Virus record (IMG/VR): IMGVR_UViG_3300049847_000176 | Span: 1 to 33,605 of that record | Reading direction: 5' to 3' (one strand) | DNA length: 33,605 nucleotides | Origin: a virus | Shown here: piece after piece, positions 1 to 33,605 of the stretch | How positions within the stretch are numbered: the first letter of the stretch is position 1 | Layout: each line of letters starts with the position of its first letter | The notes under the pieces: model-generated | The model's database searches: none | What the model saw: the letters and a program-made list of their open reading frames with translations, nothing else | Told to the model about the DNA's origin: nothing | Translations under genes and position numbers: made by a program

Positions 1-909
1 GTTCAAGGCAGGTTGTTTGATCCGAACAACGAGCATTACGACGAGCGCGAGGCGCGGCGTTGGGTGCGTATCCGCTTGCCCGCACTGGCCGAAGCCAATG
101 ATCCGTTGGGGCGAGAAGTGGATGAAGCACTCTGGCCGGAGAAATACGGCGCGCCTTACTACCTTGGCAGGCGTAATCACAAGTCGGACATCGTGCGGAT
201 GGATCATCAGACTCAGGATCAATGCAACCCAACCCCGGCGGAAGGTGATTACTTCAAAAAGAAATGGATTGTGCCCTACGAGTTGACCGAGTTGCCGAAG
301 AAGCTGCGAATCTACGTGTCGTCGGATCATGCGTATCGGAAAGGGCAGAAGAACGACAAGCAATGCTTACTGGTGGTCGGTGTGGACGCAGCGGACGTGA
401 TTTGGATATTGCCGGATACATGGTGGGAACGCGCGGCCACAGATACGCTGGTTGAGGCGATGATTGGGATTATGGAGAACCGGCAACCGTCAGTCTGGTG
501 GGCGGCAAGGGACGCGATCAGTGGCAGCATCGGGCCATTCCTTCACAAGCGGATGCGGGAACGGAATGTTTTCGCCTGGGTGAATGACGAAATCCGCGAG
601 GACAAAGACTTGGAGCGGCGCGCACAGAGCATCCGAAACCGGATGGCAATGGGCATGGTGCGGTTTCCGGCGTTTGCGCCGTGGTTTGGTGAGGCGGAGA
701 AGGAACTGACGACGTTCCCGAACGCCGGGCATGACGATTTTGTGGCGGCTTTGGCGATGTTAGGAATGGGGATGAACACCATACAAGGCGCAGCGCACGA
801 CTACCAATCCAACACGATGCCCAAGCCGGGCACGATGGCTTGGGCGCGCGGCGAGAACAAACGCAACGAAGCAGAGCGCAAAGTTGCAGAAGCTACGAAA
901 GGCTGGTGA
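1..909 (+). CDS. Terminase large subunit, C-terminal part (5' end outside window)
   Basis: This is the DNA-packaging motor subunit that also cuts concatemeric DNA. The frame is open from base 1, so the N-terminal ATPase domain lies outside the window; the TTG at 13 is not a real start. The first residues, with RLFDP and then LPALAEANDPLGR and EALWPEKYG, match the linker region typical of large terminases. The rest looks like the RNase H-fold nuclease: an acidic residue in SSDHAY (about D109 of the visible 302 residues), another in AARDAI (D171) and the GHDDFVAALAM motif (D245/D246) are the expected metal ligands. The portal gene follows at once. Confidence in the family is high. The exact terminase type (headful or cos) cannot be told. 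Confidence 0.93.
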   Translation, partial: VQGRLFDPNNEHYDEREARRWVRIRLPALAEANDPLGREVDEALWPEKYGAPYYLGRRNHKSDIVRMDHQTQDQCNPTPAEGDYFKKKWIVPYELTELPKKLRIYVSSDHAYRKGQKNDKQCLLVVGVDAADVIWILPDTWWERAATDTLVEAMIGIMENRQPSVWWAARDAISGSIGPFLHKRMRERNVFAWVNDEIREDKDLERRAQSIRNRMAMGMVRFPAFAPWFGEAEKELTTFPNAGHDDFVAALAMLGMGMNTIQGAAHDYQSNTMPKPGTMAWARGENKRNEAERKVAEATKGW

Positions 910-913
910 CATC

Positions 914-3115
914 ATGGAAACTCAACTTCAAGAACAGCAACCAAACCCAGCGGACACTACCGCCAAGGCTGATCCCAAGCCAGCGGACTTGAGCCGGGAA
1001 GAACTGGTGAAGGAAATCAATCATTGGGTGAAGGAAACGGCATCGTTTTGGGAGCCGATGTTTGAGCGGATGCGGGACAAGATTGATTTTGCTGGGGGCG
1101 ACCAGTGGGACGAGGGCAAGACCGACAGCACTTGCTACCAAGTCAACTTTGTTCAGCGGCAACTCAATCAGGACGTGGCGGCGAAGTATGCGCGCAATCC
1201 GCAAGTAACCATCGAGCGCAAGAAGCGGCTGGAACATACCAAGTGGGACGGGACGATGGAGCAGTTGCAACAGGCAAAAATGGCATTGCAACAGGCGGCG
1301 GAGATGGCGTTGCAGGATTCAGCGGCAACGGGCACACCACAGGAAGGCCCGCCGACGGAGTTCGCCGAGATTGTGATGGACTACGCGCAAGGGTTGCAGC
1401 GCAAGAAGCTGTTCGACCGCATCGCCGAGACGTTGGAAATGCTCATCACCTTCGAGATGGAAGAACAGCGTCCCGACTTCGAGAGCGAAATGAAGTCGTT
1501 GAGTTTGCGCGAAGGCGTGACGGGGGCAGGCTTCCTGTTCATCAAGTTCCAACGCGAGACGGAAACTGTTCCAACGACCACGGCGACCACGGTTGGCGTG
1601 TTGGAGAAGATGCAGGCGATCCAGGCGCGGGCGCGGGAGTTGTCCCAAGACCCGACGTATTCAGAGGATTCAGCGTGTGCGGAAGAATTGAAGCTGATGG
1701 TTCAATCGCTCACCGCGCAACTCGAACAGCAGGAAGTGAAGTTGTTACGTGAGGGTGTGGTATTCGATTTCAAACCAACCACGAGCATCCTGATTGATCC
1801 CGCCTGCCGGTCGTTACATGAATTTGTGGGGGCGGGACGCATTGCCGAACTGCTTTACCTGACACCGCGCCAGGTGGAAGCGCAGTGGGGTAAGAATGTG
1901 AAGTGCGACGGCACAGCGCGTTATGCCGACGATGGATCGGAACTGAGCTTTGCCGCCGACAAGAAGGGGCAGACGCGCAGCGATGGTGGCAAGTCAACGG
2001 AAGCATGGCCGGACGGCGCGAAGGTGCGCGTTGCCATCGTTTATGACAAGAAGGCGCAGTTGAAATACGTGGTGTGCGATGGATACCCGGACTTCCTTGA
2101 AGAACCTGACCAGCCTTGGCCTGCGGTGAAAGGATTCTGGCCGTGCGCGGCGTTGAAGTATCAGCGTGTCGAAGTTGAGAAGAACAAACCCAAGGAAGGC
2201 ATCACCATTTTCGGGCAAAGCAAGGTTGATCTCATGCGACCCATGCAATGCGAGTTGAACCGCAGTCAGGAAGGCAAGCGCGAGCATCGCATTGGAAATC
2301 GCCCCGGCTACCTGTTCGCCGAGGGCAGCATTGACGCGACGGAAGCGGCGTTGATTGGAGGCATGGCGGCGAACAGTGGGCTTGGATTAAAGAACATCCC
2401 ACCGGGCACAGACCTGCGAAGCGTGATCATTCCCAAGCCAACCGTGCCGATTGATCCGGCGTTGTATGAGCGTGAATCGGTGATGAACGACGTGTTTTTG
2501 GCGGTGGGCAGTCAGAGTAGCAACTTGGGCGCGCAGCAAGGCAACGAGAAAGCCACAGGACAAGCCATCGCCGAACAATCGCGCGTGACGGGTGTTTCGT
2601 CGGAAGTGGACGAGCAGGACAAATTTCTTACGGAAGTCATGCGGATCGCGGGCGAGATGTTGTTGCAAGGGATGCAGGAAAGCACGGTCAAGCGCAAGGT
2701 CGGGCCGGGCGCGGTGTGGCCGTTGAGCCAGCGCGGAATGGACGGGATGCAGGCGCAAGGCGTTCTGACCATCGAGGACTGTCTGGATCAGTTAGTCATC
2801 AAGATCGAGGCGGCGAGTTCAGGTCGGGCGAATCAAGCGTTGGACATCGCCAACTGGAAAGAGATGTGGCCGAGTTTGCTGGCTGCGGCACAGGCGTTGG
2901 GATTGAGCCTTGCGCCGTTGCTCAAGGAACAGGCGAAGATTCTCGGATTCAAATTTGACCTGGACGAATGGCTTGCCAGTGCGCCGCCGATGATGCCGAT
3001 GGGCTTGCCGGGACAACCGCCAGCACCAGGACAACCACAGACCGGCGCGCAACGCGGAGCAGCACCCGATCCGGCAGGGATGAGGGCGCGGATAGCCAAC
3101 GCGCCAGCGGCATAA
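914..3115 (+). CDS. Portal protein, P22-like
   Basis: This protein forms the dodecameric ring through which DNA is packaged and ejected. The 733 residues are close to the size of P22 gp1. The N-terminal part has the pattern FAGGDQWDEG, then YQVNFVQRQLNQDV and RNPQVTIERKKR, typical of P22-type portals. The middle carries FDFKPTTSILIDPACRS and IFGQSKVDLMRPMQCELNRS. The C-terminus is Pro/Gln-rich. I chose ATG 914, four bases after the terminase stop; an in-frame upstream start at 884 would overlap the terminase. A helical insertion rich in Gln and Ala lies at roughly residues 110-150. Position directly after the terminase supports the call. Confidence 0.9.
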   Translation: METQLQEQQPNPADTTAKADPKPADLSREELVKEINHWVKETASFWEPMFERMRDKIDFAGGDQWDEGKTDSTCYQVNFVQRQLNQDVAAKYARNPQVTIERKKRLEHTKWDGTMEQLQQAKMALQQAAEMALQDSAATGTPQEGPPTEFAEIVMDYAQGLQRKKLFDRIAETLEMLITFEMEEQRPDFESEMKSLSLREGVTGAGFLFIKFQRETETVPTTTATTVGVLEKMQAIQARARELSQDPTYSEDSACAEELKLMVQSLTAQLEQQEVKLLREGVVFDFKPTTSILIDPACRSLHEFVGAGRIAELLYLTPRQVEAQWGKNVKCDGTARYADDGSELSFAADKKGQTRSDGGKSTEAWPDGAKVRVAIVYDKKAQLKYVVCDGYPDFLEEPDQPWPAVKGFWPCAALKYQRVEVEKNKPKEGITIFGQSKVDLMRPMQCELNRSQEGKREHRIGNRPGYLFAEGSIDATEAALIGGMAANSGLGLKNIPPGTDLRSVIIPKPTVPIDPALYERESVMNDVFLAVGSQSSNLGAQQGNEKATGQAIAEQSRVTGVSSEVDEQDKFLTEVMRIAGEMLLQGMQESTVKRKVGPGAVWPLSQRGMDGMQAQGVLTIEDCLDQLVIKIEAASSGRANQALDIANWKEMWPSLLAAAQALGLSLAPLLKEQAKILGFKFDLDEWLASAPPMMPMGLPGQPPAPGQPQTGAQRGAAPDPAGMRARIANAPAA

Positions 3116-3120
3116 ATTTG

Positions 3121-3150
3121 GGATGAACCAACCATGAAAGGAAAAGGATG
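3121..3150 (+). promoter_or_regulatory. Repeated leader, copy 1, with ribosome binding site
   Basis: The 12-mer GGATGAACCAAC starts 27 bases before the ATG at 3148. The same 12-mer starts 27 bases before the ATG at 6562, and the A/G-rich stretch that follows is also similar in both places. In this copy the 12-mer opens a tiny frame (Met-Asn-Gln-Pro-stop) that ends just before the purine-rich Shine-Dalgarno AAAGGAAAAGG. This looks like a shared translation-initiation cassette. Confidence 0.5.
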
Positions 3151-3357
3151 AACGCACAAAAATACAACTCAGCCATCCGGCTGACCACAATGGCCGCATT
3201 GAAAGGCGGACTCGGCATTGCCGAAGCCATCGGAGTCTTGGAACTGGCAAAAGGCAATCTCGTGCAAATGGGAATCAGCAAACAAGCGCAGCCACCCTCG
3301 GAAATCATTCGAGTAGAACCGCCTATCCCGCCGGGATTGGAAAAGGAGCAAGCCTGA
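3148..3357 (+). CDS. Small hypothetical protein (69 aa)
   Basis: I do not recognise this gene. It lies between portal and scaffold and has a good ribosome binding site (AAAGGAAAAGG directly upstream). The protein is helical and Ala/Gly-rich in its first 45 residues (RLTTMAALKGGLGIAEAIGV, then LELAKGNLVQMG), with a Pro-rich tail (PPIPPGLEKEQA). No transmembrane segment or enzyme motif is evident. The next small gene starts two bases after its stop, so the two are probably co-translated. A minor head or connector role would fit the location, but nothing in the sequence proves it. Confidence 0.7.
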   Translation: MNAQKYNSAIRLTTMAALKGGLGIAEAIGVLELAKGNLVQMGISKQAQPPSEIIRVEPPIPPGLEKEQA

Positions 3358-3359
3358 CC

Positions 3360-3488
3360 ATGCAACTCAAGAAACAGAACTGGAAGAAGCTCCGCCGCGA
3401 AAAGCCGTGTCGCGCCTGCGGTAACGACCATGAAACGGTGCAGTGCATCCAACGGAACGGGAAACACCGTGCCGTCAAAGTTAGTTGA
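3360..3488 (+). CDS. Cys-containing mini-protein (42 aa)
   Basis: The frame runs from ATG 3360 to TGA 3486-3488. An AAAGGAG-like site sits about 12 bases upstream, inside the end of the preceding gene. The protein is very basic (KKQNWKKLRREK) and carries C-x2-C then a third Cys eight residues on (PCRACGNDHETVQC), resembling half of a zinc ribbon. It may bind nucleic acid, but this is inference. The two-base spacing to the upstream stop supports it as a real co-translated gene. No homologue is recognised. Confidence 0.6.
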   Translation: MQLKKQNWKKLRREKPCRACGNDHETVQCIQRNGKHRAVKVS

Positions 3489-3524
3489 ACCAAGAATTAT
3501 TTGACAAACCAAACATCACCGCTT

Positions 3525-4661
3525 ATGGATACAGAAGTCGAGCCGCTCAATACCGAATCCGCTTCGGCTCAGGATTCAAGTTCTGGCGATCTCACAACTC
3601 GGACGCCAGCCGAGAATACGGACGTTCAACCGGCGGAATCGTCCACCGCAACAGGCGATCAAAAGCCGAAATCCATTCTGGAAGCTCTGAAAGGAGTAAA
3701 GCCGGAAGTCGTGGAGGATGCCACGAGCGAGGATCAGCAAGATGGAGATTCGCCCCTCAATCCGAACGCCGAATCAGGCGAGGCCGCAACTGACGTAGCT
3801 GGGGACAATCAGGATGGGCAGTCCACAGCAAAGGTTGAAGCCGACAGTTCTTTGAATCTTCCTTACACGAAAGAAGCAGCGTGGCAAGCGGTGGTCAAGA
3901 ATGTGCCAGCGGACAAAAAATCCGAGGTCATCAAAGCCATTCGCCCCGTGTTCGAGAAATCGCAACGGTTGACGGTTGAGGTTCAGCAGTTGAAGCCCAA
4001 GGCGGCGATAGCCGACGAGTTTCGGCAACATGCCGGGGACGAAGAAGGCTTCAAGACCATGCGACACATCATCCGTGGTTACGCCAGTGGTGATGCGGCC
4101 TGTGTGCCGATACTCGAACAGATGTTGCAGGACTTGAGAGAGCGCACCGGGTTGGTGGTGAGTGACGCTGACATCAAGACGCGCATCGAAAACGGGGAAC
4201 TGGACGAAACCACAGCGACGGAACTGCAACGGACGAGAATCGAGGCGAAAGCCGCGAAGAATCGTTTGACGCAAGCCGAGCAGGAACGCCAGCAACACGA
4301 GGTTGAATCCGCCAGCAATGACGTGGCTCAATCGCTGAATACGTGGGAGGAAAAGGTTCGAGGGCAAGACCCTGATTTCGGGAATGTGACGCCTGATGAA
4401 GACCCCAAGCACGGGGAATCCATCGCGGATCAAGTCTTGGACGGCATCCGGTTACTGCAAATGCGGAATCCGAGAGCCGGGAAAGCGGAGTTGTTGGCGG
4501 AAGCCGACCGCATCCACAAGCTTGCACGCGGGAGATTGCAAAACGTGCGCGGGAGACAGCAGCGGGTCATCACTTCGGAAAGCTCGTCCATAACCGCGCG
4601 TCCTGCGCCCAAGACCATGAAAGAGGCACTAGCTCAAGTCAAACCTGAGCGGGCTTACTGA
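3525..4661 (+). CDS. Head scaffolding protein candidate
   Basis: The protein (378 aa from ATG 3525; an in-frame TTG at 3501 is the alternative, and neither has a clear Shine-Dalgarno) is placed between portal and capsid genes, where podoviruses and siphoviruses encode the scaffold. The first 120 residues are acidic and Ser/Thr/Asp-rich, with low complexity. The C-terminal half is strongly helical and charged, with coiled-coil-like stretches (RTRIEAKAAKNRLTQAEQER) and a basic C-terminal end (RGRLQNVRGRQQR), the usual architecture of scaffolds that contact the coat protein through a basic tail. The call rests on position and composition, not on a sequence motif. Confidence 0.75.
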   Translation: MDTEVEPLNTESASAQDSSSGDLTTRTPAENTDVQPAESSTATGDQKPKSILEALKGVKPEVVEDATSEDQQDGDSPLNPNAESGEAATDVAGDNQDGQSTAKVEADSSLNLPYTKEAAWQAVVKNVPADKKSEVIKAIRPVFEKSQRLTVEVQQLKPKAAIADEFRQHAGDEEGFKTMRHIIRGYASGDAACVPILEQMLQDLRERTGLVVSDADIKTRIENGELDETTATELQRTRIEAKAAKNRLTQAEQERQQHEVESASNDVAQSLNTWEEKVRGQDPDFGNVTPDEDPKHGESIADQVLDGIRLLQMRNPRAGKAELLAEADRIHKLARGRLQNVRGRQQRVITSESSSITARPAPKTMKEALAQVKPERAY

Positions 4662-4699
4662 GATGGCCGAGGCCGGGACGCAGAGAAAGTGAGCAAGTT

Positions 4700-5740
4700 A
4701 TGGCAATTTCAATCAGCGCATTAAGTGAGCGCACCAACACCGCGTTGGACTTCTACACGCGGACGCAGCCTATCGGTCAAAACGTGGCGAATAAGCCTCT
4801 GTTGACTGCACTGGAAGCGGGCAAGAAGGAGTTTCCCGGTGGTCAAGGCTACGTGAGCGGCCCCATTCAGGGAAATTGGGCGAGCGATACTGACGGTTTC
4901 TTCGGTTGGTATTCCGATAGCGATCAGGTGACTTTTGTTCATCCTGACGACATCCAGCAGGCGAAATACATCTGGCGCGAGTGGCACGCTGGTATTGTCC
5001 TGAGTTATTCCGACTTGAAGCGCAACGGCGTTTCGGTGGACACCAGCGGAAAACCTGTTAATACGCCTGCGCGCGAAATCCAGATCGTTGACGACTGGTT
5101 GGAACAGAAGATCACGACCGACTTTGGCGAGAGCTTGAGCCGTTCGCTGAACGACGCGCTTTACCGCGACGGTTCGCAATCCGCCAAGGCGGTTGTGGGC
5201 TTGTTCGGATTGCTCGACGATGATCCCACGTCCGGCACGGTCGGCAACATTGACCGCGCGACGTATGACTTCTGGCGTCATCGCGTCAACCTGTCCGTGG
5301 CCTACAGCCCGGAAAACCTCTCCATGTTGAACTTCCTCGACGACGAGATGCTTCAACTGATGAAGTTTGGCGGGCAACCGTCCATCGCACTGTGCGGCTC
5401 GGACTGGTTGGGTGCAATGCGCCGCGAAATCCGCAAGAGCGGTCAGGTGCAAAACGCAAACTGGAACAGCAAGACCGCCACTCAGATCAAGATGGCCGAC
5501 GTGGTGTACGGCAACATGGTGTTCCAATACGACCCGGAATTGGACAAGAAAGGCAAGTCCAAGCGCGCCTACATCCTCGACGAGCGGCACATCAAACTGA
5601 TGCCGATGAAAGGATCATGGGGACAAGTGAACCAAGCGACCCGGCCTTACGACCAGTTCGTATTGTTCAAGTCCGTCACCGGCACATGCACGATCAGCAT
5701 TGACCAGTTCAACTGCCACGGCGTGTACGGTATTCCCTGA
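4700..5740 (+). CDS. Major capsid protein
   Basis: This 346-residue protein follows the scaffold and has the length of an HK97-fold coat. It has no signal peptide or membrane segment. It holds the stretch ISALSERTNTALDFYTRTQP near the start, a region of alternating aromatic and acidic residues (FFGWYSDSDQVTF), then YIWREWHAGIVLSYSDLKRN, a pattern I associate with coat proteins of phages with P22-like portals. The C-terminal part is beta-rich (ADVVYGNMVFQYDPE, then SVTGTCTISIDQFNCHGVYG). Assignment to coat is by position, size and general resemblance. Confidence 0.85.
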   Translation: MAISISALSERTNTALDFYTRTQPIGQNVANKPLLTALEAGKKEFPGGQGYVSGPIQGNWASDTDGFFGWYSDSDQVTFVHPDDIQQAKYIWREWHAGIVLSYSDLKRNGVSVDTSGKPVNTPAREIQIVDDWLEQKITTDFGESLSRSLNDALYRDGSQSAKAVVGLFGLLDDDPTSGTVGNIDRATYDFWRHRVNLSVAYSPENLSMLNFLDDEMLQLMKFGGQPSIALCGSDWLGAMRREIRKSGQVQNANWNSKTATQIKMADVVYGNMVFQYDPELDKKGKSKRAYILDERHIKLMPMKGSWGQVNQATRPYDQFVLFKSVTGTCTISIDQFNCHGVYGIP

Positions 5741-5782
5741 ACCACGACAAACAAACCTTTCAACATCAACGAAAGATCAAAC

Positions 5783-6397
5783 ATGAAAACATTGAAATCA
5801 TTATTCATCGTGACGTTGCTTCTGAGCGTTCTTACCGCGAGCGCGGTGGAGTTCCGGGCGCAATCGTTTCTCAACGTGCAGGCGATCTACCTGACCAATA
5901 CGTTTAACCCGACCAACCTCGCCACGGCGGGCAGTCAGGGAACGAATTGGGTGGGACTCACCTACACGAACAACGGCGTTCGCTTCACTGCGGACGGCAC
6001 AAACCAAACGCGGGTGAATCCGTTCAGGGATGTTGCGTTGTTCGCCTTAACCACAGGCGAGCCAGCGTATAACCCATCAACGAACGGGGTGAACTTCATC
6101 CAAAGCTACGGCACGATCACGGCAACGATGACATCGGGGAGCGGCGCGGACAGTGCCATCTCGTTTGTCGCCACGCCGATCTACGATGGCGTGAATGAAG
6201 CAACTGAGTCAGCGGAACAATGGACGTTTGCGTTCACGCCAACGGTAAGTTCGACGCAGACATTTGCGACCAACGCGCCACTTTACCGATGGCCGGGAGC
6301 ATCCAAGCTACGCATCAGGCGCATTGTCAACTCAGACACGACCGCCGCGGGCAACGTGATCCTGAAAGCGTTGAATTATAACGCTTACTCGCCGTAA
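5783..6397 (+). CDS. Secreted or virion-surface protein with signal peptide
   Basis: This is an unrecognised 204-residue protein directly after the coat gene. The N-terminus MKTLKSLFIVTLLLSVLTASA is a textbook Sec signal peptide, with cleavage expected after the Ala-Ser-Ala. The mature part is Asn/Thr/Gly-rich and beta-sheet-like (VGLTYTNNGVRFTADGTNQT), ending in KALNYNAYSP. In this position most phages carry a head decoration protein. The body would suit one, but an exported precursor would not be available for cytoplasmic head assembly. The alternatives are a host-surface protein made by the phage, or a hydrophobic N-terminus that is not cleaved. The ribosome binding region (CGAAAG) is weak. 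Confidence 0.75.
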   Translation: MKTLKSLFIVTLLLSVLTASAVEFRAQSFLNVQAIYLTNTFNPTNLATAGSQGTNWVGLTYTNNGVRFTADGTNQTRVNPFRDVALFALTTGEPAYNPSTNGVNFIQSYGTITATMTSGSGADSAISFVATPIYDGVNEATESAEQWTFAFTPTVSSTQTFATNAPLYRWPGASKLRIRRIVNSDTTAAGNVILKALNYNAYSP

Positions 6398-6403
6398 GGC
6401 GAG
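6388..6403 (+). terminator. Hairpin with GTAA loop over a stop codon
   Basis: CTCGCC and GGCGAG form a perfect six-base-pair stem closed by a GTAA tetraloop of the stable GNRA class. The TAA stop of the preceding gene lies in the loop. No T-run follows, so this may protect the transcript or attenuate expression, not act as a classical terminator. Confidence 0.4.
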
Positions 6404-6561
6404 AGCGCGGGAAGCGGGTGAATTTAATTACTCATCATCTTCGTCCCTCACCCGCGCACACTTTCTCCCCGGCGGGGGGTCTTGGTTGGTTCATCCCTAT
6501 CAAGTCCCTCGTCGGTGGAGGATCGAACAGTAACGGATGAACCAACAACGAAAGAAAACGG
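6398..6561 (+). promoter_or_regulatory. Structured 164-bp intergenic region
   Basis: This is the longest gap in the structural genes, and no ORF in it looks real. It contains three possible stem-forming elements: GCGGGTGA at 6414-6421 with TCACCCGC at 6448-6455; CCCC-GGC-GGGG at 6467-6477; and a perfect 12-bp inverted repeat, GTTGGTTCATCC at 6485-6496 with GGATGAACCAAC at 6535-6546. The right arm of the last is also the conserved leader found before the gene at 3148 and ends 15 bases before the ATG at 6562. The structure could control how much of the downstream protein is made. Confidence 0.5.
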
Positions 6562-7245
6562 ATGAACACAATCAAATGTCGGATTAAAACGAACGATTTC
6601 AGCGATGCGCCCGGTGTGGGCGTGACTCCGGCTGAGGTCATTCTCCTTCGCACCGTCCACGATAAGCACGCTGGCGGATGCTGCATCAAGCTGGCGCAAC
6701 CCTCTGGCGTTGCCATGACCGAAACAGGCGTCAAGCCGAAGATCATCAAAACCACGGACGGCAGCGGCAACGAGGTTGAGATGAAAACAACCGAACCCGT
6801 CTTGCGCGAGCGCACGGATGCTGAAGAAATCGTCCGGTTACGCGCCAAGTATCAGGTGCGCGCCAAGAGCGGCGCGGCAGGGACGCACATTTGCGACGAC
6901 CTGTTCGGCGGATCCGGCGTTGTGCCGATCCTGCCAAAGACCTTCGCGGAATTGCCGGAACGGTATCGGCAGGGCTTGAAGATCGAAGTCAAGCCGGTGG
7001 AGGCGGTATCGGTGGCGGCACTGGATGGCGTTACCGAACAAACGCCGTCACCCGAAGTCATCGCGGCAAGTGCCGCACCCAGCCCGACATCCCCACGCGA
7101 TGAACTACTTGCCAAGACCAAGGGCGAACTGGTCACGATTGCCACCGAATACAAGGTTGAAAACGTGGGAAAGCTGAACAAAGCCGAGTTAATCGAGGCG
7201 ATTTTAACCAAGGCCGGATATACCGACCCCGTGACGGCGCAGTGA
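6562..7245 (+). CDS. Virion-module protein with C-terminal Rho-N/SAP-like helical domain
   Basis: The function of this 227-residue protein is unknown. Residues 1-150 are mixed alpha/beta with no motif I recognise, but include a run of Cys/Gly (HAGGCCIKL) and LRERTDAEEIVRLRAKYQV. After a Pro/Ala-rich linker, the last 45 residues (DELLAKTKGELVTIATEYKV, then GKLNKAELIEAIL) match the helix-extended-helix pattern of Rho N-terminal, LEM and SAP domains, which bind nucleic acid or proteins and are common at the C-terminus of small phage head-completion proteins. The start at 6562 follows the repeated leader. A hairpin terminator follows the stop. Confidence 0.75.
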   Translation: MNTIKCRIKTNDFSDAPGVGVTPAEVILLRTVHDKHAGGCCIKLAQPSGVAMTETGVKPKIIKTTDGSGNEVEMKTTEPVLRERTDAEEIVRLRAKYQVRAKSGAAGTHICDDLFGGSGVVPILPKTFAELPERYRQGLKIEVKPVEAVSVAALDGVTEQTPSPEVIAASAAPSPTSPRDELLAKTKGELVTIATEYKVENVGKLNKAELIEAILTKAGYTDPVTAQ

Positions 7246-7252
7246 TAAAAGC

Positions 7253-7277
7253 GGGGCGCGGCATTGGGCCGCGCCCC
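7253..7277 (+). terminator. Strong GC hairpin, probable terminator
   Basis: GGGGCGCGGC (7253-7262) and GCCGCGCCCC (7268-7277) make a perfect ten-base-pair stem with a five-base loop, directly after the stop at 7245 and followed by TTCTGACTT. The T-tract is short, so termination may be partial. The next gene starts ten bases beyond the stem. Confidence 0.6.
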
Positions 7278-7286
7278 TTCTGACTT

Positions 7287-7997
7287 ATGGCACTCGGAAC
7301 AACACTGGACGCGATCCTTGAAATGGTGAAGGCCGAACTAATGGCCGACATTGACGATGCCGTGTCGCCAGGTGGGGACGCGCTGGTGAAAATCCAGATT
7401 GCCAATCAACAGAAATGGCTCGCGCTGCGTTACGAGTGGCCTTTCTTGGAAGATGAAGCAGACGTAGCGATTGAGGTCGGGACGCGCATTTACACGCTTC
7501 CCACCACGCTCGAATTTGGAAAACCCGTCAAGGCTCAGACGTATTGGGGTGAATTGTGGAGTGGAGTACAGCTTGGGATTGATCCTGAGCGCGATTACAA
7601 CTTTCTCAATCCATCTCTCGACCAGCGGTTTGATCCCGTTCAGCGATGGCGCATGTATCTGACGGGGACAACGAATCAATTTGAAGTCTGGCCGATCCCG
7701 GCGACGGCGGGCGTGTTCCGGTTCACGGGACAAATCGTTCTTCCTGCGCTTACGGCGGGCACAGATACCGCCGTATTGGATGACTTGCTGATAGCCCAAT
7801 TCACAGCGGCCAAGCTCGCCACGCGCATGAAGCAGGCGGATGCCTCGGCATTGCTGGCTCAGGCCAACGAGACATTGAAGCAGATTCGCGCGGGTTATCC
7901 CAAGCCTGCGGTGATGTTCAACTATTCCGGTCAGGATACGCGCAAGCCGCGTCATTGGAATCGCCCCACCGTAGCGACCATGATTTCACCCTCGTAA
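7287..7997 (+). CDS. Head-tail adaptor (connector) candidate
   Basis: The 236-residue protein has the pattern seen in many podovirus neck or adaptor proteins. A helical N-terminus leads into IANQQKWLALRYEWPFLEDE, then a beta strand pair around VGTRIYTLPTTLEFGKPVKA, then FEVWPIPATAGVFRFTGQIV, and finally a helical C-terminus with QFTAAKLATRMKQADASALL. Position after the head genes and before tail genes agrees. This family joins the portal to the tail. The identification rests on motif pattern and gene order, and I cannot assign it to a particular named family. Confidence 0.65.
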   Translation: MALGTTLDAILEMVKAELMADIDDAVSPGGDALVKIQIANQQKWLALRYEWPFLEDEADVAIEVGTRIYTLPTTLEFGKPVKAQTYWGELWSGVQLGIDPERDYNFLNPSLDQRFDPVQRWRMYLTGTTNQFEVWPIPATAGVFRFTGQIVLPALTAGTDTAVLDDLLIAQFTAAKLATRMKQADASALLAQANETLKQIRAGYPKPAVMFNYSGQDTRKPRHWNRPTVATMISPS

Positions 7998-8009
7998 CCC
8001 AATAAAACC

Positions 8010-8705
8010 ATGAAAACACTCTCTTATTTCTCCGCATCAGCCGCTCAGGTGGCGCAACACGGCGTTGATGTCATCAAACTCGAATGGATGGGCGCAAGCG
8101 GACTGGCAGCGGCGCGATTCATCCAGGTGCATGACGCCTACGCAGCCCCGATAGACACCGCAGTGCCAAAAAAAGTCTGGCCGATCTACCCCAGCGCGGC
8201 GGGCTACAAGGTGTTCGACGTGGGTGAACTGGTATTGGAGAACGGACTTTACATCTGCATCAGCACGACCGAGGCGACCAAGACACTTGCGAGCGGTGCG
8301 GACGACTTCTCTACGCTCATGGTGGAGTTGCGCGAGGCGGAATCCCCGGCGGGGACGAGCTACGCGGGCGACCTGACCACGGCGGATGAAGTGTTGCAGG
8401 TATGGGCGGATGCCGCAGGGCCGAAGCGGTTGTTTGAAATCATCACCACGAACAGCTACGGCGGTGTTGGCTATCTGCAAATCCATGCGGCGAACACGCC
8501 AAGCGATGAATCGTTGGTTGAAGAATTTGAGATCGCGGACGGTGAGACGAAGCGTTTGACGTTCGGCAAGGATGGGCGCGAAGTGAGCAAGAAAGTCAGC
8601 AACGCCATCGCCAACGGTTGCACGTTGGCTTACAGCAGCACAGCGGGCAGTTACACGGCGATGGGATCAAACGGCGCAACGATCCGCGCGGAATACAAAG
8701 CTTGA
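8010..8705 (+). CDS. Structural protein with two related domains
   Basis: I do not recognise this 231-residue protein by name. It appears to have two copies of one beta-rich unit. Residues about 35-115 begin with ARFIQVHDAYAAP and contain VGELVLENGLYICISTTEAT; residues about 153-231 begin with GYLQIHAANTP and contain FGKDGREVSKKVSNAIANGC. Both share aromatic-x-Gln-(Val/Ile)-His at the start, a Gly-rich turn in the middle and a closing beta strand. Units like this occur in tail or baseplate-like phage proteins. No strong ribosome binding site is seen before ATG 8010. Confidence 0.65.
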   Translation: MKTLSYFSASAAQVAQHGVDVIKLEWMGASGLAAARFIQVHDAYAAPIDTAVPKKVWPIYPSAAGYKVFDVGELVLENGLYICISTTEATKTLASGADDFSTLMVELREAESPAGTSYAGDLTTADEVLQVWADAAGPKRLFEIITTNSYGGVGYLQIHAANTPSDESLVEEFEIADGETKRLTFGKDGREVSKKVSNAIANGCTLAYSSTAGSYTAMGSNGATIRAEYKA

Positions 8706-8709
8706 ACTT

Positions 8710-10422
8710 ATGAAAAAACTGATTTGGTGGGTTGGTTTGTGTGGGTTGGCGTTGGTGGTGCAGGCTCAAGAGCCTGTGCCGCCAGCGGCCACAGTTGCCG
8801 AAGTCGCAGCCGGGACAGACCGCTACAAGATTGTGACACCCTACGGGCTTGCCAACGGCGGCGGACAGTCGAATGGTGTCGCAGCGGCGACCGCAACGAA
8901 CATTGCGGCGTATCAGGCGTTGATTGCGACGAACGGCTTGGGTGCAGGCGACGTAACCCAATCCAACCTCGCGGCGGGGATTGTGCCAATCAGGACAACG
9001 AACGATTTCGCAGTGACGATTTCCTCGCGTGGAATTGCAAACGGTCAAAGCTCAATCTCGAACAACGGGGCGATGTATGGAATTGACACTCCAAGCACGA
9101 CAACTTGCGGCATTCAGGAGGCGATCAACGCTTGGGACAGGGGGACTAATTACGGGCCAACCATTTCAACGCTATCGCTCGAATTTGGGCCGGGTATTTT
9201 CTTCTATTCAAACGTCATCACACTGTCAAATCTCTACACATCTGCAATCACTTGGCGCGGACAATCTCAGCTTGGAACTACATGGGCTTATGCTGGAGCA
9301 ACGACAGTAACTAACACGATTACTGTGACGGGCGGGGATAACACGAATGGAAGCTCGCTTGATATTCCGATTCACTTAACTGTCCGAGACGGAACCTTCA
9401 CTGCGTTGACCAATAGCACGAACGTCTTGCTTTATATTGACCACGTATCTGCAACCTATCTCGAAAACCTCAACTTCACTGGATGGAACGTAAGAACGAA
9501 TCAAGAGACGGGTTCGGGTGTTAGCATGTATCCAACTGCGTCTTTGTTCGCACCCGGTCTTGTGGGTTTAAGAATCAACCAAGAATACGATCACAACTTC
9601 ACGATGGATAATATCTTCTTCGCTGGCTTGGCGGTAGGGGCGAGAGTGAAATCAGATCACGTCGTTGCCCGCAATCTCAAGTTTGCGATGATTAGCTACG
9701 GTTCTTACGGCTCAACAAATATCTGGCACACCAATTCAATTTACAGCATCGGCGCAGGAATCATCCAAGAAGGAAGCTCCTACGATTCGAGTTGGCATTA
9801 TGGTCACTGCTACGCGATGCGCGCTGGGTTTGCTGGTGTCGGTCAGCTTCATTATTCCAAACTTTTGAACTGGCATTTTGAGTCAATTCAATTCCCGATT
9901 TTATCTGACTCGGAATACGTTCCGACATTGATTGAGCCAGCAGCTACCAGTGAGAGCATGGCGTTTATAGACCAGTATCAATTATTCACTCCAACGTCAG
10001 CCAACTATCCGACAAACGGTTATTGTCCCACAACTATTCCGGCGATTGGTGCATTTGCTTACGGTTCAGGCAAGTGGGATTCCGTAACGTATGCGCTTTA
10101 TGTTCGCTTGGCCAACAATCTGATTTTCGTAATTGACGGCGCGAGCGGCGCGTTGTCCGCAGACGCCAGCGGAATGACTGGAATCCCGGCGGCGGCATTG
10201 GCCGATGGAACAACTGGCAGCGGCACATTTGCGAGAAGTTCAAGTCCAGCGTTCACAACTAAAATAACAGTAGGCACACCGTCAGTCACATCTGGAAGCG
10301 GAGCACCTTCAGCAAACGAGCCGATTGGTAGTTTGTATATGAGGACAGACGGAAGCACATCAACATCGCTTTATGTAAAAACCGCGAGCGGCGCGGGCGC
10401 AGGAAATTGGACTGCAAAATGA
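8710..10422 (+). CDS. Tail spike/fibre candidate with signal peptide
   Basis: The 570-residue protein starts with a signal-peptide-like segment (MKKLIWWVGLCGLALVVQA, cleavage before QEP). It continues with the fibre-like motif DRYKIVTPYGLANGG and a long beta-rich part (about residues 120-420), rich in Asn, Thr and aromatic residues, that suggests a right-handed beta-helix. The C-terminus (GSGAPSANEPIGSLYMRTDG, then SLYVKTASGAGAGNW) is a motif very common at the ends of phage tail fibres and spikes. It probably binds or degrades host surface glycans; no catalytic residues can be named. The middle of the gene has visibly lower GC content than its neighbours, a sign of exchange of the receptor-binding part. 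The Sec-like N-terminus is odd for a virion protein. Confidence 0.75.
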   Translation: MKKLIWWVGLCGLALVVQAQEPVPPAATVAEVAAGTDRYKIVTPYGLANGGGQSNGVAAATATNIAAYQALIATNGLGAGDVTQSNLAAGIVPIRTTNDFAVTISSRGIANGQSSISNNGAMYGIDTPSTTTCGIQEAINAWDRGTNYGPTISTLSLEFGPGIFFYSNVITLSNLYTSAITWRGQSQLGTTWAYAGATTVTNTITVTGGDNTNGSSLDIPIHLTVRDGTFTALTNSTNVLLYIDHVSATYLENLNFTGWNVRTNQETGSGVSMYPTASLFAPGLVGLRINQEYDHNFTMDNIFFAGLAVGARVKSDHVVARNLKFAMISYGSYGSTNIWHTNSIYSIGAGIIQEGSSYDSSWHYGHCYAMRAGFAGVGQLHYSKLLNWHFESIQFPILSDSEYVPTLIEPAATSESMAFIDQYQLFTPTSANYPTNGYCPTTIPAIGAFAYGSGKWDSVTYALYVRLANNLIFVIDGASGALSADASGMTGIPAAALADGTTGSGTFARSSSPAFTTKITVGTPSVTSGSGAPSANEPIGSLYMRTDGSTSTSLYVKTASGAGAGNWTAK

Positions 10423-10625
10423 CCTCCCTCGAACGCAAACTCAGAATCGAAAACCATCCTGACAAATGGGGTGGCGATCATTCGCGTATGGAGGCCGTGT
10501 TCGCAGCAATAAAACCTCGTAGCAATAAGAAGATTGACGTGAATCATTGCCGTGAGTGCGGCGTGGCCTGCAAGGGCAAAACATGCAAAGCGCATGAGCG
10601 GACAAGAAAGGCGGTGGGAGTATGA
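10419..10625 (+). CDS. Small zinc-binding protein (68 aa)
   Basis: ATG 10419 overlaps the stop of the spike gene (ATGA), and the stop overlaps the next ATG in the same way, so the gene is translationally coupled on both sides. The first half is helical and charged (MTSLERKLRIENHPDKWGG). The second half carries a compact cluster, HCRECGVACKGKTCKAHER, with four Cys and two His suited to bind one zinc ion, followed by a basic tail. Function is unknown. It may bind RNA or DNA, but the sequence does not show that. Its placement inside the tail region is unusual. Confidence 0.65.
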   Translation: MTSLERKLRIENHPDKWGGDHSRMEAVFAAIKPRSNKKIDVNHCRECGVACKGKTCKAHERTRKAVGV

Positions 10626-11092
10626 GTAGAACACTGCCGCTTATTGTTTTGCTGATGTCAGTAACATGTTCCTTCGCCCAGCGCGGCACTGGTGCGAATC
10701 CGGTGGCAACGACCACAACTGTCAGCATGTTCGCTATCGTTCTCGGCACGTTCAAACAAACTTACGTGACATGGGATAATCCACCCGGCGCAAGCAATCG
10801 TGTTTCATGGGGCACGGTTCGCAACTACTGGACGAACGGCGCGGCCACGATCACCACAAACACTTTCCCTGTCACGAATGGATGGCAATACAAGTTCACA
10901 GCGATTGTGAACGGTGTTGAATCAATCCCTGCGCTTTGGCCGAGTAACCGCATCGGCGAGCTTTGGCTTACTGGTATGGGCACAAACTTTACAGGTGGGA
11001 CAAACATTGTCCGACTGAATCGGTTCACAAACTCGCCACCAGGCAACATGCAACTGTGGGGCGTGGCGAATTTAACAATCGGATGGGAATGA
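10622..11092 (+). CDS. Secreted protein with FnIII-like body
   Basis: The 156-residue protein begins MSRTLPLIVLLMSVTCSFA, a clear signal peptide with cleavage before QRG. The mature part resembles one immunoglobulin or fibronectin type III fold: YVTWDNPPGASNRVSWGTVR, later NGWQYKFTAIVNGVESIP, a pattern typical of FnIII strands B-C and F-G. It is coupled to the upstream zinc protein by an ATGA overlap. It could be a virion fibre accessory or a surface protein that the phage adds to its host, for instance to block superinfection. That role is speculation; the export signal and fold are what the sequence shows. Confidence 0.65.
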   Translation: MSRTLPLIVLLMSVTCSFAQRGTGANPVATTTTVSMFAIVLGTFKQTYVTWDNPPGASNRVSWGTVRNYWTNGAATITTNTFPVTNGWQYKFTAIVNGVESIPALWPSNRIGELWLTGMGTNFTGGTNIVRLNRFTNSPPGNMQLWGVANLTIGWE

Positions 11093-11102
11093 AAGGGAGC
11101 GC

Positions 11103-11282
11103 ATGAATAATGAAGATCACCGGGACACAACCATCAAGCACGAGGAAATCTTGAAGCGTCACGATGGCATGTTGACCGATCACGAGCGGCGCGTTCGCTG
11201 GTTGGAGAAGGTGGCGTTCTACGTCATCGCGGGTTTGTTTGTCGGCAAGTTTGTTTGGGACATCTACACAAAAGGAAAATAA
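11103..11282 (+). CDS. XhlA-like membrane protein (59 aa), lysis accessory candidate
   Basis: A frame of 59 residues runs from ATG 11103, just after GGGAGC. The N-terminal 35 residues are a charged amphipathic helix (IKHEEILKRHDGMLTDHERR), followed by RWLEKVAFYVIAGLFVGKFV, which contains one transmembrane segment, and a short polar tail. This arrangement (acid-basic helix, HERRVRWLE, then one membrane helix) matches the XhlA haemolysin family that assists holins in phages. The next gene, two bases downstream, also looks like a membrane protein of the lysis type. No endolysin gene is visible nearby. Confidence 0.65.
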   Translation: MNNEDHRDTTIKHEEILKRHDGMLTDHERRVRWLEKVAFYVIAGLFVGKFVWDIYTKGK

Positions 11283-11284
11283 TT

Positions 11285-11878
11285 ATGGAAGAAATCGTAA
11301 ATCAACTGAACGGAATCATTCCTCAAAAATATCTCAGCTTGCTGACGGCGTTATTCGTCGGCTCGCAAGTGCTGGGGCGTATTGCACAATCCATCCGAAG
11401 CGGTGGCGGGTTGCGTTCAATCATTCGCGGCATCTGGTTCGGCACGAATACCGTCACACCAAAGCAGGCCGCTCCACCAGAACCCAGCATTGCTGACAAG
11501 ATCACTGGTTGGTTGCTCGTTGGCATCATGACGTTGGCATTGTCTGGCTGTGGCACGCTCTACACGAACATCGTCACCATGAAGAAGGTGGGAGATTCAA
11601 TCAGCGCGGAATACGCTCAACTCTACAAGGCTGGGTTGATTTCGCCTGAGCAGGATGCCAAAGCCGAGGCTGCACATGCGGAGTATCGGGAGGCGATGGG
11701 CGTCTTAGCTACTGCTTTGGAAGCAGCGCAGTTGTCCGGCGATGCCAGCGACGTTCCGGGCAAGTTACGCGCTGCAAAGCAGGCGATCACGCCGATGCTC
11801 AATCTGATTTCACCGTTGCTGAGTAATAGCAAGGCGAACACGTTGCAGAAACAATTAACCACAGCGAGCGCACAATGA
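11285..11878 (+). CDS. Holin-like N-terminus joined to a lipoprotein-like C-terminus
   Basis: From ATG 11285 the 197-residue protein has a hydrophobic segment at about residues 15-35 (PQKYLSLLTALFVGSQVLG) and a basic stretch (RSGGGLRSIIRG). A second hydrophobic segment (ITGWLLVGIMTLALSGC) ends in a perfect lipobox, LSGC, with Cys at residue 89. The remaining part is Ala-rich, helical and Gln-rich at the end, like a periplasmic spanin or helical lipoprotein. Either this is one membrane protein whose second helix happens to hold a lipobox, or it is a holin fused to an outer-spanin-like lipoprotein, or an internal start makes the lipoprotein separately. Location in a lysis-type cluster fits all three. 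Confidence 0.6.
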   Translation: MEEIVNQLNGIIPQKYLSLLTALFVGSQVLGRIAQSIRSGGGLRSIIRGIWFGTNTVTPKQAAPPEPSIADKITGWLLVGIMTLALSGCGTLYTNIVTMKKVGDSISAEYAQLYKAGLISPEQDAKAEAAHAEYREAMGVLATALEAAQLSGDASDVPGKLRAAKQAITPMLNLISPLLSNSKANTLQKQLTTASAQ

Positions 11879-12051
11879 GCGAAGCATTTTGGATAGCGAT
11901 TTTCGGGTCAGCGGCAAAGATCGGACTGGAAGCCACGGCGATCCTGCTTGAAACGGCGGGCAAGCCGGACGCGACGATTGCGGACGCGGCGAAGGCGTGC
12001 CGTGAAGCAGCCACGAAAACGCTTCAACAGTTCAAGGATGAAGCGAAATAA
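11875..12051 (+). CDS. Small helical protein (58 aa)
   Basis: ATG 11875 overlaps the previous stop (ATGA). The protein starts with a short hydrophobic stretch (AFWIAIFGSAAKIGLEATAI) and continues with an Ala/Lys-rich amphipathic helix (ADAAKACREAATKTLQQF). It may associate with membranes through the N-terminus. I do not recognise a family. Coupling to the lysis-type genes hints at a membrane-linked role, but that is inference. Confidence 0.55.
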   Translation: MSEAFWIAIFGSAAKIGLEATAILLETAGKPDATIADAAKACREAATKTLQQFKDEAK

Positions 12052-12064
12052 CTAGGAAAAAATT

Positions 12065-12466
12065 ATGGCAACAACCAATTCAGATTACGCAGAGAACAAG
12101 GTGGTGGATCACATCCTCGGCACAGCGTCTTTCACGATGCCAGCGGCGGTGTCGCTGGCGTTGTTCACCACGAACCCAAACTTTGAGACTGGCGCAGGCG
12201 GCACAGAAGCCACTGGCGGAAGTTACGCACGCAAGTCACTCGTGTTCACCGCTTCGAGCGGCGGAGCGACGAGCAACACCGCGCAAAAGGTCTTCACCGT
12301 AGGCACAGACCTTGCCGCCGGGACTTACACGGGCTGGGCTGTGTATGATGCCGCGTCAGGTGGCAACATGCTTTTTGGCGATGCGTTTGCCTCAAGCCGC
12401 GTTGTCAGCACGACGGGCGACACGATCACATTTGCAGCGGGGGCAATCACGTATTCACTGACGTAA
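12065..12466 (+). CDS. Tail fibre-type protein (133 aa)
   Basis: The pattern of this short protein is familiar from many phages as a tail-fibre-like structural protein. The N-terminus AENKVVDHILGTASF is followed by VSLALFTTNPNF, then GGTEATGGSYARKSLVFTAS, then GWAVYDAASGGNMLFGDAF and a closing beta strand GDTITFAAGAITYSL. All of it is beta-rich, and no enzyme motif is present. It sits with two further fibre-like genes. A ribosome binding site (CTAGGAAAAA) precedes it. Confidence 0.75.
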   Translation: MATTNSDYAENKVVDHILGTASFTMPAAVSLALFTTNPNFETGAGGTEATGGSYARKSLVFTASSGGATSNTAQKVFTVGTDLAAGTYTGWAVYDAASGGNMLFGDAFASSRVVSTTGDTITFAAGAITYSLT

Positions 12467-12467
12467 T

Positions 12468-13055
12468 ATGCTTCTCCTCACTTCAACATCAGACCTGCTA
12501 AAGCTTGTCACGAGCGCGGCGGGGGATATAGAGGTTCATGCGTCTTGGGTGGACAATGCCAGCGGCACGATCACACCGGGACGCACAAACACCGCAAGCA
12601 TTACGACAGCCACGACTACGACAATAGTTGCTGCTCCAGGTGCAAGCACTCAACGAAACGTAAAGCTGCTGACGGTCACAAACCATCACGCGAGCGTCAC
12701 AAATGTCGTTGAGATATATCACACGGACGGCACGAACGAGAACGAACTTTGGAAAGGAACTCTGCTCGCAGGCGAAAGCGCGTTGATGACTGAAGCGGGG
12801 GACTGGATTGTTTATACGAGTGGCGGCGCGCGGAAAGAATCTTCATTCGTCGGACCCGTTGACGTGCAGGTGTTCACCGCTACGGGCGCGGGCACATGGA
12901 CAAAACCAACGAGCTTCACTCCCAAAGTTGTTGAAGTCGTCATGTGGGGTGGTGGCGGCGGCGGTGGCGGTGGAGGTGGGTGCGGAATGAATCCCGGCCT
13001 CGGCGGTGCTGGTGGCGCGGGTGGGCGCGGCACGATTTACGTTTATACGTGGTAA
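12468..13055 (+). CDS. Fibre protein with glycine-rich tip
   Basis: The 195-residue protein has a beta-rich N-terminal half (VKLLTVTNHHASVTNVVEIY and ELWKGTLLAGESALM) of the type found in virion proteins. From about residue 134 the motif VFTATGAGTWTKPTSFTPKV leads into VVEVVMWGGGG, a run of eleven glycines, and a Gly-rich end with GAGGAGGRGTIYVY. This is the classic glycine-rich tip domain of phage fibres and adhesins, where Gly-rich loops bind the receptor. It starts one base after the previous stop. Likely role: receptor binding. Confidence 0.7.
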   Translation: MLLLTSTSDLLKLVTSAAGDIEVHASWVDNASGTITPGRTNTASITTATTTTIVAAPGASTQRNVKLLTVTNHHASVTNVVEIYHTDGTNENELWKGTLLAGESALMTEAGDWIVYTSGGARKESSFVGPVDVQVFTATGAGTWTKPTSFTPKVVEVVMWGGGGGGGGGGGCGMNPGLGGAGGAGGRGTIYVYTW

Positions 13056-13058
13056 CAA

Positions 13059-13829
13059 ATGGCAAAGATTGGACAATTTGACGAGACGTTGACAGCTAAA
13101 GGCTGGTTCGGCGAGGCGGCTATTGTCGAGGGTTGGTTTGATAACAGCTTGATTGAGACTCCGGGCGGTGGCGGCACAAACTACAACGAGTCTGGAAGTT
13201 GCGCGGTGGGTAGTGCGGTTTCGGCGATTGCGGTGGTGACGTTGGCGGCGGTGGGTAGTGCGGTGTCAGCGTCAGCGGCGACCGGAGCGGCACTGGTGAA
13301 TAATCCGTCCGGGGCGGCAACAGTTGCCAGCGTGAGTGCGATCACGGGCGCGGCGTTGGTGTCCCTCGTGGCGTCCGGCACAACGTCAAGTGTAAGTTCA
13401 GCCACGGGCACGGCCAGCACCAACGCTCCGGCGAGCGGTAGTGTTGTAACAATTTCAGCCGCCACAGGCGCGGCGCGGGTGAATCTTGTCGCTACCGGAA
13501 GCCTTGTTTCAAGTTCGGCAGGCATCGCCACGGCGACGGTTTCGTTCAACGACATAGGCACGGCGACTGGAACATCATCTATATCTGGCGCGGCGTCAGT
13601 AAATCTACTGGCATCTGGCGATGTCGCGGCAACATGCACAGCGACAGGGGATGCTACGGTGGGAAGCGTTGGCGCAAACTTTAACGAGACTGGCAGTGTT
13701 GTCGTGGTCTGCACGATCACTGGTTTAGAGACACAACAATGGGCTTATCCGGTGCGCGCGAAAGGGACTGGCACTATTGGCAGAGCATCAAGCCGGATGA
13801 GCGGCGGACTTGTGACATTACAACGATGA
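13059..13829 (+). CDS. Repeat-containing structural protein (256 aa)
   Basis: The N-terminus has a motif repeated within itself (QFDETLTAKGWFGEA then VEGWFDNSLIET) that I associate with phage structural proteins of this type, followed by a Gly-rich hinge. From about residue 70 to 160 the chain consists of four imperfect repeats of 20-21 residues with the core TGAA(L/R)VxL and SSVSxA, composed almost only of Ala, Ser, Thr, Val and Gly. This suggests an elongated beta structure. No charged residues occur over long stretches. Function is unknown; position next to fibres suggests a shaft or surface protein. The stop overlaps the next start (ATGA). Confidence 0.6.
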   Translation: MAKIGQFDETLTAKGWFGEAAIVEGWFDNSLIETPGGGGTNYNESGSCAVGSAVSAIAVVTLAAVGSAVSASAATGAALVNNPSGAATVASVSAITGAALVSLVASGTTSSVSSATGTASTNAPASGSVVTISAATGAARVNLVATGSLVSSSAGIATATVSFNDIGTATGTSSISGAASVNLLASGDVAATCTATGDATVGSVGANFNETGSVVVVCTITGLETQQWAYPVRAKGTGTIGRASSRMSGGLVTLQR

Positions 13830-16324
13830 GCTACTTGGTAATAGAAAACTTTCAAGCCGGGCTGGACACGCGCAAAGCGGAGTTAGCAGCCCCGGCGGGG
13901 ACGTTGACTGAGGGCGTGGACGGTCACATCACACCTGGGGGCGAATTTGAAAAGAGGAAGGCATTTTTTCCGTTGGAGAATCCTGACGTGGCGGAGACAG
14001 ACAGTTTGCCACCCAGCACGTTCGGATTACAGCCCGTGGCTGGCGGTTTGATGGTGTTCGGGAGCGATGCACAATCCGGCGCGCAATGGCCGGACGACGC
14101 GGACGGGAACGCGGTGACGTATCAGCGGTTGCAACATCCGGCAGTATTGGCAGGGGAAACTTACAGCGCGGGAAGTCACGCAATGACGGCGGTGATACAT
14201 TCTGAGGTGTACGGCGGATTGGCGTTTGTCATCGCCGAATACGCGGACGGTCACAGGTTTGGTTACTACGATGGGTCATTGGTGGACGATTTCACGGCGG
14301 GATTGATCCTGCCGTATCTGGCGGGACAGGCGAACAATCCCAAGATTGCGGCACACATCGAGGGATTGATTGACCAGCTTGCGAATTACAGCGCGGCGTT
14401 GGTGGGGCCGTATGCGACGACCAATCGCTCGCACTCAGGCACTCAGGCTACGCTTACTATCGGCACGCACACGCTGAACATTGACGACAAGGTTTATGTG
14501 ACGGGCATCGCCACGTCGGGATACAACGTCACTGGCGCGGCAATCGTCGCTAAGACCGCAACCACGATCACCTACAACACCGGTACGACGTTGACCGAGG
14601 GCACGACGGCTGAGACAGGCGGCACGGTAAAAACCGGGTTGCTGGACATTGACGGGCCTGTTGGTGTGCCTTTCACGCTTTCTGCGGACGCGGAATCAGC
14701 GGCGGGTTCGGTCAACACACCAGAGAACACGATTTCACCAGTGACGCCGGTTGAAGGCGCGGAAGCGGTAGGGGCGTTTTCGATTACGGGCGGCACGGAT
14801 GATGGGGTAACACCCGTCATCAGCACAGGCTCAGTGAACAGCACAGCTACCAATGCGGCGGCGGGTGAGTGGGTGCAGATTGGCAAAAAGAAATACACCT
14901 TTCGGACGGCGGGAACGATGGCAGTCGAGGGGGATGTTAAAATCGGCGCGAACGCAGCGGCCACGCTTGCCAATCTCAAATCCGCCATCAACCACACTGG
15001 AACAGCGGGAACAGACTACATCTGTTCATGGGCGCATCCGTGGGTTTATGCTGGCACGATCACAGGTTCGCCGGGAGTTTTGCCATTAAAAGCCTACGCC
15101 GGGAGTCACGGCAATAGCATCCCCCTGAAAACGACAGCCGCGACGAGCCTTTGGACGGTTACAGGTTTGGCGGCGGGATCAACTGACACCAAGATGACTG
15201 CGGCTGGCGTGGGCAACTGCATCGGATCGGTGAAGGTGGTTTCACCCGCTGGCGTGGAAACCGAATTGTTGGCGGTAAGCGGCGGCTCGCCGACCCCTAT
15301 CCGGTTTCAAATCAACACCAGCGCGACAGCGGCACAGGTGCGGGACGCGATCACAGCAAACGCGGGCGTCAGCGGTTACACGGCCACGATCAACGAGAAC
15401 CGCGTAACGATCCTTTCATCCGATGCGGCCAGCCCGATGCCGAACGGGTATCATCTACAAATTGCCTCTGGCGGCAATGTGTTGGTTGGGGAGTGCATGT
15501 TTTATCTGAACCAGCAAGCGGCGGCGTTTGGGTTGAACACAATCCTTGTGGATGGATTAGACTGTTTGGCGGGCGCGGAAGCGTTCCCACAGACCGGCAG
15601 CACGGGCGTAGCGGTGGATACATTGCCGGAGTATTACGACGAACTGGCATATATCATCAATTCTCGCGCAGGCATCACTGGCATCAGCGCATGGACGGAT
15701 GGTTCAATGGTCAAGCTGAGTCAGATCACCACACGGGACGATGATTCGCCGCTGGCGGTATATGTGACGCCCACTGTGGCAACGCCTGTTGGAGTCGGAA
15801 TTGTGTTTGGAGAACCTCCACCGCTGACATTGCCGCTGAGTGTCGTATTGCCGGAGTTTGTGTCATTCCCGAATACAGACGGAATTGCGTTGTCTGGATA
15901 CGTCATTTACAGCGATGCAGCGCACAACAACCCGTGCTACGTCTATGGTCTTTTGGCTCAAACGGTATTGACGCCAATTTCCGTCACAGGCGGCAACGGT
16001 CTATTCACCTACGAATGGATAAAAGAACCTGCGCTGGACGCGATCGTACTTCACCAAACGGTATTCAAAAACGGGAACAACGCTACCGGAAACGTATCTG
16101 GTGCTTGCAACATCATATTTGAGACATCGCCAGCTAACTCGCGCGTTGTCAACATCGCTTGCAAGTCTTACATCAACTTCAATCAAAGCGGCGTGGTGAC
16201 TTTTATATCTCAAGACATCCTTTCAACAGGAAGGTTTTTTTCCTACTGGCGTCTCAAGGTCACAGACTCAGCGGGCAACACAGCGGTATCCAATCCGTGC
16301 TTGGTCGAGTTCAACATCACCTAA
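13826..16324 (+). CDS. Stabilisation/tail protein, N-terminal part of a split gene
   Basis: From ATG 13826 (ATGA overlap with the gene before) the 832-residue protein begins with LVIENFQAGLDTRKAELAAP, then GTLTEGVDGHITPGGEFEKR. This is the N-terminal signature of P22 gp10-like packaged-DNA stabilisation or T7 gp12-like tail proteins. The body is interrupted by beta-rich segments, among them one around HTLNIDDKVYVTGIATSGYN. The last 130 residues look like an immunoglobulin-type domain (SVTGGNGLFTYEWIKEP, then YWRLKVTDSAGNTAVSNP). The usual C-terminal signature is absent here and appears in the next gene. Confidence 0.7.
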   Translation: MSYLVIENFQAGLDTRKAELAAPAGTLTEGVDGHITPGGEFEKRKAFFPLENPDVAETDSLPPSTFGLQPVAGGLMVFGSDAQSGAQWPDDADGNAVTYQRLQHPAVLAGETYSAGSHAMTAVIHSEVYGGLAFVIAEYADGHRFGYYDGSLVDDFTAGLILPYLAGQANNPKIAAHIEGLIDQLANYSAALVGPYATTNRSHSGTQATLTIGTHTLNIDDKVYVTGIATSGYNVTGAAIVAKTATTITYNTGTTLTEGTTAETGGTVKTGLLDIDGPVGVPFTLSADAESAAGSVNTPENTISPVTPVEGAEAVGAFSITGGTDDGVTPVISTGSVNSTATNAAAGEWVQIGKKKYTFRTAGTMAVEGDVKIGANAAATLANLKSAINHTGTAGTDYICSWAHPWVYAGTITGSPGVLPLKAYAGSHGNSIPLKTTAATSLWTVTGLAAGSTDTKMTAAGVGNCIGSVKVVSPAGVETELLAVSGGSPTPIRFQINTSATAAQVRDAITANAGVSGYTATINENRVTILSSDAASPMPNGYHLQIASGGNVLVGECMFYLNQQAAAFGLNTILVDGLDCLAGAEAFPQTGSTGVAVDTLPEYYDELAYIINSRAGITGISAWTDGSMVKLSQITTRDDDSPLAVYVTPTVATPVGVGIVFGEPPPLTLPLSVVLPEFVSFPNTDGIALSGYVIYSDAAHNNPCYVYGLLAQTVLTPISVTGGNGLFTYEWIKEPALDAIVLHQTVFKNGNNATGNVSGACNIIFETSPANSRVVNIACKSYINFNQSGVVTFISQDILSTGRFFSYWRLKVTDSAGNTAVSNPCLVEFNIT

Positions 16325-16327
16325 ATC

Positions 16328-17743
16328 ATGGGAAGCATCTCAACAACCGTATCTCCCCTGCTTGGCGGCGTAACTGCCGTGGCTGGGGTATCGTCGCGCT
16401 GGCGCGCGGAGATTGACGGCACGTATGCGGTGGCTGATTTATTGCGGTTTGTGGTGACGAACGCGGCCACGGCGGAAACGCTGATTGCAGGCTACGGCAC
16501 AGTGACCGGGCTTGATCCAAGTTTTCTGTTCACGTTCAGTAACAAGGTCAATTTCCTTTCGGCATCGGCGTGGTATTTCTCGGCGGTGGCGGCACCAACC
16601 GAGTTCAACGACACGCAGCGGCTTGGTAATGGATTTATCGAACTGGCGAACACGTTCGGCACGGTGGAGGATTTGATTGCTCTGGCGACGTATCAGGTGG
16701 GCATTGCGGCTATCAGCCGTCGCAACACACAGATTTGGACGGTTGATCCCGATGCGGCAAACTATCAGAAGCATCAGACGCTTGCCAACATTGGCACGAT
16801 GGCGAAGCTATCCGTGGCGAGCGTGGGCGACATGGATGTGTACATGCTCGCGGATAACGGCATCCGCAGCATCCGGGTGCGTGACGCCAGCAACAACGCC
16901 ATCATAGCGGACATCGGATCGCCGATAGACGAGATTATCCAAGGGTTGCTTGAGACGTTGACCGAGGAACAGAAGGCGGCGGCGTGCGGCGTGATTGAGC
17001 CGTCGTCAAACCGCTACTGGCTTTACCTGCCCGGCGGACACATCTACGTGTTCAGCTACTTCCCAAGCAGCGGCATTGCGGCGTGGTCGAGATACTTGCC
17101 GAAGTGGGACGTTGGCGGCACGGCATTGAGTCCGACATTGGTATCTACAACTGCCACCTACACCGCGACCGTTGGAGCGATTTATTATTGGGACGCCAAG
17201 AATGGCGATTCATCACTGACCTGCGGCACTACGGTTTTGACTGAGGCGGGATATTTTACGGCATCCGTAGCACTGGTTACGGTGCAAAGGCTTGCGGGTC
17301 CGGGATTATCCTACGGCACGATCAAACCTAAGAGTTTCACGACGTTCACGCCCGAGCGGTTTGTAGTCATGAATGGCCGGGTGTATTGCAGGGCTGGCGA
17401 CAAGATTTTCCTCTACGGCGGATTGGATAACCAGACTTACGATTGGTGCGAACCTCAATGGGACATCCCCTATCTGAACGCCAAGAGTCCGGCCACGCGC
17501 AAGGTGTATCACGGGTTGGACGCCATTTGTGAAGGCACATGGCAAGTCAGCTTGGGTACAAACGTGGCTGATGACGATGATGTTGCGCTGGTGTATTCCA
17601 ACGCAGGGTCAAGCGTGATGAGAGGTAAAGCATTAACCGGAAAACAAGGCACACACTTCAAACTAAGAGGCGTGGAGCAGAGCGGCGGTTACGCGCGGTT
17701 CAGCAGCGCAATCCTTCACTACGAGGGAGGCGACAACAAGTGA
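16328..17743 (+). CDS. Stabilisation/tail protein, C-terminal part of a split gene
   Basis: The 471 residues contain the part missing from the upstream gene. SAWYFSAVAAPTEFNDTQ and ISRRNTQIWTVDPDAANYQK are followed by VGDMDVYMLADNGIRSIRVR and ADIGSPIDEIIQ, which match the conserved C-terminal core of gp10/gp12-like tail proteins. The beta-propeller-like rest (SNRYWLYLPGGHIYVFSYFP) also fits. It starts three bases after the stop of the first part. Both products would have to meet in one tail complex. A sequencing error is unlikely to explain the split, because the first gene ends in a complete extra domain. Confidence 0.7.
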   Translation: MGSISTTVSPLLGGVTAVAGVSSRWRAEIDGTYAVADLLRFVVTNAATAETLIAGYGTVTGLDPSFLFTFSNKVNFLSASAWYFSAVAAPTEFNDTQRLGNGFIELANTFGTVEDLIALATYQVGIAAISRRNTQIWTVDPDAANYQKHQTLANIGTMAKLSVASVGDMDVYMLADNGIRSIRVRDASNNAIIADIGSPIDEIIQGLLETLTEEQKAAACGVIEPSSNRYWLYLPGGHIYVFSYFPSSGIAAWSRYLPKWDVGGTALSPTLVSTTATYTATVGAIYYWDAKNGDSSLTCGTTVLTEAGYFTASVALVTVQRLAGPGLSYGTIKPKSFTTFTPERFVVMNGRVYCRAGDKIFLYGGLDNQTYDWCEPQWDIPYLNAKSPATRKVYHGLDAICEGTWQVSLGTNVADDDDVALVYSNAGSSVMRGKALTGKQGTHFKLRGVEQSGGYARFSSAILHYEGGDNK

Positions 17744-18228
17744 GTAATGATTACATGAGCCAACCGCACGAACAAATGAAACAGCCGGAAGCATTGGCAG
17801 CGATCCAGAAGATTGCAGCGGCGTCGGGTGAAGGCAATCGCGCGGTGGTGTTCAATGCGTTGTGGAGTTTTTGGAACTTCGCCCACGTGTGGGACGACCT
17901 GATTGACGGCAGCGGTTGGCCGGAAGAAAAGAAGAAGCTCGCGTGGCGCGCGTTGCAGGAGTTCACGAGCGACCTGTTGTTGAATCCATTTTACCGGGCG
18001 CACGGCGCGGAGATACGGGCGTTGTTCACGAGCGCAATCTTCCGGCAGATGGCCGGGGACAAGATGGGGGAGAGCGCGGACGAACAAACGCGATTGATTG
18101 CGCCAGCGGTGCGGTGCGCGGACATTGATTGTCTCGTCCACTTTGCCTATCTCGCTGGCGGATGGGAACTGGCGCACGAGATCAGCCAGGCGCGCGACTA
18201 CGACAAACCCGACAAGGAGGGCAAATAA
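17740..18228 (+). CDS. Conserved phage hypothetical with HVWDDLID motif
   Basis: Translation starts at GTG 17740, which overlaps the previous stop (GTGA); ATG 17755 is an alternative. The 162-residue protein is almost all helical. Central features are NALWSFWNFAHVWDDLIDGS, then LLLNPFYRAHGAEIRALF and CLVHFAYLAGGW. The WDDLID acidic motif looks like a metal-binding helix of the terpenoid-synthase type, but the protein is too short for that family and the similarity may be accidental. I recall comparable short proteins among phage tail and internal virion genes, without known role. Its product is probably made with the tail proteins. Confidence 0.6.
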   Translation: MSNDYMSQPHEQMKQPEALAAIQKIAAASGEGNRAVVFNALWSFWNFAHVWDDLIDGSGWPEEKKKLAWRALQEFTSDLLLNPFYRAHGAEIRALFTSAIFRQMAGDKMGESADEQTRLIAPAVRCADIDCLVHFAYLAGGWELAHEISQARDYDKPDKEGK

Positions 18229-18229
18229 T

Positions 18230-18826
18230 ATGTATGGCGGATCAAACAACGCAGCGGGTGCGGCGCGACAAGCCGAAGAAGAACGGCAGCAACGCATCAA
18301 CGAAGGGCGGCGTGACATAGACTCGAAGTTCGCCCCGTTCGACAACAACTTTTACGATCAGCGCGCGAAGGATTACGAGAGTTACGCCTTGCCACAGTTG
18401 GCAACACAAGAGCGGGACACGCGCAACCAGCTTGCGGCGGCGTTGGCGCGGAAAGGCTTGCTCAACTCCGGCGCGGCCATTCAGGGCACAGCCAAGCTAG
18501 ATCAATACGCCAACCAGAAACGTCAGGACGTGGCGATGGCGGGATTGGGTGAGGCAAACAAACTGCGAAGCCAAGTGGAAGATCAACGCACGACGTTGAC
18601 CAACCAACTGATTTCCAGCGGGGATCCCTCAGCGGCGAGCAGCGGGGCGCAAGTGGCGGCGGGGAATCTGAAACGCCCAAGCGCGTTCGGAGCGTTGGGC
18701 AATTTCTTCTCCGACTGGACGGACACCTATCGCGCGAACCAGCAGGCACGCGCCTACGACGATAAAGTTCCGCAGATGTTCAGCTTTGGCGGCAACAACA
18801 AGGGAAGCGTGAGTTACGTGAACTGA
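18230..18826 (+). CDS. Internal virion protein candidate, helical (198 aa)
   Basis: A strong ribosome binding site (AAGGAGG, eight bases before ATG 18230) marks the start; the open frame upstream overlaps the previous gene and was not used. The sequence is helical with many Gln, Ala and Arg residues. Characteristic parts are AEEERQQRINEGRRDIDSKF, then FDNNFYDQRAKDYESYALPQ, and LAAALARKGLLNSGAAIQGT. This pattern occurs in podovirus proteins that are carried inside the head and ejected with DNA. Such proteins line the channel built through the cell envelope. Two more of the same style follow. Confidence 0.65.
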   Translation: MYGGSNNAAGAARQAEEERQQRINEGRRDIDSKFAPFDNNFYDQRAKDYESYALPQLATQERDTRNQLAAALARKGLLNSGAAIQGTAKLDQYANQKRQDVAMAGLGEANKLRSQVEDQRTTLTNQLISSGDPSAASSGAQVAAGNLKRPSAFGALGNFFSDWTDTYRANQQARAYDDKVPQMFSFGGNNKGSVSYVN

Positions 18827-18827
18827 T

Positions 18828-19619
18828 ATGAAACTGATACACCCCAGCGAGCGGCAAGACCCCATGTTGTCTATCAGCGGAAACGCACTGACGGCAACCC
18901 GGTATTGCGTGTATCCCGTCGCATTGGTGGCTGGGTTGGCATTGTCAGCAGCAGGGACAGGGCTTTCAATGGCTGGCGATGCCAAGTCAAAGAGCGCGAT
19001 GAACGACGCGCAGAACGCGGAGTTGCTTCGGCAGAAGGGTTATCAGCAGGAGGCGGACGCGGCGTTTCAAGGCAATCTCAAGAAGTCAGGGCGCGACACG
19101 GCGGACACCGAGACGGAACAAGGCGCGACACGGCGCATGGCGGAGTTTAATCGCGTCAACGCAGCGGCAGGCACGAGTGCGCCTTTGGCTTCTGAACGCG
19201 CTGGGGGATCGAGTGCAGCGGGCGCGGCGGCACGCACGGCGGCGACCACTCAGGCCAGTAACAGCGCGTGGAGTAAGTTGACCGGCGATGCTCGCGCTAA
19301 ACTCGGCGGAGCGGATGATTGGGAATTGAATCAAGGCATCCGAAACAATCGCGCGGGGCAAGATTTAGGCATTGCCAGCAGCAAAGCACGCGGAAGCGCG
19401 GCGGTGTTGCCGGTGGAGATGGTGGCGGCACAACACAAAGGCGATGCGTTACGCGGCTGGGGGCAGTTGGCGAGCGCGTTGGGCAGCGTGGCGGGAATGT
19501 ATGGGGCGACGACAGCGGTAAGCGCGGCGGGGCAAGGTGGAGTTGCCAGCGCAGGCGGCGTCAAAACACTTTACGATGCCCCGTCAGCTTGGGGAATGGC
19601 AAACGCGGCAACGGCATAG
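18828..19619 (+). CDS. Internal virion protein candidate, Ala-rich (263 aa)
   Basis: The gene begins one base after the previous stop. The N-terminus has a hydrophobic segment (YPVALVAGLALSAAGTGLSM, about residues 30-50) that could insert into a membrane, then a charged helix (AELLRQKGYQQEADAAFQGN). The remainder is Ala/Gly/Ser-rich with a second hydrophobic patch near the end (GWGQLASALGSVAGMYGATT). The mix of small-residue membrane helices and soluble helices is typical of ejection proteins. No enzyme motif is seen. Identification rests on composition and on its place before the giant protein. Confidence 0.6.
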   Translation: MKLIHPSERQDPMLSISGNALTATRYCVYPVALVAGLALSAAGTGLSMAGDAKSKSAMNDAQNAELLRQKGYQQEADAAFQGNLKKSGRDTADTETEQGATRRMAEFNRVNAAAGTSAPLASERAGGSSAAGAAARTAATTQASNSAWSKLTGDARAKLGGADDWELNQGIRNNRAGQDLGIASSKARGSAAVLPVEMVAAQHKGDALRGWGQLASALGSVAGMYGATTAVSAAGQGGVASAGGVKTLYDAPSAWGMANAATA

Positions 19620-19631
19620 GAACACAACATT

Positions 19632-20546
19632 ATGTCACAAGTAGGCTACTACGATCAGGAATTTGAACCGTGGGCACGGGGCATCCGCAGCATCGGCACG
19701 ATGATTGCCCAACAACCCGTCTTGCGAGCGCAAGCCGAACAACGTCGCAGCGCGGCGGCATACAATCAGGCGCGCATTGCCACCGAGGGAACGCAACAGG
19801 AGCATTATCGCGCGGGGACAGGGAAGATGAACGCGGAGACAGCCAACCTATTGAAGAAGGGGCAACTTGTGACGGCGTTGGAACAAAGCGCGGCACAAGC
19901 GCAACAGGACATTGCATCGGGCAACACTGATACAGAAGCCGTTCGGACATTCAGCGGCGCGGCCAGTGCATTGACCGGGGCGAATGGTGACGACATCATT
20001 GAATCCGCGCGGAAAGGCATCGGCACGATACTTGGACGCATGGGCAAAGTGACGGAAGCGGCCAGCACAGAGAATCCGGTGGACATCGAGAAAGCGCGGA
20101 TCGCATCCAAGCGCGGCATGGTGGTGCAACCCGGCGGTGCGGTGTTTGATCCGAACGCGGGAAAAGCAGTGTTCCAAAACCCAAGCGCGGCGAGCCAGCG
20201 CGAAGGCGAATACGAGACGACGACGATGGAATATCCAGAAGTTGCAGGTTCTCCCGGCGTTCCAGGCAAACCCGCCGTGCAGAGAAGTTTCATGGGAATT
20301 GACGCACTTGCCAAAGACACACCTGCCGTTCCAGGCAAACCCGCCGTGCCCGGACAACCTGCGCGCAAGGTGACGACCCGCCGCAAGTTGGGCGATGCAG
20401 CAGCATCTACCGATATTCCCGCGCGGCCAATGAGGGAAGCCAGCAAACCGCTGGACAAGGCGACAGCACAGCAACTTTTGCAGGAGGCGGGCGGCGACAA
20501 AGCCAAAGCCCGTGAATTGGCAGCACAACGCGGTTACACATTTTGA
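19632..20546 (+). CDS. Internal virion protein candidate with collagen-like Pro-Gly patches
   Basis: The 304-residue protein has a helical N-terminal half rich in Ala, Gln and Glu (QPVLRAQAEQRRSAAAYNQA, then KGQLVTALEQSAAQAQQDIA). The second half has PGVPGKPAVQ and TPAVPGKPAVPGQPA, collagen-like patches encoded by an exact 23-bp DNA repeat, and a last helical part (DKATAQQLLQEAGGDKAKAR). It is probably packaged with the ejection proteins. It may serve as a flexible linker or shaft. I do not recognise a family. A direct 23-bp repeat in coding DNA suggests recent duplication of the patch. Confidence 0.55.
   Translation: MSQVGYYDQEFEPWARGIRSIGTMIAQQPVLRAQAEQRRSAAAYNQARIATEGTQQEHYRAGTGKMNAETANLLKKGQLVTALEQSAAQAQQDIASGNTDTEAVRTFSGAASALTGANGDDIIESARKGIGTILGRMGKVTEAASTENPVDIEKARIASKRGMVVQPGGAVFDPNAGKAVFQNPSAASQREGEYETTTMEYPEVAGSPGVPGKPAVQRSFMGIDALAKDTPAVPGKPAVPGQPARKVTTRRKLGDAAASTDIPARPMREASKPLDKATAQQLLQEAGGDKAKARELAAQRGYTF
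20258..20349 (+). repeat. Exact 23-bp direct repeat, two copies
   Basis: Positions 20258-20280 and 20327-20349 are identical over 23 bases (starting CGTTCCAGGCAAACC). Both are read in the same frame and encode the Val-Pro-Gly-Lys-Pro-Ala-Val patch of the surrounding gene. The 69-bp distance is a whole number of codons, so loss or gain of one unit would keep the frame. Confidence 0.9.
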
Positions 20547-20549
20547 ACC

Positions 20550-23500
20550 ATGCCAGACATTTTCGACGAGATTGCACCGGACAAAGCTTCCGGTGGTGAC
20601 ATCTTTGATGAAATTGCGCCAGACTCGCACCCGCAATCGGCGGGCAAAACACCTGTAAAGCCATCCGATCCACGGCTATCACTCGACCCGTGGGATAACA
20701 TCCACCGCGAAGGCTCGTTTGATGCGGTGCTTTACGATGTCCGCAAAAACTTTCAACACCTTTCGCGCCAAGACCAGATTCGCATGGCCGCAGAGCGGAT
20801 GCGACGAGCTATACCCAAAGACCCAACATCCGGCGAGGCGTTTGTTGATACCGTCAAAGAATTGCCGGGCGAGATTGCTAAAGGGGTTGGACGAAGCATG
20901 GTTGTTGCTCCTATTCGCACCGCTGGCCGTGCAGTCGGAATGATGTCGTTTCCGGCTCGGTCTGATTACGACTCCGAGGAATCTTACAAAGAGGCTCGGA
21001 TTGCATGGAACGAGCAGCAAAAATCATCTCCCAATGTCGCAACCCGACTTGGTGATGCCATTGATGAAACATTTCAGCGGGCTTTCCCACAGCCAGAACA
21101 ACCCGGCTTGGAGCATGGTGTTGCCCAAGGCGTCGGCAATCTGGCTGGCATGTTGGCTACTGGCGGCGCGCTTAAGGCTGCGGGCGCAGGCGTTGGCGCG
21201 GTGACTGCGGGCGCGACCGCTATGGGCGGCGTCTCCGAGTTCGATGATGCCTTCAACCGGTCGGTGCAGCGTGGCGATGATTCAGACACAGCCTTTGCTA
21301 AGTCTCTCGGATACGCGAGCGTAGCGATGCTGATTGAGAACAAACTCGGTGCTGGCAGGTTGCTGCGACAATACTTCCCTGACGCGCTCACAGCGGCGAA
21401 GAAGCTGACAGCTTTAGGTGTAAGCAAGGCGGTTGCGGGCAACGTGCTGGCGGGGGCGATTGAAGAAACATCGCAAGCGGTGGCTCAGGATGTGATAGTT
21501 GATGAGAAGCTACCAACAGCAGAATCCGTGGGACAGAACTTCATGCAAGAAGGATTGCCGGGAGCAATCATTGAAGGTGGGTTTGGATTGCCGGGCGCGG
21601 TGGTTCAATCACTCAGTCAAGACGAGGAATACCAGAAGCAAAAACGTTTTTCGCGCGCCTTGGATGAAATGGCGAAGCGTCAGGCATTAGAGGCGACGAT
21701 ACCAAACGGAGCCCCGGTAGTGCCATCCAAGCCTGACATCTTTGACGAAGTTTCCGCAGAAATCTCACAGTCGCAAGCTCCCCGATCCTCTGACGTTACT
21801 GAAACTACTGAGTTGAACAACAAAACATCCGGCGCGGTGCAGGCGACTTCTCCCGCGTCGGGTGCTTCTACATCGAGCGGCAAGCCGACGTTGGTTTCTG
21901 GTGCGTTGGACAGCATCAAGGCGGCACAGGCGAACACGCAGCAGCGCGCGGATGTGCAGGCAGCGGAAAAGCCGTATTCAGCGGAGCAGGCGTTGAACGA
22001 CTTGGGCAGTGTGATCGCGGACATCAAGGCGAAGCTGGAGCAGAACCAAATTTCAAAACATTCCGGGAAACCGGATGCTACGGTAAAGCCCGCGCAAACC
22101 ATCACTGGCTCCAATGTGCAACCGGGCACTGAAATGCCGGTGCAGCCAGAGGCGCAAGCCAATGCTGGCGCGGCAATCGAGTTACTTTCGCCGCGCGCAG
22201 CGGAAAAGGCTGGAATCACTAGGGATGCTTTGATTGCGGCGCAAGAGAAAGCCTTAGCAGAGGGGCGACCAATCAACGCGGAGTCTGTGGATAGAATGGC
22301 GGCGGGACTTGGAACTAAGCCAAACCTTCCGCAGGGTTACGCACGGCAAGGAGACAACTATGTAAAATCTTCTCCCCCCCAAGGAACGGGCACGGCGGCG
22401 GGGCAAACGAAGCTGGCAACAGCTTCTCTCAAAAGTGAGGAACAACCTGCCTCGCCGTCGCCGGTCAAGAAGCCGCTTCCACAAGGCCAGCACGAAATCA
22501 GCAAGGATCAGGCTGTGGCGATTCATGGCGGACGGAAAGGATTGTTGCCAAAGCCGGGCGAAACTAAGGCACAGTTGCAGGATACAAGTGGTGAGTATTT
22601 CATCGGTCAAACCACTGACGGAAGATTCTTCACAGAGCATAGACCAAAGCAGTCTAGCCAGAAACCGTCTAGCCAAGAAGTGTCAACGCCTGCCAAATGG
22701 ACACCCACCACAGGCAAACGCGCGATCGTGCAGCTACGGCCCGGCGGCAAGGAACACTTTGCGATGGTCGGACAGGTGCAGCCAGACGGTAGTGCCACGG
22801 TGCGGATCAGCGGCGAGAAAGATTTCCGTCAGGTCGACGCCAATCAGCTATTCCCGACGAAAGCAGAACAGACGCGACAAGCCAAGAAAGATGAAGTCGC
22901 GCACCTTTCACCCGCGCAACAAGAGCAGATGAAGCAGGATGCAGCGGAGTTTGATACGCTCGTTGAAGATCACGCGCCACAACTGGGATGGGCACCGGGA
23001 GAGGCTTACGACCGCAACACCGACATGCAGGAGCAAGGCGTTGCCAATGGCCGATTGCGCGAGCAGGCGCGGAAGGCAGCAGCACGAGCAGCTGGCGTGG
23101 AGATGTATCAGGATAACAGCATCACCTATCGAGCAGCGGCATTGCCAAAACTTGAGGCGTATCTACGCCAGCAATTCCCCGGTGACAATTCAGTTGCCAA
23201 ACGCAGGGCATTGGAGGAATTTGGACGAAGTGAACCCGAAACGCCTTCCACCCCTGAGCAACAAGCCAGAGTCAAGCAAGACGAGCAAACCTTACGACGG
23301 GTCATTGATCAAAATCCCGTCGTCTCTGAGTTTCAAAATCTCCAAGTCTATCAACCCGCCAAGCGAGGAAACGCATCTGGACAGACCGGACAACTGGGTG
23401 GAAACCAAGGCCGGAAAAGAGTGGTTAGCGCGGGAGAACGCCAAGCGATCCGAGAACTAGACCGCGTTCTTGGTACGCACACGATCATTGTAGATTCTCC

Positions 23501-26500
23501 CGGCGCGGAAATTCCTTTCAACGGGGCGCGGGTAGGCAATTCCAACATCATCCTCCTTCACGCTCGCGCGAAAGCTCCATTGCTCACGGTAATGGGTCAT
23601 GAGTTATGGCACCACATTGAGCGGACACACCCCGGCTTGGCAGATGAAGCGAAAGCCGCACTTGCGCCCCTGATCCAAAATCATGCCGATTTCATGGATA
23701 GGTTGCGTCTGCGCGGCCAAGCCAAGGCAGACCCGGAATCGGAATTGGTTGGTGACTTTCTTGGTGACAACTTTGGGCGCAAAGAGTTTTGGGACGACTT
23801 GAACCGGCGCGAACCGAATCTTTTCAAGCGGCTCGCGCGGATTGTCAAGGGATGGCTGGACAAGCTGATTGCCAAACTCAAGGGCGAGAAGCCGAAGGGT
23901 TTCGAGAGCGAACAGTATTTCAGCGACTTGGAACATGCGCGGGACGTGGTGGCAAATGCGTTGGTACAGGCGGCAAGGGAAACGCAGTATCGGGCGAAGG
24001 GTATCCCGGCGGATGTAGCCACAGAGACGCAGAGCGCACAAGAGGGTGAGCGATTCTCGAAGCGCGACGACTCGCCGGGTTTCTTTGATGCGCCGGAGAG
24101 TGTTTCTGAGCAGAAGGCACGTCAAGGCGTCGAGAAGCGCAAGGCGGACGAAGCCAGGGCGAAGCAGTCCATGCAGGAACGTGCGGGCGCAAAGCTGACC
24201 GGCGCAGACGTGGATACCACCAGGGAGATGTTCGGCTCGGAGGTCAAACAGGACAAGGCTGGGCAAGGCAGTTTGTTCAGCAAGTCGGAGCGCGAGAAAG
24301 GCCCGTTGTGGCGGTCGAACATTCAGGATGCGTTGGAAAGCTGGCAGAACAAGGGGACGCCGGAACAGTTGCGGGCGCACCTAGCCAAGACCAAGGGCGC
24401 GATGGACGAAGCGGAATGGATCGGGTTGGATGAGTTCTTGAAGGACAAGCCGAGTGTGACCAAGCATCAGGTGGCGGAGTTTGTCAAAGCCAACACGGTT
24501 GACGTGCAGGAGGTTTCGCACAGCGATCAGAAGCCACTGACCGCCATCGAGCGGAACGCGAAACTCAACGAGTTGGCGCAAGCCAAGCACGGCCAAAATT
24601 TCGACAACCTTCCGCCGGGTGACCGCTTCAACATCCAAAACAGTCTGGAAATTCAAGACGCCGGGGAGCGCACTAAATTTGCCAACTACCAACTGCCCGG
24701 CGGGGAGAACTACCGCGAGTTGTTGCTGACGTTGCCGGAAGATCAGAACAGGGCGCACGCGCAACACTCGGAACGCATCAAGGAATTGATTGCGCGCCGG
24801 GACAAGATGCGCGTGGCTTTGGAACGGTATCCCAACGCGCCAGCGGACGACCGGGCACGGATGGAAACCGACGTGCGCAATACTGACATGCAAATCAGTA
24901 TGGCAATGCGCGAGAAGCCGAAAGACCGTGGAGCTTTCCGCAGTTCCCACTTTGACGAGCCGAACATTCTGGCGCATGTGCGGTTCAATGAACGCACGGA
25001 CGCGGACGGCAAGCGCGTGTTGTTCATCGAGGGAGTGCAATCCGACTGGCGTCAGAAGGGGAGGAAAGAGGGGTATGGCGCACAGTCTGGTTTCAAGGTT
25101 GTTGACGAGAACGGCGACATGATAGCGCGGCAGCCTACAAGGGACGCGGCAGAGCGGATTGCGGATAATTACCGCGCTGGCACGACTCCACTACAACAAC
25201 AAACAGGACGCGGCGGCGCGGCGGCAACGGTTGTTCCAGTAACAGGCGATATTCAAGGCGTCCCCAATGCTCCATTCAAACAGACGTGGCCGATGCTGGC
25301 GATGAAGCGGATGATCCGCTACGCGAGCGAAAACGGCTTTGACCGCATTGCTTGGACGACGGGCGAGCAGCAGGCGGAACGGTATGATTTGAGCAAGCAG
25401 ATTGAAGAAGTGCGGTTGCTTGATTCCGGCAAAGGTCATTTCCGATTCGCGGCTTGGGATAAGAGCAACCAGTTGGCCTTTGAGAAGTATTTCGACAAAG
25501 CACCTAGCCATGCAGAGCTTGAAGAATATATCGGCAAAGAACCCGCTACAAAATTGCTCGAAGCGGTTGACCAAAAGAACCCCAAATCAGACGGCACATT
25601 CAAATCCATTTCCGGCCTCGACCTAAAAGTTGGCGGCGAGGGGATGAAGGGTTTTTACGACAAGATTTTGCCAGGAGAGGTCAACAAGTACGTGAAGAAA
25701 TGGGGCGGGCGCGTGGGACGCGCTGCCATTCCTACGGGAGAAGAAGGAGCGCAGTTTGAAGTTGTGTTACCAAGCGGCAAGGTTGTTGCGACGGAAAGCA
25801 CCAAGCGACTTGCTGATAACACTGCCAAAATGTTTGACGGCGCGGTTGTTCGCCAAGCTGCCAGTGAAGTCCACTCCCTCGACATCACGCCAGCCATGCG
25901 GGACGCGGCCATGCAGGGGATGCCGTTGTTTTCCAAGCCGGAAGCATGGAAGCAACTAAAGCAGGATGTGGCGGACGCAGAGGACAAGCTGCGTGAAGCC
26001 ATCCGCGTTGCTGGCAACGCCACAGTGCGGCAGCAGGCAGGTATCTCCACCGTGCAGGCGCGGAATCAGAAGAGCATCGCCACGGCAGAGCTAAGGCGCG
26101 CACAAGATGATTTGCGGACGAATCCTAGCTACGTCGAACACTTGATGCGGCGCACCAAGGAGATTCAGCAGGAAATCAATGCCTTGCGCGGCGCGGATGG
26201 CACGATTGCGGACAAGCAACGCAAGGCGGATTTGGAGGGTGAATTTGAGACGTTGAACTACGAGCTTTCCGAAGCGCCGAAGAAACTGGTTTCCAAGATT
26301 TACAACGACAAGTTCATGTCCGGTGATGAAAAGACAGCGCGCGAGAAGCGGGCCGGATCACAGGCGACCGGAACGACGGGAACATCCAACGCACCGGGCG
26401 GGGGTGAGATTGCGCCAGAATCCAAGGCGGCGCGGATCAAGGCGGCTGTAATCAACTTCCCTGCCACGTTGCGCGGAGCTAAAAACGCAGCGGTCAAGAC

Positions 26501-28889
26501 CACTCAAAAGCTATCCGCGATGTGGTCGGCGCGCGAGAACCGGGACATGATAGCGGCGACTTACGACGCGGCGGAGAACGGCGGTGAATTGTTCGGACGC
26601 CAAGCGGCAAATGAAGTCTTGCACACACTGAACCGCAGCTTTGGCGCACCAGCAGACCGCGTAGGCGCGCGGAACCCCGTACGCGAACAGGCGTTGTCCT
26701 TCGTCGTCGAGTCCAACATCAGCGAAGCGGAGTTGCAAGATTTCAAGATGCAGATTAAAGGCAGCGACTTTGCCGACAGCAAGCAGGGCAAGGAAGCGTT
26801 GAAAGCCATCGAGTTTGCGGAGAATCATTGGGAACGTATTGAGCCTGCGGCGCAGCTATACAAGCAGATCACAGACGCCCAGGTGGAGCATGAGAACTTG
26901 GCTGGGGTGGAGACGTTGCAGATCAAGGGCGGCTACGTCATGCACATGACGGACACGATGGCGAACCATGCCTTGCCGGATGTGGGCAGCGCAGGCGGTA
27001 ACATCTCGTCACCCTTCCTCAAGACTCGCGTTCACAGCACGTTTGCGGATGCTATCGGCGCGGGGGAAGCACCGAAATCCATCAATGCCGTGGATTTGAT
27101 TCAACGCCGGTTGGCTTTGGGGCAAAAGCTGATCAATCACGGCGCATGGGTGGATGGAATGTTTCGATACCTCGATCCAAAGACGCAAACACCAATCGTG
27201 ATGCCGACGATCACCAAGGTTCGCAAGGACGGCAAGGAATACGAGGACGCCCCGCATGGCTTCGTCAAGATGCAGCTTGGCGCGCAGACGTTTGCCGTGA
27301 TGCGTGGCTACGACGGGTTGATAAAGAGCATCATCACCCCCAGCACGATCCGCAATAGCGTGGCTGGCAATGTGGCGATGGAACTGGCAGGCGGAATCAA
27401 GCACAGCATGTTGGTGTTCGACAGCTATCACCTTGGCCGGTTGGCGTTCTGGTCGTCAATGGTACGCGGAAACGTCCTGCCGGGCGATCCTACGAGCTAC
27501 CGGCGCGGATTGACGCTACTGGATAACACAATACCGGAGATTCAACGCATGGTCGAAGGCGGCGAAATCCCGAAGGCATGGTTGAAAGACCTGATCGAGA
27601 GCAAACGACAACTGGCGTTGCTGGTGAGCAAGGGGCTGAATGTCGGCAGCGTGGGTGACAACATCGCCACACACTTTGTCCAAAACCTGCCGATTGCTGG
27701 CACGTTCAATAAGTTCCTGTTCCAGAAGTATCAGCGCGGAGCCACCGCAGAGGCTTCATTGATCGAGTTGCGCCGCCAGATAAAGATGAATCCAGACGTG
27801 AGTGAGGACGTTCTCGCGCGACGGGTGGCATCCGACCTGAATAAACGCTTTGGCAACCTGCAAAACCAGTCTTGGATAAAGAATAAGAACCTCGCTGACA
27901 TCGCGCGGATCATCTTTCTTGCGCCGCAATGGAACGAGAGTTTGATACGCAGCGAAATCGGCGCGGCAAAGGAGATCGGCAAAGCACCGTTCGACTCGTG
28001 GCGCACGAAGCGGGTCAACATCGGCTTGCTGGGGCGCGCGGTGGCGACGGCTTTGATTGGGACATTCATAGCCAACCAGATCATCAACATGATCACGCGC
28101 GGCAAACCGACTTGGGAAAACGAGGAAGAAGAAAATGCGGCCAAGTTGAGCGCATGGATACCGGATGTGGTTGGTGACGGGCCGGGATTCTTCCTGAATC
28201 CATTGACGCTACCGGCTGAAATGAGCGAGTTGTTGCTGAAAAAGACCGAGCGCACAGGCGACATGACGCAGGCCGCAAAGCAGGTGTTCGCGTCGAGGCT
28301 TGGGCCGTTGGGGAGAGTGCCCTACACGCTGGCTGTGCGCGAAGATGCGCTTGGTGCGAAACTCCGCACCGGGCCGGAAGTGTTGGGGCAGATGGCAAGC
28401 AGTCTTGTGCCGTTGCCTATCAGCGGCGGTACGCTCTACGGTGCTGGTAAGCAGATGGTGACGGGTGAACATGAAGAAAAATACCCCGGACAATTCCAGC
28501 GCCAGGCGTTTCAGACGTTCGGCGTGAAGCTGGACGCCGCACCGTCACCAGATCAGCGGATCCGTAGCCTTGCAAAAGAGTTCAACCGCGAGAAAGGCAT
28601 CACGCCCGCAGCGGAGTTCTTCCACGGGGACTATTACGACCTAGACCGGGCGGCGATCATCGGCAACCAGCGCGAAATGGCTAAGGCAATGGCAGTGGTG
28701 TTAGAGAAAAAGAGCAAGGAGGACATCAGGAAGCATTACGACCGATGGGCAACCGCACCCTTCACAGGCAAAGCCGAACGCGAACACGAGTTTGTCAAGA
28801 CTCTGGATGCGGAACAGCGGGCGACTCTGGATGCGGCGCGGGCAAGGCGGAAGCTGTTGAAGAATGAGATTTTGAAGCAGCTACATTGA
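20550..28889 (+). CDS. Giant polyvalent/ejection protein (2779 aa) with zinc-peptidase motif
   Basis: This gene fills a quarter of the window. The N-terminus holds the repeated motif DIFDEIAPD (residues 3-11 and 17-25, again as DIFDEV at 396). Residues about 180-360 are Ala/Gly-rich helices that could insert in membranes, followed by low-complexity linkers to about 950. Residues 1017-1022 read HELWHH, a zinc-peptidase HExxH motif with acidic candidates for a third ligand (E1063, E1065). Residues about 1350-1800 form a domain marked by Glu-Gly-Val-QSDW (1494-1500) and MLAMKRMIRYASENGFDRIA, recurrent in very large phage proteins. A coiled coil follows (about 1795-1920). The C-terminal 850 residues are helical, with a possible membrane segment near 2490-2520. 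It probably enters the host with the DNA. I see no lytic transglycosylase motif. Confidence 0.8.
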   Translation: MPDIFDEIAPDKASGGDIFDEIAPDSHPQSAGKTPVKPSDPRLSLDPWDNIHREGSFDAVLYDVRKNFQHLSRQDQIRMAAERMRRAIPKDPTSGEAFVDTVKELPGEIAKGVGRSMVVAPIRTAGRAVGMMSFPARSDYDSEESYKEARIAWNEQQKSSPNVATRLGDAIDETFQRAFPQPEQPGLEHGVAQGVGNLAGMLATGGALKAAGAGVGAVTAGATAMGGVSEFDDAFNRSVQRGDDSDTAFAKSLGYASVAMLIENKLGAGRLLRQYFPDALTAAKKLTALGVSKAVAGNVLAGAIEETSQAVAQDVIVDEKLPTAESVGQNFMQEGLPGAIIEGGFGLPGAVVQSLSQDEEYQKQKRFSRALDEMAKRQALEATIPNGAPVVPSKPDIFDEVSAEISQSQAPRSSDVTETTELNNKTSGAVQATSPASGASTSSGKPTLVSGALDSIKAAQANTQQRADVQAAEKPYSAEQALNDLGSVIADIKAKLEQNQISKHSGKPDATVKPAQTITGSNVQPGTEMPVQPEAQANAGAAIELLSPRAAEKAGITRDALIAAQEKALAEGRPINAESVDRMAAGLGTKPNLPQGYARQGDNYVKSSPPQGTGTAAGQTKLATASLKSEEQPASPSPVKKPLPQGQHEISKDQAVAIHGGRKGLLPKPGETKAQLQDTSGEYFIGQTTDGRFFTEHRPKQSSQKPSSQEVSTPAKWTPTTGKRAIVQLRPGGKEHFAMVGQVQPDGSATVRISGEKDFRQVDANQLFPTKAEQTRQAKKDEVAHLSPAQQEQMKQDAAEFDTLVEDHAPQLGWAPGEAYDRNTDMQEQGVANGRLREQARKAAARAAGVEMYQDNSITYRAAALPKLEAYLRQQFPGDNSVAKRRALEEFGRSEPETPSTPEQQARVKQDEQTLRRVIDQNPVVSEFQNLQVYQPAKRGNASGQTGQLGGNQGRKRVVSAGERQAIRELDRVLGTHTIIVDSPGAEIPFNGARVGNSNIILLHARAKAPLLTVMGHELWHHIERTHPGLADEAKAALAPLIQNHADFMDRLRLRGQAKADPESELVGDFLGDNFGRKEFWDDLNRREPNLFKRLARIVKGWLDKLIAKLKGEKPKGFESEQYFSDLEHARDVVANALVQAARETQYRAKGIPADVATETQSAQEGERFSKRDDSPGFFDAPESVSEQKARQGVEKRKADEARAKQSMQERAGAKLTGADVDTTREMFGSEVKQDKAGQGSLFSKSEREKGPLWRSNIQDALESWQNKGTPEQLRAHLAKTKGAMDEAEWIGLDEFLKDKPSVTKHQVAEFVKANTVDVQEVSHSDQKPLTAIERNAKLNELAQAKHGQNFDNLPPGDRFNIQNSLEIQDAGERTKFANYQLPGGENYRELLLTLPEDQNRAHAQHSERIKELIARRDKMRVALERYPNAPADDRARMETDVRNTDMQISMAMREKPKDRGAFRSSHFDEPNILAHVRFNERTDADGKRVLFIEGVQSDWRQKGRKEGYGAQSGFKVVDENGDMIARQPTRDAAERIADNYRAGTTPLQQQTGRGGAAATVVPVTGDIQGVPNAPFKQTWPMLAMKRMIRYASENGFDRIAWTTGEQQAERYDLSKQIEEVRLLDSGKGHFRFAAWDKSNQLAFEKYFDKAPSHAELEEYIGKEPATKLLEAVDQKNPKSDGTFKSISGLDLKVGGEGMKGFYDKILPGEVNKYVKKWGGRVGRAAIPTGEEGAQFEVVLPSGKVVATESTKRLADNTAKMFDGAVVRQAASEVHSLDITPAMRDAAMQGMPLFSKPEAWKQLKQDVADAEDKLREAIRVAGNATVRQQAGISTVQARNQKSIATAELRRAQDDLRTNPSYVEHLMRRTKEIQQEINALRGADGTIADKQRKADLEGEFETLNYELSEAPKKLVSKIYNDKFMSGDEKTAREKRAGSQATGTTGTSNAPGGGEIAPESKAARIKAAVINFPATLRGAKNAAVKTTQKLSAMWSARENRDMIAATYDAAENGGELFGRQAANEVLHTLNRSFGAPADRVGARNPVREQALSFVVESNISEAELQDFKMQIKGSDFADSKQGKEALKAIEFAENHWERIEPAAQLYKQITDAQVEHENLAGVETLQIKGGYVMHMTDTMANHALPDVGSAGGNISSPFLKTRVHSTFADAIGAGEAPKSINAVDLIQRRLALGQKLINHGAWVDGMFRYLDPKTQTPIVMPTITKVRKDGKEYEDAPHGFVKMQLGAQTFAVMRGYDGLIKSIITPSTIRNSVAGNVAMELAGGIKHSMLVFDSYHLGRLAFWSSMVRGNVLPGDPTSYRRGLTLLDNTIPEIQRMVEGGEIPKAWLKDLIESKRQLALLVSKGLNVGSVGDNIATHFVQNLPIAGTFNKFLFQKYQRGATAEASLIELRRQIKMNPDVSEDVLARRVASDLNKRFGNLQNQSWIKNKNLADIARIIFLAPQWNESLIRSEIGAAKEIGKAPFDSWRTKRVNIGLLGRAVATALIGTFIANQIINMITRGKPTWENEEEENAAKLSAWIPDVVGDGPGFFLNPLTLPAEMSELLLKKTERTGDMTQAAKQVFASRLGPLGRVPYTLAVREDALGAKLRTGPEVLGQMASSLVPLPISGGTLYGAGKQMVTGEHEEKYPGQFQRQAFQTFGVKLDAAPSPDQRIRSLAKEFNREKGITPAAEFFHGDYYDLDRAAIIGNQREMAKAMAVVLEKKSKEDIRKHYDRWATAPFTGKAEREHEFVKTLDAEQRATLDAARARRKLLKNEILKQLH

Positions 28890-29082
28890 ATTGTTGCTTA
28901 AGCTCGGACAATACGGCGCGGACGTGTTTGCAGTTCCAATGTTGCGCGGTGCGGTTATGCTCAATGGCACAGGCGCACTTGGGATCACCAAAGGGAGACT
29001 TCAAATCAACCTTCCACGGCAGATCATCCGTTTCTGAACTGACCAGAAACACGCCCGGCTCGTCTGTGGGGGTGACGGTCAT
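28795..29082 (-). CDS. SWIM-type zinc-finger protein (95 aa)
   Basis: From ATG at 29082 (ATGA overlap with the gene upstream) the protein has a beta-rich N-terminus (EPGVFLVSSETDDLPWKVDL) and then C-A-C ... N-C-K-H (KCACAIEHNRTAQHWNCKHV). This is the C-x-C-x(n)-C-x-H pattern of SWIM zinc fingers, which bind DNA or proteins and are found near recombination and helicase functions. The Ser/Ala/Pro-rich last 30 residues are encoded by DNA that is also the end of the convergent giant gene (95 bases shared). The C-terminal end may be unimportant. It is the last gene of the leftward operon in this window. Confidence 0.65.
   Translation of the reverse strand: MTVTPTDEPGVFLVSSETDDLPWKVDLKSPFGDPKCACAIEHNRTAQHWNCKHVRAVLSELKQQFNVAASKSHSSTASALPAPHPESPAVPHPES
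28799..28836 (+). repeat. 14-bp direct repeat in a convergent gene overlap
   Basis: GACTCTGGATGCGG occurs at 28799-28812 and again at 28823-28836, with a 24-bp period (eight codons). In the giant protein it encodes TLDA twice. On the other strand it gives the repeated HPES at the end of the SWIM protein. One small duplication thus altered both proteins. Confidence 0.8.
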
Positions 29083-29636
29083 CGTTTGTGTGGCGGTTGG
29101 TAAGGCACTCCACACATCTCAAAGACGTGTTCCTCGCTAGTTGCTGGCGTGATTGTGCCGTCACTCCATCTCACGCCCTGACCGTATGCCATCAAGGACG
29201 CTCCTTTTTTATTGGCGCCAGTGGTCAGGGCCAGGTTGGTTTCTTTGCTCCCGGTGCGAATCACGAGCGAAACCCACCACCTATCTTCGTTTGTGCCGAA
29301 CAAATCCACGGGGATGCCGCTGGGTACATGAATCGCCAGCTTGTTGCGCTCGCCCCAAGTGAAATGACCGTTGACGTTCGGGCGTTTTGCGAGAACACCA
29401 TCGGTAAGCAACCCTCCGACAACCTCGTTGCACACGTCAACAATTCTGGAGTCAAACAATCCGTCTGGTCGTTCGGAAAGAACCGGCACAAACAGCAACT
29501 CAATGTCGCCAACTTCCGACTTCAATCGTCTAAGGCTTCCGGCAATGCAAATGCGCTTGCAGGCCGGGGCAATCATGGCCTGGATTTCTTCGGCCACTGC
29601 CAAGGCTTCGGCGTGTGGGAATTTGGTTTTGCTCAT
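29079..29636 (-). CDS. DNA polymerase X-like nucleotidyltransferase (185 aa)
   Basis: The protein shows the palm signature of the polymerase beta/X superfamily: IAGSLRRLKSEVGDIELLFV, with GS and RR at residues 33-37 and the acidic pair D44 and E46. A third acidic candidate is D111 (GIPVDLFG). A thumb-like end follows: WWVSLVIRTGSKETNLALTT, then YGQGVRWSDGTITPATSEEH and FEMCGVPYQPPHKR, matching the Gly-Ser and final Pro-x-x-Arg patterns of PolX. The usual second Asp is Glu here. It lacks the 8-kDa and HhH parts of full PolX enzymes, so it is a minimal form. It may fill gaps in repair or act on RNA ends. ATGA overlaps on both sides show operon membership. Confidence 0.8.
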   Translation of the reverse strand: MSKTKFPHAEALAVAEEIQAMIAPACKRICIAGSLRRLKSEVGDIELLFVPVLSERPDGLFDSRIVDVCNEVVGGLLTDGVLAKRPNVNGHFTWGERNKLAIHVPSGIPVDLFGTNEDRWWVSLVIRTGSKETNLALTTGANKKGASLMAYGQGVRWSDGTITPATSEEHVFEMCGVPYQPPHKR

Positions 29637-29809
29637 ATCGCTTCAATTCTCACGATCACACCTTCGCGTCCAAAGGTGTGCATTTGCTGATACTGCCAGG
29701 TGAATCGTTTGTCGCCGTCGGCGAGGTCAACCAGGTGCGTAACACCGGGGGTTGATTGAGACTCAACCCAATAGCGCGTCGGCTCGTGTTCTACTGGGGT
29801 GATGGTCAT
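29633..29809 (-). CDS. Small hypothetical protein (58 aa)
   Basis: A frame of 58 residues, too short for standard cut-offs, fits exactly between its neighbours. ATG at 29809 overlaps the end of the resolvase-like gene, and its TGA overlaps the ATG of the polymerase-X-like gene. It starts MTITPVEHEPTRYWVESQST, has a His-containing middle (GVTHLVDLADGDKRFTWQY), and ends in a beta strand (FGREGVIVRIEAI). No cysteines or membrane segments are present. I do not recognise it, but the precise overlaps make it a convincing gene. Confidence 0.7.
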   Translation of the reverse strand: MTITPVEHEPTRYWVESQSTPGVTHLVDLADGDKRFTWQYQQMHTFGREGVIVRIEAI

Positions 29810-30171
29810 AGCCTCATCACTTCAACGCTGATTTCTTCCGGCTCGCCCTTTCTGCATTTTGTTTGCGCGACTTCAATGCGGCATTGGTCAGGTGCATCAT
29901 CAGGGATGACGCCACCGTAGCGCAGGAGATCAACGAGGTATTTTTCGCACAAGTTGTCTTGGTCAATGAGTCGCTTACGCCGCGATCCAATGCGGACGCA
30001 AAATCGCGCTTGAGTTGGTCTTTGAACTTCTTCCGTTGCCAGTGGTGCATGGCAAGGATTTGGTTCCAGCTTGGCAACCTGCCGGGGATTTTTAACTCGA
30101 ATATCAGAGTCGAGTTGTGCGCGGATTGTGGCTTGGGTGCGTTCATTGAATTGGTCAATTCGGAAGCTCAT
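29806..30171 (-). CDS. RusA-like Holliday-junction resolvase candidate
   Basis: The 121-residue reading starts at ATG 30171 with an ATGA overlap to the gene upstream. The last 70 residues resemble the RusA core: RFCVRIGSRRKRLIDQDNLC, then LVDLLRYGGVIPDDAPDQCR, in which acidic residues of the DQDN and PDDAPD motifs match the metal-binding Asp residues of RusA. The family cuts Holliday junctions made in phage recombination. The N-terminal 50 residues (MSFRIDQFNERTQATIRAQL) are unlike RusA; a RusA-like N-terminus (PGRLPSWNQILAMHHWQRKK) lies in another frame of the same DNA. Two readings are possible: overlapping genes, or one gene joined by a frameshift at GATTTTG near 30013. Confidence 0.65.
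   Translation of the reverse strand: MSFRIDQFNERTQATIRAQLDSDIRVKNPRQVAKLEPNPCHAPLATEEVQRPTQARFCVRIGSRRKRLIDQDNLCEKYLVDLLRYGGVIPDDAPDQCRIEVAQTKCRKGEPEEISVEVMRL
29817..30146 (-). CDS. ORF nested in the RusA-like gene, other frame
   Basis: From ATG 30146 an open frame of 109 residues lies entirely inside the RusA-like gene. Its first part, STLIFELKIPGRLPSWNQIL then MHHWQRKKFKDQLKRDFASA, looks like a genuine protein segment and recalls the N-terminus of RusA (Pro-Pro-Ser-x-Asn and a basic helix). Its second half is Ser/Thr/Lys-rich and resembles no domain known to me. If a minus-one shift occurs on the T4 run, the good parts of both frames join into one protein of about 100 residues, shorter than RusA (120). 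Without that it would be a dual-coding gene. The ORF itself is certain; translation is not. Confidence 0.4.
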   Translation of the reverse strand: MNAPKPQSAHNSTLIFELKIPGRLPSWNQILAMHHWQRKKFKDQLKRDFASALDRGVSDSLTKTTCAKNTSLISCATVASSLMMHLTNAALKSRKQNAERASRKKSALK

Positions 30172-30428
30172 ACAACGCCAGCTTTCACCATGTCGGCGGC
30201 AGCATCTTCCATCAGCGCATGATCCAGTGCGGCGATGGCTTCCGCTGGCGTCTTACCGACTGCACCGATGCGGTAATTGTCCACTCCACCCACTGCGGCG
30301 GATTCTTCTAGGGACAAGTCGCCAAAGTCGAGAATTGCAAAATACTGATCCAGTTGTTGAGCGACGATGAGCTTCCGTTTTGTTCCGAACGAGAGCGCGG
30401 AGTCAATCCATGTGGGCAGTGTTGTCAT
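30168..30428 (-). CDS. Small hypothetical protein (86 aa)
   Basis: I start this at ATG 30428, because the longer frame to 30566 would run through the attachment-site repeats and part of the tRNA fragment. The protein begins MTTLPTWIDSALSFGTKRKL and has a central beta strand (QQLDQYFAILDFGDL), with an acidic helical end (AGKTP-like turn, then EAIAALDHALMEDAAADMV). No motif is recognised. The stop overlaps the resolvase-like start (ATGA). It is the first gene after the attachment site when the strand is read leftwards, so its promoter may lie between the site and 30428. Confidence 0.65.
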   Translation of the reverse strand: MTTLPTWIDSALSFGTKRKLIVAQQLDQYFAILDFGDLSLEESAAVGGVDNYRIGAVGKTPAEAIAALDHALMEDAAADMVKAGVV

Positions 30429-30435
30429 AGTGTTC

Positions 30436-30459
30436 GAAGTCAGTTTTGAAGTCAGTTTT
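30436..30459 (+). repeat. Left arm-type repeats of the attachment site (2 x 12 bp)
   Basis: Two perfect tandem copies of GAAGTCAGTTTT lie about 100 bases to the left of the tRNA-derived core. Related 12-bp tandem copies occur to the right of the core. Paired repeats outside the core are the usual binding sites for the N-terminal domain of tyrosine integrases, so these are likely arm sites. That role is inferred. Confidence 0.6.
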
Positions 30460-30557
30460 GGTGAAAAACCGCAAGCTTGAGATTTTTTAGAATCGGCATA
30501 AGCCACAGGTATAAAGGCGCATGAGTCATCTTGGGTTTTATGCGGATATGGCTTGGA

Positions 30558-30606
30558 TGGACTCATAATCCTTTGGTTCTCGGTTCAAGTCCGAGCAGGC
30601 CCACCA
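30558..30606 (+). other. attP core: 3' half of a CAU-anticodon tRNA
   Basis: From 30558 the sequence is the right half of a tRNA. It has an anticodon loop CTCATAA (anticodon CAT at 30564-30566), a T arm with stem CTCGG/CCGAG (30579-30583 and 30591-30595) around TTCAAGT, an acceptor strand CAGGCCC (30596-30602), a discriminator A and an encoded CCA (30604-30606). The 5' half is not recognisable. Such a fragment next to a tyrosine integrase gene is the phage copy of the tRNA gene used for integration; insertion rebuilds the host tRNA. The tRNA is most like tRNA-Ile2 or Met. Confidence 0.8.
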
Positions 30607-30847
30607 CAACCTCAACGGGTTGCGATGGTTTTTGATTTTGGGCGTTTTCTTTCAAGTCAGTATTTAAGTCAGGTTTTGCCTCTAACTCTTTCAGACGACG
30701 CCAGTCTTTGATGAGCCAATCCACATTTACGCCGCATGTTCCAACACCATCGCACGATTGGCACGCGATGAGTCCCATTGCGCTTTCAAACCACTTCTTG
30801 CCGTGACAACGCCAGCAGGTCTTTTGTTTCGGGCGATAGTTACTCAT
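30563..30847 (-). CDS. DnaJ-type zinc-finger protein (94 aa) ending in the attachment core
   Basis: Start at ATG 30847 overlaps the integrase stop (ATGA). Residues 10-40 hold two CxxCxG units (KTCWRCHGKKW and ACQSCDGVGTC), as in the zinc centre of DnaJ and small zinc proteins; WLIKDWRRLKELEAKPDL follows as a charged helix. The last residues, GLLGLEPRTKGL, are encoded by the antisense of the tRNA fragment, and the TGA stop coincides with the anticodon region. The stop therefore lies in the core, and integration would not change the protein. It may act as an excision or regulatory partner of integrase, because it is coupled to it; that is inference. Confidence 0.65.
   Translation of the reverse strand: MSNYRPKQKTCWRCHGKKWFESAMGLIACQSCDGVGTCGVNVDWLIKDWRRLKELEAKPDLNTDLKENAQNQKPSQPVEVVVGLLGLEPRTKGL
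30653..30676 (+). repeat. Right arm-type repeats of the attachment site (2 x 12 bp)
   Basis: CAAGTCAGTATT and TAAGTCAGGTTT form a tandem pair of 12-bp units 47 bases to the right of the core. They share AAGTCAG and the T-rich end with the perfect pair at 30436-30459, in the same orientation and with the same 12-bp period. Here they lie inside the coding region of the zinc protein. Confidence 0.55.
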
Positions 30848-31977
30848 GCGATCCGCGCAATCTTCTGTTGTTCGGGCAACCAGCGATCCCATGCGGGCAA
30901 TCCTTGGCTGGGTTTCCAACTGAGCGGTTTTCCGCCAGGTGTGTCGCCGTAGGTGGTTGGGATCAGGCTCACGGTTTTATCTCCAATCTCAGCGGCGACC
31001 ACGGAATCATGCGCCCCTTCCCTGCGGCGTTTGGTGACGTAGTAGGCGCGCAGGCCGTGCGGGATGATGTGCGGAATACCAAGCGCGACACAAACCCGGC
31101 GCAGGGCTTGGCCGTGGCTCTTGGCGGTGGTGACGCTCCCAAACGGGCTGGGGAAATACGGCTTGTGATGCGGATGGCGCGCGGAGTGCCAGAGATCAAA
31201 ACAACTCAGCATCCGCGCGAAGTCGTCGCCGATGATCACGAACGGGTTGACGCCGGATTTGCTGCGTCGGCCAAGGTGTAGGTGATCATCAGCGCGGTGG
31301 CCGGGTTGTCCGCTCGGTGCGCCAAAACGGAGGCGTAGCAGTTCGCTGGTGCGACAGCCGGTGAACACTTGAAACAGCGTCATCCAGGCAAACACTTCCG
31401 AGCGGACGGAGTTCGACAGCATATAATCGCAGATCGAGTGAATGACATTGGCGGATTCGGGCATCTTGGCGCGGCAATGGATCACGTCGGACGTTTTGCG
31501 GTAGCGTGGGCGGTTGTAGCGGATGTGATTTTGTTCGATGGCTTGGATGGCAATGCCGTATTGCAGGATGTTAGACAGGGTGTTCAAGTCTTTATCCACG
31601 GCGCGTTGACATCCGTGTTTTGTGCGGCATCGCTTCATTCGCCACGCGGCGTATTTGGGGATCAATGGCAGGCGGATTTCATCGGGCAGGAACTTGCCGA
31701 ACCAGTTTTTGAGTGTGGCGACCCGTGAAGATTCTTCTTTGATGAAATCTTTGGTGCGTGATTCCATGCGGCGATTGGGGCAACCGGCATCCAAGTAGAG
31801 TTGCGACAAAGCCTCAAATGAATCGGCGCGGCTGGCTGTCGCGGCTTGTGCGGCGGCGATGGCGGCGCGTTTGGTGGTTTCTTTGAGCAGCTTCCAAGTG
31901 TACCGACCGTGGACGGGAAAGCGCGCGTGATAGCGGCCTGCCTCGTCAACGTAGGTTCTTGGAGCGACGCGTTTCAT
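30844..31977 (-). CDS. int: Tyrosine integrase
   Basis: This site-specific recombinase of 377 residues integrates and excises the phage. The start at ATG 31977 overlaps the stop of the membrane protein gene (ATGA); the longer frame from 32001 is less likely. An N-terminal region binds arm and core DNA. The catalytic set is visible: R209 in FTGCRTSELLRLRF, K240 in GRRSKSGVNPF, H307-x-x-R310 in IPHGLRAYYVTKRR and the nucleophile Y343 in IPTTYGD. The usual second His before the Tyr is replaced (AEIGDKTVS has Asp). The att site lies about 240 bases downstream of its stop, the normal distance for tRNA-targeting integrases. Confidence 0.93.
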   Translation of the reverse strand: MKRVAPRTYVDEAGRYHARFPVHGRYTWKLLKETTKRAAIAAAQAATASRADSFEALSQLYLDAGCPNRRMESRTKDFIKEESSRVATLKNWFGKFLPDEIRLPLIPKYAAWRMKRCRTKHGCQRAVDKDLNTLSNILQYGIAIQAIEQNHIRYNRPRYRKTSDVIHCRAKMPESANVIHSICDYMLSNSVRSEVFAWMTLFQVFTGCRTSELLRLRFGAPSGQPGHRADDHLHLGRRSKSGVNPFVIIGDDFARMLSCFDLWHSARHPHHKPYFPSPFGSVTTAKSHGQALRRVCVALGIPHIIPHGLRAYYVTKRRREGAHDSVVAAEIGDKTVSLIPTTYGDTPGGKPLSWKPSQGLPAWDRWLPEQQKIARIA

Positions 31978-32240
31978 GTTTTCGTGCGGAACAGCAGCCA
32001 TGTGCCTGCGGTGATGCCAGCAAGGGTCAACAGTTCAACGGCAAGAATATCTGCGGCGATTTGAGCGCGGACGGGCCAGCTTGTGTTGTTGCCTTTAGGT
32101 GGATCAAACAGTGGCGACCATGCAAGCTCTACGCTGCGCTCGTGTCCCGATGGGTCTTTGGTGACGATTCTCCAAGGGGGATTTAACAACAATGCAACCA
32201 ACGACACAGCGGCAAGAGCGGTGATGATTTTGGTTTTCAT
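31974..32240 (-). CDS. Small membrane protein (88 aa)
   Basis: The start at ATG 32240 follows a Shine-Dalgarno AGGAAA eight or so bases upstream. The N-terminal hydrophobic stretch (MKTKIITALAAVSLVALLL) is a membrane anchor or uncleaved signal. A polar part follows (DPSGHERSVELAWSPLF), and a second hydrophobic segment (AADILAVELLTLAGITAGTW) precedes the basic end FRTKT. Two membrane passes put both ends on the same side. It is coupled to integrase. Membrane proteins in lysogenic regions often exclude other phages, which is a possibility here without direct support. Confidence 0.65.
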   Translation of the reverse strand: MKTKIITALAAVSLVALLLNPPWRIVTKDPSGHERSVELAWSPLFDPPKGNNTSWPVRAQIAADILAVELLTLAGITAGTWLLFRTKT

Positions 32241-32336
32241 CGGGTTTTTCCTGTCAGTAATCGTTCCTATTGACGCAAGTGGCTGACTGTGAATAATCGC
32301 CAGCACTTACCACATTTGGGGACAAACTCATGGCAT

Positions 32337-32639
32337 CTAAGCTTTCTTTTTTGAACCGCCAACGCGCGGAACTTTTGACAGACGAACAACTTTCTTCGGT
32401 GATCCGTAAATTACGGGGACAGGCTGCGGCTTTGGCGCGACTGATGAAATCTCGGCAGGCGCGGCGTCTGAAAGGACTGATACCGCACCCGGATCATTGG
32501 CAGCATGTGTGAGCAGGTCGGTCACAAATTCAGTCACGCTCAACCCCTCATCCTTCGCCCTGCGTGTAACGCGCGCGTGAAGCTTGGTTTTAAGCCAAGC
32601 CCCAACAAACTTCTTATCTTTGTCTCTTTGATTAGGCAT
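32337..32639 (-). CDS. RHH regulator candidate, leftward (100 aa)
   Basis: The first 45 residues (KFVGAWLKTKLHARVTRRAK then EGLSVTEFVTDLLTHA) have the ribbon-helix-helix pattern of Arc/MetJ-type DNA-binding proteins: a short beta strand followed by two amphipathic helices with the conserved Ser before the second helix. The rest is Pro/Ser/Lys-rich and probably disordered, ending in KKKA. A divergent gene 98 bases away encodes a related RHH protein. An operator lies eight bases before the start and covers the putative minus-10 element, so the gene is probably repressed by one or both RHH products. The likely role is lysogeny control or operon control. Confidence 0.7.
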   Translation of the reverse strand: MPNQRDKDKKFVGAWLKTKLHARVTRRAKDEGLSVTEFVTDLLTHAANDPGAVSVLSDAAPAEISSVAPKPQPVPVIYGSPKKVVRLSKVPRVGGSKKKA

Positions 32640-32647
32640 CGCGCAAT

Positions 32648-32660
32648 GGTGTTATACACC
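32648..32660. promoter_or_regulatory. Operator copy 1 (13-bp palindrome)
   Basis: GGTGTTATACACC: five-base arms GGTGT and ACACC around three bases. It lies in the divergent region and contains the putative minus-10 element (TATAAC on the minus strand) of the leftward RHH gene. Occupancy would block that promoter. Confidence 0.7.
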
Positions 32661-32678
32661 GCGCAGGAGACAAGTCAA
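32651..32678 (-). promoter_or_regulatory. Leftward promoter of the integrase-side operon
   Basis: On the minus strand TTGACT (32673-32678) and TATAAC (32651-32656) are 16 bases apart, a good sigma-70-type pair. Transcription would begin near 32644, only a few bases before ATG 32639, so the messenger may be almost leaderless. Operator copy 1 covers the minus-10 element. Confidence 0.55.
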
Positions 32679-32698
32679 AAGATTTTTGTAAAAAGTTG

Positions 32699-32726
32699 TT
32701 GACTGGTGTAAAACACCGTGTAAATC
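32699..32726 (+). promoter_or_regulatory. Rightward promoter of the second RHH gene
   Basis: TTGACT (32699-32704) and TAAATC (32721-32726) are 16 bases apart, with the minus-10 preceded by TG. The 13-bp operator copy 2 fits exactly in the spacer. The expected start point is a few bases before ATG 32737, again leaving almost no leader. The minus-35 is identical to that of the divergent promoter. Confidence 0.55.
32705..32717. promoter_or_regulatory. Operator copy 2 (13-bp palindrome)
   Basis: GGTGTAAAACACC lies between the minus-35 and minus-10 elements of the rightward promoter. It has the same arms as copies 1 and 3. The distance between centres of copies 1 and 2 is 57 bases. Confidence 0.7.
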
Positions 32727-32736
32727 TACGGACGCA

Positions 32737-32901
32737 ATGAGCAAAAGAAAAGGGAAGTTTATCGGGGGCTACATCCCGAAGGACGTGAAAACAAAGCTTC
32801 AACAGCGCGCCCGCGAGCAAGATCGCCCGTTATCTTGGGTGATTGAAAAAATTTTGACTGAGGGTGTAAAACACCGAGAGCAAATGAAACAAGCAGCATG
32901 A
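32737..32901 (+). CDS. RHH regulator candidate, rightward (54 aa)
   Basis: A 54-residue frame starts at ATG 32737. The sequence MSKRKGKFIGGYIPKDVKTK then LQQRAREQDRPLSWVIEKIL has the full ribbon-helix-helix pattern (beta strand GKFIGGYI, helix DVKTKLQQRARE, loop DRPLS, helix WVIEKIL). It resembles the first 45 residues of the divergent gene (shared KF(V/I)G, RRAK/QRAR and S-x-(F/V)). It has no extra C-terminal part and is about the size of Arc. Operator copy 3 is read within its last codons. The gene has no Shine-Dalgarno but an almost leaderless start. A Cro- or Arc-like early repressor role is likely. Confidence 0.75.
   Translation: MSKRKGKFIGGYIPKDVKTKLQQRAREQDRPLSWVIEKILTEGVKHREQMKQAA
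32863..32875. promoter_or_regulatory. Operator copy 3 (13-bp palindrome) inside a coding region
   Basis: GGTGTAAAACACC, identical to copy 2, lies in the end of the rightward RHH gene (codons for Gly-Val-Lys-His). TTGACT ends four bases before it (32854-32859), the same minus-35 as at the two other promoters, but no good minus-10 follows. It may control the early genes from 32954 on. Confidence 0.6.
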
Positions 32902-32908
32902 ACAATTT

Positions 32909-32929
32909 CCGGCGGCATGGTGCTGCCGG
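32909..32929 (+). other. GC hairpin before an early gene
   Basis: CCGGCGGCA and TGCTGCCGG pair over nine positions (one G-T) around a three-base loop, 24 bases before ATG 32954. An A-rich purine stretch follows. A similar arrangement with shared CTGCCGGG occurs before the gene at 33352. It may stabilise the messenger or control translation. Confidence 0.5.
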
Positions 32930-32953
32930 GCAAACAAAAGAAAGAACGACCAA

Positions 32954-33280
32954 ATGAAAACACTACTCACAATCGGCAACGAAACTTATCTGTTGCCAGA
33001 ACAAAAGAACCTCGCGCAAGTGCTAGAACTTTTGAAGGGTGTCCAAGAAGTAAAGAGCAAGACGGTTTATGGCCCTGATGGTGATAACCGTTACAGCGAG
33101 GAACATGGCTACTGCACCAAGCAAGTGCTGGCGACCAACCAAGCCAAGATCAGGGTGGAACTTGTTTTGGATGATGAGGTCTGCACGGTCACGCAGTTTG
33201 ACGCTGCGGTTCAAAAAGTGGCGAACGCGGAGCGCGCGGCCAATGGCAAACCGCAAAGACTTTTGCCGGTGGCGGCTTAG
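32954..33280 (+). CDS. Early protein of unknown function (108 aa)
   Basis: I do not recognise this gene. It begins MKTLLTIGNETYLLPEQKNL, has a helix (LAQVLELLKGVQEVKSKTVY), a charged loop (GPDGDNRYSEEHGYCTKQV), a beta strand pair (KIRVELVLDDEVCTVTQ) and a helical end. It seems a small globular alpha/beta protein without enzymatic motif. A-rich, GAAAGAA-like ribosome binding site precedes it. It lies behind the switch region and operator copy 3, so it is probably expressed early. Confidence 0.7.
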   Translation: MKTLLTIGNETYLLPEQKNLAQVLELLKGVQEVKSKTVYGPDGDNRYSEEHGYCTKQVLATNQAKIRVELVLDDEVCTVTQFDAAVQKVANAERAANGKPQRLLPVAA

Positions 33281-33302
33281 GTCGTTCTATCCGACTAAGG
33301 CA

Positions 33303-33336
33303 GTGGTCTGCCGGGTGGAATCATCCGGCAGACCAC
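33303..33336 (+). other. Perfect 12-bp hairpin between early genes
   Basis: GTGGTCTGCCGG (33303-33314) and CCGGCAGACCAC (33325-33336) form a perfect 12-bp stem with a ten-base loop. No T-run follows, and the AAAGGAAA ribosome binding site begins at once, so it is more likely a translation or stability element than a terminator. Compare the hairpin at 32909-32929. Confidence 0.7.
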
Positions 33337-33351
33337 AAAGAAAGGAAACCT

Positions 33352-33510
33352 ATGAGCAGAGCGTTTATGAAGAAGTTTTATTTGGAGGCGGCGCGGAACT
33401 GGCGCGAGATCGCGGCGAATTGCTGGCGGAGTTACGACTACGCAGCGGCGATTTTCGCGCATGGCGAGGCGTTGCGGAATGAATGTCTCGCGGCGGGGGT
33501 GGTGGAGTGA
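33352..33510 (+). CDS. Small early protein (52 aa)
   Basis: This 52-residue frame starts at ATG 33352 behind AAAGGAAA. The sequence MSRAFMKKFYLEAARNWREI then CWRSYDYAAAIFAHGEALRN is fully helical, like a two-helix or TPR-like unit. No homologue is recognised. Its TGA overlaps a following GTG start (GTGA). A longer frame crossing this region in another phase begins inside the previous gene and has no ribosome binding site; I regard it as spurious. Confidence 0.65.
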   Translation: MSRAFMKKFYLEAARNWREIAANCWRSYDYAAAIFAHGEALRNECLAAGVVE

Positions 33511-33605
33511 AGGCGTTCTTAAAAGCAATCGTGCGATGGGTTCATTGTGAGCCGCCAGCGATCAACACCCGGAAACATTCACTCGCCAAGTGGCTCGTGT
33601 TTCAT
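33507..33605 (+). CDS. Partial early gene cut by the window end
   Basis: GTG 33507 overlaps the preceding stop (GTGA), and the frame stays open to the last base, giving 33 residues: MKAFLKAIVRWVHCEPPAIN then KHSLAKWLVFH. The start helix is basic and hydrophobic. Too little is visible to suggest a function; the overlap is the main reason to call it a gene. Confidence 0.45.
   Translation, partial: MKAFLKAIVRWVHCEPPAINTRKHSLAKWLVFH

Follow-up and report, generated by a model that had tools for sequence, protein, structure and literature searches.

The window, a virus contig of 33.6 kb, carries a late block of podovirus type. It runs from a terminase gene, cut at the contig start, through portal, scaffold and major capsid protein (MCP; phrog_9953) genes to SP1 and a Rho_N-domain protein, followed by an SU10-type adaptor, a block of extra genes, a tail-nozzle gene pair and ejection-type proteins, the last of which include a 2779-aa ORF; an integrase is encoded on the other strand. 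The closest isolates by capsid, Microcystis phage Mae-Yong1326-1 and Rhizobium phage RHph_N65, reach only ~31–36% identity. Two newly found relatives, L095 (found with a portal alignment) and L173 (found with a capsid alignment), have MCPs ~49–54% identical to that of the window, and these three contigs make up the clade considered here, with L173 ending inside the cassette. As single queries, SP1, SP2, SP3 and the capsid protein gave no match in scans for close relatives, and tblastn with SP1 and SP3 gave none among isolate phages, while a scan of genomes with the capsid alignment matched alphaproteobacterial prophages only. The tail nozzle, a single chain in relatives, is split in the window (13739–17743): the product of 13739–16324 matches the ~140 N-terminal residues of the nozzle and has a long extra part, and that of 16328–17743 matches the C-terminal part. 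The 2779-aa ORF (20550–28889) has no blastp relative in the related loci that were fetched; its neighbours have many.

Three genes of the late block, all on the plus strand and all starting with ATG, begin with predicted signal peptides and lie exactly at 5783–6397 (SP1), 8710–10422 (SP2) and 10622–11092 (SP3). SP1, directly after the major capsid gene, encodes 204 aa, with a signal at 5783–5845 (N-terminus MKTLKSLFIVTLLLSVLTASA/VEF, predicted cleavage after ASA at residue 21) in front of a Thr/Asn-rich (24.6%) beta-type protein. SP2 (570 aa) occupies the spike slot and is composed of a signal at 8710–8766 (MKKLIWWVGLCGLALVVQA/QEP, predicted cleavage after VQA at residue 19), a tail-fibre linker, a beta-rich body and a C-terminus of phage-fibre type. 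SP3 (156 aa) combines a signal at 10622–10678 (MSRTLPLIVLLMSVTCSFA/QRG, predicted cleavage after SFA at residue 19) with a small Thr/Asn-rich (27%) domain that is FN3-like by eye only. The Thr/Asn-rich composition is reminiscent, we assume, of exported proteins of Verrucomicrobiota. None of the three matched a Pfam, PHROG or PADLOC family, including any defence or exclusion family, and alignment-free AlphaFold2 models were too poor to use (mean pLDDT 40 for SP1 and 34 for SP2). Two candidate identities for SP1 were set aside: the capsid decoration protein that is the first gene after the MCP in sister phages (hhalign probability 0.4%), and an agglutinin, to which the profile match was weak (E 0.04).

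Signals were scored by a simple heuristic based on a positive n-region, an uncharged h-region and the -3/-1 rule, with a cut-off of 3.1. SP1, SP2 and SP3 scored 4.22, 3.59 and 3.67, within the range of nine known E. coli signal peptides (3.19–4.38), while none of the remaining 24 of the 27 called window genes reached 3.1 (best 2.48) and none of 826 copies of head and tail backbone genes in related loci scored as signal-bearing. These results bear out an earlier note on this DNA, which had described well-formed signal peptides at 5783, 8710 and 10622 and had proposed checking them by prediction and by comparison with relatives. At the same time, 3–16% of sequences with shuffled first 40 residues still scored above 3.1, so that a single heuristic score is not decisive and the weight of the case rests on conservation.

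Other scoring genes in the related loci were mostly small and upstream of terL. In this position, the related phage L005 has a gene (3589–4395) for a signal-bearing protein that ends in a PEP-CTERM-type sorting signal (VPEPATMTILGVGLIGLAALRRR). A 113-aa signal-bearing protein, unrelated in sequence to SP1, is encoded between the capsid and nozzle genes of another relative, L061 (11623–11964). In the window itself, a small minus-strand ORF (31974–32306) flanked by the integrase gene and a 100-aa gene has a signal-like or membrane-anchor start and a hydrophobic end, which makes it a candidate for a prophage-expressed membrane protein.

What decides the matter, as we read the sequences, is that L095 and L173 have signals in these three slots too, so that the proposed comparison with relatives came out in favour of the signals. 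Gene order is kept in both (capsid, signal protein, Rho_N protein, adaptor, g231, signal-bearing spike, signal protein), and all slot partners have the features of Sec type I signals found in SP1–SP3, namely a positive n-region, a hydrophobic h-region and small residues at -3 and -1. SP1 has a signal-bearing homologue in L173 (7983–8627; 31% identity over 173 residues, E 2e-19), although the signals of this pair could not be aligned, and a signal-bearing slot partner in L095 (14685–15377). The SP3 slot partners in L095 and L173 likewise carry signals, and no homology was detectable between window SP3 and L095 SP3; homology of mature parts with relatives was found in slots 1 and 2. When compared with their partners, the signal stretches of the window showed only the similarity expected of shuffled sequences (z -0.9 to 1.1); the mature parts were clearly homologous (z 4.0 to 21.2). 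The charges and -3/-1 sites of the signals are kept although their sequences diverge, and drift of the signal in front of a homologous mature part is therefore the pattern of signal peptides rather than of virion anchors. One exception is an extended positively charged n-region shared by the SP1 signals of L173 and L095 (z 6.1). In-frame GTG or TTG codons, potential downstream starts, follow every window signal, but three phages would need to use such a start while each retained an entire signal ahead of it. In L173, the gene after SP3 (SP4; 13355–13972, truncated where the contig ends) also carries a signal, making it the fourth such gene in succession, and L095 has a lipoprotein gene further on, past the SP3 slot.

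The genes around SP1–SP3, also on the plus strand, are in part conserved, and several lack signals. The conserved Rho_N-domain head-region protein (6562–7245) and the SU10-type adaptor (7287–7997), which marks the left edge of the extra-gene block, are both without signal, as is the conserved g231 (8010–8705; partners L173:10166–10867 and L095:16654–17439), invariably found directly upstream of the spike gene. Further on, g207 (11255–11878) fuses a holin-like N-terminal stretch to an internal lipobox, LALSGC, whereas the holin-like stretch and the lipoprotein are two separate genes in L095. A gene at 12065–12466 encodes a signal-less protein of the podophage GP4 fibre I (gp80) family (PF23140, E 2.7e-30), a candidate virion fibre beside the genes predicted to be exported. 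Packing in this region is tight: SP2 starts four bases past the end of g231 in the window, whereas in L173 and L095 the two overlap by four bases; all three phages have the SP3 start overlapping the stop before it, and across the three the starts of SP2, SP3 and SP4 abut or overlap preceding stops. A promoter search of the region found none above chance, and the packing is operon-like, a layout suggestive of late co-expression with the structural genes rather than of independent morons.

Conservation among the three spike-slot proteins is confined to the linker AATVAEVAAGTDRYKIVTPYGLA (8785–8853; SP2 residues 26–48), of T4-gp34 type, with the motif ATxxEVxAGTDxxxxVT. BLAST with the linker returned ~1,100–1,200 phage records, mainly proximal subunits of long tail fibres, collar fibres and minor tail proteins. 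Six isolates that were sampled have it 58–544 residues into proteins without a signal; in the window, L095 and L173 it starts ~6–8 residues past the predicted cleavage site, and the N-terminal virion-anchoring region that would precede it was not found in the spike-slot proteins of these three phages. The bodies differ. The L095 partner gene (17436–19220) has a body that is pectate-lyase-like and matches a tail-spike PHROG, and the L173 partner gene (10864–12753) one that is GH27 alpha-galactosidase-like (Pfam 1.3e-7; 5.7e-15 against alpha-galactosidase 6f4c), with the nucleophile motif DYLKTD against DYLKYD and a plausible acid/base Asp if a one-residue shift is allowed. In window SP2 the body is beta-rich and the C-terminus of fibre type, and no catalytic domain was recognised, so that the combination of linker and exchangeable body typical of fibres and tailspikes is found in the clade as a whole, and in window SP2 itself only as the linker and a C-terminal fibre motif. 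In the sister phages L069 and L070, the slot between adaptor and nozzle holds a fibre with an N-terminus common to both and without a signal, followed by a part that differs. Because the isolates' linkers sit deep in signal-less proteins and the L069 and L070 fibres share a signal-less N-terminus, the anchor appears to have been replaced by an export signal in the SP2 slot.

A second version of this architecture is found in contigs related to Rhizobiales phages, where fibre or beta-helix proteins of L016, L024 and L087 have a signal followed by a distinct linker, GNIPxQTVLGNP, suggesting that the combination of signal and linker may have arisen more than once. A search of alphaproteobacterial genomes with these fibres gave mostly weak chance matches. 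A signal in front of a fibre-like linker was also seen near an integrase in a bacterial chromosome (L187/L195), which is a lead only.

We infer from these sequences, with about even confidence, that SP1–SP3 are late-made, Sec-exported proteins that all act on the host envelope, SP2 being a de-anchored spike. Late in infection, Sec would export and cleave the products of the three genes. SP2 would be tail-spike-like, with a signal peptide acquired in place of the lost virion-anchoring N-terminus, giving a layout of signal, fibre linker and an exchangeable glycan-active or receptor-binding body, with SP1 and SP3 (and the fourth gene in L173) as smaller exported companions. From the periplasm or from outside, these proteins may act on the envelope of the very cell that produces them, trimming or covering the surface glycans used as receptors, which would let progeny depart cleanly, with no re-adsorption to the cell or to debris from it, and would keep competitors out. 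On this reading, spike-like proteins would be directed to the host surface instead of, or ahead of, being incorporated into new particles. Of the fates raised in the earlier note, delivery to the periplasm or surface is thus the likeliest, given signals that look real and are kept in relatives, with export itself a prediction; the role of decoy or superinfection block that it put forward fits SP1–SP3 as a candidate.

Placement in the virion gene block does not imply that SP1–SP3 belong to the virion. All three genes do lie beside head and tail genes, and the spike bodies resemble tail spikes, as would be expected if these were true outer virion proteins, routed through Sec to mature in the periplasm and dock at lysis on virions built in the cytoplasm, perhaps with g231, always directly upstream of the spike gene, as docking partner. 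P22 tailspikes can indeed bind tailless heads after lysis. However, the mature proteins have no recognised docking domain, the gp80 fibre could serve as virion fibre instead, and we know of no periplasmic route of spike assembly in tailed phages, which leaves this explanation unlikely, if worth serious attention.

The phage encodes an integrase, and in lambda the gene for the exported protein Lom lies between those for tail spike and tail fibre (PMC12309495); both facts would suit proteins expressed from the prophage to alter the surface of the lysogen. SP2 and SP3, however, are packed without gaps in the structural operon, with no convincing promoter or terminator on their flanks, an arrangement that points to late rather than lysogenic expression on the basis of gene packing only, and we regard lysogenic conversion as decidedly unlikely.

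The earlier note had offered uncleaved hydrophobic N-termini, kept in the virion as plugs, as its other option. These N-termini are the only anchor candidates that remain in SP2, and the extended n-region common to the L173 and L095 SP1 signals would suit an anchor. Nevertheless, anchors are usually the most conserved part of a spike, as in L069 and L070, while here it is the mature parts that are homologous, and the window signals resemble those of their orthologues at chance level with -3/-1 sites and charges kept. This option is further weakened because two otherwise unrelated types of fibre linker each have a signal in front, and we consider it quite improbable. That secreted glycosidases feed the host during infection is more doubtful still and can be given very little credence: GH27 and pectate-lyase-like domains are present, but the fibre linker, the non-enzymatic SP1 and SP3 and the change of enzyme from phage to phage are more in keeping with receptor recognition.

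The favoured reading, export to act on the host envelope, has partial counterparts in known systems. Lambda Lom likewise carries a signal peptide, is exported and is coded inside the tail gene block (PMC12309495); it is an outer-membrane beta-barrel, whereas SP1–SP3 had no match in Pfam, PHROG or PADLOC and SP2 has features of fibres and spikes. The Llp protein of T5 prevents adsorption to infected cells and fragments of lysed cells (PMC9586334), and Llp, like the Cor lipoproteins, is phage-coded and exported for a purpose comparable to that proposed here. Llp, however, is a small lipoprotein, expressed early, and acts by jamming FhuA, while SP1–SP3 are larger, probably late, and have glycan-active bodies in one slot. 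The MAT fibres of Bdellovibrio, phage-like fibres with a signal peptide that are displayed on the cell (PMC10769870), show that such exported proteins can function at a cell surface. MAT genes, however, are chromosomal in the predator and encode a conserved domain of ~130 residues behind the signal, whereas those described here belong to phages and encode a short fibre linker. Podophage tailspikes and depolymerases share with the SP2 slot a beta-helix or glycosidase body swapped between relatives, a tail-fibre linker and the position between adaptor and nozzle; the sampled ones have a signal-less N-terminal region before the linker, where the SP2 slot has a signal peptide. Signals are not usual in phage glycoside hydrolases, being absent from those of Bacillus phages (PMC4595243), and the verrucomicrobial phage P8625 likewise yielded none (PMC4642752).

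The usual assumption is that tail fibres and spikes stay in the cytoplasm until they join the virion. In this clade, a tail protein seems to have become a secreted tool directed at the host surface, or to serve as one in addition; if periplasmic assembly were true instead, the virion would be completed in two compartments. The clade is also a caution that glycosidases with annotations of phage auxiliary metabolism or virion depolymerase may be neither, and it offers a direct test of how phages stop their progeny from sticking to dying cells.

Follow-up and report, generated by a model that had tools for sequence, protein, structure and literature searches.

A probable tRNA-targeting phage attachment site with paired arm-type repeats in a viral contig with likely hosts in Verrucomicrobia subdivision 3

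Layout of the attachment site

The window analyzed here, which is the whole of the IMG/VR virus record IMGVR_UViG_3300049847_000176 (33,605 bases, classed linear), very probably carries the attachment site (attP) of a temperate phage whose hosts belong to Verrucomicrobia subdivision 3 (Limisphaerales), a site that the adjacent integrase would use at a host CAU tRNA gene (probably tRNA-Ile2). The attP was complete, with a P-O-P' layout (30436-30676) made of two repeats on the left, the 3' part of a tRNA gene, and two repeats on the right. The left arm consisted of P1 (GAAGTCAGTTTT; 30436..30447) and its perfect copy P2 (30448..30459), and the right arm of P'1 (CAAGTCAGTATT; 30653..30664) and P'2 (TAAGTCAGGTTT; 30665..30676), each with two mismatches to GAAGTCAGTTTT. 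All four units were located on the plus strand, in one orientation and with a 12-bp period. The core (30559..30606, plus strand), delimited by exact genome matches, comprised the last 48 bp of a CAU tRNA gene, starting in the anticodon stem and including the CCA, and contained the anticodon loop CTCATAA (30562..30568, plus strand), a putative strand-exchange (overlap) region by analogy. A weak terminator-like hairpin (30607..30622, plus strand; one found versus 0.6 expected by chance) lay directly 3' of the core, and was also present in an integrated remnant (L008, see below). The gene encoding the tyrosine integrase (385 aa; 30844..32001, minus strand), identified by profile and fold matches, had its 3' end toward attP, 168 bases to the right of the repeats.

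Single repeat units with at most three mismatches occurred at chance level in the window (23 found versus 23.2 expected). As single units were thus not rare, all places with two tandem pairs were scored in a blind scan (period of 10-13, pairs 100-400 bases apart, maximum score of 72). The attP site ranked first in the window with a score of 62 of 72, the next best place reaching 48. None of 60 dinucleotide-preserving shuffles of the window reached 62 (maximum = 51), and neither did any of 100 shuffles in a second run with slightly different limits. The four-repeat arrangement is therefore beyond chance, and the description given in the initial annotation, with two perfect units on the left and two related units on the right in one orientation and at a 12-bp period, was confirmed by both the sequence and the blind scan. 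Each side of the core possessed its own repeat pair, as in POP'.

The tRNA core and the likely host

The core had initially been described as about 49 bases long and as starting in the anticodon stem of a CAU tRNA. The start in the stem and the CAU anticodon were borne out, while the length was corrected to 48 bp, from base 29 of the 76-nt tRNA (5' strand of the anticodon stem) through the encoded CCA. No complete tRNA was found in the window by ARAGORN, so that the left side was considered to lack the tRNA 5' part.

The exact 48-bp core was found in 10 stretches belonging to nine genomes of a genome collection covering 84,980 species, and in 0 stretches of the viral contig collection. Nine of the 10 stretches contained an intact tRNA with anticodon CAU, the tenth (L004) possessing the core only. 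All nine core-bearing genomes fell within a single order (Verrucomicrobia subdivision 3 / Limisphaerales); the search at the tRNA-Ile2/Met genes of candidate hosts that had been proposed at the outset thus recovered the target tRNA within one Verrucomicrobia order. A 45-bp core retrieved the identical nine among the 320 genomes in the order of the L008 genome (the order of G007). The titles of the core-bearing genomes were Verrucomicrobia subdivision 3, Limisphaerales or Verrucomicrobia/Verrucomicrobiales, except for one MAG with two stretches titled 'Akkermansia muciniphila', which fell into this order as well. The window and each stretch shared exactly the 48 bases, bar chance one-base extensions, with extra identity to the right of the core in L008 (120 bp at 90.8%) and L011 (58 bp at 94.8%). 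These matches point to Limisphaerales / Verrucomicrobia subdivision 3 as the likely hosts, and the core would place a viral contig that otherwise lacks any host link within a single order of uncultured bacteria.

The target tRNA, of the type GGGCCTG...CAGGCCC, was labeled Met by ARAGORN from its anticodon. A second CAU tRNA that is not an initiator (type GCCAG...CTGGC) was also encoded by the host genomes. Based on the TilS determinants in the acceptor stem, the window target resembles tRNA-Ile2 and the second CAU tRNA an elongator Met, an assignment that we consider fairly probable.

Phages do carry tRNA genes, and the core matched five annotated phage records at 87-88% identity, two of these matches being located in annotated tRNA-Met genes. 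The tRNA-like stretch might on these grounds be a decayed phage tRNA gene, or a chance likeness, and not an attachment core, but exactly the 3' 48 bases were kept, mismatch-free to the host genomes and with the 5' part absent, and in relatives the corresponding position was occupied by 3' halves of different tRNAs, which makes such an origin exceedingly improbable.

Integrated relatives at the CAU tRNA gene

In the Pedos-510 genome (L008), a dapF-like gene was followed by the intact tRNA, the P' sequence, a decayed integrase piece, and host genes including purN- and hisG-like ORFs (these names, like dapF-like, were assigned by eye). The region of 120-bp identity to the window included both right-hand repeats in a diverged form, and the decayed integrase end showed 74% nucleotide identity over 477 bp and contained internal stops. 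L008 is, to judge by this gene order, an old attL of a relative of the window phage. It shows the attL side only, and no attR of a close relative of the window phage was found.

Another element may occupy the same tRNA in the MAG G003. In L011, the intact tRNA was followed by a pair with an 11-bp period and the motif GCCACT, and in L004 a pair with the GCCACT motif lay ahead of the core, which was devoid of the tRNA 5' part. These loci look like the two ends of one element, with one arm pair per end; as they are located on separate contigs, we infer their pairing. One pair per junction was found in the elements integrated at this tRNA (L008/L012, L011, L004), as expected of a prophage. Together with the presence of phage genes on both sides of the window site, this lends weight to the earlier claim that arms on both sides denote P-O-P' and not a prophage end.

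The integrase and the proposed mechanism

The integrase matched phrog_1 (5.7e-15) and PF00589 (2.6e-5, below the PF00589 cut-off), and its catalytic residues Arg217, His315-x-x-Arg318 and Tyr351 were invariant in a 19-sequence alignment. An AlphaFold model built from this alignment (mean pLDDT = 86.7) contained, in its N-terminal part, four short strands at residues 10-38 followed by a helix, and an N-terminal arm-binding domain is predicted to be present. The best PDB matches obtained with Foldseek were full-length lambda integrase (1z1b, 1z1g, 5j0n; E-values between 2.7e-11 and 4.5e-10; ~15% identity), with an overall rmsd that was large (~14-15) because the domains are placed differently, and that dropped to ~4 when only the core-binding and catalytic part (1z19) was compared. 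A phmmer search of the integrase against solved structures returned nothing useful. The protein is modeled as a lambda-type (heterobivalent) tyrosine integrase. In a 12-sequence alignment, the candidate position of the second conserved His/Trp ahead of the catalytic Tyr (residue 341 of the window integrase, assigned by eye) was Asp in the window, L017, L018 and L013, as part of Gly-Asp, and His in five of the eight others, part of the family having Gly-His.

The window and lambda are alike in their heterobivalent integrase fold, including the N-terminal part, and in having a core flanked by arm sites on either side. Lambda, in contrast, is not known to target a tRNA gene, and its arm layout is longer and asymmetric and includes sites for IHF, Xis and Fis. 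The repeat unit of the window presumably also resembles the lambda arm-site consensus; a literature search for the lambda arm-site motif gave no match.

In the proposed mechanism, the N-terminal domain of the integrase would bind the paired 12-bp arm repeats and its catalytic domain the core, so that the protein would bridge the arm pairs and the core. Strand exchange with the identical part of the host CAU tRNA gene would then take place at the anticodon loop or close to it, the loop being a candidate crossover point by analogy with the anticodon-centred attP sites of Islander. Integration would generate an attL made of the intact tRNA gene followed by P', and an attR made of P and a spare tRNA fragment. 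With the whole tRNA 3' part, including the CCA, present in attP, one junction would keep an intact tRNA gene; as the phage would supply this part as well as the weak terminator-like hairpin, the tRNA would remain whole in the lysogen. The integration system may be active at present.

Comparison with known attachment sites

The four-repeat architecture is already published for the Cluster J mycobacteriophages, and the window site is a further example with naturally varied arm sites. The Cluster J report (Omega, BAKA and others; PMC3706429) describes an attP 3' of a tyrosine integrase gene, with a 44-bp core common to a tRNA gene and flanked by two pairs (P1-P2 and P3-P4) of imperfect direct repeats with one consensus. 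The window shares with it the position of attP 3' of int, the tRNA core and the two pairs of direct-repeat arm sites. They differ in that the Cluster J system involves a tRNA-Leu, an actinobacterial host and 10-bp TGCATAC-type repeats, whereas the window has a CAU tRNA, a probable verrucomicrobial host and a 12-bp period, and in that a plasmid was used to demonstrate integration for Cluster J (PMC3706429), whereas for the window site integration is predicted from sequence. This likeness is one of architecture, suggesting a similar way of working, with no claim of common cassette descent.

Pairs of arm sites flanking attP cores are also described in a paper on tRNA-dependent lysogeny (PMC10865867). 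The Islander data comprise 2,083 islands with anticodon-centred sites, which resemble the window in their crossover region at the anticodon loop and in the 3' tDNA fragment on the element; they are integrated islands, whereas the window site appears as an unintegrated attP on a viral contig (PMC4383910). For IntS of ICEMlSym(R7A), an attP is reported with five arm-type motifs in 283 bp, all needed for efficient integration (PMC11963761). This system and the window both associate an integrase with several arm-type motifs around the core, and differ in the motif consensus and in the type of element, an integrative conjugative element versus a phage (PMC11963761).

Related integrases with varied arm motifs and tRNA targets

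Integrase matches were found in 33 of the 320 genomes in the order of the L008 genome, to which this search was confined. With the window protein alone, no close integrase relatives were retrieved from the viral contig collection, and a tblastn search of the annotated phage records for the integrase returned none. The 12-sequence integrase alignment led to 11 loci in the viral contig collection. In seven of them (L053, L054, L058, L060, L061, L062 and L063), the top site of the blind scan consisted of four repeats next to the integrase, the two pairs enclosing a tRNA 3' half (CAU, Arg-ACG, Arg-TCT and Arg-TCG, as read by eye). The period was 12 in all seven, and the distance between pairs ranged from 197 to 239 (217 in the window). 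The site score was matched by none of 100 shuffles in six of the seven and by two of 100 in L060. Among the remaining loci, L055, L056 and L057 had a tRNA 3' half near the integrase with clear pairs absent, and L059, whose contig ends 100 bp past its match, had no clear four-repeat site.

In tRNA sense, the arm motif was AAGTCAGT in the window and L053, TAGTCCAC in L054 and L058, GYATACCA in L061-L063, and GTGTACA in L060. The L053 integrase was the closest viral relative of the window integrase (53% identity); its core was identical, by eye, to part of the second CAU tRNA of the L008 genome (the 3' half), with the arm motif of the window kept. These loci may represent a verrucomicrobial integrase family with a fixed P1P2-O-P'1P'2 geometry (mostly a 12-bp period, with pairs ~200-240 bp apart), in which the arm motif and the target tRNA vary, a generalization that we hold to be evenly balanced between true and false. 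If true, it would offer a natural series for the code between the integrase N-domain and the arm repeats, and for tRNA target switching. Few genetic tools are available for Verrucomicrobia, and the relatives, as about ten natural integrase/arm-repeat pairs with constant spacing, could guide the design of integration vectors for this group. No description of the family was found in a limited literature search on attP, prophages and tRNA integration in Verrucomicrobia.

The right-hand pair was additionally assessed at 13 tRNA 3' ends (the window, 11 integrase-adjacent tRNAs, and L011), as the best 9-mer repeat at an offset of 11 or 12 within 150 bases past the tRNA 3' end, compared with 300 shuffles. 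It was unlikely to arise by shuffling in 10 of the 13 (at most 8 of 300 shuffles), and was weak in L012 (60 of 300), L033 (44 of 300) and L011 (53 of 300). A P' pair as a general feature downstream of this CAU tRNA was discarded, as six of the seven control loci that have the tRNA but no adjacent family integrase showed nothing special. At the control locus L009 (5300-5450), the CAU tRNA was followed by a strong perfect 9-mer repeat with an 11-bp offset, possibly the arm pair of another element.

The left pair of the window immediately precedes a small ORF with an ATG start (30168-30428, minus strand), and the repeats could in principle be operators for the regulator of this short gene, unrelated to integration. 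This is very improbable, as equivalent pairs flanked different tRNA fragments in the seven of 11 integrase relatives described above, and the tRNA-side pairs began 45-48 bases after the tRNA end in seven of the 13 integrase- or element-adjacent tRNAs.

Arm-type repeats were also sought by pattern in the viral contig collection. Fourteen stretches (L086-L099) with four AAGTCAG units at 12-bp spacing proved to be long tandem arrays, and none of the 14 was a new attP; the gap limits of this pattern leave out L053 by two bases. In one of these arrays (L091), one frame encoded repeated NQVR-like tetrapeptides. The four-unit pattern with AGTCCAC was found only in the contig of L054. On a small contig (L034:1200-1500), the C-terminal piece of a related integrase was accompanied by a tRNA 3' fragment with 12-bp-period repeats on its left. 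This contig also possessed a Zot-like ORF (by eye), and is perhaps a filamentous phage.

State of the contig and phage gene context

Phage DNA flanked the attP core on both sides. Head and packaging genes were located to its left, as was the gene for a pol-beta-like protein (185 aa; 29079-29636, minus strand; DNA polymerase beta thumb, PF14791, 2.7e-10), a 40% homologue of which was present near the integrase in the viral contig L062. To the right were the integrase gene and another gene, for which the viral contig L053 contained a 62% homologue. The major capsid protein shared at most 36% identity with any annotated phage record, and no relatives were retrieved with this protein alone from the viral contig collection.

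The window starts inside the large terminase gene (terL), whose reading frame is open from base 1 and whose ORF matches the 760-position terminase profile over positions 464-715 only; for this reason, the contig is not a closed genome, and it is likely, short of proven, to be free phage DNA. The initial annotation had read the site as P-O-P' as in a free phage: the arms on both sides stood, and the free state was retained as likely only, since the contig is unclosed and two prophages integrated in tandem would also have POP' at their middle junction. From sequence, such a tandem would give the same picture on a linear, incomplete contig. Tandem lysogeny is nevertheless rarer, no host DNA was seen in the 33.6 kb of the window, and the record is classified as viral, so that a double prophage appears quite improbable next to an attP on free phage DNA.

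Two further ORFs were observed in the window. A single ORF of 2,779 aa (20550-28889) had no PHROGs match. A 93-aa ORF with CxxC motifs (30563-30844, minus strand) extended from the integrase stop across the P' repeats and ended within the tRNA core, so that the tRNA 3' end codes for its C-terminus.
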